A stretch of DNA of 64,000 nucleotides, taken from contig CANRWA010000014.1 in assembly GCA_947643415.1 (NCBI GenBank), positions 1-64,000 on the forward strand, read 5' to 3'. A program made the translations under genes and the position numbers. Below are positions 1-64,000 of this stretch, piece after piece; the stretch's first letter is position 1; each line of letters starts with the position of its first letter. The DNA is from an uncultured Clostridia bacterium. Its GTDB lineage: Bacteria > Bacillota > Clostridia > Lachnospirales > Lachnospiraceae. The notes below the pieces were generated by a model. It searched no databases. It saw only the letters and a program-made list of their open reading frames with translations, and had not been told where the DNA came from.

Positions 1-40
1 AGTACCTAAAAGAAATTTTTCTTCCCCTTATATGTAACAA

Positions 41-562
41 TCATACCGGCTTCCTGGCGTTCAGAATGGTTTCTGCTGTCTGCTGTGGTGTTTGGTTGGA
101 ATTGTCCAGCCAAAAGCCGATCCGTGGTGTTGTCTGCATAAATGTATCGTATAAGGTTTCAACCGTAAAGCCGGAATAGCCTGTTTTCTCCCTGTATCGT
201 TCCCTTTCTTTTATTGTTTCCACATCTGGACAAAGAACGACAACCTCAACAGGGTATTTATGCAGATAATTTATCATTCGATTTAATTCATCACCGTAGT
301 AGTTATCTTGGATCACTACAGAAAAGCCGTTGTCAAAGTATGACTTTGCCGCATCAGCAGTCAATTTGTATCGAAGGTACAGCTGGCGGACTGCTTCCGC
401 TGATGGGGTAGCTGACATATTTTCTCTGCCTGTAATAATCATTTTTCGGAACACATCACCACGAAGATGGACGCATTTTTCTATTGATTTTGCCAGTAAA
501 TCGGAAACTGTAGATTTTCCAGAAGCCATTAAGCCTGTAATGAGATAAATTTTTGGATTCAT
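41..562 (-). CDS. small P-loop kinase (AAA_33 / phosphotransferase-like)
   Basis: A 173-residue protein with a clear Walker A motif near the N-terminus (GLMASGKST, residues about 10-18), followed by a HLRGDVFR strand typical of small nucleotide or antibiotic kinases of the AAA_33/zeta-toxin-like P-loop group. It probably phosphorylates a small molecule in the cytoplasm; the substrate cannot be read from sequence. The ATG has a good Shine-Dalgarno (GGAGGAAGTGAA) just upstream. It is the leftmost gene and is separated from the conjugation genes by about 600 bases, so it may be host DNA or the end of the element. The family call is firm, the function is not. Confidence 0.75.
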   Translation of the reverse strand: MNPKIYLITGLMASGKSTVSDLLAKSIEKCVHLRGDVFRKMIITGRENMSATPSAEAVRQLYLRYKLTADAAKSYFDNGFSVVIQDNYYGDELNRMINYLHKYPVEVVVLCPDVETIKERERYREKTGYSGFTVETLYDTFMQTTPRIGFWLDNSNQTPQQTAETILNARKPV

Positions 563-1148
563 TTCACTTCCTCCGGTACAAAAAATATGTACATGTAACT
601 AATTCAACACATTTATAATTTGAATAGGGACATTATAGCATTTACTAAATACAAATTCAATGTATACGGAAAGAAAGATATAAGGAGTGGGAGGGATTCC
701 GCCGTAGTCGGCATTGTAGGAGAATCCAAAAGTTTAGATTTTCCCACAATGCTTATCTTTTGGTCTTTGGTTCGGAATAGTGTAGTGCTGGCGGTCTATC
801 TCTTGTTTTCGGTTGCTTGCTTCCTTACCGTACATGAGCATTCTCAATCGGATTATCACATCGTACCCTAAAAAACTCTGATATCTATGCCAAACGCTTA
901 ATTCCGGGGCATCTGCCCTTCCCATCAAAATGCACCCAATCGTTTTTTGAGTAGGGTAATCGTTAAATTTGCACCCTCCAGGCATCAGAGGGTGCATTGT
1001 ATCAATTTATGGTACGCAAGCCAGTAAGCGTGTATGCCAATGAATATCTATATAATTGTTCAGAATCAATTACGAAGATATGGTATCCTGCTATTCCTGC
1101 AAGATACCATATCCTTCTTGATTTCCGTTTTTATCCATGCACCATTTC
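563..1148. other. intergenic stretch with two hairpins, no convincing gene
   Basis: Short ORFs exist on both strands (620-871 plus, 734-997 minus) but neither has a recognisable domain or a good ribosome-binding site. They overlap each other, so I do not call them. Two perfect inverted repeats are present: an 8-bp stem (GCACCCTC / GAGGGTGC) at 971-995 and an 11-bp stem (GATATGGTATC / GATACCATATC) at 1077-1113. Minus-strand transcription of the conjugation operon ends into this region. It could hold the left end of the element, but no repeat matching the right boundary was seen. Confidence 0.4.
1077..1113. terminator. 11-bp perfect hairpin after the conjugation operon
   Basis: The arms GATATGGTATC and GATACCATATC are separated by 15 nt. 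The hairpin sits 36 nt past the stop codon of the lysozyme/CHAP gene. The T-run after it is weak on both strands, so it may be a terminator, an RNA-stabilising hairpin or an element-end structure. Confidence 0.4.
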
Positions 1149-2972
1149 CTAATATGACACCACCCCATATCCCATAATACAGGAATAATTAAGATCATAA
1201 TTGTTCTGCTTTACCGCATTTCCAGAATTGCCTTCCACTGTATAGACTCTGCCACCCTCACTTTTTTCCACAATGCCTACATGGTCTGACTTTCCATCTC
1301 CATTCCAGTCAAAAAAGATAATCATTCCAGCGGTCGGTGTACTTCCACGTGCCTGCCATTTCCCTTTCCCCTGAAACCAGTCTACGCCGTCTGTACAAAG
1401 GGAAAATCTCGGCACTGCTCCGCTCTCAATGAGTCCGCACTGGTCTGCGCACCATGAAACAAAGCAGGCGCACCATAATACATGGCCGTCAAATCCATAC
1501 CACGACCAGAACTTGTCCCCGCCTACATTCCCTAACTGCGTCAGTGCCACAGATACGATCTGTTCGTTTCCGAACAGGGCTGCAAACGGATTCCCTCCGG
1601 AATAATACCGGAGCACATGGGGAACGTACTCCGGGTCCCCATACCTGGCCCATCCATGGGAAGCTGCCTGCTGCTGTGAAAACAGCAGGGCATTAGCTTC
1701 ACTATATCCGCCATAATTTCTCACCGCCCATGATATGTACCCATTTCCATAGTTATAGCCCTGCAGCGACAGTTTCAGCTTGTCCATGTCCTGCGGGCTG
1801 GTACATCCGGCCTCCCGAACACAGTCTGCATAATACTGCACACCTACCTCTATGGAATATTCCGGATCTGTAATCGCTCCGGGGCTGTTTGGATACCTGG
1901 TGTTGTAAGGACATTCACTGGACTGCATCGGATCCGTCCCGGCACCGCCGGATTCCTGCATCATGATCGCCTGGATCACAGGGACATATTCCGGAATCCC
2001 ATACTGGCTGGCATACTTTTGGATCGTTGCCGTATATGCCAGTACCTGCTCACTTAAAGAAGCACTGCTCTGTGAAGAACTGTAGGCAAAAACGCCGCCA
2101 ATGACACCAACAATTAAGATCAGTACAATGAACATGGAACCAGCCCCGGCCAGCAGTGCAGCGATCCCGTTCCGGATGGCTTTAGCTGCCGCCTCCACCG
2201 CACGTTTGAACCGCACCACGGCAGATGCCGCCCGCTCTGCCCGCCTTGCGCCCCGCTGCATATTATGGATGGCTGCCCTCTTTGCAGCCTTGGCCGCCTG
2301 CAGCTTTCCCGGTGGAAACGATATCTTTCCTGCTTTGCCTCCCACCAAAGCCTGGGACTTTATGATCCGGGGGCCTTTCTTCACAACCAGCCTGTCGGCT
2401 GTCTTTAATTTGGGCGGCTGTCTGGATACATGCTCCTTCACGGTACGGCTGGCATTTTCCCTGGTACGGATAAACTGGCTCTTTCCTGTTTTCCCCGTAT
2501 CCTGAGCCACAGCACTTTTTTCTGCCTGATGCTCTAATGACCGTTTCTGTGCATTTTTCTTTACCGCATCTTTTCCGGCTCTCTCTTTTGCGAGAGCCCG
2601 TCCCCTTTCCATGGCATCTTCAGGCGACTGGCCAGAGGAGGAATCCATCTCTTTCTTCCCTCTTTCTGCCCCGGTACGCTTCTGCAGTTTCTGATAAGTC
2701 TTTTTGGCAGTCTCCTTCCCGGCTGCATAAGAAACCTTTACGGCTGCCCGCCCACTTTCCTCGGCGCCTCTTTTCAGTACACGCTCTGCTTTGTCACCAG
2801 CATATCCAACTGGAGAATCCGGATGGTCTGCCGTATCGGATACTCTGGATCCCTGGAGAGATTTTTCCTTTGCTGCAAGCCCTGCCTCCCTTGCCAGCTC
2901 TTTTGGCATACGGGAAGCTTTCTCCAAAATCTTCGGCCCTCGGTCATGCTCCCTTGTTTTGATATCCTTCAT
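1149..2972 (-). CDS. conjugative bifunctional lysozyme / CHAP (C40-type) peptidoglycan hydrolase
   Basis: A 607-residue cell-wall hydrolase of the Tn916 Orf14 / VirB1-like kind that opens peptidoglycan for the conjugation channel. Residues 1-270 are basic and Ala/Lys/Arg-rich (cytoplasmic), followed by one membrane segment at about 273-297. Next comes a lysozyme-like domain with the catalytic Glu in IMMQESGG, about residue 340. The last 130 residues form a CHAP domain with Cys in WCACFVSWC, His in DHVGIVE and an Asn-containing EGNSGN. The ATG follows GGGAGGTGAGAT. It is the last gene of the T4SS operon, downstream of VirB4. The unusually long basic N-terminal region is notable. Confidence 0.9.
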   Translation of the reverse strand: MKDIKTREHDRGPKILEKASRMPKELAREAGLAAKEKSLQGSRVSDTADHPDSPVGYAGDKAERVLKRGAEESGRAAVKVSYAAGKETAKKTYQKLQKRTGAERGKKEMDSSSGQSPEDAMERGRALAKERAGKDAVKKNAQKRSLEHQAEKSAVAQDTGKTGKSQFIRTRENASRTVKEHVSRQPPKLKTADRLVVKKGPRIIKSQALVGGKAGKISFPPGKLQAAKAAKRAAIHNMQRGARRAERAASAVVRFKRAVEAAAKAIRNGIAALLAGAGSMFIVLILIVGVIGGVFAYSSSQSSASLSEQVLAYTATIQKYASQYGIPEYVPVIQAIMMQESGGAGTDPMQSSECPYNTRYPNSPGAITDPEYSIEVGVQYYADCVREAGCTSPQDMDKLKLSLQGYNYGNGYISWAVRNYGGYSEANALLFSQQQAASHGWARYGDPEYVPHVLRYYSGGNPFAALFGNEQIVSVALTQLGNVGGDKFWSWYGFDGHVLWCACFVSWCADQCGLIESGAVPRFSLCTDGVDWFQGKGKWQARGSTPTAGMIIFFDWNGDGKSDHVGIVEKSEGGRVYTVEGNSGNAVKQNNYDLNYSCIMGYGVVSY

Positions 2973-3005
2973 ATCTCACCTCCCATCCGTATATTTCAAA
3001 ACCAT

Positions 3006-3368
3006 TCACCGCTCCGGAGTGTTCCTGTGCTTTGCACCTTTCTGGAGCTTCGGCAGATAGCCCTCCAATTCCTGTACCGCCTTTTGCACCAACGGATGCT
3101 TTGCGTAAGCCGGGATCATTTCGATGGATTCCCGGTCGATCTGGTCCGCCACTAAAAGCGGCCAGTGGATTCCCGAATAATCCGGGATGGCGGGATCCTG
3201 CAGCTCAAACCCGATGCCTGGAATGTTGCAGGCATTCCGTTTCCGTATTTTCTTATAAATGTCCACTGCCTGTGCCAGTGTCAGGTCCTCATAACACTCT
3301 GAAAAATTTTCAAATTCCATACATCCGGCTGTATAAAACCGGATGCTGGCTGTTTCCTGCTGTTCCAT
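3006..3368 (-). CDS. conserved ICE accessory protein, unknown function
   Basis: 120 residues, acidic, soluble, no membrane segment. The first 35 residues (FYTAGCMEFENFSECYEDLT) followed by a helix ending in IYKKIRKRN and a GIGFEL strand resemble small YodL/LPD-type domains found on large polyvalent proteins of clostridial conjugative elements; that is a pattern impression, not a proven match. It lies between the VirB4 ATPase and the lysozyme/CHAP gene, with a short spacer on each side, so it is very probably co-transcribed with the T4SS. No catalytic motif is visible. Confidence 0.6.
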   Translation of the reverse strand: MEQQETASIRFYTAGCMEFENFSECYEDLTLAQAVDIYKKIRKRNACNIPGIGFELQDPAIPDYSGIHWPLLVADQIDRESIEMIPAYAKHPLVQKAVQELEGYLPKLQKGAKHRNTPER

Positions 3369-3405
3369 ACTTCCTCCTTCCTGGCATGAATGCCTTGAAT
3401 CTCTT

Positions 3406-5757
3406 TTACTGGATCAAGCCCTGGGCCTCCCCTGGCTTGGTCGTCATTAAACGGTATAATGCCGTATTTTTCGGGAAACTGTTCTCAAATGGCACGATAT
3501 TGCCGGAACAGCGGATCAGGCCATGCCCAGCACCTACGTTTGTGATATACGACAACTGGTTATCTGAGATATTCAAAAGGTTCGCCAGCTCATCCCTGTC
3601 GGTCGTTGCCTGATTTAAAAGGATCAAAAACTCACTGTTTGCCAGCATGAGCCTTGCTGTATCTGATTTCAGAAGTTCCTCCACGTTCTGCGTCAGGCCG
3701 GTCACAAACCCTGAATATTTCCGGATCCTCTTATACAGACGGTAGAAAAAGTCCGCACTGTACTGGTACCGGAAAAGCAGGTAAAACTCATCCGCAAAGA
3801 TCCAGGTCGTCTTTCCCATCTTCCAGTTCTGGATCACACGGTTAAAGATGGAATCCAGGGTGACCAGCATGCCAAGGGGCATCAGCTGTTCCCCAAGCTC
3901 CCGGATGTCATAGGCGATGATCCGGCTTTTCGTATTGACATTGGTAGGCTGTGCAAAGGTATTTAAACTTCCGTTGATGAATAATTCCGAGGACAGGGCC
4001 AGCCCCCTGGCTTCTTCTTCCGGCTGGAGCATCAGCTGGCGGTACAGATCCTTCAGTGTCGGCACCTGCCCCTGATACCCGCTGCGGATATAATCCCGGT
4101 AAACATCCGCCGTACAGCGGTCGAGGATGGATTTCTCCTTGGCAGACAGATTGCCTGCCCCTACCAGCTGTTCGAACAGGGACAGGATGAATTCTGATTT
4201 CTCGATCAGCGGATTCTTGTCATTACCATACGCTGAATCCATATCCATGGCATTCAGATGGGTATCCGAGGTAGCCGAGATTTTAATGACTTCACCGTTT
4301 AACGCTTCCACGAGGGAACCAAACTCAGACTCCGGATCCAGGATCAGGATATCGTCCTCCGTAGACAGGGCCAGGTCCACAATTTCTTCCTTTGCGGAGA
4401 AGCTCTTACCGGATCCACTGACGCCAAGGCGGAATGAGTTGCCATTCAGAAGCCTCCTGCGGTCTGCCACCAGCATATTTTTGCTGACCGCATTCTGCCC
4501 GTAATAGATGCCCCCAGGCTGCATGATCTCCTGTGTATGGAATGGGATCAGCACCGCAGTGGACTCTGTTGTCAGGGTACGCAGGGCATTGATCTTCCGA
4601 AGCCCATATGGAAGCACGGTATCCAAACCGTCTGCCTGCTGCCACTTCAGGGTGGAGAGCTGGCAGAGGTGTTTCCTTGCCACAGAAAAAAGAGTCTCCG
4701 TATCTGAATCCAGCTGCTCTTTGGTCTCTGCCATGTGTACCATCGTCAGAAGCCCAAACATCATCCGCTGGTCCCTGGTCGTTAAATCCTCCAGCATTTC
4801 TTTTGTCTCTTTCCTCTGAAGCTCCATGTCATAAGGAACCACCGCAGAGAAGTTATTGTTGGCATTCTGCCGCCTCTGCCAGTTCGTCACGTTGGTCTCC
4901 ACACCAAGCAGCTTGTTCTGGATCTCCCTCACCGCTTCATCGGTCGGCACTGGCAGAATGTCAATAGACAGCATCAGGTCCCGGCTCAGGTCACACAGTT
5001 CTGATACCATATCGTCTTTTACATAGCTGGCATAATCCTGCATATAAAGCACACGCCCGTACCTTCCATTGATCCGGAAGTGGTCGCTGTGAAATTCCAT
5101 GCTCTCCGGGCAGATCCAATCCTTAAAACTATGCCCTTTCTTTGCAAATGCTTTTAAATCGAAAGGAAAAGCAGACGGCTCATCCGTTTTAAAGAAATCA
5201 CGGAACAGCTGGAGCCTTTCCCCTGCATCCAGTTCCTCCGCTACCGATGACAGCTTTGCCAGATGGGTGACGATATCCGTTCCCACACGCGCAAAGTACG
5301 TCCTCGCTTCATCCACGTTCTTTTTATGGATGCTGACCGTAAGATACCGTTCCTGATAGATGCTGTTGCTGGTGCCGCTGACTTTCGACAGCAGCATGTC
5401 ATTGTACTCCTGGCGGTAATGGTCCAGGCCATCCCCTTTCATCGGGATCAGCAGGGAATGTTCAAATTCCTCTTTATTGATCCTCCGGTTATTCAGCGTA
5501 ATCTTGGCAGACGAGCCGGAATCCAGCGCATTCAGAAGTTCTGAATAATCGAGGAACATCTCCGTCTTATCCGCCTTGCTCGCAATGGCATAATTGATAT
5601 CCGTAAAACGGAATGACTTTGAATATTTATTTCCTACCTGGAAGATGCCGTCCGGCCAGATCCTGCGGATCGGAACCGCCTGCTGGACGGATTTTGGAAC
5701 CTGGAACCGTTCCTTATCCATTTTTAATGCCTGGCTCAGTGTTTTAATCAAAGGCAT
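3406..5757 (-). CDS. virB4: VirB4-family conjugation ATPase
   Basis: About 783 residues; a cytoplasmic ATPase that energises assembly of the type IV secretion channel. Walker A is GVSGSGKSF (about residue 444) and Walker B is WIFADEF (about 650), with the long VirB4 N-terminal region before them. The frame is open to 5826, but that would overlap prgI by 79 bp. The ATG at 5757 directly follows GGAAGGAGGG, and a TTG two codons later has ideal spacing, so the exact start is 5757 or 5751. It lies directly downstream of PrgI, the order usual for Tn1549/CTn-type elements. Confidence 0.93.
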   Translation of the reverse strand: MPLIKTLSQALKMDKERFQVPKSVQQAVPIRRIWPDGIFQVGNKYSKSFRFTDINYAIASKADKTEMFLDYSELLNALDSGSSAKITLNNRRINKEEFEHSLLIPMKGDGLDHYRQEYNDMLLSKVSGTSNSIYQERYLTVSIHKKNVDEARTYFARVGTDIVTHLAKLSSVAEELDAGERLQLFRDFFKTDEPSAFPFDLKAFAKKGHSFKDWICPESMEFHSDHFRINGRYGRVLYMQDYASYVKDDMVSELCDLSRDLMLSIDILPVPTDEAVREIQNKLLGVETNVTNWQRRQNANNNFSAVVPYDMELQRKETKEMLEDLTTRDQRMMFGLLTMVHMAETKEQLDSDTETLFSVARKHLCQLSTLKWQQADGLDTVLPYGLRKINALRTLTTESTAVLIPFHTQEIMQPGGIYYGQNAVSKNMLVADRRRLLNGNSFRLGVSGSGKSFSAKEEIVDLALSTEDDILILDPESEFGSLVEALNGEVIKISATSDTHLNAMDMDSAYGNDKNPLIEKSEFILSLFEQLVGAGNLSAKEKSILDRCTADVYRDYIRSGYQGQVPTLKDLYRQLMLQPEEEARGLALSSELFINGSLNTFAQPTNVNTKSRIIAYDIRELGEQLMPLGMLVTLDSIFNRVIQNWKMGKTTWIFADEFYLLFRYQYSADFFYRLYKRIRKYSGFVTGLTQNVEELLKSDTARLMLANSEFLILLNQATTDRDELANLLNISDNQLSYITNVGAGHGLIRCSGNIVPFENSFPKNTALYRLMTTKPGEAQGLIQ

Positions 5758-6185
5758 CCCTCCTTCCTTTTTTTCTTCTTCACTGTTTTTTTCTTTGCCA
5801 CATTTTCTTTCTTCCGGGTGACGCATGTCCCGTCACCTCCGATACGTTCCCCCGCAAGGATGCTTTCCTCCATACAGGAGTAGTAAAGGTTTTCCGGCCT
5901 GAAGCTCAGCTTTTTCGGGTACAGGATCTCTGATTTTATAAACGCCCACAAAAACTGCTCTGCCGTCATACCGTGATATTTAAAAAATCCGCAGGCTGCG
6001 AACGGTGCCGCTCCAAGCATGCAAAGCCATCCCTGGACATCATCGGGCAGGCGCCCCTTCGTCCCAAAATAAATGGCTACCGCTGCAAGGATCGCCAGCA
6101 CGGAAAACGCGCACTGCCGGAAATTCAATCCAAAAAACATGGATTCCTGATAATCCCGGATCTCCTTATTCATCTTCACTTCCAT
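5748..6185 (-). CDS. PrgI family protein (VirB3-like T4SS membrane subunit)
   Basis: 145 residues. The N-terminus (EIRDYQESMFFGLNFRQ) is the classic PrgI opening. It is followed by two hydrophobic segments (about 25-45 and 55-70) and a soluble tail ending in a Lys-rich stretch. PrgI proteins replace VirB3 in Gram-positive conjugation systems and sit next to VirB4 in the membrane. The 3' end overlaps the VirB4 start by 10 bp, which suggests translational coupling. Confidence 0.9.
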   Translation of the reverse strand: MEVKMNKEIRDYQESMFFGLNFRQCAFSVLAILAAVAIYFGTKGRLPDDVQGWLCMLGAAPFAACGFFKYHGMTAEQFLWAFIKSEILYPKKLSFRPENLYYSCMEESILAGERIGGDGTCVTRKKENVAKKKTVKKKKRKEGCL

Positions 6186-6193
6186 ATCCGTCC

Positions 6194-6631
6194 CTACCTT
6201 TCTTTCTGTTCATGCTTTCTTTTCTTTCCTTCTTTCTCCGGCGGTTCCTGCGCATTCCTGCCGTGCAGGTATTCCTCCATGCCCTTGGGATCAAACTCCT
6301 TAAGGCGCTCCATATCAAAGGCCACCTTTGCATAAGTACAGTAACCGGAAAATCCTACTTCCGGCAGGAAGACGCCTAATTTATGCTTTTTTATAAATTT
6401 CAGTTTTTCACGGCTGAAAGAACCGCTGATATATGCTTCATTTAATTCCGGCGGGAGCATGCTGCTCATCGGCAAGTTAACGGTCAGATCCCCAAATGGT
6501 TCAAATCCTTCTTCACCATTCTTATAAAGCCCGACATAGAGACATCCGTTGTTTGCATAGGAGGATATCTGAAGCGCCAGTTCCTCATGCCCGAATTCCC
6601 AATCAAATCCTAAAGTTTTTATTTCATTCAT
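6194..6631 (-). CDS. DUF4313-like ICE protein
   Basis: 145 residues, soluble. Its sequence (FGHEELALQISSY, YVGLYKNGEEGFEPFGDLTVNL) matches my memory of the DUF4313 family carried in T4SS operons of clostridial ICEs. Function is unknown. The ATG at 6631 is 8 nt from AGGAGG; a GTG at 6637 is too close to it. The C-terminus is a highly charged Lys/Glu tail. It sits between the VirB6-like and PrgI genes and is therefore part of the transfer operon. Confidence 0.75.
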   Translation of the reverse strand: MNEIKTLGFDWEFGHEELALQISSYANNGCLYVGLYKNGEEGFEPFGDLTVNLPMSSMLPPELNEAYISGSFSREKLKFIKKHKLGVFLPEVGFSGYCTYAKVAFDMERLKEFDPKGMEEYLHGRNAQEPPEKEGKKRKHEQKER

Positions 6632-6643
6632 TTCCACGTCCTC

Positions 6644-7486
6644 CTATAATCCCATGATCTCCTTAACGATCCGGTCAGAAGCTTTGACCGCCCCTACAAG
6701 GATCAGTAAATTAAACACCAGCTCTCCCACGTAATTCCATACGATTGTTACTGCTGACAGGCTGATATCCGACACGGCCGGCATGCTGGATGTAAACACC
6801 GAAAATATGATACAGGCCAGTGCGATGATTGCCCCTTCCAGACACACTCCCGCATAAGACCGGATAAAATTCTTCCCTACCGATTGGGACGGCTCCCCCG
6901 CAAAAGTTGAAAGGGGGATGGGTGCAATGGCAGTGTACATATACAGCTTGAACATCCGCCCATAAACGGTCAGGATCATAATAAAAGACAATACCGTGAT
7001 GAGCAGGCTGCCAAGCAGGGTTACGATCCACAGGGGGATGGAATCCAGCATGCCTACGGATTCCACCTTTTCCACGATCTCTGCCGGGAGCTGTGATACC
7101 GTCCCTCCAGACAGGTTTGCATTGGCTAAGATTGTTGTAACAATGCCCTGTATGATGGAAAACAGTGCTTTCATCAGGTCCATGCCATACACTACCGCTC
7201 CCTGTGCCAGTGCAAAACGGATGAATGCTTTCAGCACATGCTCCGGCTTTTTCATATCCGTAAAGCTCGAACAGGTCTTAATGATCCCCATGGCAAAGAA
7301 CAGGACTAATAGCCCCAATGCGATCGCCTTTAACGCGCCATTGATACTTGTCATCACGCTCCAGATCGAACCGCCTTTAAAGGTTGCCGGATCCTGCGTC
7401 AGCAGCGTCCAGATTTCATTTAACTTGTCATTCCAGGTATTTAATGCAGATTGGAGGTTCTGCACAATCCAGTTATCGCTTTCCAT
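6644..7486 (-). CDS. VirB6/TrbL-like conjugal transfer membrane protein
   Basis: 280 residues with about six hydrophobic segments (near 50-70, 90-110, 150-180, 185-200, 215-235, 255-275). The opening (WIVQNLQSALNTWNDKLNEI) followed by a polytopic body is typical of the VirB6/TrbL-like proteins of CTn-type elements, which form part of the inner channel. The gene order Maff2, VirB6, DUF4313, PrgI, VirB4 supports the call. The Shine-Dalgarno AGGTGAGATAGGAA precedes the ATG. Confidence 0.88.
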   Translation of the reverse strand: MESDNWIVQNLQSALNTWNDKLNEIWTLLTQDPATFKGGSIWSVMTSINGALKAIALGLLVLFFAMGIIKTCSSFTDMKKPEHVLKAFIRFALAQGAVVYGMDLMKALFSIIQGIVTTILANANLSGGTVSQLPAEIVEKVESVGMLDSIPLWIVTLLGSLLITVLSFIMILTVYGRMFKLYMYTAIAPIPLSTFAGEPSQSVGKNFIRSYAGVCLEGAIIALACIIFSVFTSSMPAVSDISLSAVTIVWNYVGELVFNLLILVGAVKASDRIVKEIMGL

Positions 7487-7516
7487 TTCCTATCTCACCT
7501 CCTTCGTGTGATAACA

Positions 7517-7541
7517 GGGCGGACAGTGTCCCTGCCCGCCC
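7517..7541 (-). terminator. GC hairpin between the Maff2 and VirB6 genes
   Basis: GGGCGG (7517-7522) pairs with CCGCCC (7536-7541). The internal GGACA/TGTCC can also pair. There is no T-tract, so it may act as a processing or stabilising hairpin that uncouples the highly expressed VirB2-like gene from the genes downstream. Confidence 0.35.
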
Positions 7542-7551
7542 CTCGGACTCC

Positions 7552-7950
7552 TTACGCCATGATCAGGTCAAGGATCTCTTTTGCAAAGGTGATGATGATA
7601 CCTCCAGCCAGCGTTAAAAACCCGTTAGCCCTCTGGCTCGGATCATGGCTTTTCAGGCTGAGGCCCACCTGCACGATACCAAAGCCTAACAGGATCAGGC
7701 CGATTGCCCGGATCAGCGAGAAAATAAAAGTCGACAGGTTGTTGACAACAGACAGGGGATCCCCCGCTGCATAAGCGTAGGTCGTACATACATTTCCGAC
7801 AAATACCAGCACGGAATAAACCGCAAACAGCTTTTTCTGCACCCTGCTCATCGGCATGGATGCGGTCTCTTTCTTTTTTTCTCCCTGGCTGCCTGTTTCC
7901 TCTGCGCAGCCTTTCTTCAGTTTCCAGTCTTTCAATAAATTACCTTTCAT
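7552..7950 (-). CDS. Maff2/VirB2-like small membrane protein
   Basis: 132 residues. A short Lys/Glu-rich leader is followed by a hydrophobic segment (FAVYSVLVFVGNVCTTYAYA, about 42-61) and then two hydrophobic helices, ending near FAKEILDLIMA. This layout is that of Maff2-family proteins, thought to act as the VirB2-type subunit in clostridial ICEs. The frame is open further upstream but overlaps traG. The ATG at 7950 is 7 nt from GGAGG; the ATG at 7956 touches it. The gene follows traG directly. Confidence 0.85.
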   Translation of the reverse strand: MKGNLLKDWKLKKGCAEETGSQGEKKKETASMPMSRVQKKLFAVYSVLVFVGNVCTTYAYAAGDPLSVVNNLSTFIFSLIRAIGLILLGFGIVQVGLSLKSHDPSQRANGFLTLAGGIIITFAKEILDLIMA

Positions 7951-7966
7951 CGGCATCCCTCCATTC

Positions 7967-9742
7967 CTAAATAGCAAACTGCCCTCTGATGATATCCTCG
8001 TCAGAGAGCAGCTCATAATCTTCATATCTTCCCGCATCAAACGCAAAGGTGTCATGGGCCAGCGGCGTTTTTGCATAGTTATACGCTTCTGCCCCTCCAT
8101 CCTCTGTCATCTTAATATTCGGGTGTTTCATCAAGTCATATTTCCTGTCCATCATGGCACGTTCCCCACGGACAAACAATAAGGCATACTGGTTATCCAG
8201 CATACGCACCTCATCCGGCATGAGAAGCTCCCTTCCGCTTTGCTGGAAGTTTGTGGAATAACTTCCCGAACGTCCTTTGGTCTGCCCATACGTGTTGGTA
8301 TCAATGGTTTCCTTCCCAAGCAGTTCCGAGATGTATTTATGCGTCTCCTTTTCATTGCCGCCCAGGTATAGCAGCTCGTCACAATTACCTACCAGGCTTT
8401 CCCATGAATCTTTAAACAGCGCCTTGATCTGGCTCATGTTCTGCACGATAATACTGCAGAAAATAGAACGTGACCGACAGGTACTTAAAATTTTCTCAAA
8501 ATCATCGGGCAGGGCAACATTGGGCCACTCATCCATAATGCAGTTTACCGGGACCCGCAGCCTGCCCCCGTATTTACGGTCGGCCACATAATAAAGTGTC
8601 TGGAAAAGCTGGGTATAGATCATGCCCACAAGATAATTCAGGGATGTATCTGCATCCGGGATACAGCAGAAAAGCGCCACCTTTTTTTCTCCCATGCTGG
8701 CAAGATCCAGTTCATCATGGCAGGTCAGATTTGCAATCTGCGGCAGGTTAAAAGCTGCCAGCCGGACGCCTACGGAAATCAGGATAGATTTTGCAGTCTT
8801 TCCCGCAGCCTGTTTGTAAATATGATATTGCTTGACTGCGATATTTTCCGGATCCCGCATTTCCAGCCGTTCAAACAGGATGTCAAGCGGTGACTCGTAG
8901 TCCTCATCATCTTCCTTTACCTGGGCAGAAGCCAGCATTTCCATGATCATGGCAAAGTTCTGTTCCTCCGGCGGTGCTTCATGCAGCAGATACAGCATGA
9001 GTGCCTGTAAAAGCGCAGTCTCGCTTTTTTCCCAAAAGGGATCCGAGGACTGCGCTCCCTTGGGTGTCGTGTTCCGGATCAGGTTCGTGATGAGCTTCAG
9101 CACGTCCTTGTCATCCGTCACATATTCAAACGGATTATAGCCAAAGGATGTATCCGGATGGATCAGGTCAAATACCCGTACCTCATACCCTTTCTTTTCC
9201 AGCAGGCCGCCTGTCTTTCGCAAAAGCTCTGCCTTTGGATCGGTCACCACCATGGAACAGTTGCACTGCATGATATTCGGGATCGCATAGCTTCTGGATT
9301 TCCCTGCACCGCTGCCGCCTACTACTAATACATTTAAATTCCGCTTATGCCGGAAACAGTCAAACCCCATGCGGAAGTTCTGTGTCAGCAGGATATTGTC
9401 CGCATAAGGTTTCTGCTGGTATTTCTTACATAACTGTGCCGCATCACCCCATTTGGCGGAACCATGTTCCTCTCCCCTGCGGTAGTTCTTCTGGTTTGCA
9501 TAGTAAATGCCGATGCCAAAGGCATAGAGCAGGGTACAGACCAGGATGGCTTTTAACGTATATTGTGTATAATGCAGGGATAACGGATGCTCCAGCTTTT
9601 CTGTAAGCGCCTCCATGATCTCCATCAGGTTCTGTCCTGGTGATATGGCATCCGCAAGAAGCGCCCCCGCCCACCACACAACAGGCAAAGCGGCAAGCCA
9701 GATGATCCACTCTGACCTGCCGCCTTTACTTACCGGGAAAAT
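7967..9742 (-). CDS. VirD4/TraG-family coupling protein
   Basis: A membrane ATPase that hands the relaxase-DNA complex to the T4SS. Walker A is GGSGAGKSRS (about residue 141) and Walker B is CIMDEWPN (about 400). Two N-terminal membrane segments are expected: the second (KAILVCTLLYAFGIGIYYA) is clear, and the first (WIIWLAALPVVWWAGALL) is interrupted if the only usable start is the TTG at 9688. In-frame sequence continues upstream to about 9742, where AUU follows GAGAGGGATGG, but there is no ATG, GTG or TTG. I extend to 9742 on the membrane-segment argument; 9688 is the conservative start. Confidence 0.88.
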   Translation of the reverse strand: MFPVSKGGRSEWIIWLAALPVVWWAGALLADAISPGQNLMEIMEALTEKLEHPLSLHYTQYTLKAILVCTLLYAFGIGIYYANQKNYRRGEEHGSAKWGDAAQLCKKYQQKPYADNILLTQNFRMGFDCFRHKRNLNVLVVGGSGAGKSRSYAIPNIMQCNCSMVVTDPKAELLRKTGGLLEKKGYEVRVFDLIHPDTSFGYNPFEYVTDDKDVLKLITNLIRNTTPKGAQSSDPFWEKSETALLQALMLYLLHEAPPEEQNFAMIMEMLASAQVKEDDEDYESPLDILFERLEMRDPENIAVKQYHIYKQAAGKTAKSILISVGVRLAAFNLPQIANLTCHDELDLASMGEKKVALFCCIPDADTSLNYLVGMIYTQLFQTLYYVADRKYGGRLRVPVNCIMDEWPNVALPDDFEKILSTCRSRSIFCSIIVQNMSQIKALFKDSWESLVGNCDELLYLGGNEKETHKYISELLGKETIDTNTYGQTKGRSGSYSTNFQQSGRELLMPDEVRMLDNQYALLFVRGERAMMDRKYDLMKHPNIKMTEDGGAEAYNYAKTPLAHDTFAFDAGRYEDYELLSDEDIIRGQFAI

Positions 9743-9996
9743 CCATCCCTCTCTTTCTTTGGCCTGCTTACCACTTGGAAGCTGTCCACTTCCGTGTTTA
9801 ACGGTAATGACCTCCCATTCTCCCAGCTTACAAAAATCTGCCCAATATCATCCACAAATGACACTGTGCCTTTTAAGCCGGATGGCATATCGTTTTCTCC
9901 CTCCATATGCCCAAGGCAGACCTGTGTGCCTTTTGGATATCTCTGTTTGATAACCTTTGCCTGCCTGCCAAGCCTTTCCCATTCATTCACGGGCAT
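9730..9996 (-). CDS. DUF4314-like protein
   Basis: About 88 residues. The core (KGTVSFVDDIGQIFVSWENG followed by DSF) is the small SH3-like beta-barrel pattern I associate with DUF4314 in ICEs. It lies immediately upstream of the coupling protein and probably overlaps its extended start. Two starts are possible: ATG at 9996, or GTG at 9990, which is better spaced from the GGGGGA. The frame itself is open to 10026. Function unknown; cytoplasmic. Confidence 0.7.
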   Translation of the reverse strand: MPVNEWERLGRQAKVIKQRYPKGTQVCLGHMEGENDMPSGLKGTVSFVDDIGQIFVSWENGRSLPLNTEVDSFQVVSRPKKERDGFSR

Positions 9997-10038
9997 TCCC
10001 CCTTTCCGATCAAAAAAGACAGGCATCCCGCCTGTCCG

Positions 10039-10347
10039 TTACCGTGTCCGATAGGTCCTGTACCTTGCATTCATGATACGCATTAAAACCGTATCGATCC
10101 CATCGGTATATCTTCCGTTTTCAATGTAAGTATCCCGGAGCCCATTTAAAGCCTGTACTGCTTTTTTATGCTCCCCATCCGTCAGATAGAGCTTCTTATC
10201 CCTGTGGCCGGCCAGCCGCAGGATAAGGTCCCCCGTTTCTTTTGTGGATGCGCCCGCATCCTTTTCTTCCCGGAATACATCCCGCAGGGCATGCACCAGC
10301 ATATTGACGGTGATCTCATCTGTTTTTACGCATCGTCTTTTTTCCAT
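10039..10347 (-). CDS. hypothetical ICE protein
   Basis: 102 residues, charged and largely helical, no membrane segment and no motif I recognise. The ATG at 10347 has the strong Shine-Dalgarno GGAAAGGAGGCC; the longer frame to 10449 lacks one. It sits between the ArdC-like gene and the DUF4314-like gene in the mobilisation-to-transfer run, with short spacers, so it is likely co-transcribed. Confidence 0.6.
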   Translation of the reverse strand: MEKRRCVKTDEITVNMLVHALRDVFREEKDAGASTKETGDLILRLAGHRDKKLYLTDGEHKKAVQALNGLRDTYIENGRYTDGIDTVLMRIMNARYRTYRTR

Positions 10348-10474
10348 CCTCCGGCCTCCTTTCCTTCTTTTCCTGACCACAACATACCACACCTGCTGGC
10401 AGAAAGCTACTGGATCTTCCGGAAAAAAAGCACCTTTTTTATGCTCCATTTTTTATTGCAGAGAGCCCTTTTTA

Positions 10475-11431
10475 TCAGCGTTCCGGCTGTTTTTCCGGCT
10501 GCTTTTTCCCTTTTCCGGATTTTGCTGATCCCTCAGATATGGAAAACTCATCTGCGACAAATTCCTGTTCCTGCTCTCCAAGGTTCCGGTTCAAGTGGTT
10601 GCTGATGCCATAGGCGGCATTGCGGATATCCCCGATAAACGCACGGAGTTCCTTGGGATCCTTATCACCGTTGCCCTGCATCTCACACACTTTGTCAAAC
10701 CGGAAGCCGGAAGTATCCACGCCGTATTTCTGCGCTACTACATAAGCGGCACAGAATGCTTTGGGTGATACCTTCTGACGGGCGTAACTGCCATCATGGG
10801 CATCCAGCGCGGCACAGGCCAGCTCCCGGTTGATGGCATGGAATGTAGTAACCTCATTCATCCCGTTCCTCACATAAATCGTGCGCTGTCTTGGGATATA
10901 CTGTGCCTGCACCCCTTCCGGCAGATTGTCTGCGATCCGTACCGCCACATCCGGATTGGTCAGGAGCGCCCCCATGAGCGTTTCCATATCTTTTGGCTCT
11001 GGCGGAACTGGAGGCTTCATGCGGATCTGGCTGATATCATACGCCTTTCCGATGTTCGTTCCCTGCATGATGACACCGTCTTTTTCATAATCCTGTGTAA
11101 TAAGGAATCGGTAGCCATGCACTCCTGCCCGCAGGGAATAGCCTTCCTCCTTCACTTTTTCAAATGTCATCACCTGCCGGATCTCCGGATTCTGGCCATA
11201 AAGCAGGAGCAGGTTCGGTGTTTTCTGAGGCTTGCACTGTGCCATGAAATCAAGGAACCCTTTCAGGGAATCCCCATCTTTGAACACATCCTGGGCCTTG
11301 GCGTCGATCTCCGCCCACACTTCCTCACGCTCCTGTTTCTTTAAAGCGGCATATTCCTCTTTGCTCATACGGGGCTGCTGTTCCTCTACAGCAGGCTCAT
11401 CCCCTGACGATAAATACTTTGATAAATCCAT
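10475..11431 (-). CDS. ArdC/LtrC-like protein with a degenerate zincin site
   Basis: 318 residues. The first half resembles the ssDNA-binding region of ArdC/LtrC anti-restriction proteins (KTPNLLLLYGQNPEIRQVMTF). The second half looks like the zincin half: FHAINRELACAALDAHDGSYAR followed later by AAYVVAQKYGVDTSGFRF. In active members this region reads HELxHA with a third Glu just before AYVV; here HExxH reads NRELA and the third position is SPKAF, so the metal ligands appear lost. It probably binds DNA or protein without peptidase activity. It sits between PcfB and the DUF4314 region. Confidence 0.65.
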   Translation of the reverse strand: MDLSKYLSSGDEPAVEEQQPRMSKEEYAALKKQEREEVWAEIDAKAQDVFKDGDSLKGFLDFMAQCKPQKTPNLLLLYGQNPEIRQVMTFEKVKEEGYSLRAGVHGYRFLITQDYEKDGVIMQGTNIGKAYDISQIRMKPPVPPEPKDMETLMGALLTNPDVAVRIADNLPEGVQAQYIPRQRTIYVRNGMNEVTTFHAINRELACAALDAHDGSYARQKVSPKAFCAAYVVAQKYGVDTSGFRFDKVCEMQGNGDKDPKELRAFIGDIRNAAYGISNHLNRNLGEQEQEFVADEFSISEGSAKSGKGKKQPEKQPER

Positions 11432-11436
11432 CTACA

Positions 11437-12243
11437 TCACCTTCCCTTTGCCTTTGATTTTTTTCTCTTTTTTCTGCCAGCCGAACGATTTTTGCTGCGA
11501 CTCCTGTTTTGTTCTTTCTGTTTGGCAGATTCCTGTTTCTCCTGCCTGATCTTGTCCAGCTCCGCACGGACGGACGGCTTTTCCTGCCCTTCTGTGCGTT
11601 CCGGTTTCTCCATCTGCTCAGACTTTTCCCGCCCGGTAGAAGTATCTTTGCTGCGCGAGGAAGGTTCGGACGGATTCCTTTCCTCCTGCGCCTGCATAAA
11701 ATTTTCCGGATCCTGCTCTGGCTCCTCAAAGCCAAAATCCTGTTCCATATCCCCAAGTTCAAACTGGATCTCGCCCTCCGGCATCTCCACTGTTTCGGTC
11801 GGGGCCTCCGTCACATTCTGGCTCTGTTCTGCTTCCATCGCAACCTCCTGGACAGCCTCTCCGCTTTCCGATCTCAGGAAATCAAGGTTCATTTTATCCA
11901 TGACCCGGTTGACCTTGGCAGCGTCATCCGCAAACACCATGATCTCACACTGGCCCGGATTCTTTCTGTCACGGATGACAACATACAAAAGCCCCCGTTT
12001 TTTCCCTTCACGGGCAAATTCCTTCAGACGGTCGGACGGCACAGTAAAAAATTTCAATGGACGGTTCTCCTTCAGCATCCGCACCATGCGTGTCTTTCCA
12101 TAAGTCCGCTTCTGGTCTTTTAATACCGCTGCAAAAAATATAGCAAGGTTTTTCGCAACCGTACCGGACAAACGCAGGCTGTAATCAATCCCTTCCAGTG
12201 AATACCGGACGATCTGGTCTGCCGCATCTCCACCATAATTCAT
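11437..12243 (-). CDS. PcfB family mobilisation protein
   Basis: 268 residues. The N-terminal 145 residues (GGDAADQIVRYSLEGIDYSL to the KVNRVMDKMNLDFL region) match the PcfB/DUF3801 family, relaxosome accessory proteins encoded next to the relaxase in pCF10-like and Tn1549-like systems. The rest is a long Glu-, Lys- and Arg-rich disordered tail. The ATG at 12243 is 7-8 nt from GGGGAGGT, and the GTG at 12252 sits on that signal. It immediately follows the relaxase. Confidence 0.85.
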   Translation of the reverse strand: MNYGGDAADQIVRYSLEGIDYSLRLSGTVAKNLAIFFAAVLKDQKRTYGKTRMVRMLKENRPLKFFTVPSDRLKEFAREGKKRGLLYVVIRDRKNPGQCEIMVFADDAAKVNRVMDKMNLDFLRSESGEAVQEVAMEAEQSQNVTEAPTETVEMPEGEIQFELGDMEQDFGFEEPEQDPENFMQAQEERNPSEPSSRSKDTSTGREKSEQMEKPERTEGQEKPSVRAELDKIRQEKQESAKQKEQNRSRSKNRSAGRKKRKKSKAKGR

Positions 12244-12248
12244 CGCTC

Positions 12249-13544
12249 TCACCTCCCCTCTTTCTGTTCCTGATGTTCTTTTTCCTTATGCCCGCAGGCA
12301 TTTTGTTTTTCCTGTTCCAATTGCTGTTCCCTCAGCCTCTGCTCAATCTCCAGCGAATGCTGTTCAATCTTTACGCACATCCGGATCTCTTTACGCATAG
12401 GCTTCAGCATATCCGTGATCTCCCGGATTCTTGCGGACTCCGGTTCTGCCCGGTACAGGCGGTGGCGTTCTTTTGTGAGGGAAAGTACCTGTCCTTCCAA
12501 CGGTTTCCGGTAGCTCTCCAGTTCTTCTCTGGTGGTAATGCCATGCTTCTGCAGAAACTCCATCTGAGCGATCCGCTCATCCAGCCGCCGGATGTCCTGC
12601 CGAAGCGCATAAGATACACGCTTTGGTTTCCGCTTGAGGACTCCCATCTGGTACAGGTATGAATAATAGAGGGCCTGCAGCCCATGAAGTTTTTTCCGCT
12701 TTACGGGATTTCCTTTCCCAGCCTGTTGCCCTTTAAAATCCCTGGGCTGTAAGATCCATCCCCGGATGGCTTCTTCCGTGTAATTTTTCCCAAGGCTTTT
12801 CAGCCTCACATACCGCTCCATGCCCGGAGCCCGCAGGGCAATATATTTCCGGTTCAGTTTAAAGGCATATCCCTTCTTTTCCATCACGCCGATAAACTGG
12901 CGCCAGCTGAAGCTTTCCTCCACGGCCTCTTTAATATCCATACGGATGGCGGTCCTCCAGGTTGGTTTTCCCTCCCTTTCTGCCTGCCACTCTGCATAAG
13001 ATCTCCCTTTGCCTCCCTCCGGCTGGATAATGGAAAGGCCGTATTTTTTACACAGGCTGTCGGATATCCTGCGCACATCCTCATAATAGCTCCTGCTGTT
13101 GCTGTGGTATTTCTTCCCATCTTCCATGCTGACGGAATTGAACACCAGATGGTTATGGTAATGGCTGGTATTCAAATGGGTAGTCACCACAACTTCATAT
13201 TTCCCTTTCAGTAACTGCTCCGCAAGTTCCAGCCCGATCAGATGTGCAAGCTCCGGCGATACCTCCCCTGCCGCAAAACTCTGCACCAGATGATACCCCT
13301 GGACGCCGTCCATTTTATGGAACCTCTGCTTGGTAGAACGCATATCCGCAAACGCACCCTCACAGGTACATCCAATGGCATCTTCAAATACCACGGTTTC
13401 CGTTTTATCCCGGTTCAGTGCATAATCGATAGCTTCCTCCAGCGATCCGGCCGAAGACGCAGGTTTTGTGGTCTTTTCCTTATCCTTAATATAATCGATC
13501 GAATTATCCAGACGGTGGACAGGTATGATACTGGTATATGCCAT
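12249..13544 (-). CDS. relaxase/mobilisation nuclease (MobA/VirD2 type)
   Basis: 431 residues. It nicks the transfer origin and is carried covalently into the recipient. The catalytic histidine cluster HLNTSHYHNH (His 123, 128, 130, 132) is the relaxase motif III; Tyr3 or Tyr17 are candidate nucleophiles. The N-terminal half is the PF03432-type nuclease, the C-terminal half a helical coiled region rich in Gln, Glu and Arg. It starts just 7 bp past the MobC stop, and PcfB overlaps or abuts its end, making a mobC-mobA-pcfB unit. Confidence 0.93.
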   Translation of the reverse strand: MAYTSIIPVHRLDNSIDYIKDKEKTTKPASSAGSLEEAIDYALNRDKTETVVFEDAIGCTCEGAFADMRSTKQRFHKMDGVQGYHLVQSFAAGEVSPELAHLIGLELAEQLLKGKYEVVVTTHLNTSHYHNHLVFNSVSMEDGKKYHSNSRSYYEDVRRISDSLCKKYGLSIIQPEGGKGRSYAEWQAEREGKPTWRTAIRMDIKEAVEESFSWRQFIGVMEKKGYAFKLNRKYIALRAPGMERYVRLKSLGKNYTEEAIRGWILQPRDFKGQQAGKGNPVKRKKLHGLQALYYSYLYQMGVLKRKPKRVSYALRQDIRRLDERIAQMEFLQKHGITTREELESYRKPLEGQVLSLTKERHRLYRAEPESARIREITDMLKPMRKEIRMCVKIEQHSLEIEQRLREQQLEQEKQNACGHKEKEHQEQKEGR

Positions 13545-13550
13545 AGGCCA

Positions 13551-13859
13551 TTACCAGTCCTCTTTTACGATCTGCCATACTTCCTTTGATACCCGCAGCA
13601 TTTCCCTGACGCTTTCTGTCTCTGCCCGGCCAGTGGCATTTGCCACATGGGCCAGCTGGTTGGCATTGTTGCAGAGCCCCGCTATCTTCCGAAGCAGGTC
13701 GGCATGATGCTCACAGGGCTTGGCATGCACTTCTGCCCCTACGATCAATGACCGTAAGAATTCTTCCCTCGCAAGGCCGCTTTTTTGCACCTGCTCATCT
13801 AAGAACCGCAGCTCTTTGGCGTTCAGCCGGACAGGTACCACATGATTCCGTTTCCGCAT
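13551..13859 (-). CDS. mobC: MobC-family relaxosome protein
   Basis: 102 residues. The N-terminus (PVRLNAKELRFLDEQVQKSG) is a ribbon-helix-helix-like start, and the middle (CNNANQLAHVANATG) is the MobC signature (NxNQlar.aN). MobC proteins bind and melt oriT next to the relaxase. The ATG at 13859 follows GGAAGGCAGGTGAAAGG. A longer frame to 13886 overlaps the preceding gene. Confidence 0.9.
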   Translation of the reverse strand: MRKRNHVVPVRLNAKELRFLDEQVQKSGLAREEFLRSLIVGAEVHAKPCEHHADLLRKIAGLCNNANQLAHVANATGRAETESVREMLRVSKEVWQIVKEDW

Positions 13860-13863
13860 CCTT

Positions 13864-14301
13864 TCACCTGCCTTCCGTTCTTTCATTTTTCTTTTTCACT
13901 TCGGCCTCCCGCCAATACTCCATTGGCAGATTTGGAGACAGGTCTGCCTGCGCCAGCACTTCTTTTCCTTCAAGATCGATCTTCCGGCAGTCCGGCATAA
14001 ATGCAGCATATCTCGGATATGCATATCCTTCCGCTTCTATCAGGATGCCTTCCCTGTACCCGGAGGTTGTTACAAGGATGCAGTGCATCCTCCTGTCTCC
14101 CGGATCCATATACATGGCGTCACGATTGTCATATAGGAACCGATAATACCCATACAGTTCACCGGAAAACTTTTCGAACTGCTCTCTGGAAAGCTCTGCG
14201 ATTTTTTCCACTTCAAAACCACAGCGGAAACTCCCATAGTAGTGTTCTTTTAAATCCTTCATGTTGATAGGTTTCCTTACAAATTCGGCGCTGTCTGCCA
14301 T
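13864..14301 (-). CDS. hypothetical ICE protein
   Basis: About 145 residues, mixed charge, no membrane segment. Features are a FRCGFEVEKI segment and a GYYRFLYDNRDAMYMD stretch. I do not recognise the family with certainty. The ATG at 14301 has GGAAG 8 nt upstream; a GTG at 14316 would add five residues. It lies 4 bp upstream of MobC and directly after a tiny membrane peptide. Confidence 0.6.
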   Translation of the reverse strand: MADSAEFVRKPINMKDLKEHYYGSFRCGFEVEKIAELSREQFEKFSGELYGYYRFLYDNRDAMYMDPGDRRMHCILVTTSGYREGILIEAEGYAYPRYAAFMPDCRKIDLEGKEVLAQADLSPNLPMEYWREAEVKKKNERTEGR

Positions 14302-14316
14302 ATTGATATCTTCCAC

Positions 14317-14400
14317 CTACATATCCCCTTTCTTCTTCAGAATCATAAGGGCAGCAAGCAGCGATACAACGACAGCCCCTGCAATTACTTTCTTTTTCAT
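14317..14400 (-). CDS. 27-aa single-pass membrane peptide (copy 1)
   Basis: The sequence MKKKVIAGAVVVSLLAALMI is followed by a short Lys-rich tail and TAG: a positive N-terminus, one hydrophobic helix and a positive C-terminus. The ribosome-binding region GAAAGAAGGTGTGCC is shared almost base for base with the second peptide at 15515-15601. The next gene starts one base or so after the stop. Because start region, length and topology all match its twin, I believe it is translated. Function unknown; it could be a membrane anchor or a small regulator of the transfer machine. Confidence 0.6.
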   Translation of the reverse strand: MKKKVIAGAVVVSLLAALMILKKKGDM

Positions 14401-14428
14401 CGGCACACCTTCTTTCATCATTTAAATT

Positions 14429-14471
14429 CCGGGCGGAATGAAAATAACTTCGTTTCCCATGAACCGCCCGG
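14429..14471. other. 8-bp GC inverted repeat in the mobilisation intergenic region (candidate oriT or terminator)
   Basis: CCGGGCGG at 14429-14436 and CCGCCCGG at 14464-14471 flank a 27-nt loop. The repeat sits in the 131-nt gap between the 329-aa gene and the peptide/mobC/relaxase block, the position where oriT is often found. There is no strong T-run after it on the minus strand. No nic consensus could be assigned. Confidence 0.35.
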
Positions 14472-14531
14472 TCTGTCTCTTATTTGAATTCATTTCTAAT
14501 ACTCACCCCATTCTCATCTTTGTCTGCTGTA

Positions 14532-15521
14532 TTACCGCACCGTTTCATCCCTGCCCGGATTCTGTTTCACTTTCGGCTGCAGGTCACGGGGATGCTCTCC
14601 TGAGATCGGCCTGATAAAATCAATCCTGCCAGCGGCCAAGATTGCCTGATGGTTAAGCTGTCTCTGCCATGCGCTGACACTTGGCGCCCACTTAAACCCA
14701 TTTTGGCGGAGTATCTGGCGTTCCTGGGCAGACGGCTTTTCTTCAAAGAAAAGCTGCAGACGGTTCATCTCCTGGTTTGCCACAGCCTTTCCTTTGGCAA
14801 ATTCCCATCCCTGAAAGCCGACTTCCGCATACTGCTTTAATTCCGCAATCCGTGCTTTGATACGCCGGATCTCCGCACTGTTATTTGACAATGTAGCAGA
14901 ATGAAAGGGCTTATCTCCCAAGTGCCACGGCTGTTCCATGGATACCTTGAGCTTTTCGATCTCCATCGTGCCAAGTGCAGTACAGCCATCCAGCGTCTGA
15001 TGTTTCCGGTAATATGCATTTACCTCCTTCATCGTCTGCTGGGACTGTTCCAGCCGCTCCAGCTTCTTCTCCAGCTGCTCCACTGCATGGGGATTGTCTG
15101 CACGGATCCCACCCGTGCCCGTACTCTTGATCTTGTCCAGGATGCCCTGCACCTGCCGCCATTCTTCCATGTTATGGGCCCTGGCAGCATTCTGCTTTTC
15201 CTTCTTCCCGGTTGGGAAATTCGCTGGCCCGGCAATCATTACCGATGGCACACGGGCATCGATCTCGAAGCTCCGGTTCATGTTATCCGCCAGTTTCCGG
15301 GCATAGGTATCCACAAGTGCATCAATCTTTCCATGATAGATGGGATCCACTTTTTCTTTCTGGTGTTTTGCAATCTCCACTGCTTGGTCCACACACCGCC
15401 TGTATTCTGCGGTAGCGCTCCCCTCTTTATAATCAGAAAAACTGTTCATCTCCTTTGCCCTGCGTGCCGCATCCTCACGGATCGGATAATAGAGCACGCT
15501 GCTTTCCTGTTTTTCTACCAA
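14532..15521 (-). CDS. conserved ICE protein with ATP/DNA-processing accessory motifs, unknown function
   Basis: 329 residues, mostly helical. It contains a RSFEIDARVPSVMIAGPANF segment and a Lys-rich GKKEKQNAA stretch, two coiled regions, and a C-terminal ILRQNGFKWAPSVSAWQRQL motif. The FKW.PS...WQR.L pattern is common at the ends of large polyvalent ICE and phage proteins. The start is a TTG placed 7-8 nt after AAGGAGG, overlapping the stop of the second tiny peptide, so translation is probably coupled. Function not known. Confidence 0.6.
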   Translation of the reverse strand: MVEKQESSVLYYPIREDAARRAKEMNSFSDYKEGSATAEYRRCVDQAVEIAKHQKEKVDPIYHGKIDALVDTYARKLADNMNRSFEIDARVPSVMIAGPANFPTGKKEKQNAARAHNMEEWRQVQGILDKIKSTGTGGIRADNPHAVEQLEKKLERLEQSQQTMKEVNAYYRKHQTLDGCTALGTMEIEKLKVSMEQPWHLGDKPFHSATLSNNSAEIRRIKARIAELKQYAEVGFQGWEFAKGKAVANQEMNRLQLFFEEKPSAQERQILRQNGFKWAPSVSAWQRQLNHQAILAAGRIDFIRPISGEHPRDLQPKVKQNPGRDETVR

Positions 15522-15601
15522 TCATGTGCCTCCTTCTTCCAAAAAATAAAACCAGCCACAAGGCCGGTTACGATCAACGCTGTAATTATCTTTTTCTTCA
15601 T
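15515..15601 (-). CDS. 28-aa single-pass membrane peptide (copy 2)
   Basis: The peptide begins MKKKIITALIVTGLVAGFIF and ends in a WKK-containing tail with TAG. It has the same length class, the same Met-Lys-Lys-Lys start, hydrophobic core and basic end as the 14317-14400 peptide, and the same upstream sequence GAAAGAAGGTGTGCC. Its stop overlaps the start of the 329-aa gene. Duplication of both the leader and the peptide argues for a real function. Confidence 0.6.
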   Translation of the reverse strand: MKKKIITALIVTGLVAGFIFWKKEAHDW

Positions 15602-15619
15602 GGCACACCTTCTTTCTGC

Positions 15620-16003
15620 TCATTCAATCATAGACGGTGAAAACAGGATCCCCCTTATCTGCATCTGGAGGGCAAATTCTGTCATCTGCCACCTCATGCC
15701 ATTGATCTCGGCATGGTCCTGATCCAGATAGTGGCAGATTCCCGCCACCCTTTCCCCGTCACCATACATCAGATCCACGCAAGCCCCATCGGGAATGGTA
15801 AACAGCAGGACGCCGTTTGGATCCGTAAAACGGATGATCCGTTCACCAGATACTGGCGGAGCCGGTTCCGGCACACACCTCTTTTCTATTTCATAAACAC
15901 CATTCTGCTCATCTGCTCTTTTTGCGGCAACTGCAAGGCTCGTGATAATAACTCCAAAACAGCCGCCCACCATAGCTCCTACAAATACACTCATCATTCC
16001 CAT
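15620..16003 (-). CDS. DUF3789-like membrane protein with LPD28-like C-terminal domain
   Basis: 127 residues. The N-terminal hydrophobic helix (FVGAMVGGCFGVIITSLAVA) plus AAKRADE is the short DUF3789 pattern. The rest (LLFTIPDGACVDLMYGDGER, HYLDQDHAEINGMRWQM) resembles the LPD28 domain of large polyvalent ICE proteins. The two are usually separate, so this may be a fusion. It is likely anchored in the membrane with the domain in the cytoplasm. The ATG follows AAAGGAGAATAAAGAA. Confidence 0.6.
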   Translation of the reverse strand: MGMMSVFVGAMVGGCFGVIITSLAVAAKRADEQNGVYEIEKRCVPEPAPPVSGERIIRFTDPNGVLLFTIPDGACVDLMYGDGERVAGICHYLDQDHAEINGMRWQMTEFALQMQIRGILFSPSMIE

Positions 16004-16032
16004 TTCTTTATTCTCCTTTCATTCACGGGGGG

Positions 16033-16071
16033 TTGGGGTTCTCCCCAAAGTGCGTTTGGATATCCAAACGC
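16033..16071. promoter_or_regulatory. two adjacent perfect palindromes
   Basis: TTGGGG-TTCT-CCCCAA (16033-16048) is followed three bases later by the 20-bp gap-free palindrome GCGTTTGGAT/ATCCAAACGC (16052-16071). They lie in a 151-nt gap, 30-70 nt before the DUF3789-like gene (minus strand). A gap-free palindrome suggests a dimeric DNA-binding site; as RNA the two would form tandem hairpins. Confidence 0.5.
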
Positions 16072-16154
16072 TATGCTTGCCAAACCAGTCGCACCGCCTG
16101 ATTCGGTCACTCAGTCAGAGTCAGTGATTCTGATCTGCTGTATCGGTTCAAAAT

Positions 16155-16451
16155 TCACCGTGCCATCTGACGGTGCTGACTCCGGCGCTGTATCGATACC
16201 ATCCTGGCATAATCCACCGCTATATCGATCAGCACCGCTTTCTCATCCTCACCGCCCTTCATTCTGTCCAGATAGGTTTCCAGACTCATGACTGGCATAT
16301 GTTTCATTCCTTCCTTTTCCATGACCAGCAAGGCCTTCTTCTCTCCGCTGATCTCTGCTTCTTTGATATGAACCTGATACTCCTGATAGCCCATTGGCAG
16401 ATATCTCCGTATTCCTGTCCCTATCATCTGATAAAACTTTTCCCGGTTCAT
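16155..16451 (-). CDS. DUF5688-like protein, short version
   Basis: 98 residues. NREKFYQMIGTGIRRYLP, then SLETYLDRMKGGEDEKAVLI, follow the order seen at the N-terminus of DUF5688 proteins of clostridial ICEs and phages (a YLxxY/F segment then DIAxxY). Those proteins are normally two to three times longer, so this may be a truncated or minimal copy. Its ATG overlaps the end of the upstream 107-aa gene, implying coupling. Function unknown. Confidence 0.55.
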   Translation of the reverse strand: MNREKFYQMIGTGIRRYLPMGYQEYQVHIKEAEISGEKKALLVMEKEGMKHMPVMSLETYLDRMKGGEDEKAVLIDIAVDYARMVSIQRRSQHRQMAR

Positions 16452-16771
16452 TCTGCCTCCTTGATCTTAATCAGCCCATCCAGTGTCGTGCAGATGATAT
16501 GGAGCCTGTCTGCCATGCTGATCTCGCTGTTCATGGTACCGGACACCTCTTTCCCGCAGACCACCACCATCCGGCACCTCTTTAAGATCAGATGGGACAT
16601 CTTGGTTTTATCCTGCTGTTCCTCTGCTACGCCATCATCCAAAAATGGCGCAAATGCATACTGAGGACAGATAGGGACATAGCCCAATTCATAAATCTTC
16701 CGGCAGTATTTCTGTACTTTCGCCCTGCTCTCATCCGCAGGGCAGCACACATAAGCCAACGCCTGTTCCAT
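16448..16771 (-). CDS. DUF7768 / nucleoside-deoxyribosyltransferase-like protein
   Basis: 107 residues. The fold signature is ALAYVCCPADESRAKVQKYC at the N-terminus, then YVPICPQYAFAPFLDD, a CRMVVVCGKEVSGTM strand and loop, and SGTMNSEI. This is the pattern of DUF4406/DUF7768 proteins related to nucleoside 2-deoxyribosyltransferases, frequent in phages and ICEs. The ATG at 16771 is preceded by GGAAAGGAGG, itself next to a 16-bp inverted repeat. Biochemical activity is not proven for these relatives. Confidence 0.65.
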   Translation of the reverse strand: MEQALAYVCCPADESRAKVQKYCRKIYELGYVPICPQYAFAPFLDDGVAEEQQDKTKMSHLILKRCRMVVVCGKEVSGTMNSEISMADRLHIICTTLDGLIKIKEAE

Positions 16772-16787
16772 TGTGCGCCTCCTTTCC

Positions 16788-16846
16788 GGCATCCACATGG
16801 ATGCCTATCTTTTTTATCAGAGGGAACGGTCATCCATGTGGATGCC
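16788..16846 (-). promoter_or_regulatory. 16-bp perfect inverted repeat before the 107-aa gene
   Basis: GGCATCCACATGGATG (16788-16803) and CATCCATGTGGATGCC (16831-16846) are exact reverse complements around a 27-nt loop containing an A-run. The arm nearest the gene ends directly at its Shine-Dalgarno. Each arm also holds a smaller dyad (CATCCA..TGGATG). A repressor site or a translation-controlling hairpin are both possible. Confidence 0.5.
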
Positions 16847-16871
16847 TACCGCTCCTGCCCAGGTTCCATCA

Positions 16872-17684
16872 TTACGCATTCTGTCCGCTATCCTCTCCGG
16901 CTGCCGCACTCAAGGCAAACTGTACACGGTCAGTGCCGAGCTTATAATAAGCGTCCGTCACTTCAATGCCTACTGCCTCATATCCTTCCTCCACTGCAGC
17001 GAGGATCGTTGTTCCTGCCCCGGCAAACGGATCCAGGATACGGCCTCCCGGCTCACAGATCTGGATGATATCCTTCATTAACTGCAAGGGCTTCTCCGTC
17101 ACATGGATGCGGTTCTGCGGATTCCCATAACGGAAAACACCGGGGAGGCATGACACTGGCCGGTTCACAGGCATCGGGCCATTACTTCCCCAAACGATAT
17201 ATTCAGCCTGCTGACGAAAGCGCCCTTTCTGCGGACGGGAATTTCCCTTATCCCACACAGCGGTTCCCCTCCAGATCCAGCCTGCCCACTGCAAGGCATC
17301 GGTGATGGACGGATACTGCCGCCAGTCAATAAACAGGCAGATGGGCGCTCCTTTTTTACAGGCTTTTCTCGCATCATACAGCCACTCTGCCATCCAATGG
17401 GTCCAGGAACGCTGGTCTTTGTTATCCCCATCAAAATCGGGCAGGGCATTCTCCGCCCTCATGCTGCTGTACTTCTGATTGGTGGTACGGTTGCGCTCAT
17501 TCTGCTTCGTACCACCGGAAGCATATGGCGGATCTGTGATCAGGGCATCAAAAATTCCCGGACGGAACGCCTGTACAAGCTGCAGCGTATCTCCATGCAG
17601 GATACGCCACCTGTCACCGCCGACAGACTCCACCGGGAATGTCCCTTCTTTCATCAGGTTATCAAGTTGCAGGTTATTCTCCAT
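16872..17684 (-). CDS. N4/N6 DNA methyltransferase (beta-class order)
   Basis: About 270 residues. Motif IV DALITDPPYASGG comes first (about residue 50) and motif I ILDPFAGAGTTILAA last (about 225), the permuted order of beta-class amino methylases. It transfers a methyl group from SAM to adenine N6 or cytosine N4. No cognate endonuclease is nearby, so it is an orphan methylase, presumably protecting the element from host restriction. The ATG at 17684 is 8 nt from AAAGGA; two upstream in-frame ATGs are poorly spaced. The ICE also encodes its own SAM synthetase. Confidence 0.92.
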   Translation of the reverse strand: MENNLQLDNLMKEGTFPVESVGGDRWRILHGDTLQLVQAFRPGIFDALITDPPYASGGTKQNERNRTTNQKYSSMRAENALPDFDGDNKDQRSWTHWMAEWLYDARKACKKGAPICLFIDWRQYPSITDALQWAGWIWRGTAVWDKGNSRPQKGRFRQQAEYIVWGSNGPMPVNRPVSCLPGVFRYGNPQNRIHVTEKPLQLMKDIIQICEPGGRILDPFAGAGTTILAAVEEGYEAVGIEVTDAYYKLGTDRVQFALSAAAGEDSGQNA

Positions 17685-17701
17685 AGGCATCATCCTTTCC
17701 T

Positions 17702-18301
17702 TTATCGTTCTCTATCTTTTCTTTTATTCTTTTCTTTCCGGTATTCCTCCGGCGGCTCCAGTTTCCGCTGTTTTACCAATACTTCCCGTTTTCCATTCTC
17801 CAGAATGAACATATCTTCCGTGCGGTTTAAGTAATGTTCTCCCTCAAAGACATTGTCATTAACAACAAACCAGCCGCAGACGGTTCCATAAACATTGCTC
17901 TTTCTCCCAATCAGCGGGGACTGACCATTGTCTGATTGCTTGACTACCGCATTTCCGGCGAGCCTTGCATCTTCCTTCATTTCGCCACTGAAAAAGCTGC
18001 TGTTCCCCTCTGCCATTGCCCGCTCATACATTCTGGCATTGCCGCCTACCAATGCGCTCCCCCGTGCCACAGCACCATCAAACATCCGTCCGTCATCTGC
18101 AACCACAGCTTCTTCACAGCAGACCGCCTGATCATAAATCCAGCAGGTTCCCTCCTGGGACAGATTATCTTCCGTCTGAACATATCCTCCAAGCATTCCA
18201 GGACTGACCTGCTCATTTACCTGGCATAAAGCACGGATACGGTGCAGCCATGGATACTTCGGGTGCGCATCCTCTGTAATTTCATATTTCTTCCGGCTCA
18301 T
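17702..18301 (-). CDS. YdcK-like beta-helix repeat protein
   Basis: 199 residues. The start (ITEDAHPKYPWLHRIRAL, then GMLGGYVQTEDNLSQEGTCW) and repeating short units (WIYDQAV, RMFDGAVARGSALVGGNARM) are those of left-handed beta-helix proteins of the YdcK type common in phages and ICEs. They may bind metabolites or DNA; no enzyme site is visible. The C-terminal 30 residues are Lys/Arg/Glu-rich. Its ATGA start overlaps the stop of the preceding gene. Confidence 0.65.
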   Translation of the reverse strand: MSRKKYEITEDAHPKYPWLHRIRALCQVNEQVSPGMLGGYVQTEDNLSQEGTCWIYDQAVCCEEAVVADDGRMFDGAVARGSALVGGNARMYERAMAEGNSSFFSGEMKEDARLAGNAVVKQSDNGQSPLIGRKSNVYGTVCGWFVVNDNVFEGEHYLNRTEDMFILENGKREVLVKQRKLEPPEEYRKEKNKRKDRER

Positions 18302-19110
18302 CGGCTGGTTCCCCCTTTCTCCGGCTTCCGATGCGGCTTTTCCTTCTCCTGTCTCGGCACACTCAATTCCGTTTCCACATACTCGCTGATAATCCCAAGG
18401 GCCTGATAATAGTTGTCACAATTCTGCACCCTCTGAAACATCTCATCCGCTTCCTTGCTTTGCCCGTTTCTCACAAGCAGCCTTCTGGCATCTCCCATAA
18501 TGGAAAAAATATTACCATCATGCCCAAGCAGTTTCATTTTCGGCCAGCGCACCGCTTTTTCCCCCTTGCCTTCCTGCTTTTGGCTTTCTATCTCCGATGC
18601 CTGCCGGAAGCAGAAATTTCTGTTGCACTGCCAGAAATGAACATTTATATTCCCGCCATCCACACGAATGTCTCTCTGCTCAAATCCTTCTCCCCACCCG
18701 TCACTGTACTGGCCGGTAATGTATTCACACAGTTTCGTCAGCTCATGGGACTCCAAATAATCATTTAACCGGAGTGTCGTACAACCATACAAAACATGGT
18801 CTACTTCTTTTACAGACACTATCGCACTTTCCACCTTTTCTTTTATGTCCGGGCTGCCGCCAAAATACTGCATCAGGTTACATGGTTTTCCATCCACACT
18901 GCCAAATGTATTTTCTTCATCCACCATTTTCTGAATGGCATCCTTGTACTGCACAAGATCGGCTCCATCTAATGGCATTCTGCCAGAATCCCGACCCCAC
19001 ACGCCATCATCTTCCTCCAGATCGTCCCAATCATTTTCATCCGGAATAAATTCTGCTGTCAAAGGTGTCAGCAATTCTATCTGCATGTTTTCTTCCTGTT
19101 CCACCAGCAT
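18298..19110 (-). CDS. conserved ICE protein, unknown function
   Basis: About 270 residues, acidic N-terminus (DENDWDDLEEDDGVWGRDSG). The C-terminal part (LLGHDGNIFSIMGDARRLLV then ADEMFQRVQNCDNYYQALGI) is a segment I associate with ICE and phage proteins of unknown role. No metal or nucleotide motif. The ATG at 19110 has GGAGAGG 6 nt upstream. It is coupled to the Toprim gene upstream and to the beta-helix gene downstream. Confidence 0.6.
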   Translation of the reverse strand: MLVEQEENMQIELLTPLTAEFIPDENDWDDLEEDDGVWGRDSGRMPLDGADLVQYKDAIQKMVDEENTFGSVDGKPCNLMQYFGGSPDIKEKVESAIVSVKEVDHVLYGCTTLRLNDYLESHELTKLCEYITGQYSDGWGEGFEQRDIRVDGGNINVHFWQCNRNFCFRQASEIESQKQEGKGEKAVRWPKMKLLGHDGNIFSIMGDARRLLVRNGQSKEADEMFQRVQNCDNYYQALGIISEYVETELSVPRQEKEKPHRKPEKGGTSR

Positions 19111-19113
19111 CAC

Positions 19114-20079
19114 CTACCTCTCCGGTGCTGTACGCACCTTTTTCTTTTCTTCCTTTTTCATCTTTGCCAGATCCGCATAGTCCGCCCCTTCGATCTGCGG
19201 CAGGTTCTCTATGATCCGATAGGCAGCTCCGTAGGCTTTTTTTAGATTGGCACATGCCCATCGCCCTGCAAAATCGTTATCCGTGCAGATCTCGATTTCT
19301 TCAATCTCCGGGTGCTTTGATAGAAAATACTCCAGCGCAGGCGGATTCTTCATCTCCCGGTATGTTTCCCCTTCTTTTGGCGCACTGATCCCGCCAAGCT
19401 CCAGACGGTATTTATCCAGACTGCCGCCCTCCAGCGTCAGATGGGCCAGTGCGTCAATGCAAGCTTCGTAAACCGCTACCCGCTTGGAATCCTTTTGAGG
19501 CGGCACACAAAACGCGTACGCCTTTTCACTTCCTGACTGCTCGATCTTAAAGGAATTTTTTCCATTATCATAAATCCCACGAAGAAAAGCATACCGGGCT
19601 TTCCCGTTTTCATCCCGTCCAACGAACACAGCGTTATGGTATGGTCTGCTCTCATAGAGGATTCCCAATCTCAGGCAGTACCGGATAGCGGCCTCGCTGA
19701 TGCCTCTCCCGGACAGGTATTGCAGGATCCTGCGGTTGTTCATGTTCCTTTCCGGCAGCACAAACGGTTTCCTTTCCGGTGCCGGAATCTCCTGCGGGAT
19801 ATAGATAAAATTTCCTTCCTGCAGCAGACTGACCGCTTCCATAAAACTGTACCCATCTACCTGTGTCAGAAACCGCAGAGCACTGATGCCACCGATGTCC
19901 CTCGATTTCCAGTGCCATTTGCTGGTTACCTCGTTGATCTTGAAACTGTCATGATCCGTCAGTTCCCATTCATTGATTGTCCTTGTTTTCTTAAGGCGGT
20001 AAGGCTGGTTCTCCCTCAGATACTCATACGCCCGGATTTTCTTCAGTTCCCGGATCTGTTCTTCACTGACCCATGGCAT
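19114..20079 (-). CDS. DUF3991 and Toprim domain protein (primase-like)
   Basis: 321 residues. The N-terminal third fits the DUF3991 region (KKIRAYEYLRENQPYRLKKT, WHWKSRDIGG, FLTQVDGYSFMEAV). The C-terminal part has the Toprim acidic patches: VAVYEACIDALAH and EIEICTDNDFAGRWA. These proteins resemble DnaG-like primases and probably help convert transferred single-stranded DNA. The ATG overlaps the metK stop (TAATG), so the two are translationally coupled. Confidence 0.85.
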   Translation of the reverse strand: MPWVSEEQIRELKKIRAYEYLRENQPYRLKKTRTINEWELTDHDSFKINEVTSKWHWKSRDIGGISALRFLTQVDGYSFMEAVSLLQEGNFIYIPQEIPAPERKPFVLPERNMNNRRILQYLSGRGISEAAIRYCLRLGILYESRPYHNAVFVGRDENGKARYAFLRGIYDNGKNSFKIEQSGSEKAYAFCVPPQKDSKRVAVYEACIDALAHLTLEGGSLDKYRLELGGISAPKEGETYREMKNPPALEYFLSKHPEIEEIEICTDNDFAGRWACANLKKAYGAAYRIIENLPQIEGADYADLAKMKKEEKKKVRTAPER

Positions 20080-21245
20080 TACATGACGGTATTCCGCAGC
20101 GCTTCCACCTTATCTGTCCGCTCCCACGGAAATTCCTTTCTTCCAAAATGCCCATATACTGCAGTCTGTTTAAAAATCGGCCGCTTTAAGCGCAGCGTAT
20201 CTATGATCTGGTTCGGTGTCAGGGCGAACACCAGTGGGATCGCCGCCGCAAGGCAGTCATCCGCACAGATTTTTCCCGTTCCAAAAGTATCCACCTGCAC
20301 CATGACTGGCTGTGCCACACCGATAGCGTAAGCGAGGGACACCTGGCATCGGCTGGCAAGGCCGGCAGCTACCATGTTCTTCGCAATATACCTGGCCATA
20401 TACGCACCGGAGCGGTCTACTTTCGAACAGTCTTTTCCAGAGAAAGCCCCGCCTCCATGCGGAACAATACTTCCGTAAGTATCCACCATCAGTTTCCGGC
20501 CGGTAAGCCCGGTATCTGCATCCAGCCCGCCGCAGACAAATCTCCCTGACGGGTTGATATAAACAGCCGTATCCTCATCCGCAGGGAGCAGCCGTAAAGC
20601 TGGAGTCAGCACTTTGTTCCTGATCTCCTGCTCCAGCTTCTTCAGGTTCTTATCCTTTGTATGCTGGCAGGACACGACCACGCTGTCCAGACGGACTGGC
20701 CTGCCATCCTCATATTCCACCGTCACCTGTGCCTTTCCATCCGGCAAAATCCCCTCAATAAAATGGCTCCGCCTGCTGGCAGCCAGTTCCCGGACAATCC
20801 GGTTCGCCAGTACCACTGGCATCGGCAGAAACTGCGGTGTCTCGTCACATGCATAGCCGATCATCACGCCCTGGTCCCCAGCGCCATTCTCCCATCCCGG
20901 CTGGTTAGGTGGAAGACCGCAGCGTTTCTCCCTCGAACACTCCACAGCTTTTGCAATATCCGGACTCTGCTGGTGGATCAGCGCATCCATCTCAATATTG
21001 TCCGCATGGTATCCCACATCCGAAAGAATCTTTTTCATAATCCCAAACACATATGGCTCATGGGTACTGGTAATCTCCCCGGCTGCCAGGATCATCCCTT
21101 TCGTTGCCAGCACTTCGCAGGCTACCCTTGATTCCGGATCAAACTTCAAACACTCATCCAGAATGCTGTCTGCGATCAGGTCGCACAGTTTATCCGGATG
21201 CCCTTCCGTAACAGATTCTGCTGTATATAATCGTTTCATAATCAA
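20079..21245 (-). CDS. metK: S-adenosylmethionine synthetase
   Basis: 388 residues, full length for MetK (usually 380-400). Diagnostic motifs are AESVTEGHPDKLCD at the N-terminus, GAGDQGVMIGYACDET, and GGGAFSGKDCSKVDRSGAYM. It makes SAM from methionine and ATP. Chromosomal metK is normally a housekeeping gene; here it sits in a conjugative element with two DNA methylases, so it may supply SAM after entry into a new host. It has an intrinsic terminator only about 20 nt upstream of its start and no room for a promoter between them. Confidence 0.95.
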   Translation of the reverse strand: MIMKRLYTAESVTEGHPDKLCDLIADSILDECLKFDPESRVACEVLATKGMILAAGEITSTHEPYVFGIMKKILSDVGYHADNIEMDALIHQQSPDIAKAVECSREKRCGLPPNQPGWENGAGDQGVMIGYACDETPQFLPMPVVLANRIVRELAASRRSHFIEGILPDGKAQVTVEYEDGRPVRLDSVVVSCQHTKDKNLKKLEQEIRNKVLTPALRLLPADEDTAVYINPSGRFVCGGLDADTGLTGRKLMVDTYGSIVPHGGGAFSGKDCSKVDRSGAYMARYIAKNMVAAGLASRCQVSLAYAIGVAQPVMVQVDTFGTGKICADDCLAAAIPLVFALTPNQIIDTLRLKRPIFKQTAVYGHFGRKEFPWERTDKVEALRNTVM

Positions 21246-21266
21246 ATCCCAACCTTTCTTTTAAAA

Positions 21267-21305
21267 AAGGCGGGATACATCCTGATCCCGGACATACCCC
21301 GCCTT
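21267..21305 (-). terminator. strong intrinsic terminator or attenuator before metK
   Basis: As minus-strand RNA the arms AAGGCGGGGUA and UAUCCCGCCUU form an 11-bp stem (one G-U), followed by six U (plus-strand A-run 21263-21268). A competing inner pairing (CGGGAU/AUCCCG) shares the right arm. It lies 90 nt after the sortase stop and about 20 nt before metK. No classic SAM-riboswitch core was seen in the short leader. Confidence 0.75.
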
Positions 21306-21394
21306 ACTGACATTTTTATTTCTTATTTTCTTTATTTCCCGTCCATCAAACTCAGGACAGTAATACATCTCCCATAAAGAGATTCCTGCAGATA

Positions 21395-22219
21395 TTAAGA
21401 GCCGGATCCCCGAACAGCCACTACGATGTTCCTGGCACCATTCCATTCATACGAACACGTTACCAGAGTAAGCACCTGCTTTAAGTCATCCGCTGCAGGA
21501 TTTTTCCCATTGTCGAACAGTTCCAGGGCTTTTGCCTGCGCAATATAGGAAAAGAGCCCGTCCGGTTCCTGAAAAGAAACCTGCTGGAATGGGAACATAG
21601 AGACATCCGCTTTCAGGACTGCCACGACAGTATAAACAGATACGCCATCGATAGTCTGGAAAAGAACAGACGGGTGTTCCTTGCAGTAGCCGTAAGACGC
21701 ATATCGGTCAAGGTTCCCGAACATTACACCGCTGTTCATGTTATGCCCGTATATGACAAGGTTCTCTCCTTCCCGGACATCGCAGTTCCATTGCAGGAAC
21801 AGGCTCCCATTGATATCTGATTCGCCTTTATAATTCCGGCGCAGATAATATTCCGGCTCACCCGCACTGCCCTGGAGGACAGGGTAATCGATGCCTGTGT
21901 CCGGGATTGTAAGCCACCCTTTCACATCCGGGTATTGTTCCTGTAAAGCTGCGAGATCAACAAGAGGCGGCACAGTGCTTTTTTCCCCAGCTGGCTGCCC
22001 TTCCCCGGAGGTTTCCTCCGGAAGATGTTCTCCCGGAAAATCATCCTTCAGTGTCTCTGCCAGTTCCCGGTTTTCTTCCGGCACGGCTACCATGTGATAA
22101 TACAGAATCCCCGCACTGGTACAAAAAACCAGAACCAGAAGCAACTGCAACATACAGTGGATGACAGCCTGATATCTGCATGGATTACCGTTCCCATCCC
22201 TTTTTCCTGCTTTTTGCAT
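21395..22219 (-). CDS. srtB: class B sortase
   Basis: 274 residues. An N-terminal membrane anchor (LQLLLVLVFCTSAGILYYHM, about 24-43) is followed by a Glu/Pro-rich spacer and the sortase barrel. Catalytic residues are His in VIYGHNMNSG, Cys in TLVTCSYEW and Arg in ARNIVVAVRG. It is a membrane transpeptidase that links LPXTG-like proteins to peptidoglycan. The adhesin encoded two genes upstream ends in VPKTG, close to the (S/P)PxTG signals used by clostridial SrtB enzymes, so it is the obvious substrate. Confidence 0.93.
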   Translation of the reverse strand: MQKAGKRDGNGNPCRYQAVIHCMLQLLLVLVFCTSAGILYYHMVAVPEENRELAETLKDDFPGEHLPEETSGEGQPAGEKSTVPPLVDLAALQEQYPDVKGWLTIPDTGIDYPVLQGSAGEPEYYLRRNYKGESDINGSLFLQWNCDVREGENLVIYGHNMNSGVMFGNLDRYASYGYCKEHPSVLFQTIDGVSVYTVVAVLKADVSMFPFQQVSFQEPDGLFSYIAQAKALELFDNGKNPAADDLKQVLTLVTCSYEWNGARNIVVAVRGSGS

Positions 22220-22682
22220 TCCTGGCCTTCACTTCCTTTTCTGTCCGGCATACGGCATCCATGACTGGCTCCGTTGGGATCCCATTCTGTTTACACCCCT
22301 CCAGGATTCCATGCAGATAAAAATCCGATGGCCGGGCCGGGTAGTCTTTATGGGGCACATTCATGACATACACCATGCACTTATAGGCAGTTCCATCTTC
22401 TGCCCTGACATGGATGGTTTTCTTCCCATACAAGTATGGATATCCTTCATATCGGTTCAGACTCTTTTCACACGCCCCGGTGATCTTCCATAAAACGCCA
22501 TCCACATGGCTGCCCTTTTCCGGCAGGATCGTTGCCACGCCGCTTTCAGGGTTCTGGCTGCAAAAAGCAAGGCGGTAATCGTCCAGCCGGACATTCCCTA
22601 CAACCTCTGCGGCCGGACACCGGAAGTCCATCTGGTCCAGGTTCATATTGCTGCCATAGGCGAAATACAGTGTCTCTGCCAA
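22185..22682 (-). CDS. gamma-glutamylcyclotransferase-like (AIG2 family) protein
   Basis: About 165 residues. TLYFAYGSNMNLDQM is the diagnostic opening of the GGCT/AIG2 fold; NRYEGYPYLYGKKTIHV contains the Glu-bearing segment expected to be catalytic. It may cleave gamma-glutamyl amides. The frame is open to an ATG at 22766 overlapping the adhesin stop, but a TTG at 22682, 5 nt after AAGGTGG, places the start just before the domain. It is near an amidoligase gene (28117-29073); the two families are known partners in predicted amide-tagging systems. The end overlaps the sortase start by 35 bp. Confidence 0.8.
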   Translation of the reverse strand: MAETLYFAYGSNMNLDQMDFRCPAAEVVGNVRLDDYRLAFCSQNPESGVATILPEKGSHVDGVLWKITGACEKSLNRYEGYPYLYGKKTIHVRAEDGTAYKCMVYVMNVPHKDYPARPSDFYLHGILEGCKQNGIPTEPVMDAVCRTEKEVKARNAKSRKKGWER

Positions 22683-22758
22683 TCTGCCACCTTCTTTCTG
22701 ATTTTGGTTTAAAATATAGGAGCCCGCATCATGGCAGACTCCCATCGGTTCATGGCTG

Positions 22759-25700
22759 TTAACCATTTTTACGTTTCTTCCTTCTTCTGCTTACCGCAAA
22801 TCCAGCTAATCCGGCTGCAGACAAAAGCATCAGGATGACCGGGATCCAGAGGTTCGTCTCATCCCCTGTTTTCGGCACATCGGTCGGTTTTGCCTCATCC
22901 TTCATGATAACTTTCTGGATTTCAGCGGTATCTTTCACTTCAAAGGTAATATCCTCGGCTACCAGATAACCGTCCGGGGCCTGCTCCTCGCGCAATGTAT
23001 ATGTGCCGATTGGCAGTTTTTCAATATAATGCGGCTTATCGGAAGATACCCAGCTTTCCACCACCTTGCCTTCACTGTCGAGGATCGTCAGTTTCGCCCC
23101 CGGCAGTTCTTTCTTTCCGGTGATATCCGTCTTGCTGATCTCCACTTTGGTTACATCGTCCTCCATCTTGACCTTCTGGATCTCCACGGTATCCTCAATG
23201 GTGAATTCAACACTTTCTGCTGTCACATATCCATCCGCAGGTTTCGTTTCGACCAGCGTGTAAGTCTTGCCGACCACCAGCTCTTTGATCACATGGGGTT
23301 CTTTTTCAGACACCCATTCATCCACGATTTTACCGGATTCGTCAACCACCTGAAGCTTTGCCCCCGGCAGTTCCTCCCCGGTGGTCAGATCAGATTTTGT
23401 GACCTCCACAGTGGTCGGCTCATCCTCAAAAGTAAATGCATAGGAAACTTCCGCAGTGTCCTCTCCCTGATATTCAAACGTAAATTCTTTTACCTCATCT
23501 GTCGTTGCGAAACCAGCCGGAGCATAGAACTCTTTCACATAATATTTTCCGTCCACCGGGAGATCTGCCACAAAGGTAATCTTCCCTTCTGCATCCGTAG
23601 ACTTCAGTTCAATGACTGTATCTGCCTCGATCAGGACTTTTCCCGATGCAGACAGGATATCTTCTTTCGTGTAAAGCCCGAAGATTGCTCCCTCCAGTAC
23701 ACGGTCGCTGTCCTTTTCTTTCTTTAATACGGACACGGCCGCCCTCTGTCTGTTGTTCTGCCAGTCCTCATCATATACCACGACCGGGGTATCCTGGTCA
23801 CGGTAAGAAAGATCCACATATCTCGGTTCCCCATCCAGCACATAGCCATAGGCTGTGCCGACTTCAACCACATAGTATTTTCCTACAGGCAGGTTTTCCA
23901 CTTTTGCGATACCCATTTCATCGGTTGTTACCGTCTCGACCAGCTCATCCTTTTTATAATGATCTTCACTGACGCCATCGGCTGCTTTGATATCCTCGGC
24001 TGCATAGATTTCAAAGGTAACATCCGTCAGGTTCCCGGTAATATAGTTAAAGATATGCTCTACAACTCCCTTTACCTGGCTGACTAATGTCACGCTGTCA
24101 AGGAATTCACCCTTTTTATTGACGATCAGGGTTGCGGTTGGCACCTCATCCTCCATCTCCACTTTCTGGATCTCGGCTGTATCCTCCACCGTAAAGGTGA
24201 TATCCGTTGTTTTCAGGTAACCAAACGGTGCAAAGGATTCGCGCAGTATATAAGTCTCTCCGGCTATCAGACGTTTCATGACATGCGGCTCATCTTTCAC
24301 GGATACCCAGCTGTCAACCGTATTTCCGTCTTTATCGATAACAGAAAGGGATGCGCCGGAAAGCTCCACGCCTGTGGTGATATCCGATTTCGTGATCTCA
24401 ACCGTTGTCGGCTCATTCTTCTTTACGGATTCCAGTTTCACCACCGGGATATCCTGTCCCTGATAGGAAGCGTCAAAGGTGAGGATCTCATCCGAAGATA
24501 CAAATCCGTCCGGCGCTGCCAGCTCTTTCACATAATATTTTCCGAGCGGCAGATCAAGCGTAAAGGCTGCCCGCCCTCTTTCGTCACTGGTTACCGTTTC
24601 CAGAAGGGTGTCTGCTGTTACGAGGGTCTTGTCACCGGATACGATATCTTCTGCATTATAAAGGCCGAACTCGGCTCCCGCTACGACCGCCCCGTTTTCT
24701 GCATCCTGCTTCTCTACCGTGATGCTGACTTTCTGCCTGTCATTGGTAAACTCTGCGTTTTCTGTAATAACCGGGGTGTCCTGTCCTTCATAGACAAATT
24801 CCACTTCCTTTGAAGAAGTATTCAGGACATATCCTTCCGGCGCAGTCACTTCTTCGATCCGGTATTTTCCGAGCGGCAGGTCCTCTACCACTGCTTTCCC
24901 TTCCCCGTCTGTTGTCACGGTCGCAACCAACGCACCGGAAGCATACTCCAGATTGCGGTTCCCGGATTCACCAGTCTGATGGTCTGCGGTGTAGATATCC
25001 TCTGCAGCATATACCTTGAACACAGCGCCTGCAAGGTCTGCCGTCTCATAGTGGAAATCCTTATCAAATCCGGACAGCACTTCCCCATCCTTATGGATGA
25101 CAAGTTCACCCTTTGCCGGATGGTTCTCATAGGCCACTTCGATAATGGCATCTTTGCTCACGCCATCCACCTGATATGCGGTATTGGAATCCACTTTGAT
25201 TTCTACATAGCCTGTATTTAACGTATATCCGTCCGGGGCTGTCACTTCCTCGATCCGGTAATTTCCCGGCTGCAGGTTCTCCGGCAGGATCAGGTACCCT
25301 TCCTCATTGGTAAAATAGGATTTATGCACGGTGGTATGCGGATACGTTGTTACCTGTTCCACATATTTCCCGTTATCCAGATCGTAGACCTTAAATTCCG
25401 TATTAGGAACCAGCACAGGCTGTTTGGTTTCATCATCTTTCTTGATGATCTTTAGCTTCGCTTCGAACTCATCGTCCAGCAGTACCCGCCATGTCTGCGG
25501 TTCGGTCTTATTCTCCGATATCGTCACCATAAAATCATCCACCGGGGTGAAGTTATGCGGGGTTGTTGTCTCACGCACGATATAAGTCCCATAAGGGATT
25601 GGGATTGAGCATGCGTATCCCTTTTCATCGGTAAACATTTCTGTTTTTCCATCTGCGGTCAGCACGATCGGCTCTGCGGATGCAAAATCATAGGAACCGT

Positions 25701-28032
25701 CCGCTTTGGTTTTCAGGCTGCTTACAAGGTATGCGGAAAATCCGGCGCCGGATAAAAGATCCGCATCCGTCTTGCCATTATTCGCCGCTTTGATCACCTG
25801 GAACGGCTGCTTGATCACCTGTTCCGGGGATTCTGCGGTACGCTCCACGGTTTTCACCTTGTCACCCTCATAGTTTACATCGATATCATGCTCTTTTTCA
25901 TCCGCAAGGTATCCAACCGGAGGGGTAAGCTCTTTCACATAATATTTTCCGAGGTACAGGTCCTCCACGGATGCATTTCCCTTTGCGTCCACAGTCAATG
26001 TGGTAACCTGGGCGCCTGCTTTATAGAGGATGCCTGTCTTTCCATCCGGATGCACGATATCCTCACGGGCATACAATCCATATACCGCGCCCTCAAAGAC
26101 CGCATCGCCCTGTGTCACTTCTCCGGTCTCTTTATCTTTCTTTACCAGATGGATCGTTCCTCTGACGCGCTCATCCGTCACATTCTGTGTGACCGTTTTC
26201 CCAAGCACAAGTTTTACGCCATACGCCTTAGTATCGATCAGATACCCAGTCGGGACAGAAATCTCTTTCAGATATACGGTATCCTGTGTTTTTGTGATCA
26301 TCAGGCTGGAAGCGCCATTGCTGTCAGTGGCCGGCATTTGGGCGATCAGCTTCGTACAGTCTTTGTCACTGTAAATGCCATATACGGCACCTGCAAGCCC
26401 GTTTCCTGTCTGGCTGTCCTTTTTAATGATCTCAACAGTTGCCACCTTTACCCAGCTCACTTTGAAATCTACATATTTTTCATCATCCACACCCTCACCA
26501 AATACAAGGGCCAGGTCCTGTGTGCCAGATCCTGTGGTGATCTTATAAGCACTGAAATCCTTGGTGATGCTTCCTTTCATTGTAATAGCCCAGGCATCCT
26601 TTACATCCTCTGCCTGTGTCAGCGGTGCGGAGAGATAGAACTTTGTACCGCCGCTTACTTCCACGCTTGCGCCTGCCGCACTGGTCTTTCCGGTAGTTAC
26701 GTTATGGAATTTGACTCCCTTTGGCAGTTTCATGGTGATTGTCTGCAGCTCATCCGCTTTAAATGTGATTTCTTTTGTCCGCTGTGAGTTTCCGTCAATA
26801 TATGCAGTCACATCCGCATCGGAGAAGGACATCGCTACATCCGGGATATCCGGCTGGCTCACACAGTAATTGTAAAGTTCCATTGCCAGTTCCTGTCCGG
26901 TGGAATTCGTACCAGAAAAAGCGTCACCGCTCCCATTGGCATAAGCAGCCGCCAGATGGGTAATGATAAAGCGTTTTCCTGTGGAAAAGTCCGGATGCTT
27001 CTCATCAAAGAATCCATTTTCACCGCTGGCTTTCGTTCCGTAATAACATACTTTTGCCAGAGTCTTTCCATCCGAGAGCTTGTTGATCGTGTACACGCCA
27101 TCTCCCGGTCCCGGTTTGGATGGCTGCACACAATAAGCGGTTGCAGTGATATTTCCGAACTGAACCGTGTATGGGCAGGTCAGATAAGTTCCAAGGCCAT
27201 AATCTGCATAATAATACCATGGTCCTTTTGTTACCGTTACACTTAAATTCCCGGTATTGGATCTCGCAGAAGCCATAAAGGTAACGCTCTCCCCTGCTTC
27301 AAGCGAAAACAGCCCGACTTCTTCCTCCACGGCCTGCTCCATAACATCGGAAACAGACAGTCCGCTTTCCTCATCCACGGTATCCTGCGTTTCCGCTTCT
27401 TCAAGTGCTTCATCCAGCTCTGTTTCCGTTAATCCCTCTGTCTGCACGGAACTATCCGGCTCACCGTCTGTCTGGGGTTCGGTCTGTGGCTCTGTCTGGG
27501 GTTCGGTCTCCTGGCTTTCCGTCTGCGAGGCATCCTCCCCGTCATCCTGGGATTCTTCCGTCTGCCCTGCGTCCTGGCTCTCAGCCTCTGTCTCCACGCT
27601 GCTGCGTAAGACAGATCCTGTTTCCTTTACTGCCACGTTCCGGCTGATCTGGTAAACAGGATGGTCCGTAGTCTGAGGTTCCACATAATAGACTGCCTTA
27701 TAGGTATCGGCATGGTCTGTGGAAAAATCTTCCCCTTTGGTATTTTTCGCTTCTTCAAATGTGACTTTTACTTTATTGTCATCGATGATGTCGATGCCCG
27801 TAAAATCAAACGTAATGTCAAAATCACTGCCGACCTCCACCTCATAGTCATGTGCTGTAACCACTTCATCCTCATCCAGCTGGTCTTTGACTTCCTCATA
27901 AACCGGAGGTTTCTTTTCCTCCTGGCCTGTTTCTGCAGCAGAGGCAGCCAAAGGTGATAAAGCTCCGGACAGGATTGTTACCGCAGCCAGCAGGCCGGAT
28001 ACGATACGTTTCATATTTCTTTTCATTTTCAT
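22759..28032 (-). CDS. giant SpaA/Cna_B repeat adhesin with thioester-type head and VPKTG anchor
   Basis: 1757 residues. A signal peptide (about 1-33) and a linker rich in Glu, Gln and Thr (about 150-240, with repeated EPQTEPQT) come first. A thioester-domain-like head follows (about 265-520), with YCVQ near residue 297 as the likely Cys site. About ten Cna_B/SpaA repeats with KYYVKEL.AP.GY or TYTLREE.APDGYL motifs come next. The C-terminus has VPKTGDE, a membrane helix and RRRKKRKNG. Such repeats self-crosslink by isopeptide bonds, making a stiff surface stalk anchored by sortase. The downstream SrtB fits. A terminator precedes its ribosome-binding site. Confidence 0.93.
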   Translation of the reverse strand: MKMKRNMKRIVSGLLAAVTILSGALSPLAASAAETGQEEKKPPVYEEVKDQLDEDEVVTAHDYEVEVGSDFDITFDFTGIDIIDDNKVKVTFEEAKNTKGEDFSTDHADTYKAVYYVEPQTTDHPVYQISRNVAVKETGSVLRSSVETEAESQDAGQTEESQDDGEDASQTESQETEPQTEPQTEPQTDGEPDSSVQTEGLTETELDEALEEAETQDTVDEESGLSVSDVMEQAVEEEVGLFSLEAGESVTFMASARSNTGNLSVTVTKGPWYYYADYGLGTYLTCPYTVQFGNITATAYCVQPSKPGPGDGVYTINKLSDGKTLAKVCYYGTKASGENGFFDEKHPDFSTGKRFIITHLAAAYANGSGDAFSGTNSTGQELAMELYNYCVSQPDIPDVAMSFSDADVTAYIDGNSQRTKEITFKADELQTITMKLPKGVKFHNVTTGKTSAAGASVEVSGGTKFYLSAPLTQAEDVKDAWAITMKGSITKDFSAYKITTGSGTQDLALVFGEGVDDEKYVDFKVSWVKVATVEIIKKDSQTGNGLAGAVYGIYSDKDCTKLIAQMPATDSNGASSLMITKTQDTVYLKEISVPTGYLIDTKAYGVKLVLGKTVTQNVTDERVRGTIHLVKKDKETGEVTQGDAVFEGAVYGLYAREDIVHPDGKTGILYKAGAQVTTLTVDAKGNASVEDLYLGKYYVKELTPPVGYLADEKEHDIDVNYEGDKVKTVERTAESPEQVIKQPFQVIKAANNGKTDADLLSGAGFSAYLVSSLKTKADGSYDFASAEPIVLTADGKTEMFTDEKGYACSIPIPYGTYIVRETTTPHNFTPVDDFMVTISENKTEPQTWRVLLDDEFEAKLKIIKKDDETKQPVLVPNTEFKVYDLDNGKYVEQVTTYPHTTVHKSYFTNEEGYLILPENLQPGNYRIEEVTAPDGYTLNTGYVEIKVDSNTAYQVDGVSKDAIIEVAYENHPAKGELVIHKDGEVLSGFDKDFHYETADLAGAVFKVYAAEDIYTADHQTGESGNRNLEYASGALVATVTTDGEGKAVVEDLPLGKYRIEEVTAPEGYVLNTSSKEVEFVYEGQDTPVITENAEFTNDRQKVSITVEKQDAENGAVVAGAEFGLYNAEDIVSGDKTLVTADTLLETVTSDERGRAAFTLDLPLGKYYVKELAAPDGFVSSDEILTFDASYQGQDIPVVKLESVKKNEPTTVEITKSDITTGVELSGASLSVIDKDGNTVDSWVSVKDEPHVMKRLIAGETYILRESFAPFGYLKTTDITFTVEDTAEIQKVEMEDEVPTATLIVNKKGEFLDSVTLVSQVKGVVEHIFNYITGNLTDVTFEIYAAEDIKAADGVSEDHYKKDELVETVTTDEMGIAKVENLPVGKYYVVEVGTAYGYVLDGEPRYVDLSYRDQDTPVVVYDEDWQNNRQRAAVSVLKKEKDSDRVLEGAIFGLYTKEDILSASGKVLIEADTVIELKSTDAEGKITFVADLPVDGKYYVKEFYAPAGFATTDEVKEFTFEYQGEDTAEVSYAFTFEDEPTTVEVTKSDLTTGEELPGAKLQVVDESGKIVDEWVSEKEPHVIKELVVGKTYTLVETKPADGYVTAESVEFTIEDTVEIQKVKMEDDVTKVEISKTDITGKKELPGAKLTILDSEGKVVESWVSSDKPHYIEKLPIGTYTLREEQAPDGYLVAEDITFEVKDTAEIQKVIMKDEAKPTDVPKTGDETNLWIPVILMLLSAAGLAGFAVSRRRKKRKNG

Positions 28033-28057
28033 GATCTGTTCATCCTTTCAAAAAATA

Positions 28058-28085
28058 AGCCGGAAAGAGGTTGCTCTATCCGGCT
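28058..28085 (-). terminator. intrinsic terminator or attenuator just before the adhesin gene
   Basis: On the minus strand AGCCGGA (28079-28085) pairs with TCCGGCT (28058-28064), followed by a U-rich run (TTATTTTTTGA). It ends about 18-25 nt before the adhesin ATG at 28032 and about 30 nt after the amidoligase stop. Adhesin expression from the upstream operon needs read-through. Confidence 0.75.
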
Positions 28086-28116
28086 GGTTTTATTTCTTTC
28101 ATATTTAATTGTTATA

Positions 28117-29073
28117 TCACCGGGGTTCCTGCCCCCGGTTTCTTTGCTGTAAGCAGGCATACTGGCTCTTGTCATAACGCCACGCCCGGTCACCTTCCAG
28201 ATTCTTCAAAAGGTGTTCCCGGACATTTTTATATTCCGGCCCGATCAGCCCAAGCCTTAAAAGAAATGTACGGAATGTAAACGCAGGATTTTCGGATATC
28301 TCCGTTTTCCGCATCTGTGTGCATTTCTGGTTGATGGCCTGCGCCGAGATCGCCAGCGCTAGCGTGATGTTCGCCCGCACCTGCCCCGCATGGAGCGTGC
28401 TTTCAAAACAGCGCCATTCCAGCGTTCCTTTCGAGAACACCGCATGCAGGTTCAGGGCATAATATCGGCTCCAGTTGTAATGTTCATCGCTGCCATCACC
28501 GCCCTCATACCATGCCCTCTTAAATTTTTCCATCGTAATCGTGCTGTTTGGCATCTTCCGGATCTTTTCCAGCACAGCCGGACGCACCTTCTGGCAATAA
28601 TCCCGCTCCCTGGAAGTCTGCACTTTCAGTGCTTTGAACAGGATATCCTCTTTAGAATACATGATCGTCATGGCATTCTTCAGGCTTCTTGGCGTGTGAT
28701 TGGAAGCGTCCACATGGACATGCTGGCCGCAGGAACTATTGACAAATGCCCCATGATGTCGCAGACACCGGACAACTTCCTGCAGCTTTCCCATTTCGGA
28801 ATACTCCAGTTTCGGGCTTACCATCTCGGTTGAATATTCCCCGTCTGCCCATACTTTACGGCCTGCCTCTTTTTTTTCGGTACAGATACTGCCATCCCTG
28901 GAGAATTTCCATTCCTTTCCCTGCTGGTCGCGCACACACCACGAATCATACGAAGTCCTGTGGTAATAGTCTGTACCAAACATTTGTGCCACAGCCTTTG
29001 CCGCGCGCAGTCTGGTGATACCCGTCATTTCGATCTCTGTACCAAAATACTGGTCCCGCAGGTCAATCGGCAT
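28117..29073 (-). CDS. amidoligase family protein
   Basis: About 318 residues. QYFGTEIEMTGITRLRA and SCGQHVHVDASNHTP are the two hallmarks of the PF12224 amidoligase family, a glutamine-synthetase-like fold that joins amines to carboxylates using ATP. Substrate unknown. The ATG at 29073 is 9 nt after a GGAGG inside the end of dcm, giving an 11-bp overlap. It shares the adhesin cargo block with a GGCT-like protein, which suggests an amide-modification module acting on a peptide or the cell surface. Confidence 0.85.
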   Translation of the reverse strand: MPIDLRDQYFGTEIEMTGITRLRAAKAVAQMFGTDYYHRTSYDSWCVRDQQGKEWKFSRDGSICTEKKEAGRKVWADGEYSTEMVSPKLEYSEMGKLQEVVRCLRHHGAFVNSSCGQHVHVDASNHTPRSLKNAMTIMYSKEDILFKALKVQTSRERDYCQKVRPAVLEKIRKMPNSTITMEKFKRAWYEGGDGSDEHYNWSRYYALNLHAVFSKGTLEWRCFESTLHAGQVRANITLALAISAQAINQKCTQMRKTEISENPAFTFRTFLLRLGLIGPEYKNVREHLLKNLEGDRAWRYDKSQYACLQQRNRGQEPR

Positions 29074-30352
29074 AGACAGCATCCTCCAGCCTTAATTCCT
29101 CATCCACCGCTTTCAGATTTCTGCCAATGGCTTCGACAACCGTCACAGTCACGCCATTTCCGGCCTGCTTATAAAGCTGCCTGTCAGACATCCCTACGAC
29201 CATCCGGTCAATCTGGCTGTCGTAATATCCCTGCAGCCGCAGACATTCCCTGGGGATCAGCCTGCGGATCCGTCCATGGTAAACAACGCCATGGCGGTCT
29301 GTAGCCGTGATCGTAAACATCGGTTCCTCCGGCTCTTTCATCCTCCGGCCATTCTGCCTTTTCTTAAGCCTGTCCGGTGTCAGGATCGCCCTCGGCCCTG
29401 TCTCAACAAGGACACCGGAACACTCCCCTTTATGTTTATGGATACTGGAATCCTGCCTTGTATTCAGGCAACGGGCATGTTCCGTCACGATCGGCGGAAC
29501 AGACAGATCCACAAAGTGAACCGTTCCCTGCTGGCTCTCCGTTGTCAGTGTATGGGCGATCTCATGCCCGACTCTCCCCCTGCGAGTGTTTAAGTTCGCA
29601 TACCCAAGGTCAATGCTGTCACCGGGATATGCCATCTTGTATCCTTTTTTCGTATTCTCCTTGATCGGGATCCCCACTTCATAAAGCCCGGTCTTGCCTC
29701 CCATGCCCCCGGCCTGTGAAGTAAGCGTACAGCTTACTCCGGCAGGATCGTAGACTCTTTTTCCCTGGCTTCCTGCAAGGATTTGTATAAGAGCTGCTCC
29801 GTTTGGTACTGGGACAGGTAATATTTTTCCGGCACATCTTCCATCAAGATATCCGATAAGATACACCCGCTTTCTTGACTGCGGGACTCCGAAATCCTTG
29901 CTGTTAAGCACCTTCCACTCGACATGGTACCCCAGCTCAGAAAACGTACCGAGGATGGTGTGAAACGTCCTCCCTTTGTCATGCGATAAGAGTCCGGGAA
30001 CATTCTCAAGGAGAAAATACGCAGGTCGTTTGTCTGCAACCAGTCTGGCAGCTTCAAAGAACAGGGTTCCTCTGGCATCGCCAAACCCTCCACGTTTTCC
30101 GGCAATGGAGAAAGCCTGGCAAGGAAATCCTGCGCATAAAAGATCAAAGTCCGGCATGGCTCCTGTTTCAATTTTTCTTGCATCGTCACAATACCACTCC
30201 CCTTCCGTATCGAACAGCCTTCGGTAGTTCGTGTCCGCATAGGAGTCCATTTCGCAGTGTCCGACACATTCAAAACCCCCGGCACGTCTCAGCCCTTCAC
30301 GGAATCCACCGATTCCGCTGAATAAATCAAAAAATCGAATCGTTCCGGCTAT
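29063..30352 (-). CDS. dcm: C5 cytosine DNA methyltransferase
   Basis: The catalytic Pro-Cys is in LCAGFPCQAFS, the ENV motif in FLLENVPGLL, and the C-terminal motif near RECLRLQGY. An ATG at 30250 would remove motif I. In the same frame upstream lies RFFDLFSGIGGFREGL, the complete motif I, so the protein must begin near 30340-30352. No ATG, GTG or TTG exists there; AUA at 30352 (3 nt after AAAGGAGG) or AUU at 30340 are the candidates. No restriction gene is adjacent, so it is an orphan methylase. Confidence 0.92.
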   Translation of the reverse strand: MAGTIRFFDLFSGIGGFREGLRRAGGFECVGHCEMDSYADTNYRRLFDTEGEWYCDDARKIETGAMPDFDLLCAGFPCQAFSIAGKRGGFGDARGTLFFEAARLVADKRPAYFLLENVPGLLSHDKGRTFHTILGTFSELGYHVEWKVLNSKDFGVPQSRKRVYLIGYLDGRCAGKILPVPVPNGAALIQILAGSQGKRVYDPAGVSCTLTSQAGGMGGKTGLYEVGIPIKENTKKGYKMAYPGDSIDLGYANLNTRRGRVGHEIAHTLTTESQQGTVHFVDLSVPPIVTEHARCLNTRQDSSIHKHKGECSGVLVETGPRAILTPDRLKKRQNGRRMKEPEEPMFTITATDRHGVVYHGRIRRLIPRECLRLQGYYDSQIDRMVVGMSDRQLYKQAGNGVTVTVVEAIGRNLKAVDEELRLEDAVYAD

Positions 30353-30365
30353 CCGCCTCCTTTCT

Positions 30366-30398
30366 GAAAAAAAACGGCATGGCTTTTAACCACACCGT
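30366..30398 (-). terminator. intrinsic terminator just before dcm
   Basis: As minus-strand RNA ACGGUGUGG and CCAUGCCGU form a 9-bp stem (two G-U) with an 8-nt loop, followed by eight U and then, within 4-5 nt, the dcm Shine-Dalgarno AAAGGAGG. It lies 40 nt past the stop of the acidic-tailed RHH gene. Confidence 0.8.
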
Positions 30399-30439
30399 TT
30401 CCTCTGCTTCTGATCTGTTGTTTTCCATGTATCTGCTGA

Positions 30440-31042
30440 TTATGCTCCTATTGGTTCTTCACCCTCATCTTTTCCCTCTGGTTCATCCGGCTCTGCTCCG
30501 GTATCCTCTGGTTTCCCGGATGGCAGCACTGTTTCGGATCCTTCGGTCACCTCTGGTTCTTCGGATTCGGGTTCTCCCTCAGTTTCTTCCGGTTCTTCCC
30601 CGGCTCCCTCAGTGCTTTCCGATTCTTCCTTGGCTCTCTCCGGTTCTTCCCCGGCTCCTTCCGGTTCTTCTTCGGCGCCCTCTTGTTCTTCTTCAGCCCC
30701 TTCTGCATCTTCCTGCCGGGATGCTGCAATTTCTTTTGCCCTTCTCGCATTCTCCTGCTCATCCTCTATTTCCTTGATTGCTTTCTCGATGATGCTTGTA
30801 AGGAAATCCTTCTGTTTGCATCCCTTCCATGCGACTGCTGCTTTGAGCCTTCCGAATAATTCCTCTGTTACCTGTACTGCGATTGTTCTTGCTGCCATCT
30901 GGTCCACTCCTTTTTCCATAAAATGTTCTTCGATTACCTGTTGCAGAAATTCTGGTGTGCTGATCCCACGCTGTTCGATCTCCCCTCTGACCTTCGCATG
31001 AAGTTCGACCGGGATCCTGCCGCATATGTTCTTCATTTCCAT
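30440..31042 (-). CDS. tandem ribbon-helix-helix-like protein with an acidic repeat tail
   Basis: 200 residues. Residues 1-40 (GRIPVELHAKVRGEIEQRGI) and about 50-95 (IAVQVTEELFGRLKAAVAWK) look like two RHH/Arc-type DNA-binding units. The last 100 residues are a Glu/Pro/Gly-rich repeat (units such as EEPEGAGEEPE). It lies just downstream of the ParM- and ParR-like genes, so a role in partition or autoregulation is reasonable. The ATG at 31042 follows AAAGGAGAGAGCGCAG. A 47-bp element repeated elsewhere on the ICE lies upstream. Confidence 0.6.
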   Translation of the reverse strand: MEMKNICGRIPVELHAKVRGEIEQRGISTPEFLQQVIEEHFMEKGVDQMAARTIAVQVTEELFGRLKAAVAWKGCKQKDFLTSIIEKAIKEIEDEQENARRAKEIAASRQEDAEGAEEEQEGAEEEPEGAGEEPERAKEESESTEGAGEEPEETEGEPESEEPEVTEGSETVLPSGKPEDTGAEPDEPEGKDEGEEPIGA

Positions 31043-31095
31043 CTGCGCTCTCTCCTTTCGTTTTGTTATACACACCATACTCCAAAGATGCATAC

Positions 31096-31142
31096 AAAGC
31101 TATTCACAATACCCAACAAACATCGGCTCCCAGATCATTGCA
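31096..31142 (-). repeat. ICE leader element, copy 1
   Basis: On the plus strand it reads AAAGCTATTCACA, five bases, CAACAA, eleven bases, CAGATC, three bases, GCA. The same blocks in the same order occur at 33335-33381. Both copies precede a minus-strand operon by about 55-65 nt. It likely contains promoter or activator sequence. Confidence 0.55.
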
Positions 31143-31193
31143 TAACCAACAATACATAGATGTATCTATACTTTCAAAACAGCACCACCTCCT

Positions 31194-31487
31194 TTACATC
31201 CCATCCTCCATCGCAGACAGAAAATCCAGCATCTGCACTGGAATTTCATCCGCTTCTGCCTGCACCGGGTTCTCAGACACGAAATGCGTATGCTTAAGTT
31301 CTTCCCGGATCACCTGGCGGATTATCCCCACCATTTTTTCACTGTCCTCAGACTGTAAGATCGCCTGAACCAGAAAAGCATTTTTTTGTCCGTTAGGAAC
31401 ACGCTGCAATATCTCCCATGCCCGTTTATGCTCCGGATCATCCAGTGTCGGGCGGAACGAAAAAACGGGGCGGCTCACCTCGCGCAC
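31194..31487 (-). CDS. ParR-like partner of the actin-like partition protein
   Basis: 97 residues, soluble, mostly helical: a basic N-terminus (SRPVFSFRPTLDDPEHKRAW) then helices (AFLVQAILQSEDSEKMVGII). Its position and size fit a centromere-binding ParR partner. It starts with GTG overlapping the end of the parM-like gene, so the two are coupled. The ParR call rests mainly on context. Confidence 0.55.
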   Translation of the reverse strand: MREVSRPVFSFRPTLDDPEHKRAWEILQRVPNGQKNAFLVQAILQSEDSEKMVGIIRQVIREELKHTHFVSENPVQAEADEIPVQMLDFLSAMEDGM

Positions 31488-32383
31488 ATCTGCCCCACAA
31501 TCCGTTCATATCCGGCAGCGTTGGCTTTTACGTCTGTTAGGTAAAAAGCCCTGCAAAGCCCGTCCTGCGGCGTCACGTGGCGTCTTACGATGGTGGAGCC
31601 GCCACCCATAAAAACGGAGGGGATTGCCCGCAGGTCAAAGCCTGCCTCCATAATGGCAGACAGGATCCGCTCTGTATAACTGCGCCCATTCTTCTGGATG
31701 ATCTCTTTGGCTTTCGGATCCAGGCTGCAGCTGTTTCCATTCAGGACACGCTCAATCTGGATATCTGTCACAGACAGCCCGGTACTCCTGCGCACCTGTT
31801 CCATTGTTTCATCGATACAGCGGATAACGCCAAGCTCAAGGCTGCGGCAGGTAGCCGCATTAGGAACAGCATTATCCAGCCGCATCAGGTCCACGGTCCA
31901 GCCGCCAATGTCCACCAAAAGAACAGACGGTTCATCCCGGACATACTCCGGATGGAGAGCCAGCGCAGAATAGCCCTGGGGGAACAGTTTCACATCCTCG
32001 ATTGTTAGTTCATACGCTTCGTTTTCATATCGGAAACAAAGCGGCTGCTCCTTCCGGAACAGATACTGCCGGAAAGCCGTCTTTTCCCTTCCAAAACCTG
32101 CAAGCGGCAATCCGGCTGCGAGGATGATCTTTCCCTTTCTCCCTGCCCTGCGGTATTCGATTTCCTGTGCCAGTGCTGCCATGGTCAGCAGGTAATAATT
32201 ATCATTGGCAGTCTTATCTTTCATAAGCGTCTGGCGTCCGGTACCGCAGACATAATAATTCCCCGCATACTGCAGCACGTTCTGCATCGTGTATGGCTCA
32301 TAGTCATACCGGGACAGTCCTGTTGGGAAACAGATATGCGGGGTTTTCATGGCATAATAGCCATGGTCGATTCCTATAATCAT
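31475..32383 (-). CDS. parM: ParM/StbA-like actin-family plasmid segregation protein
   Basis: 302 residues. Actin-fold ATPase motifs are phosphate 1 MIIGIDHGYYAMKT, phosphate 2 VLLVDIGGWTVDLM and adenosine VFMGGGSTIVRR. ParM proteins polymerise and push DNA copies apart. Its presence implies that the element spends time as a circular, replicating or segregating form. The ParR-like gene overlaps the 3' end. The gene is preceded by a 260-nt leader with a strong hairpin. Confidence 0.85.
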   Translation of the reverse strand: MIIGIDHGYYAMKTPHICFPTGLSRYDYEPYTMQNVLQYAGNYYVCGTGRQTLMKDKTANDNYYLLTMAALAQEIEYRRAGRKGKIILAAGLPLAGFGREKTAFRQYLFRKEQPLCFRYENEAYELTIEDVKLFPQGYSALALHPEYVRDEPSVLLVDIGGWTVDLMRLDNAVPNAATCRSLELGVIRCIDETMEQVRRSTGLSVTDIQIERVLNGNSCSLDPKAKEIIQKNGRSYTERILSAIMEAGFDLRAIPSVFMGGGSTIVRRHVTPQDGLCRAFYLTDVKANAAGYERIVGQMCAR

Positions 32384-32644
32384 AGGCTCACATCCCTTCT
32401 ATTTAATTTTTGAAACTGTGGGGGATCTTTGAACATCCACTGCGGGAAACCTGCCGGGAAAGGGAGTGCCTGCCGGCGGCGGGGATTTTTTTCCCAGCTG
32501 GTTAGAGTTCCCCAAAAAAATGGCAGTCAGAACTTTTTCTAAAAAGTCTGCCTGCCATTTTTTATAGTTTTCCGTATTATGGTGCGGGATTTGATTGTGC
32601 CGGATTGGATTTTTATGATTCTTCATCACTGCATTCTTTTCCCA
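32384..32644. promoter_or_regulatory. parM leader or possible centromere region
   Basis: A 261-nt gap between the 207-aa gene and parM. It holds the strong terminator-like hairpin at 32514-32563 and a GC-rich inverted segment (CTGCCGG / CCGGCGG, about 32450-32482). No clear iterons were seen by eye, so a parC site is not demonstrated. Confidence 0.35.
32514..32563. terminator. long bidirectional intrinsic terminator
   Basis: AAAAAAATGGCAG pairs with CTGCCATTTTTTT around an inner ACTTTTT/AAAAAGT stem. The arms carry A- and T-runs, so the hairpin can stop transcription in both directions. On the minus strand it separates the 207-aa gene from parM. Confidence 0.75.
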
Positions 32645-33268
32645 TCACAGCCCCTGCCTTTCTATCAGAAATGCCAGGATATCTTCCAGCGCATACTGGT
32701 AAATCAGATCGGCATATCGGCTCCAGCAATCATTGATGGAGCAGGTAAGCAGGTCAACCTGATCCATGATATCCTTTGGTGGATTCATAGATTTTAAGAT
32801 TTTATCCTGCTGCAGCGATTTTTCCCGCCTTTTCTGATATTCTTCATCTTTCTCCAGGAATTCCATCTCTGCATCGCTGGTCCTTGCCTCTATCAGCATA
32901 TCCGCCAGTTTTTTCTTTCTTGCCACATCTCCATCCGGATTGATCTCCTTCTGGATGCTTCTTAACATGCGCCCGTAAGAGAATACATGAGACTGTCCAT
33001 AATAATAGTGGTATTCCTTTTCCAGACGCTCCATGTCATCCTGATTGGACAGGTATTCTTTTAAAGCATAGTGTTCTTTTTCATTTAAAGTAACTGCCCC
33101 ATCCCCATCCACCGCTTTTTGCAGCATTGGATACTCTTTGATCAGTTTCCTCTGCCTTTTTTCTACATCCTGGTATTCCGGATGTTCTTTTCTCAGATAC
33201 TTTACGATCTGCTCGCCCACTTTCATTTCTATGGCATCCATCCACAGTTCTTCTAATTGTACATGCAT
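32645..33268 (-). CDS. hypothetical helical protein
   Basis: 207 residues, strongly helical and charged, no membrane segment. The N-terminal half (LWMDAIEMKVGEQIV, then ALKEYLSNQDDMERLEKEYH and YYYGQSHVFSYGRMLRSI) has a two-helix pattern reminiscent of DUF6809-type small proteins, but I cannot confirm it. It is followed by the terminator before parM and preceded by the second copy of the ICE leader element, so it forms a short separate transcript. Confidence 0.55.
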   Translation of the reverse strand: MHVQLEELWMDAIEMKVGEQIVKYLRKEHPEYQDVEKRQRKLIKEYPMLQKAVDGDGAVTLNEKEHYALKEYLSNQDDMERLEKEYHYYYGQSHVFSYGRMLRSIQKEINPDGDVARKKKLADMLIEARTSDAEMEFLEKDEEYQKRREKSLQQDKILKSMNPPKDIMDQVDLLTCSINDCWSRYADLIYQYALEDILAFLIERQGL

Positions 33269-33334
33269 TCCGCTTCGCTCCCTTCTTATTCATTGTGTTC
33301 TATCAAGCATTACACTATACCATTTTCGGCTGAG

Positions 33335-33381
33335 AAAGCTATTCACAGAATGCAACAAGATTTTCTTCCACAGATCGTGCA
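33335..33381 (-). repeat. ICE leader element, copy 2
   Basis: It reads AAAGCTATTCACA, five bases, CAACAA, twelve bases, CAGATC, two bases, GCA, parallel to 31096-31142. On the minus strand it precedes a TATAGT box about 16-17 nt downstream of the GAATAGCTT block, so the shared sequence probably lies at and upstream of the -35 position. Confidence 0.55.
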
Positions 33382-33396
33382 AACTACCTATTATCG

Positions 33397-34119
33397 CTAT
33401 CTGGATGGATCGTTTCGCTTTTTAGGTTTATCCCTATTTTTTTGTTTCGCCTTTTTAAGTTTCCGCACCTCAGCTGCCCCTTTTTCTACCATTGCTTTCA
33501 GCTCCGGCAGTGAAATATTCCAAATGGAAGAATCCTTGCTGAAAAAGCGGATACCATGCGTTTTCATAATCATGTCACCTATTTCGGGATATACCGTAAC
33601 CACATCCGGAGGCTGCAATGGATACTCAATCAGGGGATGATATTTAATCTCCCCGGATATTTCCTCCAGCACCCTTTCTTCCATTTCCGGTGTGCAATCC
33701 TCATAAGCGCTCCGTCCGGTCAGTTCATGATAGGCTTCATCCCCAACATAATTAAGTAATTCAAATTCACAGTCTCCATACTGCTCTACTTTTGTCAGGG
33801 AATCCGGATTCTCCAACGCCGCCATATAGATTTCTTTCCCCTGTGCGATCAGCCATGCCCTGAAATCCATAAACCCATCATCCGAACAGCCATACTCTTT
33901 TATTAGAGTGGCTGCCGTCCAAAGCCCGTATTGATCGGCTGCATCCCGGTACCCGTGCATAATCGCATGAAATTGCAGGGATTGTTCCGGCGGCATACGA
34001 AGCAGTTCTTTTTTGATCCAGGAAATAGATGCGTCCATATCCTGTCCGCATTGATTTTTTGTTTCTTCAATGAGCTGCCAGAAAGTTTCTTTATTTATTT
34101 CCGTTATTTTACTGCCCAT
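33397..34119 (-). CDS. DUF4240-like protein
   Basis: 240 residues. MGSKITEINKETFWQLIEET and FMDFRAWLIAQGKEIYMAAL are typical of the DUF4240 domain, seen in predicted immunity or stress proteins. The C-terminal 50 residues are Lys-rich. Soluble; no catalytic residues can be assigned. The ATG has GGGAGGCTTGAT upstream. It follows the 185-aa gene by about 35 nt, so both are probably one transcript. Confidence 0.7.
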   Translation of the reverse strand: MGSKITEINKETFWQLIEETKNQCGQDMDASISWIKKELLRMPPEQSLQFHAIMHGYRDAADQYGLWTAATLIKEYGCSDDGFMDFRAWLIAQGKEIYMAALENPDSLTKVEQYGDCEFELLNYVGDEAYHELTGRSAYEDCTPEMEERVLEEISGEIKYHPLIEYPLQPPDVVTVYPEIGDMIMKTHGIRFFSKDSSIWNISLPELKAMVEKGAAEVRKLKKAKQKNRDKPKKRNDPSR

Positions 34120-34153
34120 ATCAAGCCTCCCTCATTATACTTGTGGATAAACC

Positions 34154-34711
34154 TCACGATCTTTCCTGCTCTTTTTTCCTGCCTGCTTTTTCCGTCACCA
34201 TCTCCCGGCTCATATCCTCAAAGAAATACTCCGCCAGATGCTTCATCCCCTCAAAGGACTGTTCATCAGGCATGGCTATTGAAATAACCACGGCATCTAT
34301 ATATTTTTTCCCATTTATTTCACGGTACAGTTCCTGATAATCTCCCCAATAACCCTCCCCGCCTGTCTTAATATCCTCATATCGTCCATCAACCTCAATC
34401 AGGTAGCATGCCGTATCAACACCAATTTCTTTTCGTTCTGTCTTTTGTGACGCATACATCTTTTCATCCATATATATGGGAAGATGTTGTTCCGGGGCAA
34501 AATAAACGGTCATTGTCCGTGCCATGTATCCTGGAAACTCAGGATATTCCGTTTCCGTCAGCAATACGCCTGCCTTAAACTCCGGATTGGGCTTATAATC
34601 GACTACCAGCTTTTTAAGTCTCTCCGGTTCATTTTTAAAATCTTCATAATACAATGGATCCCCAAATTGAATTCGTTTGGGACATTTAATTTTTAATTTT
34701 TCTTTCCGCAC
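34154..34711 (-). CDS. hypothetical protein at the start of the ICE operons
   Basis: About 185 residues, soluble: LKIKCPKRIQFGDPLYYEDF, then beta-rich sequence with GYMARTMTVYFAPEQ, and a charged C-terminus. Family not recognised. The open frame extends to 34789, but a GTG at 34711 is 7 nt after AGGAGG and removes an unconserved-looking leader. It is the first gene after the terminator at 34834-34857, so it may head a transcription unit. Confidence 0.55.
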   Translation of the reverse strand: MRKEKLKIKCPKRIQFGDPLYYEDFKNEPERLKKLVVDYKPNPEFKAGVLLTETEYPEFPGYMARTMTVYFAPEQHLPIYMDEKMYASQKTERKEIGVDTACYLIEVDGRYEDIKTGGEGYWGDYQELYREINGKKYIDAVVISIAMPDEQSFEGMKHLAEYFFEDMSREMVTEKAGRKKEQERS

Positions 34712-35188
34712 TCTATCACCTCCTAGCATTGATGCGTTTCGCCACATTTTGTTGCATAATTCCTGACTCCCGAACGCTTTCTTTACCATTTCAAGTAATT
34801 AAATGAAATTTATTCTATTTTCTCCAAAAAGAAAATAGCCGGAAAAATCCGACTATTCCTTATTATCTATATCATAATAGGTTACATTTATTTTTTATTA
34901 AAAAGGATTGCTTCCTTAGTACATTTACGCTTTTGAATGTGTTTTAGTTTAAAAGATATCACTTTAACTAACCCAATGTCTTCTTATATGCTATTTATAT
35001 ATCCCAATATCGCAACACCTTATCTACAGCTGATACCACACGCACCTTAAAGCGTGTATATTTTCCATAAAACTGTATTTTGAAAATATAATACTGCTTT
35101 CTAAGAGGTATTATATCTAGGTAGCATAAAATTCCAAAAACACTTATTATTATGAAAATAATTACCCCATTTTTCTCTCCTTCTCATC
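34712..35188. other. AT-rich intergenic stretch between ICE backbone and island
   Basis: Contains one minus-strand terminator (34834-34857) and no ORF with a believable start. AT content is clearly higher than in the ICE backbone to the left. No direct repeat marking an attachment site was found by eye. Confidence 0.4.
34824..34857 (-). terminator. intrinsic terminator between island and ICE backbone
   Basis: On the minus strand AATAGTCGGA and TCCGGCTATT form a 10-bp stem (one G-U) with a U-rich loop, followed by a TTTCTTTTTGG run. It ends transcripts coming from the two-gene unit at 35.2-35.8 kb. Confidence 0.7.
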
Positions 35189-35515
35189 CTATTTAAAAAA
35201 TAATTTGTTCATTGAATTTAAAATTGTTAATGCCTGTTGAAAAATTATTTTTTTAGGTAAGTTCTCCATTCCATATAGTCGTGCCCACTCTTCAATAGCA
35301 CTGCCGACTAACCTCATGAGGTCTTGTGTCATTTGGTCTTGCATCGTTTCATTACTTGCTTCTTGTCTCTTCTCAGATAACGCATCAGAAACAACCTCAT
35401 CTACTTTATTACACAATTCTACTTTTCCATCTCTGTCCTCTTTTTGACGAGAGGACAATGTGTTTTTTCCGAACCTTCTTACACTTTTAATATGAAAAAT
35501 TTTTTTAAAACCCAT
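35189..35515 (-). CDS. unknown small protein (second gene of the two-gene unit)
   Basis: 108 residues, no membrane segment. A basic N-terminus (FKKIFHIKSVRRFGK) is followed by an acidic helical middle and a C-terminal amphipathic part ending NSMNKLFFK. No family recognised. Its ATG overlaps the end of the upstream gene by 11 bp, so the two proteins are probably made in a fixed ratio. The pair is followed by an intrinsic terminator. AT-rich codon use separates it from the ICE backbone. Confidence 0.6.
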   Translation of the reverse strand: MGFKKIFHIKSVRRFGKNTLSSRQKEDRDGKVELCNKVDEVVSDALSEKRQEASNETMQDQMTQDLMRLVGSAIEEWARLYGMENLPKKIIFQQALTILNSMNKLFFK

Positions 35516-35831
35516 TCATGTAGACCTCCAAATTACTATTAAGCATATCATTTAATCGATCCATATACCCCATCGCATAGTCAAGTGCTGCCCCGTCCAT
35601 ATGGAGTTGATCAATAAAAACCTGAGTTTTTGCTATCTCATCAATATTAGCCCTGGCTACTTCTCCCATTCCTCGTGCTCTCGCAATCGTTTGAAAAGCT
35701 CGAATTTTTTCTTTCAAGATAATTGATTCCTGCTTCTTTACCGTCCTAAGAGTCTTGTATGTGTTAACCATAGCTCCTAATGCGGTGCTAACTTCTTTAG
35801 CTGCTGTCCAAACTGTAAGATTATTACTCAT
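35505..35831 (-). CDS. unknown small helical protein (first gene of the two-gene unit)
   Basis: 108 residues, almost entirely helical: TVWTAAKEVSTALGAMVNTY, a KTLRTVKKQESIILKEKIRA coil, then a DQLHMDGAALDYAMGYMDRL amphipathic segment. No family recognised; no enzymatic motif. The ATG at 35831 follows GAAGGAGTGTGGTATT; a longer frame lacks a signal. It sits directly behind a strong promoter-like region with a large inverted repeat, downstream of the HTH-HAD gene. Confidence 0.6.
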   Translation of the reverse strand: MSNNLTVWTAAKEVSTALGAMVNTYKTLRTVKKQESIILKEKIRAFQTIARARGMGEVARANIDEIAKTQVFIDQLHMDGAALDYAMGYMDRLNDMLNSNLEVYMNGF

Positions 35832-35917
35832 AATACCACACTCCTTCGTACATGCTAAGTTCACAGCCTTCAGGCAAAGCAAGAAGAATATTTTTTCATT
35901 ATCTTCTTGATATTACC

Positions 35918-35946
35918 ATTTTATACCATTAAAGAAGTACAAGCAA
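35918..35946 (-). promoter_or_regulatory. promoter of the two-gene unit
   Basis: On the minus strand the -35 TTGCTT (35941-35946), a 17-bp spacer and the -10 TAAAAT (35918-35923) lie about 90 nt before the ATG at 35831. The inverted-repeat operator lies immediately upstream of the -35. Confidence 0.5.
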
Positions 35947-35950
35947 TTAC

Positions 35951-36014
35951 GTGGTTTGTGAGAATAGAAAGACGGTTTGTGACAAAACAAATAATATTTT
36001 TGTCACAAACCGTC
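35951..36014. promoter_or_regulatory. 17-bp perfect inverted repeat plus a half-site (operator, also a terminator hairpin)
   Basis: GACGGTTTGTGACAAAA (35971-35987) and its exact complement (35998-36014) flank a 10-nt AT loop; a third copy of GGTTTGTGA lies at 35953-35961. The block lies between the HTH-HAD stop (36018) and the -35 box of the two-gene unit. It could end the HAD transcript and/or be bound by a regulator, the encoded HTH protein being the natural candidate. Confidence 0.6.
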
Positions 36015-36017
36015 ACA

Positions 36018-37097
36018 TCACAGATGATTAATTATTTCTGTTAAATCTTCACAAGTTTGGATACACCTATTCCAAACAAGCGTATTAGTAGTATCAGTCA
36101 ACTTTGGATTAACACACAATGTCCTGGCACCCGATATATACGCAAACCGATCATTAACAGAATTTCCAATAAATAATATATCTCTTGGCGAAATTTTTAA
36201 CTCCATTGCAATTTCTGTTATAAAATCTGCTTTACCTTCAAAATCGTACTTTGTCCCAATTATCTCCGTTAAAAAACCGCTTTGATTATACCTAAATTGA
36301 TTAGCCTTTATTCCATCTACATACTGATACAAACTACCCAAAACCAAACGGATAACTGAAAGTATTGAACCAGAAACTATATATATCTTGATATCACGTT
36401 TTTGCAATTCTCGGAAAGTTTTCCGAGTTCCTTTCATTAATTTAATTTTCGAAGCAATATTCTCTACCGTATTTCTATGCAAATTACGTTCACGAAATTT
36501 TTCTTCTGTCAATTTACACCACTCCGCATGAGAAATTTCGTTTCTATCATATCTCATATGTAATTCCTGGCACATTCTTACATCATAATCAAGACTTATC
36601 CATAAACTTTCCCATGTCGTCCTATTAGTTTTTCCAGACGTTAATGTCCCATCAAAATCAAAAACAACAACCTGCGTTCTTCCTGTTGGCTGAATATCAT
36701 TTAGTCCATATACATCTACAGAATATTTGTTTTTTGCCAAATCATAACATATGTTTAGTATCTCTCCGGCAAATTGATTCATCATAGGATATAGTATTCT
36801 TAATTTATGATATAAAACCTTTGCTTTTTGTCCTATTAAAAAAATCCTTATTTCTTCATACACTTTATTATCTTTTTGAGGATCACATGTAATGTTATCA
36901 ACCAAATACTCTTTTATGTCAATAATTCCTTGTTGACGCGGAAGACATCTTCCTTCAAACCAATATCTAACTGTCGACGCACTCCAATGATATTTTTCTG
37001 CAAAATAATAATAATCAAGCTTGTACTCATCAAAAAATCTTTTCAGCCAAATGCCAAATTGCTTTTTCCAAATTGAATTATCCTTTTTTCTGCTCAT
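36018..37097 (-). CDS. HTH domain fused to a HAD-family phosphatase
   Basis: About 359 residues. Residues 15-65 (EKYHWSASTVRYWFEGRCLP) form an XRE-like helix-turn-helix. A helical linker leads to a HAD phosphatase of the phosphoserine-phosphatase type: nucleophile motif VVFDFDGTLT (about 145-153), motif II IYIVSGS, and motif IV LFIGNSVND (about 308-316). The fusion could sense or hydrolyse a phosphorylated metabolite and control transcription. It is the last gene of the island cluster in transcription order before the two-gene unit and ends at a large inverted repeat. The ATG at 37097 has better spacing (GGGAGATACT) than the one at 37109. Confidence 0.8.
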   Translation of the reverse strand: MSRKKDNSIWKKQFGIWLKRFFDEYKLDYYYFAEKYHWSASTVRYWFEGRCLPRQQGIIDIKEYLVDNITCDPQKDNKVYEEIRIFLIGQKAKVLYHKLRILYPMMNQFAGEILNICYDLAKNKYSVDVYGLNDIQPTGRTQVVVFDFDGTLTSGKTNRTTWESLWISLDYDVRMCQELHMRYDRNEISHAEWCKLTEEKFRERNLHRNTVENIASKIKLMKGTRKTFRELQKRDIKIYIVSGSILSVIRLVLGSLYQYVDGIKANQFRYNQSGFLTEIIGTKYDFEGKADFITEIAMELKISPRDILFIGNSVNDRFAYISGARTLCVNPKLTDTTNTLVWNRCIQTCEDLTEIINHL

Positions 37098-37242
37098 AGT
37101 ATCTCCCATCCCCTAACACGGTACTATATTTTGTAAATCAAATAATAAAATGAAGCTATGCCTATTTTCTAGGTTTCCAGCTCTTTTTTTAATATAACAA
37201 AACATAATTTGTGATATTCTCATTATACCTTTGTATACTTAA

Positions 37243-39036
37243 CTACTGCTCCTCACTCTCCCTTAATAATTTCTCCAATTTTTTGTTTACCTTGATACGA
37301 TTATCAATTTGCAACTTTCCACAAAACATATAACACATTTTTAAAATAAACCACCATGTATACAATACTTTATAGGAATTGAATTGTTTATCAGCAACTA
37401 AGCCATGTGCAATATCATTTCGCATGTTAAAACCGAACTTAGAACAAAAAATAGTCTTGATTGCCAATAAGAAATCATCATCAAGACATTCTTTTACTCC
37501 TTCCAATTCTAAAACAGCATGCATTGTCTTTAATTCCTCTATACCATTCTCATTCAAATTATAAACTGGCTCACCACATTGCATTGCAAGCTCTCGAACC
37601 GAATTTTCTACTTGTGGAATAAGTATATATAATGCAGTCAAGAAATCACCTAAAAATCCTGCCATTAGCCCTTTAATATATGCCTCTTTTCTATCCTCTG
37701 GCACAATAACGCTATTTTCGACAATCTCTCGTATATCTTTTTCTTCAATTACAAACTTTGAACGAATATAATTTAATGTGTTCCAAATCATAATTTGAGA
37801 AAAAAAATCCATTAATTCTGAAGTTCTATGTTCCAATGCATCCTGAAATGCCCCTAGATCAACTTCATCATTAGATTTTTTTATAGGTCTGCTTTTTGCA
37901 ATGGATTTTCCATCTTTTCCTAATATCCCTATTGGAAACAAGCTCCCAAATCCGAAGAAAGTGTCTGCAGAACTTGTGACAGACTGTTCTACTCGTTTTC
38001 TTTCCGGCACAGGAATAAACAACGCAAAATAACAAATTATTTCTTCCTTATCTAAAACTTCAAGCTGCTTTATCAATTGCCTAACAGTTTCCCGATTATC
38101 CTGTTGAGATGAAAATACTGGAATATCCGATACCATCCTCTTTTCCATTTCATCAACTCGTTTAAGCAATTCCTTTCGTTCTGTTTCAGTACCTTCGATT
38201 GTTTTTAATATATTTATTGCATTTTTTAAAAAAGTGATTGATCTTATCAAACTCCCAGTCTCTGAGGTATTAAGAATATTTCCTGCCATCATAATTGCTC
38301 TGACTTTACGCCTACGTATTTCAATTAATTTAGGCTCAGATACACATTTTTTCTTTGCCCATTTAAATTTTTTATAGTATAACATTTCAAGTGTGTCGCA
38401 AAATTCTCCAATAATATGATAGTCATAACTTTTATCATCATACATATTTAAAATTTTTTCAGTATATTGAAGTAAGTAATCCTCATCAACATGTTCATTC
38501 GCAGCCGTTTGAATTAGATGTAATATTTTTCCATGATCCTCATTATTATACTGATTCAACACCCTCATAAGTAATCTACTTCGAATAGATTCATCAATAT
38601 TTCTACTGTGTATATTTTTTGAAATAGAGACAAGACGATTAATTGCCATAAAATTATAATCAAACCCTTGCGTTGATTCTATGTGGATACGATACAATTC
38701 TTCTGCTTGCTTTGCTGCCACAAAGTCTCTGTCCACAACCCATAGAAAATCATTAATCTTTGCCTTATTAATATCTGCAATTGGGTATTCCAATATTTCT
38801 TTTAATAAATCTCTATCACTTTTCACATCAGTATCACTCATTTTCCATATATCTCTTGCGAAAGAAAATGGGATATCTTCTGGTCTATATACCCACCGTT
38901 CAAGTATAATATCATGTAAAAAATTTTCCGTTCCAAAACAGTCAAGATTAGTTACTTTCTCTAATTCTTCGGCCGCAATATTAAAATTTTTCTCCTCAAG
39001 TATTTTGGCAATATCACTTACCAACAAATTTTCCAT
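37243..39036 (-). CDS. large HEPN-like (DUF4209-type) protein
   Basis: 597 residues, nearly all helical. The C-terminal region holds KFGFNMRNDIAHGLV (about residue 535-549), an Rx4H motif of HEPN ribonucleases (R-N-D-I-A-H), within a segment that resembles DUF4209. HEPN proteins with this motif often cut RNA in phage defence or toxin systems. The N-terminal 400 residues are alpha-helical repeat-like and may be the sensing part. It sits between a Septu-like pair and the HTH-HAD gene, all on the same strand in AT-rich DNA. A 375-nt gap upstream suggests its own promoter. Confidence 0.75.
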   Translation of the reverse strand: MENLLVSDIAKILEEKNFNIAAEELEKVTNLDCFGTENFLHDIILERWVYRPEDIPFSFARDIWKMSDTDVKSDRDLLKEILEYPIADINKAKINDFLWVVDRDFVAAKQAEELYRIHIESTQGFDYNFMAINRLVSISKNIHSRNIDESIRSRLLMRVLNQYNNEDHGKILHLIQTAANEHVDEDYLLQYTEKILNMYDDKSYDYHIIGEFCDTLEMLYYKKFKWAKKKCVSEPKLIEIRRRKVRAIMMAGNILNTSETGSLIRSITFLKNAINILKTIEGTETERKELLKRVDEMEKRMVSDIPVFSSQQDNRETVRQLIKQLEVLDKEEIICYFALFIPVPERKRVEQSVTSSADTFFGFGSLFPIGILGKDGKSIAKSRPIKKSNDEVDLGAFQDALEHRTSELMDFFSQIMIWNTLNYIRSKFVIEEKDIREIVENSVIVPEDRKEAYIKGLMAGFLGDFLTALYILIPQVENSVRELAMQCGEPVYNLNENGIEELKTMHAVLELEGVKECLDDDFLLAIKTIFCSKFGFNMRNDIAHGLVADKQFNSYKVLYTWWFILKMCYMFCGKLQIDNRIKVNKKLEKLLRESEEQ

Positions 39037-39411
39037 CCTACCACCTCATGTATATTTGTTACACTGAATTATACGAGAAAGTTTTTTGTTTTGCCAGCAT
39101 ATCTTTTTTAAATGCAAAAGCCAGCAATAATTCTTTCTACATCACAAGTTATCTAAAATCCTTATCCTATCATCTACTTTCTGATATAAAAGAAATTGTC
39201 TAAAATCATACAATTCATTTACTAATCACTATCTGGCCGCTGACCCTTTTTTCTAGATTTGTTTTTACTTTTTCGCCTGATTCTTCCGCAGTTTTTGTAC
39301 CTATATGAATCTTTCTTCTACAGTTCTCCTATCCTTTTATTTCCATGTATTCTATCCACACATCCGCATAAAGGCTTGTCTTATTACTGATAAAAAAATG
39401 TATATTTATTT
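39037..39411. other. AT-rich intergenic region between ptuB and the HEPN gene
   Basis: 375 nt, no ORF with a ribosome-binding site. I could not assign a promoter or terminator with confidence. A promoter for the HEPN gene is expected here. Confidence 0.35.
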
Positions 39412-40440
39412 TTATTCTATTGTATTACTATCGCTAGACAATTGTTTATATATATCCTGTTTTAGCTTTGCTAACGGCTCATCTAACGGTTTCATATCAA
39501 GGAAATCAAACCATAATGAAAAGACATCTCCCATATCAAGTCCCATTGTCTTTATGTAATATTTCTCTTTAAATGCTTCATATTCTTTGAAATTATGCAG
39601 AAGTCTCTTTATATCTGGTATATGTGTTTGATAAATTTCTTCCAATCTAAATACTTTATTTGAAGCAATAGATTTTGGATTCCCTTGAGTATTTACAATT
39701 ATTTTTTTTACATTCAAAGAATACATGGATTCCACATCATTCAAGGGTATTTCAAAAATCAAACTATCCGTTCCGTCCCGATACGGGTTTAAGTGCCTTT
39801 CATCCTTAAACCCCTTTGTTTTTGAATTGCAAATATTACAACTAGGAATCATATTATAAATATTCATTTGCAAATATGGAAATAAGGATTTCGGATAATA
39901 GTGGTCTACATCCGCAGTAGTTTTTTCAATTTCTTTTCCTGAATTATAGGATGTTATATATTGTCGATTACAATACGGACAAACCTTAACGCCTGTATTA
40001 ATAACATAAACATGCCGATTCCAAAGAACTCTTTTCCCCTCTACTCCCTCAACCTTTCTTCCAGAATTAAAATTTTCATAATCTAAAACAGAATCAAAGA
40101 GTTCTTTTATCTCTTTAGCTATCTTTTTTTGTTTATCGCTTTCTGGATTCTTAAAAGAAAATTTGAACAAATCAAAAAATGTTTTTTCAAAGTTATCCAC
40201 AAGCTTTTCCAAATCATCCGAAATACATAAGTCAAGCACCCTTATTACTCTTTCTTGTTTCTTCTGTCCTAAGAGATTCTTTAAAAAGGTGCGGTATTGA
40301 TCGCATAAAGAATCTGCTGGTTTTTTCGTTGTTCCGCTTAAATATGTTTCTAATTTTTCTAATACTGACTCTCTAATATACTGTTTATGCAAATATATAT
40401 TTTTCTCTTTAATTGCATTCTTTAATTCAATTTTTATCAT
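39412..40440 (-). CDS. ptuB: HNH endonuclease, Septu PtuB-like
   Basis: 342 residues. A zinc-supported HNH core: VCPYCNRQY (about 150), catalytic DVDHYYPKS (about 176) and SCNICNSKTKG (about 198). The DH...N arrangement is that of PtuB and other defence HNH nucleases. The N-terminal 100 residues are helical and may bind the ATPase. Its ATG overlaps the end of the ATPase gene by 14 bp, the usual Septu arrangement (ptuA-ptuB). Predicted to cut nucleic acid when the ATPase detects infection. Confidence 0.88.
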   Translation of the reverse strand: MIKIELKNAIKEKNIYLHKQYIRESVLEKLETYLSGTTKKPADSLCDQYRTFLKNLLGQKKQERVIRVLDLCISDDLEKLVDNFEKTFFDLFKFSFKNPESDKQKKIAKEIKELFDSVLDYENFNSGRKVEGVEGKRVLWNRHVYVINTGVKVCPYCNRQYITSYNSGKEIEKTTADVDHYYPKSLFPYLQMNIYNMIPSCNICNSKTKGFKDERHLNPYRDGTDSLIFEIPLNDVESMYSLNVKKIIVNTQGNPKSIASNKVFRLEEIYQTHIPDIKRLLHNFKEYEAFKEKYYIKTMGLDMGDVFSLWFDFLDMKPLDEPLAKLKQDIYKQLSSDSNTIE

Positions 40441-42343
40441 TATGTTGTCCTGCCAGCCGTTTGTAGTACAAATCTCTCTGTAGTTTTCTTTTTACAAAAG
40501 GCTCTCCTATATTTTCAATAATATACTCTACTTCTTCATTGCTAATATCCTTTGCTTTGTTTTCTATATAGTCTAAAACCTTTTGAATTTTATATTTGGA
40601 AAAACCTCCAATACTTCCTTCTTCCATAAAAAATGAATCATAAAACAATTGATTAATATTCGCCCCAAATGTCAAAGTTTCCTGCTTTGTAACTCGACAT
40701 AAAGATCGCAAATAAATTACCCTATCGTTCGGAATATCTGAGAGAATAATGGGTGAGTGTGAGGCCAAAACTATCTGAACTTTTTTATTATTGAACTCTT
40801 CACTTTCATTAATCCATCTCACAATATGCGTTAAAATGTTTTGCTGCCATTTTGGATGAAGATATGCGTCTATTTCATCAATTATTAGCAATATATTTCC
40901 CTCTGTCTGTTCCTTCATCACTTTATAAATTGAAGAAAATATATTAATTAATGCCACTTCTCCTGATGACATTGGATTAGGTATAATCCTAAGCATTCGC
41001 CACCAAAATGTTTCCGGATTTTGATGTTCATTTAATAAAACTTCAATCAACTTCAAATATCCGTCATTTATTTTTTCAGGAAGATTGAGATATCCATATT
41101 GCTTTTCATAATCAGATTTAAATGCTTTTACTTGATAATACCATTGCGCTTCTCTTAGAATAGGTTTCTTATCATAAATTTCAAAGAAATCATCTAATAC
41201 ACTTAAGTCTATTCCCCTAACGTTTCGTATTTTAAGAATCAATTCCTTCTTTCTTAAATCAGGAATTTGATTCATAATTACCTCAAATCCATCTGTCTTT
41301 TCTATACTGCAAGCGTTCATTTCAATTTCATCAAAATCAATATTTTTGTGATCTCCATTAAGGACATTCATGAACATGATTATTTCACACAGAATGTTCG
41401 CATATATTTTTTTCCAATTATCATTTTGCAAAAACTTTATAATATTCTCATATATATTTTTTCTAATAAAATAAACGCTTTTATCAAATTCACTTAACAT
41501 TCCAAAATTTTTACTATTTGCAATGTATTCTCCAAATTCTACCACAGACAATTTGAAATCCGAAAAGACAGGAAGTATAGCTGCAATTGAACTAGGTGTA
41601 TGCCTTACCGCAATCAAAAAATTATAACTAAATGCACTTGCGTATGCATCTTCAATGCCAACTCCCATTTTTTGAGCGTACTTCTGTATCACATCTAAAA
41701 CCAAACCATCCTCTTTAGATTGCGCCCCATATCCCTCTTGAATATACCGCATTTCTCTTTTTATCATTAACATGGGAGAATTACATATTGATTTTTTATT
41801 GTTTCCCTCAGAAAATTCTCCCATGCCTTGATTCCTAATAGTATGACTTACATCAAAAGCATTGGTCAAATATACAATGGACATCTCATGTTTTCTTCTT
41901 GCCCGTTCAAATGCATCAGCAGTCATCTCATACAGATTTATCCATTCACAATCTATATCATTATCAATATCTTTCTCAAATGTTTCTTGAGAATAATAGA
42001 ATATATATAATTTATTACTCTGACCATCACTTTCTTCCTTCAAGTAAATTATGATCTTAGTAAACTTATATTCGTCAATGTCATCATCTACAGGAACAAC
42101 ACTACTACAAATATCGTATATACATTTTGCAACCGTTGTCTTGCCAGCACCATTTTCTCCAACAATTGCTGTAACATCTAAAATATTTTTTCCATAGAAA
42201 TCACATATGTATTTTTCATTTTTACTGATAAATAACTTATTTAAATCATTATCAAAATGGATCAGATATTCTGGCGAAAAGGAAAATCCCTGATTTTTAA
42301 TTCGATCATTATAGTTTTCCATCCATAAATAGAGCAATTTCAT
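40427..42343 (-). CDS. ptuA: AAA/ABC-type ATPase, Septu PtuA-like
   Basis: 638 residues. Walker A is GENGAGKTTVAKC (about 62), the ABC-like signature NPMSSGEVAL (about 454), Walker B LLIIDEIDAYLHPKW (about 486), and the His switch LASHSPIIL (about 527). The split ATPase with a long helical insert matches PtuA/OLD-like defence ATPases. It has a promoter with an extended -10 just upstream and is coupled to ptuB. The pair alone suffices to call a Septu-like system; the flanking HEPN and HTH-HAD genes are extra. Confidence 0.88.
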   Translation of the reverse strand: MKLLYLWMENYNDRIKNQGFSFSPEYLIHFDNDLNKLFISKNEKYICDFYGKNILDVTAIVGENGAGKTTVAKCIYDICSSVVPVDDDIDEYKFTKIIIYLKEESDGQSNKLYIFYYSQETFEKDIDNDIDCEWINLYEMTADAFERARRKHEMSIVYLTNAFDVSHTIRNQGMGEFSEGNNKKSICNSPMLMIKREMRYIQEGYGAQSKEDGLVLDVIQKYAQKMGVGIEDAYASAFSYNFLIAVRHTPSSIAAILPVFSDFKLSVVEFGEYIANSKNFGMLSEFDKSVYFIRKNIYENIIKFLQNDNWKKIYANILCEIIMFMNVLNGDHKNIDFDEIEMNACSIEKTDGFEVIMNQIPDLRKKELILKIRNVRGIDLSVLDDFFEIYDKKPILREAQWYYQVKAFKSDYEKQYGYLNLPEKINDGYLKLIEVLLNEHQNPETFWWRMLRIIPNPMSSGEVALINIFSSIYKVMKEQTEGNILLIIDEIDAYLHPKWQQNILTHIVRWINESEEFNNKKVQIVLASHSPIILSDIPNDRVIYLRSLCRVTKQETLTFGANINQLFYDSFFMEEGSIGGFSKYKIQKVLDYIENKAKDISNEEVEYIIENIGEPFVKRKLQRDLYYKRLAGQHNDKN

Positions 42344-42377
42344 TCCATAACCCTCTTTACTTTAATTTATATACAAA

Positions 42378-42386
42378 ATTATATCA
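42378..42386 (-). promoter_or_regulatory. extended -10 promoter of ptuAB
   Basis: On the minus strand TGATATAAT ends about 35 nt before the ptuA ATG. No good -35 is seen, which is normal for TGn-extended promoters. The -10 hexamer occupies 42378-42383. Confidence 0.45.
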
Positions 42387-42521
42387 TAGCTCGAATATAT
42401 TAAAAAGATTCATCTTAATCTCGAATCGATCTACATATCCCAACTAATACCAGAAGAAGGACTCTTCTTACTTATATTTAATTCATCACCGAACTGATAT
42501 CTCCACTCTTTATTGAAAATT

Positions 42522-42812
42522 TCAATGATGCAACACATACGTATCATGTTTTTTTATTATAGTAATTGCCTGTTTCACCGTATGGGTACCACACTGTCTG
42601 TGATAATAAGCCACATCTCTTGTATGCTTATGGTATAAAATAATTGAGTAATTGCCTGTACGTTGTTTTATTATAATCCATTGATGCCCTGTATTCCGTG
42701 ATCTAAGTTCATAATATCTATCCGTGATTCGCAAAACCTCGAAATAAATATCTTTAAGACTTTTCCTTTCATCTTTAGTCCATATAATTCTTCTTAATAT
42801 TTCATGTTCCAT
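42522..42812 (-). CDS. hypothetical small basic protein
   Basis: 96 residues, basic, rich in Tyr, His and Ile: RNTGHQWIIIKQRTGNYSII then YYHRQCGTHTVKQAITIIKK. The beta-hairpin-plus-helix pattern recalls small nucleic-acid binding folds, but no family is recognised. The ATG at 42812 overlaps the end of the upstream gene, suggesting a two-gene unit. AT-rich; lies between the Septu pair and the Tad locus. Confidence 0.5.
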   Translation of the reverse strand: MEHEILRRIIWTKDERKSLKDIYFEVLRITDRYYELRSRNTGHQWIIIKQRTGNYSIILYHKHTRDVAYYHRQCGTHTVKQAITIIKKHDTYVLHH

Positions 42813-43122
42813 ACTTTTTTCTCCAAGCACTTTGCTTTCCCCTGATTTCGTGTTTAAACCGATAATATGAATACAAATTCCACAAATTCGCCATTATTGA
42901 AAAATCTTTTCTATAAATAAATCTCATTCTCAGAGGTACTTGTTGCTTCTGACACCAACCATAAATATCTTTCATCATCATCTTTTCTCCATTATTGATC
43001 CGATTGATAAGAATATTTTTCTTGTATTCATCTAATCCGACTCTAAATAATAAGTAGAATAAGACGTTATAGTACCCAACTAAGATAACTTCGCTACTAC
43101 CTTCTTTTTCCATGTACGCCAT
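42802..43122 (-). CDS. hypothetical small protein next to the truncated pilin gene
   Basis: 106 residues. A hydrophobic N-terminal third (VILVGYYNVLFYLLFRVGL) is followed by a basic, aromatic C-terminal half. No family recognised. The upstream signal is GGAAAGGTGGAAAGTGTGC. The gene lies 50 nt past the end of the broken flp1 gene, so it is the first island gene after the junction. It may be transcribed by read-through from the Tad operon. Confidence 0.5.
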   Translation of the reverse strand: MAYMEKEGSSEVILVGYYNVLFYLLFRVGLDEYKKNILINRINNGEKMMMKDIYGWCQKQQVPLRMRFIYRKDFSIMANLWNLYSYYRFKHEIRGKQSAWRKKYGT

Positions 43123-43173
43123 GCACACTTTCCACCTTTCCCTGTATTTATCGTACTATTTATCCACATATTC

Positions 43174-43293
43174 TTACGCCATACACCTTATACCCACCCC
43201 ATAATAGGGGGTGAATATTCCCACAAGGATCAGTATGATCTCCACCACACCAATAGCATCTTCTTCCTTCAAAAACATTTTTACCTCTTCCAT
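43174..43293 (-). pseudogene. flp: truncated Flp1-family type IVb pilin
   Basis: 39 codons. MFLKEEDAIGVVEIILILV is the exact Flp1 prepilin signature: charged leader, Gly-Val-Val-Glu after the cleavage site, start of a hydrophobic helix. Intact clostridial Flp1 continues with about 20 more hydrophobic residues and a FK.Q tail. Here the sequence switches to GIFTPYYGVG and stops, and no other frame restores the helix. The good ribosome site (AAAGGGG) and 17-nt spacing after tadC show that it belongs to the Tad operon. The break marks the junction with the AT-rich island. Confidence 0.7.
43195..43214. repeat. small inverted repeat at the flp1 junction
   Basis: CACCCC-ATAATAGG-GGGTG lies exactly where pilin similarity stops. 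It may be the element terminus or only a hairpin; no matching copy was seen at the far end of the window. Confidence 0.3.
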
Positions 43294-43309
43294 GTCAAAA
43301 ATCCCCTTT

Positions 43310-44665
43310 CTATAATGTCATAAAAGCTGGAACCATTATGATCCCCATCACCAGTCCCAACATCACAATCATGGGAAACAGCAGCTTCGTTCCCGCTGTC
43401 TCTCCCATTTGGAGCACCCGCTGGCGGCGCTGCTCCATTGCCTCAAGTGCCTCCTGTTCCAATAGCTCCAGAATCCCCTCTGCCCCTTTTTTCAGGTTCT
43501 GGGTAATCACAGACGAAAAACGCAGATAAGGCATCAGCCGGCATTTCTTTCCAAAATTCTCCACCGCCCTTCCTTCTGATATGCCATCCTTCATTTCCTG
43601 CATCATAATACAGAGTTCTTCATATACATAGTGAATTCCCCCTCCCTCATCCCGGTTTCTCTCATATTCATATGCCAGCCGCTCCACTGACTTTCGGAAT
43701 GTCATTCCGGCTCCAAGAAGCAGCATTACTTTATTTACGATACCCGGATAGTCCAGATACATCTGCTCTTCCCTTTTTGCGATCTCCTTTTTCTGCCCCT
43801 CATGCCACAATATCGGAAGTAGAATAATTACAACAAGAACCAGATACACCAATGTGTAATTCCTGCCCCCATCCTCCATATGGTAAGTCAGCTTTATACC
43901 ACCTGCTGATACCGGCAGTTCTACAATCGCTTCTGCAGCACTGTCTTTCAGAGTTTTCTTTAAAATATCTTTCACTTCCTGAACCTGCTGTTTCTCCAGG
44001 CTTAGCTCCGGTGGCATAAGATGGACATGAAAATAAAGGGTCTTTTTCCAGTTTTTCCAGGACGCTTTCAGCATAATATCCGTATCCACCCCCTCTTTGG
44101 GAATTTGGGCTGCCACCAGCTTTCCATCCTCCCGGATGTATTCCTCATCCCAAAACCAGTTTAATTCCATCTGTGTCTCTGGCAGTACTGAAAAAAAAGA
44201 TAAGGGTTTTATAACTTTATCCAGTGATTCATTTCCACCCCGAAGATGCTGTTCCCCATAATCCTGCAGCTTCCTGTCCAGTTCCTCTTTCTCTTCCTCC
44301 GTAAACTTCCTCTCTTTCAGGTTGAGGTGCACTTTCTTTTCCCATGTCCCGCTGTCACTGTCTCCGGCAACATGGATCTCCACAGAGGTATCTTCCGGCT
44401 GCCTTGTCAGATACCGCCCATCCCTGAGCAGGGAACTCTCTGGTTCTGACAGAAAACTAAACAGCCATGCAGCAATAGCTGCTGCCATCAAAATAAGAAA
44501 CACAGCCAGTCTCTTTCCCCAAAGCCGCTTCAGCGCTTTTTCCTTTCTTTCCCTGGGATATAACATTGCCACAAATTCATGGGAACTTCTCTCCCTGTAT
44601 AACAACTTATCCAGGTGCAGCCATTCCAAAACATGCCCTCCCCATTGCTGAATCTTATCCACCAT
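43310..44665 (-). CDS. tadC: TadC-like pilus assembly membrane protein with a large insert
   Basis: 451 residues. The C-terminal 190 residues are a type II secretion GspF/TadC domain (MLLLGAGMTFRKSVERLAYE, LLEQEALEAMEQRRQRVLQM) ending with a membrane helix. Before it are a membrane helix at about 50-70, a roughly 190-residue hydrophilic stretch, and another helix at about 275-292. Ordinary TadC is about 300 residues, so the soluble insert between the first two helices is unusual and would face outside. It pairs with TadB in the platform of the Flp pilus. The ATG has GGGAGGGG 11 nt upstream. Confidence 0.85.
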   Translation of the reverse strand: MVDKIQQWGGHVLEWLHLDKLLYRERSSHEFVAMLYPRERKEKALKRLWGKRLAVFLILMAAAIAAWLFSFLSEPESSLLRDGRYLTRQPEDTSVEIHVAGDSDSGTWEKKVHLNLKERKFTEEEKEELDRKLQDYGEQHLRGGNESLDKVIKPLSFFSVLPETQMELNWFWDEEYIREDGKLVAAQIPKEGVDTDIMLKASWKNWKKTLYFHVHLMPPELSLEKQQVQEVKDILKKTLKDSAAEAIVELPVSAGGIKLTYHMEDGGRNYTLVYLVLVVIILLPILWHEGQKKEIAKREEQMYLDYPGIVNKVMLLLGAGMTFRKSVERLAYEYERNRDEGGGIHYVYEELCIMMQEMKDGISEGRAVENFGKKCRLMPYLRFSSVITQNLKKGAEGILELLEQEALEAMEQRRQRVLQMGETAGTKLLFPMIVMLGLVMGIIMVPAFMTL

Positions 44666-44696
44666 ATGCTTACCATCCCCTCCCTTTTTCTTTGCA

Positions 44697-45446
44697 TCAG
44701 CTTTGGCATACTGTCTTCATGATCGCCTTGCTCCACATGACAGCAGCGGCATAGACTAACAATGCTGCCGTCATAAACAGCCTCCCCGCCAGTCCATGAT
44801 ATAACGGTGCCAGGAAATCCGGTGAAAAAAGCTGCAGATACAGGATAATAAGAAGAGGAATCACCATCATACATCCGGCTTCCATTTTCTTGCCCGCAAC
44901 CGCCGTCTGTATCTCCCTCTCAATCTCCACCTTCTCTGAGATGTTATCCGCCGTACGCTTCATCACTTTTACAAGATTTCCCCCACTTCTCCTGGCGGTG
45001 GAATAAATCTGGGCAAATGTAATAATATCCTCCACCGCACTCCGTCTCCCGAGATCCAAAAGCAGCCCGTCCAACGGCTCATGAAGAGTAAGCTTCTTTC
45101 GGATCTCCCGCAGTTCCTGCAGCATCATCGTCTCTCTGCCATACATAAGCTGCAGATCCCTGTATGCCTCTGATACAGCATTTTCCATCGAATACCCTGC
45201 TGTCATAGCCGATACAAAACTATCCATGGCATCCTTGAATTCAAGCATCAGAGTCCATCTCTGCCCTGATGCCAGCATCCTTTTCTGATACATTAGATAG
45301 AGAACACCTCCCACCATGGATGCCGGCAGGCAGAAAATAATATTTCGGTAGAACAGGAAAAAAATAAGAAAACTTCCTATGGCACCACTTATGCCATATC
45401 TTATCAATTCCTGCCTTGTAAAGTGATATACACTGTAATCTTTCAT
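44697..45446 (-). CDS. tadB: TadB-like pilus platform protein
   Basis: About 249 residues. Membrane segments are at about 20-55 (two), about 190-210 and about 215-240. The GspF-like cytoplasmic part includes LLDLGRRSAVEDIITFAQIY and RRSGGNLVKVMKRTADNI, typical of TadB. It forms the inner-membrane platform with TadC above the TadA ATPase. The ATG at 45446, 5 nt from GGGGGTG, is preferred to the one at 45470 that overlaps tadA. Confidence 0.88.
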   Translation of the reverse strand: MKDYSVYHFTRQELIRYGISGAIGSFLIFFLFYRNIIFCLPASMVGGVLYLMYQKRMLASGQRWTLMLEFKDAMDSFVSAMTAGYSMENAVSEAYRDLQLMYGRETMMLQELREIRKKLTLHEPLDGLLLDLGRRSAVEDIITFAQIYSTARRSGGNLVKVMKRTADNISEKVEIEREIQTAVAGKKMEAGCMMVIPLLIILYLQLFSPDFLAPLYHGLAGRLFMTAALLVYAAAVMWSKAIMKTVCQS

Positions 45447-46690
45447 ATCTGCACCCCCGATCTCTGACATTTTTCTACTGACTGAAGCTGCCTGCCTGTA
45501 CTTTTTAATTCGCCCACCACCTGTCCTTTTCTCTCCCCTTCCTCCTGAAATACATAAAGGGGAAATAACTGAATCCTCCCTTCTGCCACTTCTCCGACTT
45601 CACTGATCTCCAGTACCTTCCGTGATCTGTCACGCAGCCGCCCCAGATGTACCACCAGATCGATCCCCGATGCAATCTGATGCCGGACCGCCCCCAGTGG
45701 GATATCCAGTCCCATCAGCACCAGCGTTTCCAGACGGTTCAGCATATCAGCAGGGCTATTGGCATGCCCGGTAGACAGGCTTCCATCGTGCCCGGTATTC
45801 ATCGCACTGAGAAGGTCAATGGCGGCAGAATCCCGGATTTCGCCGACGATTATTCTGTCCGGGCGCATTCGTAAAGCACTTTTCACCAGATCCCGTATCG
45901 TTATCTGGTTCTTGCCTTCCACATTGGCATTCCGGGCTTCCAGACGCACCAGGTTGTCAATATCCTGTATCTGCAGCTCTGCCGAATCTTCTATCGTTAT
46001 CACTCTCTCATTATGGGGAATAAAATTCGACAAAATATTAAGAAATGTTGTTTTTCCGGCTCCTGTACCTCCCGATATAAATATATTGTACCTCGCCTCT
46101 ACCATTTTCCGCAAAAATATCTCCACCTCCTCTGTAACCGCCCCCATCTGTATGAGCTTTTTCATGGTCAGAGCCTCTTTGGGAAATTTCCGTATGGTGA
46201 TCACCGGTCCCTCTATGGCAATGGGCGGCACGACGATATTTACCCGGGAACCGTCAGCCAGTCTGGCATCCAGTATAGGATTGGATTCATTGACGATCCT
46301 GTTACCGGCAGATGCAATCTGCTGAGCAATATCCTCCAGCCTCCCTTGATGTTCAAAGGTAAGCCCTGTCTCCACCAGCCTCCCCTCTTTTTCTATAAAT
46401 ATGTGGTCTGGCCCATTTACCATGATCTCTGTGATCTCCTCATCTTCCAGAATATCCTGCAGGACATCCATCTTACGTATCGAGTTAAAAACCATGCGGC
46501 GCAGATCTCTCTTTTCCTCAAGCCGTATATATGTCTCTCCTGCTGCCTCTTCGATCTCTCTCTCAATCCGCTCCCTCAGTTCACTGTCGCTGATCTCAAT
46601 ACCTGCAGGTATTTCCTCTACAACGCGCTTTCGTATCTGCCTCCTCTTCTCATCCAAAGTCTTCCATGATGTAATCAACTCCTTTTTCAC
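45443..46690 (-). CDS. tadA: TadA/CpaF secretion ATPase
   Basis: 415 residues. Walker A is FISGGTGAGKTTFLN (about 205). The downstream Asp/His boxes RPDRIIVGEIRDSAAIDLL and MNTGHDGSLSTGHAN are diagnostic for VirB11/CpaF ATPases. It powers Flp pilus extension and retraction. The start is a GTG two bases from GGAAGGGG; its 5' end overlaps tadZ by 41 bp. Confidence 0.95.
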   Translation of the reverse strand: MKKELITSWKTLDEKRRQIRKRVVEEIPAGIEISDSELRERIEREIEEAAGETYIRLEEKRDLRRMVFNSIRKMDVLQDILEDEEITEIMVNGPDHIFIEKEGRLVETGLTFEHQGRLEDIAQQIASAGNRIVNESNPILDARLADGSRVNIVVPPIAIEGPVITIRKFPKEALTMKKLIQMGAVTEEVEIFLRKMVEARYNIFISGGTGAGKTTFLNILSNFIPHNERVITIEDSAELQIQDIDNLVRLEARNANVEGKNQITIRDLVKSALRMRPDRIIVGEIRDSAAIDLLSAMNTGHDGSLSTGHANSPADMLNRLETLVLMGLDIPLGAVRHQIASGIDLVVHLGRLRDRSRKVLEISEVGEVAEGRIQLFPLYVFQEEGERKGQVVGELKSTGRQLQSVEKCQRSGVQI

Positions 46691-47690
46691 CCCCTTCCAA
46701 TATCCTTCTCACACATTCCATCTTCTGCCCATGATCCGCCAGTTCTTCCAGGTCTATATTCTCCCACTCTGCTCCTGCAAGAGCAAAATCCTCTGGCTGC
46801 ATAATATATTTTGTCCGCGCCGGCAGATCATCTTTGTGCTCTGTCTGGCAATACCTCTGGAATACCATGCGCTGAGCTCTCCCGATCACCCCCTCTGCCT
46901 GAAGAAACAAGACCTTATCTGCCTGTTCCATCAGATCCAGAAAATATTCATATATCTGCCCCATCTCCACAATAATGTTGTCATACCCGCACTCATCCTT
47001 TAACCTATGCAGAAAATGCTCCCATTCCTGTGGACGGCAGTCCAGCAGATCTTTATAATGTGCCAGCGGAGGAAGCATATCTGCTTTGCCAAATCTCCGG
47101 ATAAGTTCATCCACCCGATCGGCAAAACCTTCCTGTTCCAGCATAAATAAAAGCTCCCCCATACCTCTGGGCACATCACCAGCCGCCTCATTCAGTTTTT
47201 CACCAGAATATACCGGAAATCCCGAAAGCTGAAGATACAGGCATCTTCCCCTCTGCGCCATATACTGTGACAACAGAACCGACAGTTCTGTCGCTCCGGC
47301 AGCATCCGGCGAAAAGACAACATATACTTCTTTTTTTAAACCCTGTCCTTTCTGGCCCTGTTCTTTCTTCCTCCCAGGTTCCAGTTTTAGCTGCCATAGA
47401 AGTTCCTGATAGATGTTCTCAGCCTTCTGGAACTGAAAGATCTTTCCCAGTCTCCTGCCCTGTTTATTGGATAAATGAATCACCTTGCGTTTCCCGTCCC
47501 CGTATATGGCAGGATCATCTGTCAGGACAACCAGCTCACTGGATTCTGTCCCTGTCCGGAACTCTATCTTACTTTTTGCTGTCACTAACTCCGGATGCAG
47601 GCCAGGATTCTTTTTCTGCACCAAAAAGCGGAGCAGGCGTTTTCCATATTCTGCATCTTTCAGGTAGAGCAGCAGAGTTACATCTTCTAT
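46650..47690 (-). CDS. tadZ: TadZ/CpaE-like pilus localisation protein
   Basis: About 346 residues. An N-terminal receiver-like part is followed by a MinD/ParA-like domain with a degenerate P-loop (VVFSPDAAGATELSVLLSQY), as in TadZ proteins that position Tad complexes. From the TTG at 47624 the protein lacks its first strand; in-frame upstream sequence (DVTLLLYLKDAEYGKRLLRF) completes it. The only start well spaced from GGGGGG there is AUA at 47690; a stop lies just upstream. I extend on that basis; 47624 is the conservative start. Confidence 0.78.
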   Translation of the reverse strand: MEDVTLLLYLKDAEYGKRLLRFLVQKKNPGLHPELVTAKSKIEFRTGTESSELVVLTDDPAIYGDGKRKVIHLSNKQGRRLGKIFQFQKAENIYQELLWQLKLEPGRKKEQGQKGQGLKKEVYVVFSPDAAGATELSVLLSQYMAQRGRCLYLQLSGFPVYSGEKLNEAAGDVPRGMGELLFMLEQEGFADRVDELIRRFGKADMLPPLAHYKDLLDCRPQEWEHFLHRLKDECGYDNIIVEMGQIYEYFLDLMEQADKVLFLQAEGVIGRAQRMVFQRYCQTEHKDDLPARTKYIMQPEDFALAGAEWENIDLEELADHGQKMECVRRILEGGEKGVDYIMEDFG

Positions 47691-47735
47691 GTGAATCCCC
47701 CCTCATAAAGAACTATTAACAAACCATAACAGTCC

Positions 47736-48248
47736 CTAATAGGCACAGAAAAGTGCTGCAAGAGAAATTGCTACCGCAAAAGGTATGATCCCATCATCAC
47801 CTTCCTGTCCTCTGTCATAATATTTTGTAATACGTTTTTCCTGTACACAGCAGGATACAAAATTGAATAATCGCCGAAAACGGCTTCTGAAATTATTTCG
47901 TAGAATCATTTTGCCGATTGCCATTGCAGCTCCCAGAAACAGGGATGCCACCATGATCGAACAAAGCAGACGCAATCCGACAAAACTTCCGATCACTGAA
48001 AACATCTTGATATCGGATGCCCCTATCATACGGCACCGATATAAGGTAAAACAAAGAATAACGGGAATGGCCATTCCCAATAGCCAGGGTATGATTCCAT
48101 AGAATCCCTGTAATGTAATATGCCTGAATAGGCTAAATAGAATTGCTGGCACAATGAGGGCATTTGGCACTCTGTACCATGAGATATCACACATTGAGGC
48201 AATAACGAGGACGAGAAACAAAATTTCCCGTTCTGGGATAAGCCCCAC
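47736..48248 (-). CDS. tadV: prepilin peptidase (TadV/CpaA, family A24)
   Basis: 170 residues, several membrane helices. The two aspartates of A24 peptidases are in SMCDISWYRVPN and GASDIKMFS. It cleaves and methylates Flp prepilins. The GTG at 48248 lies on top of the AGGAGG signal; AUC three codons later is ideally spaced, so the true start is uncertain. It opens the Tad operon, behind a good sigma-A promoter. Confidence 0.85.
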   Translation of the reverse strand: MGLIPEREILFLVLVIASMCDISWYRVPNALIVPAILFSLFRHITLQGFYGIIPWLLGMAIPVILCFTLYRCRMIGASDIKMFSVIGSFVGLRLLCSIMVASLFLGAAMAIGKMILRNNFRSRFRRLFNFVSCCVQEKRITKYYDRGQEGDDGIIPFAVAISLAALFCAY

Positions 48249-48271
48249 CTCCTAGTTGTGATGTGCTTATC

Positions 48272-48300
48272 ACATTATCACACACTTTTTTGCTTGTCAA
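48272..48300 (-). promoter_or_regulatory. sigma-A promoter of the Tad operon
   Basis: -35 TTGACA (48295-48300), 17-bp spacer, -10 TAATGT (48272-48277). A TGTGAT/ATCACA dyad just downstream of the -10 (about 48255-48276) could be an operator. Confidence 0.6.
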
Positions 48301-48383
48301 CACTTTTTTTCCAGATTCATTATACCAATTTCTGCATAAGATAGTAATAAATGGTCAATACTTTCCAGAAAAGGAGGGTTTTT

Positions 48384-48593
48384 ATGGGTTCGAGAAAAAA
48401 AAATCCCATGACAATGGCACGGGAAAACTTAATCAAAGAAATAGAAGATTTAAATCAGGCTCTGGAGACAGCAAATTCAAATTTTGAAAATGTCTGTGAT
48501 CCAGATCTTATCGACAGCTACATCTATGAGATGAACGCCATCTCTTTCCGTTACCGGTATCTTTTGAAGCAGATGCGCAAATTAGAAGCTTAG
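48384..48593 (+). CDS. YaaL/DUF2508 family protein
   Basis: 69 residues. IKEIEDLNQALETANSNFEN and CDPDLIDSYIYEMNAIS, then YRYLLKQMRK, are the DUF2508 pattern. The family often sits near recA/recombination genes; role unknown. The ATG follows AAAGGAGGGTTTTT; upstream in-frame Met codons lack a signal. It is divergent from the Tad operon. Confidence 0.8.
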   Translation: MGSRKKNPMTMARENLIKEIEDLNQALETANSNFENVCDPDLIDSYIYEMNAISFRYRYLLKQMRKLEA

Positions 48594-48598
48594 CGCTT

Positions 48599-48626
48599 GG
48601 CGCCACCTGATCAGTCGTGTGGCGCC
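48599..48626. terminator. hairpin between yaaL and fliS
   Basis: GGCGCCAC (48599-48606) and GTGGCGCC (48619-48626), perfect. It lies 5 nt after the yaaL stop and about 20 nt from the end of fliS, so it may end both convergent transcripts. T-runs are weak. Confidence 0.5.
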
Positions 48627-48647
48627 TTACACTTAATATTATGCGCA

Positions 48648-49127
48648 TTACGCTTCAAAACCCCGGTTAAAATTCACTCCCACAGCAATCGTCTCATCCA
48701 GACTGTCCCTGCCATATGTGAGCCCAGCGTATATCTGCTGCGTATTCTCCATAACAGGTCCTGATTCATCCTGCTTTGCCATCTCACGGAAAGATGGCAG
48801 AAGACCCTTTAATACATCCGATGCGTGATCCAGCCTGTCGGCATCCCGCAGGGCGATCCCCTGACATAATTCACGATAAGCATAGATATACAGTTGGCGC
48901 AGATAATGCGAGATCTGGTATTTCAGATCCAGGCTGTGCAGCAACTCATCTACCATTCCTTTGGCGCGGTCGATCTCTTTCCGCGCCGCTGTTATGTCAT
49001 CCTTTTCAAGACAGGATTTGCCCTCTTCAATACTGGCAATCGCCGCATCATAGATGACAACTACTAATTCACTTCGGTTCGCCTGAGATACACGTGCAGC
49101 AAACTCCTGTAATCTCTCTTTCTCCAT
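48648..49127 (-). CDS. fliS: FliS-like flagellin export chaperone
   Basis: 159 residues, four-helix pattern: SQANRSELVVVIYDAAIASI, then helix 2 with ARKEIDRAKGMVDELLHSL, then YQISHYLRQLYIYAYRELCQ, as in FliS. It binds the C-terminal disordered region of flagellin in the cytoplasm and prevents early polymerisation. It directly follows the flagellin gene (about 15 nt). Confidence 0.88.
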   Translation of the reverse strand: MEKERLQEFAARVSQANRSELVVVIYDAAIASIEEGKSCLEKDDITAARKEIDRAKGMVDELLHSLDLKYQISHYLRQLYIYAYRELCQGIALRDADRLDHASDVLKGLLPSFREMAKQDESGPVMENTQQIYAGLTYGRDSLDETIAVGVNFNRGFEA

Positions 49128-49142
49128 ATCCTACCTGCCCTT

Positions 49143-50570
49143 TTAACCCTGAAGCAACTGCAGAATCGTCTGTGGCTGGTTGTTTGCCTGTGCCAGCATG
49201 GAAGTTCCTGCCTGAACCAGAACACTGTATTCTGTATATTTTGTCATTTCCTCCGACATATCCACATCCTCGATACGGGAACATGCCTCCGTGAGGTTCT
49301 GATGTATCGTATCCAGATTGCTCACTGCAGAATCCAAACGGTTCTGATATGCACCTAACTTGGAACGGATACTGGATACCTGATTAATAGCATCATTAAA
49401 TAACCGGATGGAAGCAGTAGACCCTTCCTGGCTGCACACATTACAGTTTTCGACATGCAGTGCCTTCGTTGTCACTGGCGGAACGGATATATCAATTGTC
49501 TGTCCCTCATTTGCCCCAATCTGGATCGCAATAAACCCGGCATCCAGCATAGTCACATTTGCTGCCTCGCCAGCCTCTGCCCCTGTCACATCAAAGATCA
49601 TCTGAAATCCATTTAGATCCGATACCTCTACACGTCCACCATCTATGAATACTGTAGCTGTACTGTTAAAACCAGAGGTAAAATCCAGTGTTACTTCTGC
49701 ATCTTTACCCGGCACATAGGAAGCCCCGTTAACTCCCAGCTTAGCTGCCAATCCTGCATTGTCTGTAGTCAGTTCAATCTTATAAGAAGCGCCATATAAC
49801 TTGGACACAAATGACAGATTTGATGCTGTGGCAAGGTCACATTCCTGTCCTGCCGCATCCACTGGAACACAGTCAATGTTCATCATCTCTGCATAATCAC
49901 GGATCTTTGCATAAATCTCCTCATAAGTCTGGCCTTCTTCAACTTTAATAATCTCTCCATTGAACTGGATCGTTCCTGCCTCTTCCTTTGTCACTACCTC
50001 TGATGGCGTAGCAAATCCCAGACCGCCTGAAACGAATGTTGCCTGTGTCGGTTCCGTATCCACCGTAAACGTATAAGTTGTCAGTCTCACCTCATCTGTA
50101 GCAGACACCAGCTTAACCCCCACATTGTCAGAAGAAGACTGTCTGCAGCAAGAGCCATCCAGTATCGTCATGGTATTATATTCTGTCTGTTCTGCTACGC
50201 GGTCGATCTCTGCCCTGAGGGAATCAATCTCTTCCTGTATCGCCTGTCTGTCCTCAATCGTCGTTGTTCCTGTACTGGCTGCCTGTACCGACAACTCACG
50301 GCATCTCTGCAGCATAGACTCAATCTCAGTCAGCGCTCCCTCCGCCGTCTGGATAAACGAAATCCCATCCGAACCATTCTGGTTGGCACGTTTCAGGCCC
50401 CTGATCTGTGCCTGCATTTTGTGTGCGATCGCCATTCCTGCCGAATCATCCGCTGCTTTATTGATACGGTAGCCAGAAGACAGCCTGTTCGTACTATCTG
50501 TCAGTCTCTTCTGTACTGTATTCAAGTTAAAATTAGCCCGCATCGCAGCTATATTGGTATTAATCTTCAT
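49143..50570 (-). CDS. fliC: flagellin
   Basis: 475 residues. The conserved N-terminal D0/D1 (MKINTNIAAMRANFNLNTVQ to the NTMTIL region) and C-terminal D1/D0 (SIRSKLGAYQNRLDSAVSNL, QANNQPQTILQLLQG) flank a 240-residue variable middle. Eight Cys are visible, in SCCRQ, NIDCV, QECDL, ENCNVC and elsewhere; most flagellins have none. The gene overlaps the end of the FliK/DUF6240-like gene by 11 bp, and a sigma-28-like promoter lies inside that gene. Confidence 0.95.
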   Translation of the reverse strand: MKINTNIAAMRANFNLNTVQKRLTDSTNRLSSGYRINKAADDSAGMAIAHKMQAQIRGLKRANQNGSDGISFIQTAEGALTEIESMLQRCRELSVQAASTGTTTIEDRQAIQEEIDSLRAEIDRVAEQTEYNTMTILDGSCCRQSSSDNVGVKLVSATDEVRLTTYTFTVDTEPTQATFVSGGLGFATPSEVVTKEEAGTIQFNGEIIKVEEGQTYEEIYAKIRDYAEMMNIDCVPVDAAGQECDLATASNLSFVSKLYGASYKIELTTDNAGLAAKLGVNGASYVPGKDAEVTLDFTSGFNSTATVFIDGGRVEVSDLNGFQMIFDVTGAEAGEAANVTMLDAGFIAIQIGANEGQTIDISVPPVTTKALHVENCNVCSQEGSTASIRLFNDAINQVSSIRSKLGAYQNRLDSAVSNLDTIHQNLTEACSRIEDVDMSEEMTKYTEYSVLVQAGTSMLAQANNQPQTILQLLQG

Positions 50571-53520
50571 ACTTTTCCTCCATTCCTGTCGCTCTCACAT
50601 TCATAAGAAAACATTTTGCTACCTGGTACAGATCCTTATTCTTTGTACCGCCTGTATTATCTGCATGCACATCATGCATTTTATGAAGAGAATGCCTGCT
50701 GCCCTGAATCAGGCTGTCACCATCCATTGTAAACCCATTCTCTTCCAAATCCTTTTCAAATCCAGCCAGAATATCCTGGCAAATATCCATGTGTTCTGTC
50801 TGCTCCACTGTAATAAATCCCCTGACGCGGCTGCCATTCACACGGAATGTCGCCTGGACCCTTCCCAGTTCATCTGAATCCATGGAAATCTCCACCGTAC
50901 CCTTTCTGCCGCTGCCATTCTGAATCGTCACATGACAGGTAGTTATCCCCCGTTCTGTTATGATGGGAACTTCATATGTCTGATGGCTGCGAAGGCTTTG
51001 GTAAAATGAAATACCGCCTGCCATCTTCGCCAGTGAAAGGGCATCACTGTATGTTATATCGTCATTTTCTCTCTTTGCGGCAAGATCATTTTCATGAATC
51101 TCATCCATCTTGCCATATACATCCTCAAGTTCCTCCGGATCGTCAAATGCCTGCTGGATCTTCTCACTCTCTGAGCGTTTCCACAGTTTATTATATTCCC
51201 TGATTCCGCCACTGAGATATTCCATAGCCATCATCCTGTTCGCCACACTGTCCGTCATGGCCAATTCATTCAGAAAAGCCTGGAACTGACCATCCGGATC
51301 GCTCATTGCTGTCGTAATATGTTCAGCAAGTTCCTGATAATATGGCTGCATCTCTGCATCTGTCTCGCCCTCAGTCATACACTTCTCGAGCAATTCCTCC
51401 AGAGACATCTCCATACTGGCATCACCATACTCATGCAGTACCTTTGGCGACAGATTCTGCTGAAGTTTCTCTGATACAGAACTGCCATATGCAGCGCGGA
51501 TCTGCTCATCTATCATCATGCCTGTATGAACCGTATCTTCCAGTCCGCCAAATTCTTCATCTACAGAGACATCCATCCCCTCTGCCCGGCGTGTACGGGT
51601 AGCGGATAAAAGAGAAGATAAAGACAGCTCCCTGCCTTCCTTTATCACTTTTCCGATGACTGCCCCATCACTTTTGTCTATCTTATCCAGAAGACGGTAC
51701 ACACCGATCATACTCTGTCTCTCTTCCTCTGTCATATCCCCCTGGTGGTCCATCTTCCAAAGGAAACGGCGGAAAGAAATGTCCTCATTGACAATTGACT
51801 CACGAACCTCTTTTACTGCTGCATCCAGCTCCTCAAGGGAAATATCCAGCGGATTGATCTCCCGCTTTATGAGTTCTGCTACAACAGGCGGTTTCAGGTT
51901 TTCCATCAACGTCGTCACCCTGTTGTCGTATTCCTTCATCCGCTCTATATTTTCCTCTGTCAGCGGCATCTGATTGTAGGCAAGGATACGGACTGCCCTC
52001 TGGCTCATGGCCGTTGTCTCCATACCAAGTTCTTTTAATATTCCATCAATATTTCCAAATGCCTTTTTCAGGGAATCACCCAGATCACGCCTTACTTCTG
52101 TTCCTACTGCCTCATAAGACTGCTCCATTCTGGCAAACTGTTCTTTCTGGCCTGTCGCTGTTTCTGACAGGCTGGCAAGCGTCAGGTTCTCTCCTGCCTT
52201 CATCGCTGTACCGAGCAGTCCCACCGGAGCTGTCAGTACATTTTTTGCCGCCTGGATCGTGTCAGCCATCTGCTCTCTGTTCACCACTGTCACAGGAAGT
52301 CCGGTCTCTTCCAGCAGAGATTCCTTTGCCTGCTGTTCCTGTATCCGGAGTTCTTCCACGATCTTCTCCAGATTTGACACATCCAGTTCAATTCCTTTGG
52401 CAGACATTGCCCGTGCTGCCTCTATCGTCATGGTCAGGCGAATCTCTTCCATCTGACGTTTTGCACGGATAAAATCAACTTCTGTCGAATATGTCTGGCG
52501 CAAAACACCATCTTCTGTCTCTGTGAGCTGGCGGATAGCGCGTGCCGCCTCTGAAACAGACAGCTTGGTAAGATCTGCATTTTCTGCTGACATTCCATCC
52601 ACAAGGTTATCAACAATGCGTTCCAAAATTGTATCATCATCTAATTCCTGCAGTTTTTCAAGCTGCTGGCAAAGCCTTACATTCTCTGCTGTCACTGGCA
52701 GATCATTATCATACATCCATCTCGCTTTATTTATGGAGTCCTCAGAAACCTCGATGCCGCCCTCCTCCAGAATGTCTTCCACCTGGCTTCTTACCTGTTC
52801 AAACCCCTGTTCCCCGCCCGATGCATTGTCTCTCTGGAGGGTCTGGCTGCCGCTTCTGCTGATCTTGCCGCCATATGCACCTGCACTTATATTTTCTGGT
52901 GTTATGCTTAGCTGGCCACGGACAAAAAACTCCATCGAAGCAGGGGAGAGCTGATATCTCTGTGCTGTCAGACTGACCGCATGGCTGAGCCGCATAACAT
53001 GGTCCGATGTCAGCGGCAGTCCGCTTTCCTGCAGTTGCTTCAGGATCTGATCCGATACACCCGATTCTGCTGCTCCCTGAACAGCAGCCTCTTGCCGTGC
53101 CTTCTCCTCTTCTCTCTCCTGATCCACCTGCTCCCTGACTGACTGCCTTTTTTCGGAACGCTGTTCCTTTACGCGGCTGACTGCTCTCTCTAGCTGGGAT
53201 GAAGTATAATCTTCTAATGGTGTATCCTCATCAGACAACGCCTGGGCATCTTCCCCTGTCATACAGCGGCTGATAAAATCAGCAGGAGAAATACCACTGT
53301 CTTCAGCAAGTTCCACCGTTTTATTATTTACCTGTTTTGCCTGTGCTTCTGTATACACAGTGCTGCTTCCCGTTATTCCCGGTACTGCACAATCCATTGT
53401 AATATCCAAAACATCTTTGGAATTTCTGCCATCCCTGGCATTCTGTACTGGCACTCCCGTTTCCTTTACCCGGTCAGTGCCATTCAAGGTAGGGGAAATC
53501 TTATTATTCTGAACTACCAT
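50560..53520 (-). CDS. DUF6240-like, FliK-like flagellar hook-length control protein
   Basis: 986 residues, long and helical with Gln/Glu-rich coils. The C-terminal part (RVQATFRVNGSRVRGFITVE, ILAGFEKDLEENGFTMDG) is a hook-length-control (FliK C-terminal) type fold, which would switch export specificity. The middle has many repeated LPLT.E.I helical units (SGLPLTSDHVMRL, NDLPVTAENVRLC, QMPLTEENIERM), a ruler-like repeat. The ATG at 53520 is chosen; the GTG at 53535 has no room for its signal. It precedes flagellin. Confidence 0.75.
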   Translation of the reverse strand: MVVQNNKISPTLNGTDRVKETGVPVQNARDGRNSKDVLDITMDCAVPGITGSSTVYTEAQAKQVNNKTVELAEDSGISPADFISRCMTGEDAQALSDEDTPLEDYTSSQLERAVSRVKEQRSEKRQSVREQVDQEREEEKARQEAAVQGAAESGVSDQILKQLQESGLPLTSDHVMRLSHAVSLTAQRYQLSPASMEFFVRGQLSITPENISAGAYGGKISRSGSQTLQRDNASGGEQGFEQVRSQVEDILEEGGIEVSEDSINKARWMYDNDLPVTAENVRLCQQLEKLQELDDDTILERIVDNLVDGMSAENADLTKLSVSEAARAIRQLTETEDGVLRQTYSTEVDFIRAKRQMEEIRLTMTIEAARAMSAKGIELDVSNLEKIVEELRIQEQQAKESLLEETGLPVTVVNREQMADTIQAAKNVLTAPVGLLGTAMKAGENLTLASLSETATGQKEQFARMEQSYEAVGTEVRRDLGDSLKKAFGNIDGILKELGMETTAMSQRAVRILAYNQMPLTEENIERMKEYDNRVTTLMENLKPPVVAELIKREINPLDISLEELDAAVKEVRESIVNEDISFRRFLWKMDHQGDMTEEERQSMIGVYRLLDKIDKSDGAVIGKVIKEGRELSLSSLLSATRTRRAEGMDVSVDEEFGGLEDTVHTGMMIDEQIRAAYGSSVSEKLQQNLSPKVLHEYGDASMEMSLEELLEKCMTEGETDAEMQPYYQELAEHITTAMSDPDGQFQAFLNELAMTDSVANRMMAMEYLSGGIREYNKLWKRSESEKIQQAFDDPEELEDVYGKMDEIHENDLAAKRENDDITYSDALSLAKMAGGISFYQSLRSHQTYEVPIITERGITTCHVTIQNGSGRKGTVEISMDSDELGRVQATFRVNGSRVRGFITVEQTEHMDICQDILAGFEKDLEENGFTMDGDSLIQGSRHSLHKMHDVHADNTGGTKNKDLYQVAKCFLMNVRATGMEEKYED
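50657..50683 (-). promoter_or_regulatory. sigma-28 (SigD)-like promoter for flagellin
   Basis: On the minus strand TAAA, 15 bp, GCAGATAA fits the flagellar consensus TAAA-N15-GCCGATAA with one mismatch. It lies about 80 nt upstream of the flagellin ATG, within the end of the upstream gene. Confidence 0.5.
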
Positions 53521-53642
53521 AGATTTCACTCTCACTTTCCTGACCTGATACCATCATCCTGAAAACTTCAGGACGGATGATACCAGATTGTCTCTATTAT
53601 TTTATTTCGACCAGAAAGGGAGAAATCTTTAGTTCCTCTTTT

Positions 53643-54719
53643 CTACTGAAACTCTTCCAGAAGGGAACTGTCCAGTTTAATACGGTTATCCATGGTCTTC
53701 ATGACATCCTGGATCTGCATCTCTTTCTTTACGCTGTCCCAGGAAAGGTCATACAGGTTGTTATCACGGAAATTCAGTATCAGCGGCTCAAAGATATTAT
53801 CTTCATTGGCGGTGATGACAAGTCCTTTCTCGTGATTCGTCAGTTCTACACAGACACCCGGATACAAAATATTAATACCCTTGATCAGCGCATTTACTAC
53901 TTTGGGTTCAAACTGATCCGGCCTGTCCAGAAGATACCGGATGGCCAACACTTCGGAAGTCGGTTCTTCGTAAGACTTCATAGCGGTCATACGGTCATAC
54001 GCATCTGCCACATAAAGGATATTGGGATTCATGCTCTGCTTTAATGCCAGTGGAACTTCATCACCTTCCTCACGTATGTACAATTCATGCATCTGATTGA
54101 TGACACGAAGGGTCTCTTCATCAATATTACTATAACCCTTCAAAATCTCACCAGTTGCTTTCTTTACCGCAGTCTTCTCATCCAGATCCATATTTTCATC
54201 GTCTTTTACTTTCAGGTTCAATGCACCAATATCATGCAAAATAGAAGCCTTTACCAATGTATTGATCCTGCCGATGGGAAGCCCCATCTGTCCGGCTATG
54301 ATAGCAGACAGGATCGCAACATTCAGAACATGCTTATATATATTATCCTCATTGCTGCGCAGATTCTGCACAAAAGTGATCTTTCTGTCAAGTTCACCAT
54401 AATTCTTGATCACAAGGCCGCACAGCCAGTCCAGCCCCTTATCTTTCTTGCCGGCTGCGATGAGACCAAGATCTTCCCTTATACTGAACACGGACATCGT
54501 CTGGAAACGTTCAAAGTTGATATCATCTTCTGTAAGCGGCGGCAACGGCTCTGCTGGTTCCAGAATATATAGCCCCATCAAACCAAAATTCCTGATTCCG
54601 TAGATCGCCTGCATATTCAGTTTTGTATCCCTGTCATGCAGAAGTACACCATTCTTATTATAAATTGGCTTGCCAAGACGCATTCCGGGTTTCAGGTCAT
54701 CTACCTTTACAAATATCAT
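53643..54719 (-). CDS. HD-GYP-like c-di-GMP phosphodiesterase-related protein
   Basis: 358 residues. An N-terminal part (VDDLKPGMRLGKPIYNKNG) leads to an HD domain with ILHDIGALNL (HD pair) and a conserved YVADAYDRMTAMKSY segment. The GYP motif is not intact: H...G is followed by DEVP, so activity is uncertain. It sits beside the flagellar genes, where c-di-GMP-linked control of motility is common. Confidence 0.8.
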   Translation of the reverse strand: MIFVKVDDLKPGMRLGKPIYNKNGVLLHDRDTKLNMQAIYGIRNFGLMGLYILEPAEPLPPLTEDDINFERFQTMSVFSIREDLGLIAAGKKDKGLDWLCGLVIKNYGELDRKITFVQNLRSNEDNIYKHVLNVAILSAIIAGQMGLPIGRINTLVKASILHDIGALNLKVKDDENMDLDEKTAVKKATGEILKGYSNIDEETLRVINQMHELYIREEGDEVPLALKQSMNPNILYVADAYDRMTAMKSYEEPTSEVLAIRYLLDRPDQFEPKVVNALIKGINILYPGVCVELTNHEKGLVITANEDNIFEPLILNFRDNNLYDLSWDSVKKEMQIQDVMKTMDNRIKLDSSLLEEFQ

Positions 54720-54809
54720 GATTCTTTCCTCCTTGTCTTATTTCCGTCACAATTAGATAGTAACATGTATTTACATAATATCAGTAAATAAACCTTGGTG
54801 CAACACTTT

Positions 54810-54831
54810 TGATATAATATTTTTTAGGAGG
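54810..54831 (+). promoter_or_regulatory. extended -10 promoter and ribosome site of the subtilase gene
   Basis: TGATATAAT (54810-54818) is a TGn-extended -10. AGGAGG (54826-54831) sits 9 nt before the ATG. The very short distance leaves a leader of only about 17 nt. Confidence 0.5.
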
Positions 54832-54840
54832 AATTACATA

Positions 54841-56976
54841 ATGAAGCGAATTTTCCCACTTTTTACCGCTATTATGCTAGTATTTTCCATTATAGGGATC
54901 CTGCCTGCAGCCGCTGTTTCGGCACAGGCCACAGAGACAGATAAAGCGCTTTCCCTGGCGGAGGGAACATATGAAGAAGGCCAGGTCCTGGTGACGATCG
55001 CTTCCCCCCATAAGACACCTCTTACAAAAGAAGGTACCGTTTCCTTTGATGATGGCCTCACGGTAGAAGATTCCTGGAATTTTGGCGAAGCTGACGTTCT
55101 TGGAAAAAATAATACCGAACGGGAATTTCTGGAAGATAAATCATTATACATAACAAAGGTTTCCTCAGACACTTACTCCACCGCTGAACTGCTGGCTGAA
55201 CTGGATAGCCAGGCGTATGTCATATCTGTGGAACCTGATTACTATCAGGAAAAATATGCCATTACCAATGATCCCCTGGCAGGGTTTCAGTGGTACCTGG
55301 ATGGAGAAAATGTCGCCAGTGAGGGCATCAACTATTCGGATGTGAATCAAACTACTGGTTCAAAGGATCCGATTGTTGCTGTTGTCGATACAGGGATTGA
55401 TTATAAACATGAGGATCTCGCCTCCCATATGTGGAAAAATCCATACTCTTCTCTTGAGGGAACATACGGATATGATTTTGGTGATGATGATCCGGATCCC
55501 ATGGATCAGGATGAGGAAGGGCATGGCACGCACTGTGCAGGCATCATCAGCGCCGCCTCAAATAATCAGGCCGGTATTTCCGGGATCAGCTCCAGCGCAA
55601 AACTCATGGCACTAAAAGTCTTCCGTTCCGGCGGCCAGGCATACAATTCAGCCGTTATCTCTGCCTTCAATTATATTTATAAAGCACAAAAACTTGGGGC
55701 AAATATTGTCGCTGTGAACTGCTCCTGGGGTGGTGGCGCTTCCAATAGCACAATGAAATCCTTGATCCAGAAAATAGGGGAAAAAGGGGCGGTCTTCGTC
55801 TTTGCAGCAGGAAACAGCAGTGTAAACCACGATACTTCCACAGCAAAAGAATGTCCTTATGATATCAACAGCCCTTATATTGTAAAAGTAGGTGCCTCGG
55901 ATCCAAAGGACAACAAAGCCAGTTATTCTGATTATGGCAGTTCCACAGTGGATCTGTTCGCTCCAGGCACCCAGATCCTGTCCACGGTCAACAACCCGGT
56001 CTTTTTCCCTGCCATTCTCCCAGAAGCACAGCGAAACAGTATATGCAGTTACTATTCTGCCTGTGATGATCTGGACAGTTCCCAGTTCCTTCATTCTGGA
56101 ACAATATCTGTACTGGGAATTGAACAGAGCCAGGAGGATGCTTTTGGCAATCCACAGAGTGGCTCATTCTGTCTGAAACTTCCCTCTTATAGGAACAGTG
56201 GAACACTGTCCATCTATATGGATGTAACAGATCTTGGGCTTTCTCCTAATAATAATTATCATGTTGCCTGCGATGTAGGGTTAGACCAAAACAACAGTAT
56301 GGACTGGGAACATGAGACTTTCCAGCGTGCATCTGAGGCATTCGTCAACAGGAATGAACGGACTTATCTGCGTATACTGAGCCTGAATGGATCTTTTCAG
56401 TCTGATTCAGGGCTTTATATCGATAACATATCTATTTCCAAGGCAAATCTCCCTCTCACTTCTTTTGGAAAGTACAATTCCTTTAGCGGAACCTCCATGG
56501 CAGCCCCATCTGCGTCCGCTGCCATTGCCATTCTTGCCTCTTCCTATAAGAATGACAGCGCTGTACAGCGGCGGGAGCGGCTCCTTACCTGTGTGAGAAA
56601 GACAAATTCCCTGTCCGCTTACTGCAGGACAGGCGGCGTACTGGACCTGAGCAAAGTACCCTCTGCCACTTATACAACGAAAACGGTAACTTCTAAGAAA
56701 AAAATAAAAGTTACCAAAGTGAAACTGAATAAAAAGAAAGCTACTCTTATTTATAAGAAAAAACTTAAGTTAAAAGCAACCATTAAGCCAACGAAGGCAT
56801 CCAACAAAAAGGTCAAATGGTATGTCTCCAATAAAAAATACGCTTCTGTCACACAGAAAGGTGTTGTGAAGGCAAAGAAGAAAGGAATTGGGCATACAGT
56901 AAAAGTGTATGCAAAGGCAAAAGATGGATCTGGGAAAAAGGCATACTGCAAGGTAAAGATAAAGAAAAAGAAATAA
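54841..56976 (+). CDS. secreted subtilisin-like (S8) serine protease with Lys-rich Ig-like tail
   Basis: 711 residues. A signal peptide (about 1-28) and propeptide-like region (to about 145) precede the S8 domain: Asp183 in VAVVDTGID, His228 in EGHGTHCAG, oxyanion Asn in FAAGNSS and Ser552 in FSGTSMAAP. Some 150 residues lie between the oxyanion loop and the Ser, an inserted domain. The last 100 residues are a BIg_2-like domain extremely rich in Lys. It is probably cell-surface or cell-wall associated by charge. Stand-alone gene on the plus strand. Confidence 0.93.
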   Translation: MKRIFPLFTAIMLVFSIIGILPAAAVSAQATETDKALSLAEGTYEEGQVLVTIASPHKTPLTKEGTVSFDDGLTVEDSWNFGEADVLGKNNTEREFLEDKSLYITKVSSDTYSTAELLAELDSQAYVISVEPDYYQEKYAITNDPLAGFQWYLDGENVASEGINYSDVNQTTGSKDPIVAVVDTGIDYKHEDLASHMWKNPYSSLEGTYGYDFGDDDPDPMDQDEEGHGTHCAGIISAASNNQAGISGISSSAKLMALKVFRSGGQAYNSAVISAFNYIYKAQKLGANIVAVNCSWGGGASNSTMKSLIQKIGEKGAVFVFAAGNSSVNHDTSTAKECPYDINSPYIVKVGASDPKDNKASYSDYGSSTVDLFAPGTQILSTVNNPVFFPAILPEAQRNSICSYYSACDDLDSSQFLHSGTISVLGIEQSQEDAFGNPQSGSFCLKLPSYRNSGTLSIYMDVTDLGLSPNNNYHVACDVGLDQNNSMDWEHETFQRASEAFVNRNERTYLRILSLNGSFQSDSGLYIDNISISKANLPLTSFGKYNSFSGTSMAAPSASAAIAILASSYKNDSAVQRRERLLTCVRKTNSLSAYCRTGGVLDLSKVPSATYTTKTVTSKKKIKVTKVKLNKKKATLIYKKKLKLKATIKPTKASNKKVKWYVSNKKYASVTQKGVVKAKKKGIGHTVKVYAKAKDGSGKKAYCKVKIKKKK

Positions 56977-57002
56977 AAATTTACATTGTAATTGCTGCCC
57001 CA

Positions 57003-57824
57003 CTATTTTGATTTAACAGGTATCTCGATTTGTGTGATATACTCATCTATACTGTCAATAACAAGTTCATTGATACCCGTTTCATAGGCACACCCGTATA
57101 ATGAAAGTCCTTGTTTATCCACATAAGCAAGGATTTCTTTATATTTGTCTGGAATTTTATCCCAACTGCCTTTGCAGAAAGCACGAAGATAAGTTCCGGC
57201 AGGCTGCAGATGAAGCCCTTTTTTTGATATTGGATAGGGCATTTCAATGTAAAGGGCTGTATACTCATCAAATTTTCCCTGTAATAGATTTTCAACAGGA
57301 ATCATTGAACCATAAGTGGCATCATGCAGGCGGTGAAACTGATACTTCTTTGTTTCGGCAATGACTTTTCCGATCTCTTTTTCAAGAGAAGCACTTGTAC
57401 TCACATCAACAGACACAAGACAGCAGCTTTGTTTTTGTACAAGACTAATGGTGGATATGTCCAAAGATCGAAGCATTTCTATCTTACGCCGGTGATCAGA
57501 CAAAACTTTATGCATGGATTTCAAATGGTCTATCGTCTGGCCTAATTCTGTTATTTTTTCTTTAAGAAGATAATCAAAGCTGTCAATGGTGCGATGTTCC
57601 ATAAAGAGCTTGATATTGTCCAAAGATACATTTAGTTCACGCAGCATTAAAATAGTTTCCAGTGTGGCACTTTGCTGATAACTATAATAGCGGTAGCCGT
57701 TTTCTTTTACGCAGGCGGGTTTCAGCAAACCAATTTCATCATACCACATCAAAGTTTTTTTATTGATTTCATGCAGATTGGCAAATTGCCCAATAGTAAA
57801 CAAAATATTTTCTTCTTTCAACAT
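57003..57824 (-). CDS. MerR-family regulator with effector-binding domain (BltR-type)
   Basis: 273 residues. An N-terminal winged helix with MerR signature (FTIGQFANLHEINKKTLMWY, KENGYRYYS), a coiled dimerisation helix (about 80-120) and a GyrI/BltR-like ligand domain (FHRLHDATYGSMIP, DEYTALYIEM). It is divergent from a MATE transporter, and a perfect dyad lies in the 19-bp spacer of that promoter, so it should activate the pump in response to a drug or metabolite. Confidence 0.9.
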   Translation of the reverse strand: MLKEENILFTIGQFANLHEINKKTLMWYDEIGLLKPACVKENGYRYYSYQQSATLETILMLRELNVSLDNIKLFMEHRTIDSFDYLLKEKITELGQTIDHLKSMHKVLSDHRRKIEMLRSLDISTISLVQKQSCCLVSVDVSTSASLEKEIGKVIAETKKYQFHRLHDATYGSMIPVENLLQGKFDEYTALYIEMPYPISKKGLHLQPAGTYLRAFCKGSWDKIPDKYKEILAYVDKQGLSLYGCAYETGINELVIDSIDEYITQIEIPVKSK

Positions 57825-57839
57825 TATTAAAAATCCCCC

Positions 57840-57870
57840 TTGACTGTACAGTTACTGTACGGTTTATTAT
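57840..57870 (+). promoter_or_regulatory. MerR-type promoter of the MATE gene
   Basis: -35 TTGACT (57840-57845), 19-bp spacer, -10 TATTAT (57865-57870). GTACAGT-T-ACTGTAC (57846-57860) is a perfect palindrome within the spacer, the textbook MerR arrangement. Confidence 0.85.
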
Positions 57871-57908
57871 ATACAAGAAGCAAGAATAAAACAAGGAGGT
57901 TTTTTATC

Positions 57909-59240
57909 ATGGAAAGTGAAAATGCATATAACAAGCCTGTCAATTTAAGGAATGTTATGAAGTTTGCCATTCCAACGATCGTTATGACCGTATTTATGTC
58001 TTTTTACACAATGGTAGATGGATTGTTTGTCTCAAATTTGATTGGAACAGACGCTTTATCGGCTGTCAATTTAACAGCCCCTGTCATTGCATTGGTAACA
58101 GCAATCTCTACCATGCTCGCCACAGGCGGAAGTGCAGTCATTATGAAAAAAATGGGAGAAGAAAAAACAAGGGAAGCAAATGAAGATTTCACATTTTTAA
58201 TCATTGTCAATGTAATTGCCGGGCTCATCATGTCCTGTCTGGGATATTTGGTTATGGACAAAATTTTTGAAAGCATGGCTCTGTCACCAAAAGTATTTTC
58301 CTATTGCCATCTTTATTTAAGCCGGTATTTGATCTTTGTCATCCCAATTCTTTTGATGAATAACTTTACCCTATACATGATTGCTGCCGGAAGGTCTGCT
58401 TTGTCCATGATCTGCTCCATTGCGGGCGGCATTTTGAATATGGCACTTGATTATGTACTTATCGCTGTACTGGATATGGGTATCGCAGGAGCAGCTATTG
58501 CGACCGGCTTTGGATATTCTGTAACGGCGGTTGTGGGGCTAGTGATGTTTTCCAATAAAAATAATATGCTTCATTTTGTAAGACCTGCATGTCATTTCAA
58601 AACCTTGTTCCATGCTGCTGCAAACGGAAGTTCAGAAATGGCAACCGCACTGGTGACAGGTATCGTTACCATGATGTTTAACTGGACAATGTTAAAATAT
58701 GTGGGCGAACATGGTGTAGCAGCCATTACTATTATTATGTATGTGCTGATGTTTGCAACTTCCCTATACACAGGATATTCTTACGGTGTTGCACCTATGA
58801 TTAGTTTTTACTATGGTGAACAAAACCATAAAAAACTAAAAAAACTGGTACGAATGAATTTGAGGGTTATCAGTGCCATCGCTGTGATCACGCTGGTTAT
58901 TTCCTTAGTGGTCACAGAACCGCTTGTATCGGTATTTGCCCGCCAGGATAATCCGGTTTATGGATTGGCAGTTACCGGAAACCACATTTGTTCTTTTGCC
59001 CTCATGTTCATCGGCTTTAATGTATTTGCAAGCGGAATGTTTACAGCATTATCCAATGGGCTTATTTCTGCTATACTTGCCTTTTCCCGTTCTTTTGTAT
59101 TTATGGTCATTGCTATGCTGATACTCCCGGCAATTTGGGGGGTAACAGGCGTATGGCTGGCAACACCCGTTACGGAATTTGCAGCAGTCGTGCTTTCTGC
59201 AGTTATGTTTGTAAAATACAGAAAAAAATATCACTATTAA
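57909..59240 (+). CDS. MATE-family multidrug efflux transporter
   Basis: 443 residues, about 12 membrane helices in two bundles. The first (VMKFAIPTIVMTVFMSFYTM, VDGLFVSNLIGTDALSAVNL) has the typical MATE opening. It exports drugs or metabolites using an ion gradient. The ATG at 57909 follows AAGGAGG; the open frame upstream contains the promoter and is not coding. It is controlled by the divergent MerR-type gene. Confidence 0.92.
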   Translation: MESENAYNKPVNLRNVMKFAIPTIVMTVFMSFYTMVDGLFVSNLIGTDALSAVNLTAPVIALVTAISTMLATGGSAVIMKKMGEEKTREANEDFTFLIIVNVIAGLIMSCLGYLVMDKIFESMALSPKVFSYCHLYLSRYLIFVIPILLMNNFTLYMIAAGRSALSMICSIAGGILNMALDYVLIAVLDMGIAGAAIATGFGYSVTAVVGLVMFSNKNNMLHFVRPACHFKTLFHAAANGSSEMATALVTGIVTMMFNWTMLKYVGEHGVAAITIIMYVLMFATSLYTGYSYGVAPMISFYYGEQNHKKLKKLVRMNLRVISAIAVITLVISLVVTEPLVSVFARQDNPVYGLAVTGNHICSFALMFIGFNVFASGMFTALSNGLISAILAFSRSFVFMVIAMLILPAIWGVTGVWLATPVTEFAAVVLSAVMFVKYRKKYHY

Positions 59241-59284
59241 AGACTTTTAGTAAAATTGCAAATAGCCAACCGCACAGGTGTAAA

Positions 59285-60415
59285 CTATCTCTTTCTTTCA
59301 AATTCCTCTGCTACATCTGCAAGAAGCTCGCGAACGTTCAAATGCTGTGGACAGATCTTCTCACATTTCCCACAGCGGATGCATTCCGATGCCTTGCCTT
59401 TATTCACCGTGTGGACTTCCTCATAATAGTAATCCTGATTCCAGTCGTGATAGATCGTTTTGGCATTATAGCAGGCAAACAGATCAGGAATCAGGATATT
59501 TTTCGGACATCCATCAACACAATAACGGCAGGCAGTACACGGAACAAGGTGCATGGCATGGAAAATATCGCATATTTTAACAAGAACTTCCCTCTCTTCT
59601 TCTGTAAGCGGTTTACATTCCTTCATAAAACTGATATTATCCCTTACCTGTTCAATATTGCTCATACCAGACAGCACCATCATAACCCCATCAAAACCTG
59701 CAGCAAACCGTATCGCATAACTTGCCGCACTTCCGCCATTCAGATTGTCCAGCAGCTTCTCTGCCTCCTCTGGCAGATCTGCAAGGCTGCCACCCTTCAC
59801 TGGCTCCATAACGATCACTGGCTTACCAAATTTCCGGCATATCTCATAACATTTCCGGCCCTCTACTGCCGGATCTTCATAGTCCACATAATTGAACTGG
59901 ATCTGGACAACCTCGATCTGCGGATACTCCCTGAGAATCTGCTCCAATATTTCCGGCCTGTCATGGAACGAGATACCAAAGTGCCGGATCTTTCCCTCAT
60001 CCTTTAATTCCAGTGCCGTCTCATAGGCATGACAGCGTTTGTATTTGGCAAACAAATCTTCATTCTGAGCATGCATAAGATAAAAATCGAAATAGTCCAC
60101 GCCACAGACCTCCAGCTGTTTCTGAAACAAAGGACGTATTTCTTCCCGGCTGTCAAAGCAGGTATCCGTCAGTTTATTCGTCAGTACATATGCCTCCCTG
60201 GGATAACGGCTGGTAAGGCACCTCTGCAGTGCCCTTTCGCTTTCCCCGCCCTGATATACATGTGCCGTGTCGAAATAATTGAAGCCATTCTGTAAAAAAA
60301 CATCTACCATTTCCGAAAAATCTTTATCATTGGCCTTTCCATCATATAATGGCAGCCTCATAATCCCAAACCCCAGTTTTTTCTTTACTTCCTGAAAATA
60401 TGTATCCATGCTCAT
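59285..60415 (-). CDS. aldo/keto reductase with C-terminal 4Fe-4S ferredoxin domain
   Basis: 376 residues. The AKR barrel includes FDTAHVYQGGESE (catalytic Asp and Tyr), TNKLTD (Lys) and YLMHAQN (His). The last 90 residues hold two iron-sulfur clusters: CTACRYCVDGCPKNI and CIRCGKCEKICPQH. Such proteins link NAD(P)H or substrate reduction to ferredoxin in anaerobes. Single gene; cytoplasmic. Confidence 0.93.
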   Translation of the reverse strand: MSMDTYFQEVKKKLGFGIMRLPLYDGKANDKDFSEMVDVFLQNGFNYFDTAHVYQGGESERALQRCLTSRYPREAYVLTNKLTDTCFDSREEIRPLFQKQLEVCGVDYFDFYLMHAQNEDLFAKYKRCHAYETALELKDEGKIRHFGISFHDRPEILEQILREYPQIEVVQIQFNYVDYEDPAVEGRKCYEICRKFGKPVIVMEPVKGGSLADLPEEAEKLLDNLNGGSAASYAIRFAAGFDGVMMVLSGMSNIEQVRDNISFMKECKPLTEEEREVLVKICDIFHAMHLVPCTACRYCVDGCPKNILIPDLFACYNAKTIYHDWNQDYYYEEVHTVNKGKASECIRCGKCEKICPQHLNVRELLADVAEEFERKR

Positions 60416-60455
60416 TTACCCCTTTCATTTTCGATTTTCCTCCTGAACCACTTAG

Positions 60456-60487
60456 CTCAACAGCGGGTTCAAATTGACGCCGTTGAG
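60456..60487. other. 10-bp inverted repeat between flippase and aldo/keto reductase
   Basis: CTCAACAGCG and CGCCGTTGAG pair with one G-U or mismatch around a 12-nt loop. No T-run follows. It lies between the stop of the flippase and the start of the reductase on the minus strand; either a weak terminator or an operator. Confidence 0.35.
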
Positions 60488-60524
60488 TTATGTCAGATAT
60501 CTTTCCCGTATTTCACACACATAT

Positions 60525-62045
60525 TCAGTGTTTCTCCCGTAATTTCACCAGCCTGCCCAGCAGGCTGCGAATCAGGTTTTTTTCATACTGGTTAAAGATT
60601 ACAAACCATCCAAGCGCCAGAAAGATTCCTGCATACAATATACACTGCAGGATCAGCCCCCCCCATCCTGCCAGAGGAAACGCCCAGTGAATCCCTGCCC
60701 CTAACAGGGTAATGGGAACAAGGGGTACAATAATCTTCCCAATCTCCCTCCAGTATCCTGGAATATCAAGTCCGATCTTCTTATAATAGAACCAGTTCAT
60801 CGTAGCGATCTGCCCACAGCAGGTAGCAAACCCTGTGGCACAAGCAGCACCAAATCCACCAAAACGCAGAGCGAGCGGAATACTCAGCCCCACATTTACC
60901 AGTGCGATGAAGAAATAAATAATGGAACGGAACCGATGTTTATTCAGTGCACGGAGAACTGAGATTCCCAGATTTTGTGAGAGAGGGATCAGTGCCGGAA
61001 GGATCACCACCAGGGCGATCCTGTAAGCCGCCATCTGGCTGCCGCCCACCCACAAGGTAATAAACTGCCGTCCGAATACGATAAATCCGCTCATAAGGAA
61101 ACCAAGCAGGATGAACTGAACCCTGCCAATGCGGCAGAACAATTCTGATACCTCTTTCATATTATCGCTGACTGTAACTAATTGTGTTATCCTCGGCAGA
61201 AACACCCCACTGATGGAGGTAGAAAACTGTTCAAAATAGGAAGAAAACTGTACGCCCAGTGTATAAGTAGTTACCACTGCACTGCTGCACAGGGCACCAA
61301 GGATAAATTTATCCGTGTTGGCATAGAGCTGATCGATTACTATATTTAAAAAAATGAAAAAAGAGAAAACAAACACTTCCCTCAAAAGTGCCTTGTCAAA
61401 TCCATGAAACAGGAAATGGATCTGGTATCGGGATGTCCCATACACTGCGGTGATCAATTTCAGGCCGATCGAAACCACAGTTGTGATCATCGCCATTGTG
61501 ACAGATTTATAACCCATGCACAGAGCCAGAAGTATTCCCACATGTGTGAGAACATAAGAAATGATATTGACGAATTTCAGATAGAAAAAACCCTCATTCG
61601 CACTGATGATCGATGTATATATCCCCAGGGGAAATGACACAACCAGATTCACCAGAAGAATCACAAATATAATTTTTAATTGTGCCGTCTCATCTGGAGT
61701 AAATCCTTGGTCAAACAGTACATTCAGATTGAAACAAAGTATGATTCCGGCGATCAGGGCAATAACAGCAATTCCGGCATACAGCAGAAGAAACATACCA
61801 TTTAGTTTGTGCTCCCCGGTCTCATCTTTCAAAGCCTTGCACCGGGAAACATAACGGATCATCGTCTGGCTGAATCCGAGATCCAGTATCGCAAGAAAAG
61901 CAATGGCAGAATTGGCGACAGAATAAACACCAAATTCACTATCCCCCAAAAAGTGCAAAAGGATCGGCGTGTAAAAAATGCCAACAGCGAAGGTCAGTCC
62001 AAGATAAACATACGATAACAATGCGCCTGCTTTTCTCTGATTCAT
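60525..62045 (-). CDS. polysaccharide flippase (MOP/Wzx-like)
   Basis: 506 residues, about 14 membrane helices. The start (GALLSYVYLGLTFAVGIFYT, LHFLGDSEFGVYSVANSAIA, LDLGFSQTMIRYVSR) is that of RfbX/Wzx polysaccharide exporters. It moves lipid-linked sugar units across the membrane. No glycosyltransferases lie within the window, so it may be the edge of a capsule or exopolysaccharide cluster or a lone gene. Confidence 0.9.
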   Translation of the reverse strand: MNQRKAGALLSYVYLGLTFAVGIFYTPILLHFLGDSEFGVYSVANSAIAFLAILDLGFSQTMIRYVSRCKALKDETGEHKLNGMFLLLYAGIAVIALIAGIILCFNLNVLFDQGFTPDETAQLKIIFVILLVNLVVSFPLGIYTSIISANEGFFYLKFVNIISYVLTHVGILLALCMGYKSVTMAMITTVVSIGLKLITAVYGTSRYQIHFLFHGFDKALLREVFVFSFFIFLNIVIDQLYANTDKFILGALCSSAVVTTYTLGVQFSSYFEQFSTSISGVFLPRITQLVTVSDNMKEVSELFCRIGRVQFILLGFLMSGFIVFGRQFITLWVGGSQMAAYRIALVVILPALIPLSQNLGISVLRALNKHRFRSIIYFFIALVNVGLSIPLALRFGGFGAACATGFATCCGQIATMNWFYYKKIGLDIPGYWREIGKIIVPLVPITLLGAGIHWAFPLAGWGGLILQCILYAGIFLALGWFVIFNQYEKNLIRSLLGRLVKLREKH

Positions 62046-62270
62046 AAGGAGTCTCCGTTTCTGGAAAATTTAAGGGCTGCCGGGCATCACTCCCAAAAGT
62101 GGACAACAGCTTTTGCTATAAGCATATCACACCTTCCATTATCCAGCAACCCAGAATTATATAGAGCAGCGGTTTTGTACTGTCTGTTGCCCGCAGTATA
62201 AACTCTGATGGTGGTGCATTAGTACCGCTGCGTGGCGGCTTCTAGTGCAAACGTGCTGCAAGGAGGCAGA

Positions 62271-62335
62271 AAAAACCAGCGGACATCTCAGACAATGCTC
62301 AGGGTATGAAAAGCAACCATAATCCGCTTTTTTTT
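62271..62335. terminator. bidirectional terminator after the ABC permease
   Basis: AGCGGA (62278-62283) pairs with TCCGCT (62323-62328). Six T follow on the minus strand and eight on the plus strand. The loop is long (39 nt), so the fold is uncertain. The 290-nt gap has no gene that I can see. Confidence 0.45.
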
Positions 62336-64000
62336 CACTCTACAACAAGTTCCTTTACTTCCACCCTCTTTATCCTCCTAGCAGCAAAGAAAGCAAATAC
62401 AAAAAAACAAACGCAGACCAGTACCACAGGTACTGCAAAGGTCATAACATGAAATGGCACTTCAAAATTTGATATACCCATCATCCTAAGAACCGAACTC
62501 AACATGTCTTCTGAGAACATGGCAGCAAACACACTGCCAATGACAGAACCAAGTACTGCTACGATGAAAAAACGAACAGCAAACTGCAGGCGCAGCCTGC
62601 CTGAAGTATATCCCACAGCTTTAAGGATGCCAATATCCCTGCGCTCCCTTAAAAATGCCTTCGCGCATACCATATGCACAACAACAACTGCAAATATGAT
62701 AGAAAATGCATATACCACGGCTGTCATGGCATTGATAGCAATCTGGTAGATCTCGTCTACAAAATCATCTATATATGACGCTTCAAGAATATTTCCAAAT
62801 TTTTTATTTAACTCATCTGTGATTTCCTGTCCCACAGACCGGTCCGCGAGAGTATAGCCAATATACATAATGCTGCACTTTTCATCAAGTTTTCTGGCAG
62901 CATTTTGGGTCATGCTGAAATTATTGCCTGTATCATTTACATACTGGTTTAGCCCTGAGATAATATACTCCTCTTTCTTTCCCCCATATCCCACTGTGAC
63001 TTTATCTCCAATTTTTAACCCCATACTGTCAGCAGCAATCTCTGTCATCACGATCTCGTTATCATATAACGGGATTCTGCCTTTTGCGACTGCCTTGACA
63101 TCTTCTGGGGTTCCCCATATACATGCCATGATCTGTTCTCCATTTACGGAAAAATAGTAATTTCCGCAGGAGTGCCAGGAACTCTCAATATCACTGTATT
63201 TCTTCATCACCCCTTCAATTTCTTTCATCGTTTTCTCGTCTGCACTTTTCCTAAAATTTACATTGATATCCGAATATGTAAATCCCATGGATTCCCACGC
63301 TGACTCCGCAGTGATCAAACTTCCCAGCACCATCATGGCCACCATAAAGTATACCAATATTGAAACAATAACAATAATACTGATATACTGCCTTTTATTT
63401 GATGTAAATTGCCTCAGGGCAAGACTGGGCGAAAGTACCCTCCGGCTGATGGGTGCCCTGAGCCTGCTGTCAAACCAGACCGACGCCCTTCCTCCCGAAA
63501 TCGCACGAACTGGCGAGATCTTTGCAACCTTTCTTGTTTTCACCATCATACAGAGGATAGAAATGAGAAATACACATAAAATGATCATCATATATTTTCC
63601 CACTGAAACTTTTCCGGAAGACAGGATTCCTGTGATGGGGCTGAATACACTTCCGACGATCCTGCCCAATGGTACCGCAGGAAAAATTCCCAGCAACACC
63701 CCGATAGCCTGTGCCATCAAATACTGGATAAAATAGATGGTGCGTATCTTTCCTTTTGAAAATCCCTGTGATTTCATTACTCCTAATGTTGTATACTCCA
63801 TCTCAATTCCTGAAGATATACTGTGACACATGACTACAACCACCACAACGAATAGCAGCAAAACAAATGCCATAAGAATGGAGCAGATAATCTCAGGAAA
63901 AAGATAAGTATAATGAATGCTCCGTTCTCTGGTAATCGTTCCATAACTCATGTCTGCAAAACCAGTATCCAGATTGAGCTGTCTGGCAAACCGGTCATCT
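62335..64000 (-). CDS. FtsX/MacB-type ABC transporter permease (5' part outside window)
   Basis: 538 residues from the first in-window ATG, but the frame remains open to the window edge, so the N-terminus is missing. It has two FtsX halves: helices at about 20-45, 75-100, 120-140 and again about 400-430, 455-480, 500-525, with a large extracellular domain (about 195-385). The repeated motifs EYTTLGVMKSQGFSKGKI and ERRDIGILKAVGYTSGRL are the FtsX coupling signatures. It is the membrane part of an ABC exporter, probably of lipoprotein, peptide or bacitracin-type function; the ATPase is outside the window. Confidence 0.9.
   Translation of the reverse strand, partial: DDRFARQLNLDTGFADMSYGTITRERSIHYTYLFPEIICSILMAFVLLLFVVVVVVMCHSISSGIEMEYTTLGVMKSQGFSKGKIRTIYFIQYLMAQAIGVLLGIFPAVPLGRIVGSVFSPITGILSSGKVSVGKYMMIILCVFLISILCMMVKTRKVAKISPVRAISGGRASVWFDSRLRAPISRRVLSPSLALRQFTSNKRQYISIIVIVSILVYFMVAMMVLGSLITAESAWESMGFTYSDINVNFRKSADEKTMKEIEGVMKKYSDIESSWHSCGNYYFSVNGEQIMACIWGTPEDVKAVAKGRIPLYDNEIVMTEIAADSMGLKIGDKVTVGYGGKKEEYIISGLNQYVNDTGNNFSMTQNAARKLDEKCSIMYIGYTLADRSVGQEITDELNKKFGNILEASYIDDFVDEIYQIAINAMTAVVYAFSIIFAVVVVHMVCAKAFLRERRDIGILKAVGYTSGRLRLQFAVRFFIVAVLGSVIGSVFAAMFSEDMLSSVLRMMGISNFEVPFHVMTFAVPVVLVCVCFFVFAFFAARRIKRVEVKELVVE

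Follow-up and report, generated by a model that had tools for sequence, protein, structure and literature searches.

We read the AT-rich island at 35189..42343 of the window (the whole 64,000-nt stretch of DNA analyzed here, from an uncultured gut Clostridia bacterium) as cargo of an integrated mobile element, close to one of its ends, with three modules abreast; taken whole, we hold this reading with slightly more confidence than doubt. Module 1 would be a Septu-type ATPase-HNH pair (PDC-M62); module 2, a DUF4209 HEPN candidate (PDC-S39) that consists of one gene and presumably works as an RNase in abortive infection; and module 3, HTH-HAD together with sm1 and sm2 as a conserved unit. Modules 1 and 2 are candidates already predicted; module 3 is the unexplained part, probably a regulator-enzyme with two small partners that serves as a conflict or nucleotide-stress module. 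Computation shows the genes, their domains, the conservation of the catalytic residues, and the junction of the element, and it shows the module 3 unit indirectly; the substrate, a role in defense, separate expression, and control via the repeat are inferences. The features are:

35189..35515, minus strand: sm2, 108 aa, conserved C-terminal half, 29 relatives
35505..35831, minus strand: sm1, 108 aa from ATG, predicted four-helix bundle, 25 relatives
35953..35964, minus strand: third half-site, TTCTCACAAACC, one mismatch, 21 nt from the nearer arm's site
35971..36014, no strand assigned: 17-bp perfect inverted repeat with a 10-nt gap (arms 35971-35987 and 35998-36014, 17/17), operator or terminator
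36018..37109, minus strand: HTH-HAD fusion, 363 aa
37243..39036, minus strand: DUF4209 HEPN protein, 597 aa, PADLOC PDC-S39
39412..40440, minus strand: PtuB-like HNH nuclease, 342 aa, PADLOC PDC-M62B
40427..42343, minus strand: PtuA-like AAA ATPase, 638 aa, PADLOC PDC-M62A
43222..43293, minus strand: start (24 codons) of an Flp pilin gene that is interrupted here but intact in genus mates, with its other half on contig C42

Checking the open reading frames confirmed the place and strand of the six AT-rich genes that a sequence-only reading had described, at 30-35% GC versus mostly 44-53% in the flanks. In 1-kb steps, GC is 0.30-0.35 over 35 to 43 kb; to the left it is 0.44-0.55 over 1 to 34 kb, with 0.40 in the first kb and 0.375 at 34-35 kb, and to the right it is 0.44-0.49 over 43 to 54 kb and 0.36-0.46 past 54 kb. 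For 33000-43300, Rfam returned nothing with an E-value as high as 0.5 allowed, and promoter-like sites were not in excess (46 found versus 48.0 expected from shuffles). The island ends at about 43,221, where the mobile element splits the Flp pilin gene, bearing out the broken Tad locus proposed earlier. The ICE backbone proposed on the other side is supported by element genes, among them one for a relaxase and one that is TraG-like; a TrbL-like match below its cut-off adds weak support. A near-identical copy of the module 3 unit (99.6% over 8.2 kb) is present in a metagenome-assembled genome (MAG) under another name.

The PtuA-PtuB layout recognized from sequence held up: Septu-type ATPase and HNH genes adjoin, overlapping by 14 nt, and the best PADLOC model is PDC-M62, whose A and B components are both present and adjacent. 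The PtuA-like protein matches PDC-M62A (E 4.6e-70) and PtuA1 (3.8e-21) in PADLOC and PF13304 in Pfam (71 bits); its closest solved relatives in a PDB sequence search are the PtuA chains of retron Ec78 (E 6e-7). The PtuB-like protein matches PDC-M62B (E 9.7e-41) and PtuB1 (2.4e-8) in PADLOC; its Pfam HNH match (E 0.0023) is under the cut-off. The pair resembles Septu in having AAA ATPase and HNH nuclease genes side by side in the same orientation, but it scores far higher on PDC-M62A/B than on PtuA1/PtuB1, and it falls far short of the NCBIfam equivalog models for retron Ec78 PtuA and PtuB (63.9 of 500 and 13.9 of 150 bits). One survey counted PDC-M62 as a Septu duplicate (203 of 343 duplicate pairs; PMC11811056). 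Judged by these profile matches, the pair is a PDC-M62, Septu-type candidate.

The 597-aa protein had been placed in no nameable system; it can be named, as a DUF4209 protein matching PDC-S39 (E 9.7e-80) in PADLOC and PF13910 (50.5 bits versus a cut-off of 22.3) in Pfam. Its HEPN-like Rx4H motif is confirmed by alignment, in which 4/4 DUF4209 proteins share R539 and H544. The near full-length profile match and this motif tie it to the DUF4209 HEPN family with no clear difference, making it an ordinary member; DUF4209 has been described as HEPN and found in operons related to restriction-modification (PMC3710099).

The proposed fusion of an HTH to a HAD phosphatase was borne out, the HTH assignment being weak. 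All four HAD-IB phosphatase motifs (DxD, Ser/Thr, Lys, and final Asp) are present, their catalytic positions D151, D153, S246, K293, and D320 are invariant in 48/48 aligned sequences, and the protein passes HAD-IB model TIGR01488 (51.8 bits; cut-off 45; NCBIfam). Such conservation of catalytic residues suggests that HTH-HAD is an enzyme. Residues 1-141, helical by prediction, match no Pfam family and have weak PDB matches to HTH chains (E 0.0015-0.004). HTH-HAD shares its fold, that of phosphoserine phosphatase (PSP), and its catalytic positions with the HAD-IB phosphatases (phosphoserine phosphatase and cytosolic 5'-nucleotidase III), but differs in its extra N-terminal helical domain and in motif IV, GNSxND, where N316 (48/48) occupies a position at which an acid is usual. 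The nearest match to the cap region is cytosolic 5'-nucleotidase III (E 6e-7), with which the invariant W197 aligns at a Trp, followed by phosphoserine phosphatase (E 1.1e-5). The order is reversed when the whole alignment is used, the top scores then going to phosphoserine phosphatases (2.4e-10, versus 1.7e-6 for nucleotidase III); thus, a substrate other than a nucleotide is possible. The protein is short of the cut-off for phosphoserine phosphatase SerB (50.2 of 144.15 bits) and under the gathering score for PF05822 (UMPH-1; 20.8 versus 23.7 bits), which some relatives pass, such as the HAD protein of locus L005 (39.4). Its PADLOC matches are weak (PDC-S34, 2.3e-6; a stray PtuA1 match, 0.007). 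We infer that the HAD domain would be a nucleotidase-like phosphatase whose substrate is a small molecule derived from a nucleotide, and that the N-terminal helical, HTH-like domain would serve as its regulator or DNA anchor.

The helical character claimed for sm1 is upheld by its predicted model (pLDDT 89); the gene as a listed open reading frame starts further upstream, at a TTG (35882). We found no family for sm1 at E < 0.012 in Pfam, PADLOC, NCBIfam, or PHROGs, and neither sm1 nor sm2 is named by any family library searched. Since the sm1 fold has no significant structural match (best E 0.19 in PDB and 0.13 among viral models), we draw no function from it. An alignment of 21 sm2 sequences has 23 invariant columns, none of them before residue 64. 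The sm2 start overlaps the sm1 end by 11 nt, and the overlapping pair would be the partner or output of HTH-HAD.

On indirect evidence, HTH-HAD, sm1, and sm2 seem to belong together as a conserved unit of their own, in support of the link between HTH-HAD and the two small genes that had been suspected. Relatives of two or all three have longest contigs of equal size in six cases: sm1 and sm2 clusters at 254392, 6821, 4715, and 5646; HTH-HAD and sm2 clusters at 172833 and 5646; and HTH-HAD and sm1 clusters at 3137 and 5646. Jittered contig sizes produced 0.09, 0.24, and 0.21 coincidences on average for the three pairings; the comparison covered 120 listed of 504 HTH-HAD clusters, 25 sm1 clusters, and 29 sm2 clusters, with one contig per cluster. 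Among the matches listed, 23/25 sm1 and 27/29 sm2 contigs, including the 254-kb contig, have no HTH-HAD counterpart.

Distribution searches, whose genome sets overlap, returned full-length HTH-HAD from the source genome alone among 99 relatives (one further match was HAD-only), among 398 phylum-level genomes (nine further matches were partial), and, among the matches listed, in 392 order-level genomes; 127 of the latter have some HTH-HAD match, the others among those listed being partial (HTH or HAD). Only the source genome has sm1 among 397 family genomes, besides a 20-bit match within a 523-aa frame, or sm2 among 39 genus and 329 family genomes. Viral contigs contained no relative of sm1 or sm2, and neither they nor phages contained HTH-HAD; four plasmids have a HAD-only match, and the sm2 relative P0157 has no relatives in plasmid and phage records.

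Ahead of the two small genes, the strong inverted repeat noted earlier is indeed present and perfect. The RNA fold computed for its region has −27.8 kcal/mol (z −6.1), a stability that 0 of 200 shuffles equaled. The half-site motif is not enriched window-wide (9 sites with up to 2 mismatches versus 5.5 expected, a count attained in 8 of 100 shuffles); what is unusual is solely the clustering at this spot. No repeat regulon was seen in the source genome, and viral contigs have no exact match to the repeat pattern.

What the repeat does bears on how sm1 and sm2 would be expressed. It is possible, although we lean against it, that HTH-HAD is a repressor or activator acting at the three half-sites to set sm1-sm2 expression, for example of a toxin-antitoxin-like or infection-induced pair, with the HAD domain sensing a phosphorylated metabolite. 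The position of the repeat and third half-site between HTH-HAD and sm1, the sm1-sm2 overlap, and the contigs shared (by size) among relatives of the three genes are consistent with this; however, no matching site lies upstream of HTH-HAD (up to 2 mismatches), the genome has one further exact half-site (3 in all versus 2 for a reversed control), the HTH assignment is weak, and the conserved catalytic residues point to an enzyme. Alternatively, the repeat may be no more than the terminator of HTH-HAD, sm1-sm2 being transcribed on their own, a reading that we likewise lean against: the hairpin is very stable, begins 3 nt past the stop codon of HTH-HAD, and has a T-rich stretch after it, but a terminator scan (loop limit 8 nt) did not list it, and a terminator leaves the third half-site unaccounted for.

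The HAD domain lies C-terminal to a PNP_UDP_1 domain in loci L005 and L006 and to DUF4062 in L008, and a nine-sequence search with the A1 profile identified it as the same domain in all three (E < 1e-80). In PADLOC, the models hit by the PNP parts are the PN-superfamily effector and PDC-M60C. DUF4062 has been reported as an antiphage NADase family, Swarozyc (PMC13174449), and nucleoside phosphorylases are predicted to generate second messengers in conflict systems (PMC7159879). These fusions suggest a link to conflict systems. The likeness to Swarozyc is the DUF4062 ahead of the HAD domain in L008; the island HTH-HAD has no Pfam match to DUF4062, and the text of the Swarozyc paper mentions neither phosphatase nor haloacid, "had" occurring in it as a verb and in an author's name (PMC13174449). 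A HAD domain in a conflict setting also recalls the vWA-MoxR systems, whose derived HAD domains have lost key residues such as the lysine and are possibly inactive (PMC7159879), whereas K293 is invariant in HTH-HAD (48/48). Judging by sequence neighborhoods, the HAD domain is not defense-specific, because 11/17 relatives inspected in genome contigs stand alone as enzymes, with housekeeping genes next to some of them. Partners of HTH-HAD vary, since the L003 protein (45% identical) occurs without an sm1 or sm2 relative and with a PIN/kinase/VWA/PP2C cluster. That protein directly precedes a set like the TerY-P triad of VWA, PP2C, and kinase with zinc ribbon (PMC11090510); domains of these kinds are absent from the ten window proteins tested around the island. 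Two by-products of these comparisons were discarded: a TIR-like N-terminus read by eye in L004, for which Pfam, PADLOC, and the PDB sequence search give no support, and HTH-like linkers in L005, L006, and L008, for which the only match was a sub-threshold one to HTH_25, in L006.

One speculative and rather improbable extension is that HTH-HAD, sm1, and sm2 form an undescribed antiphage system, in which a constant C-terminal nucleotidase-like HAD domain would follow a varying N-terminus (HTH-like, DUF4062 NADase-like, or nucleoside phosphorylase), coupling nucleotide degradation to sensing, with sm1-sm2 as the output of the HTH branch. "Undescribed" holds within the literature and databases searched: we found no paper joining HAD-IB, defense, and phage, and no title or abstract on an HTH-HAD family. 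If module 3 protects, an active phosphatase family would join nucleotide-based bacterial immunity, and a cassette of three genes would be at hand for testing. Because the HAD domain recurs downstream of NADase-like and phosphorylase domains, it points to a class of substrates worth assaying.

That HTH-HAD, sm1, and sm2 instead serve the mobile element in its ordinary transfer or maintenance and have no part in defense appears unlikely: they sit in an integrative element, the genes to their left belong to it, and a copy exists in another MAG, but sm1 and sm2 lack relatives in viral contigs, P0157 has none in plasmid or phage records, and the HAD fusions point to conflict domains.

Modules 1 and 2 appear to occur apart from the rest, judged from a small set of eight loci outside the source genome: no other island gene accompanies DUF4209 at 6/6 loci (three out of 29 plasmid records, plus 3 of the 4 non-own places in 150 family genomes) or PDC-M62 at 2/2 (of 38 plasmid records with PtuA). 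The sequence-only reading had envisaged a composite or new system and a co-occurrence search; what stood was the HTH-HAD/sm1/sm2 pairing, by equal-sized longest contigs, and what fell was the joining of DUF4209 or PtuA with other island genes. The six genes are thus probably not one system. A single composite defense system in which HTH-HAD controls sm1 and sm2 is very unlikely and was rejected because DUF4209 and PDC-M62 occur separately elsewhere; PADLOC also treats PDC-M62 and PDC-S39 as separate candidates. The orientation and low GC that the six genes share favor a composite, but stepwise cargo capture would fit the low GC too.

The interval between positions 35189 and 42343 is a mobile defence-type island that holds two known defence candidates alongside an unnamed, conserved unit of three genes. 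The sequence-only reading had described six minus-strand genes in an AT-rich island; gene calls in the window agree with the strand and coordinates it claimed, and the GC profile falls clearly, to 0.30-0.35, across the island. The features discussed below are as follows:

22759-28032: surface protein of 1757 aa inside the element, with a thioester domain and 11 SpaA stretches
35189-42343, minus strand: the six island genes
35971-35987 and 35998-36014: arms of an inverted repeat
42522-43128: two short ORFs of low GC (102 and 108 aa) where the element ends
about 43,221: point at which the Flp pilin gene is cut

To the left of the island lie a relaxase, a TraG-like ATPase, two DNA methylases, the large SpaA-type surface protein, and a weak TrbL-like match; the relaxase and the TraG-like gene support the proposed ICE backbone, and the TrbL-like match does so weakly. 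On the right-hand side, the Tad locus that had been read as broken is interrupted within its Flp pilin gene. The first 24 codons of this gene agree with those of intact genus-mate genes (an intact gene was recovered in five of the six genus-mate loci compared), and divergence begins at about 43,221. The remaining part of the gene is found near 13.8 kb of C42, another contig of the same genome, with the next Tad gene after it. Adjoining this pilin remnant, at what would be the far end of the element, are three genes for tyrosine recombinases and two for DUF6262 proteins. The gene, whose two halves lie on C14, the contig of the window, and on C42, has thus been split by a mobile element, and the island is cargo close to one end of that element. 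The window starts at base 1 of C14, and the two contigs are separate in the assembly; a single element spanning both is therefore putative. Family searches with the two small ORFs at the element end gave nothing above chance. Contig L013, which is placed in an Oscillospiraceae MAG, is 99.6% identical to window positions 28012-36245, which reflects either recent transfer or a binning error.

Both named candidates were recognizable from database models. The Septu-like pair matched PADLOC candidate PDC-M62 (E 4.6e-70 and 9.7e-41) and, more weakly, the PtuA1/PtuB1 models, in keeping with its original description; one survey treats PDC-M62 as a Septu duplicate (PMC11811056). The 597-aa protein, earlier called HEPN-like, is a DUF4209 protein corresponding to PADLOC PDC-S39. 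The Arg and His of its HEPN motif are the same residues in four aligned proteins, and DUF4209 is classed as HEPN in PMC3710099.

Co-occurrence of these candidates with the rest of the island, which the sequence-only reading had put forward as a check, was not found: at a tblastn threshold of E 1e-3, no other island protein was present at six DUF4209 loci elsewhere (three on plasmids and three in family genomes) or at two plasmid loci carrying PDC-M62. These loci represent 3 of 29 plasmid records having a DUF4209 match, three of the four places outside the own genome (150 family genomes were searched, four of which, including its own, had a match), and 2 of 38 plasmid records having a PtuA match. 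Loci L098 and L100 check little beyond one side, because L098 begins 254 nt ahead of the gene and L100 contains just a 137-aa piece close to a contig end.

The three-gene unit comprises a 363-aa HTH-HAD fusion and two 108-aa proteins, sm1 and sm2, whose genes overlap by 11 nt. We found 504 relatives of HTH-HAD, 25 of sm1, and 29 of sm2, and compared the lengths of their longest contigs, taking one contig per cluster and the 120 listed HTH-HAD relatives. Lengths agreed between families for six contigs, one of which was shared by all three. Jittered lengths reached the observed coincidences in 0% of 5000 trials for sm1/sm2, 1.8% for HTH-HAD/sm1, and 2.0% for HTH-HAD/sm2. Counting against the unit, 23 of 25 sm1 and 27 of 29 sm2 relatives had no length match among the 120 listed HTH-HAD relatives. 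A defence role for the unit is likely because of its company. Sm1 is predicted to form a four-helix bundle, consistent with the small helical protein first proposed; a structure search with this prediction gave no significant relative. Conservation of sm2 is concentrated in its C-terminal half. One listed sm1 relative (P0137) looks like a chimera of sm1 with a PF03721 protein, and one listed sm2 relative (P0167) like a chimera of sm2 with an HTH-HAD-like start; either assembly artefact or recombination may account for their appearance.

The strong inverted repeat noticed earlier, which separates HTH-HAD from the small genes, has arms that match perfectly over 17 bp and stand 10 nt apart, and its region folds far more stably than shuffled sequences. 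A third half-site copy lies 21 nt beyond it. The half-site motif showed no overall enrichment across the window; the own genome contains three exact half-sites, two of which are the inverted repeat itself, versus two for the reversed control. We consider a regulatory site and a terminator about equally likely readings of the repeat.

The HAD domain also occurs in other contexts. At L003 (7932-15272), HTH-HAD adjoins HTH, PIN-kinase, VWA, and PP2C genes, a set that resembles TerY-P. At three further loci (L005, L006, and L008), the same HAD domain sits on the C-terminal side of a nucleoside phosphorylase or DUF4062 domain.
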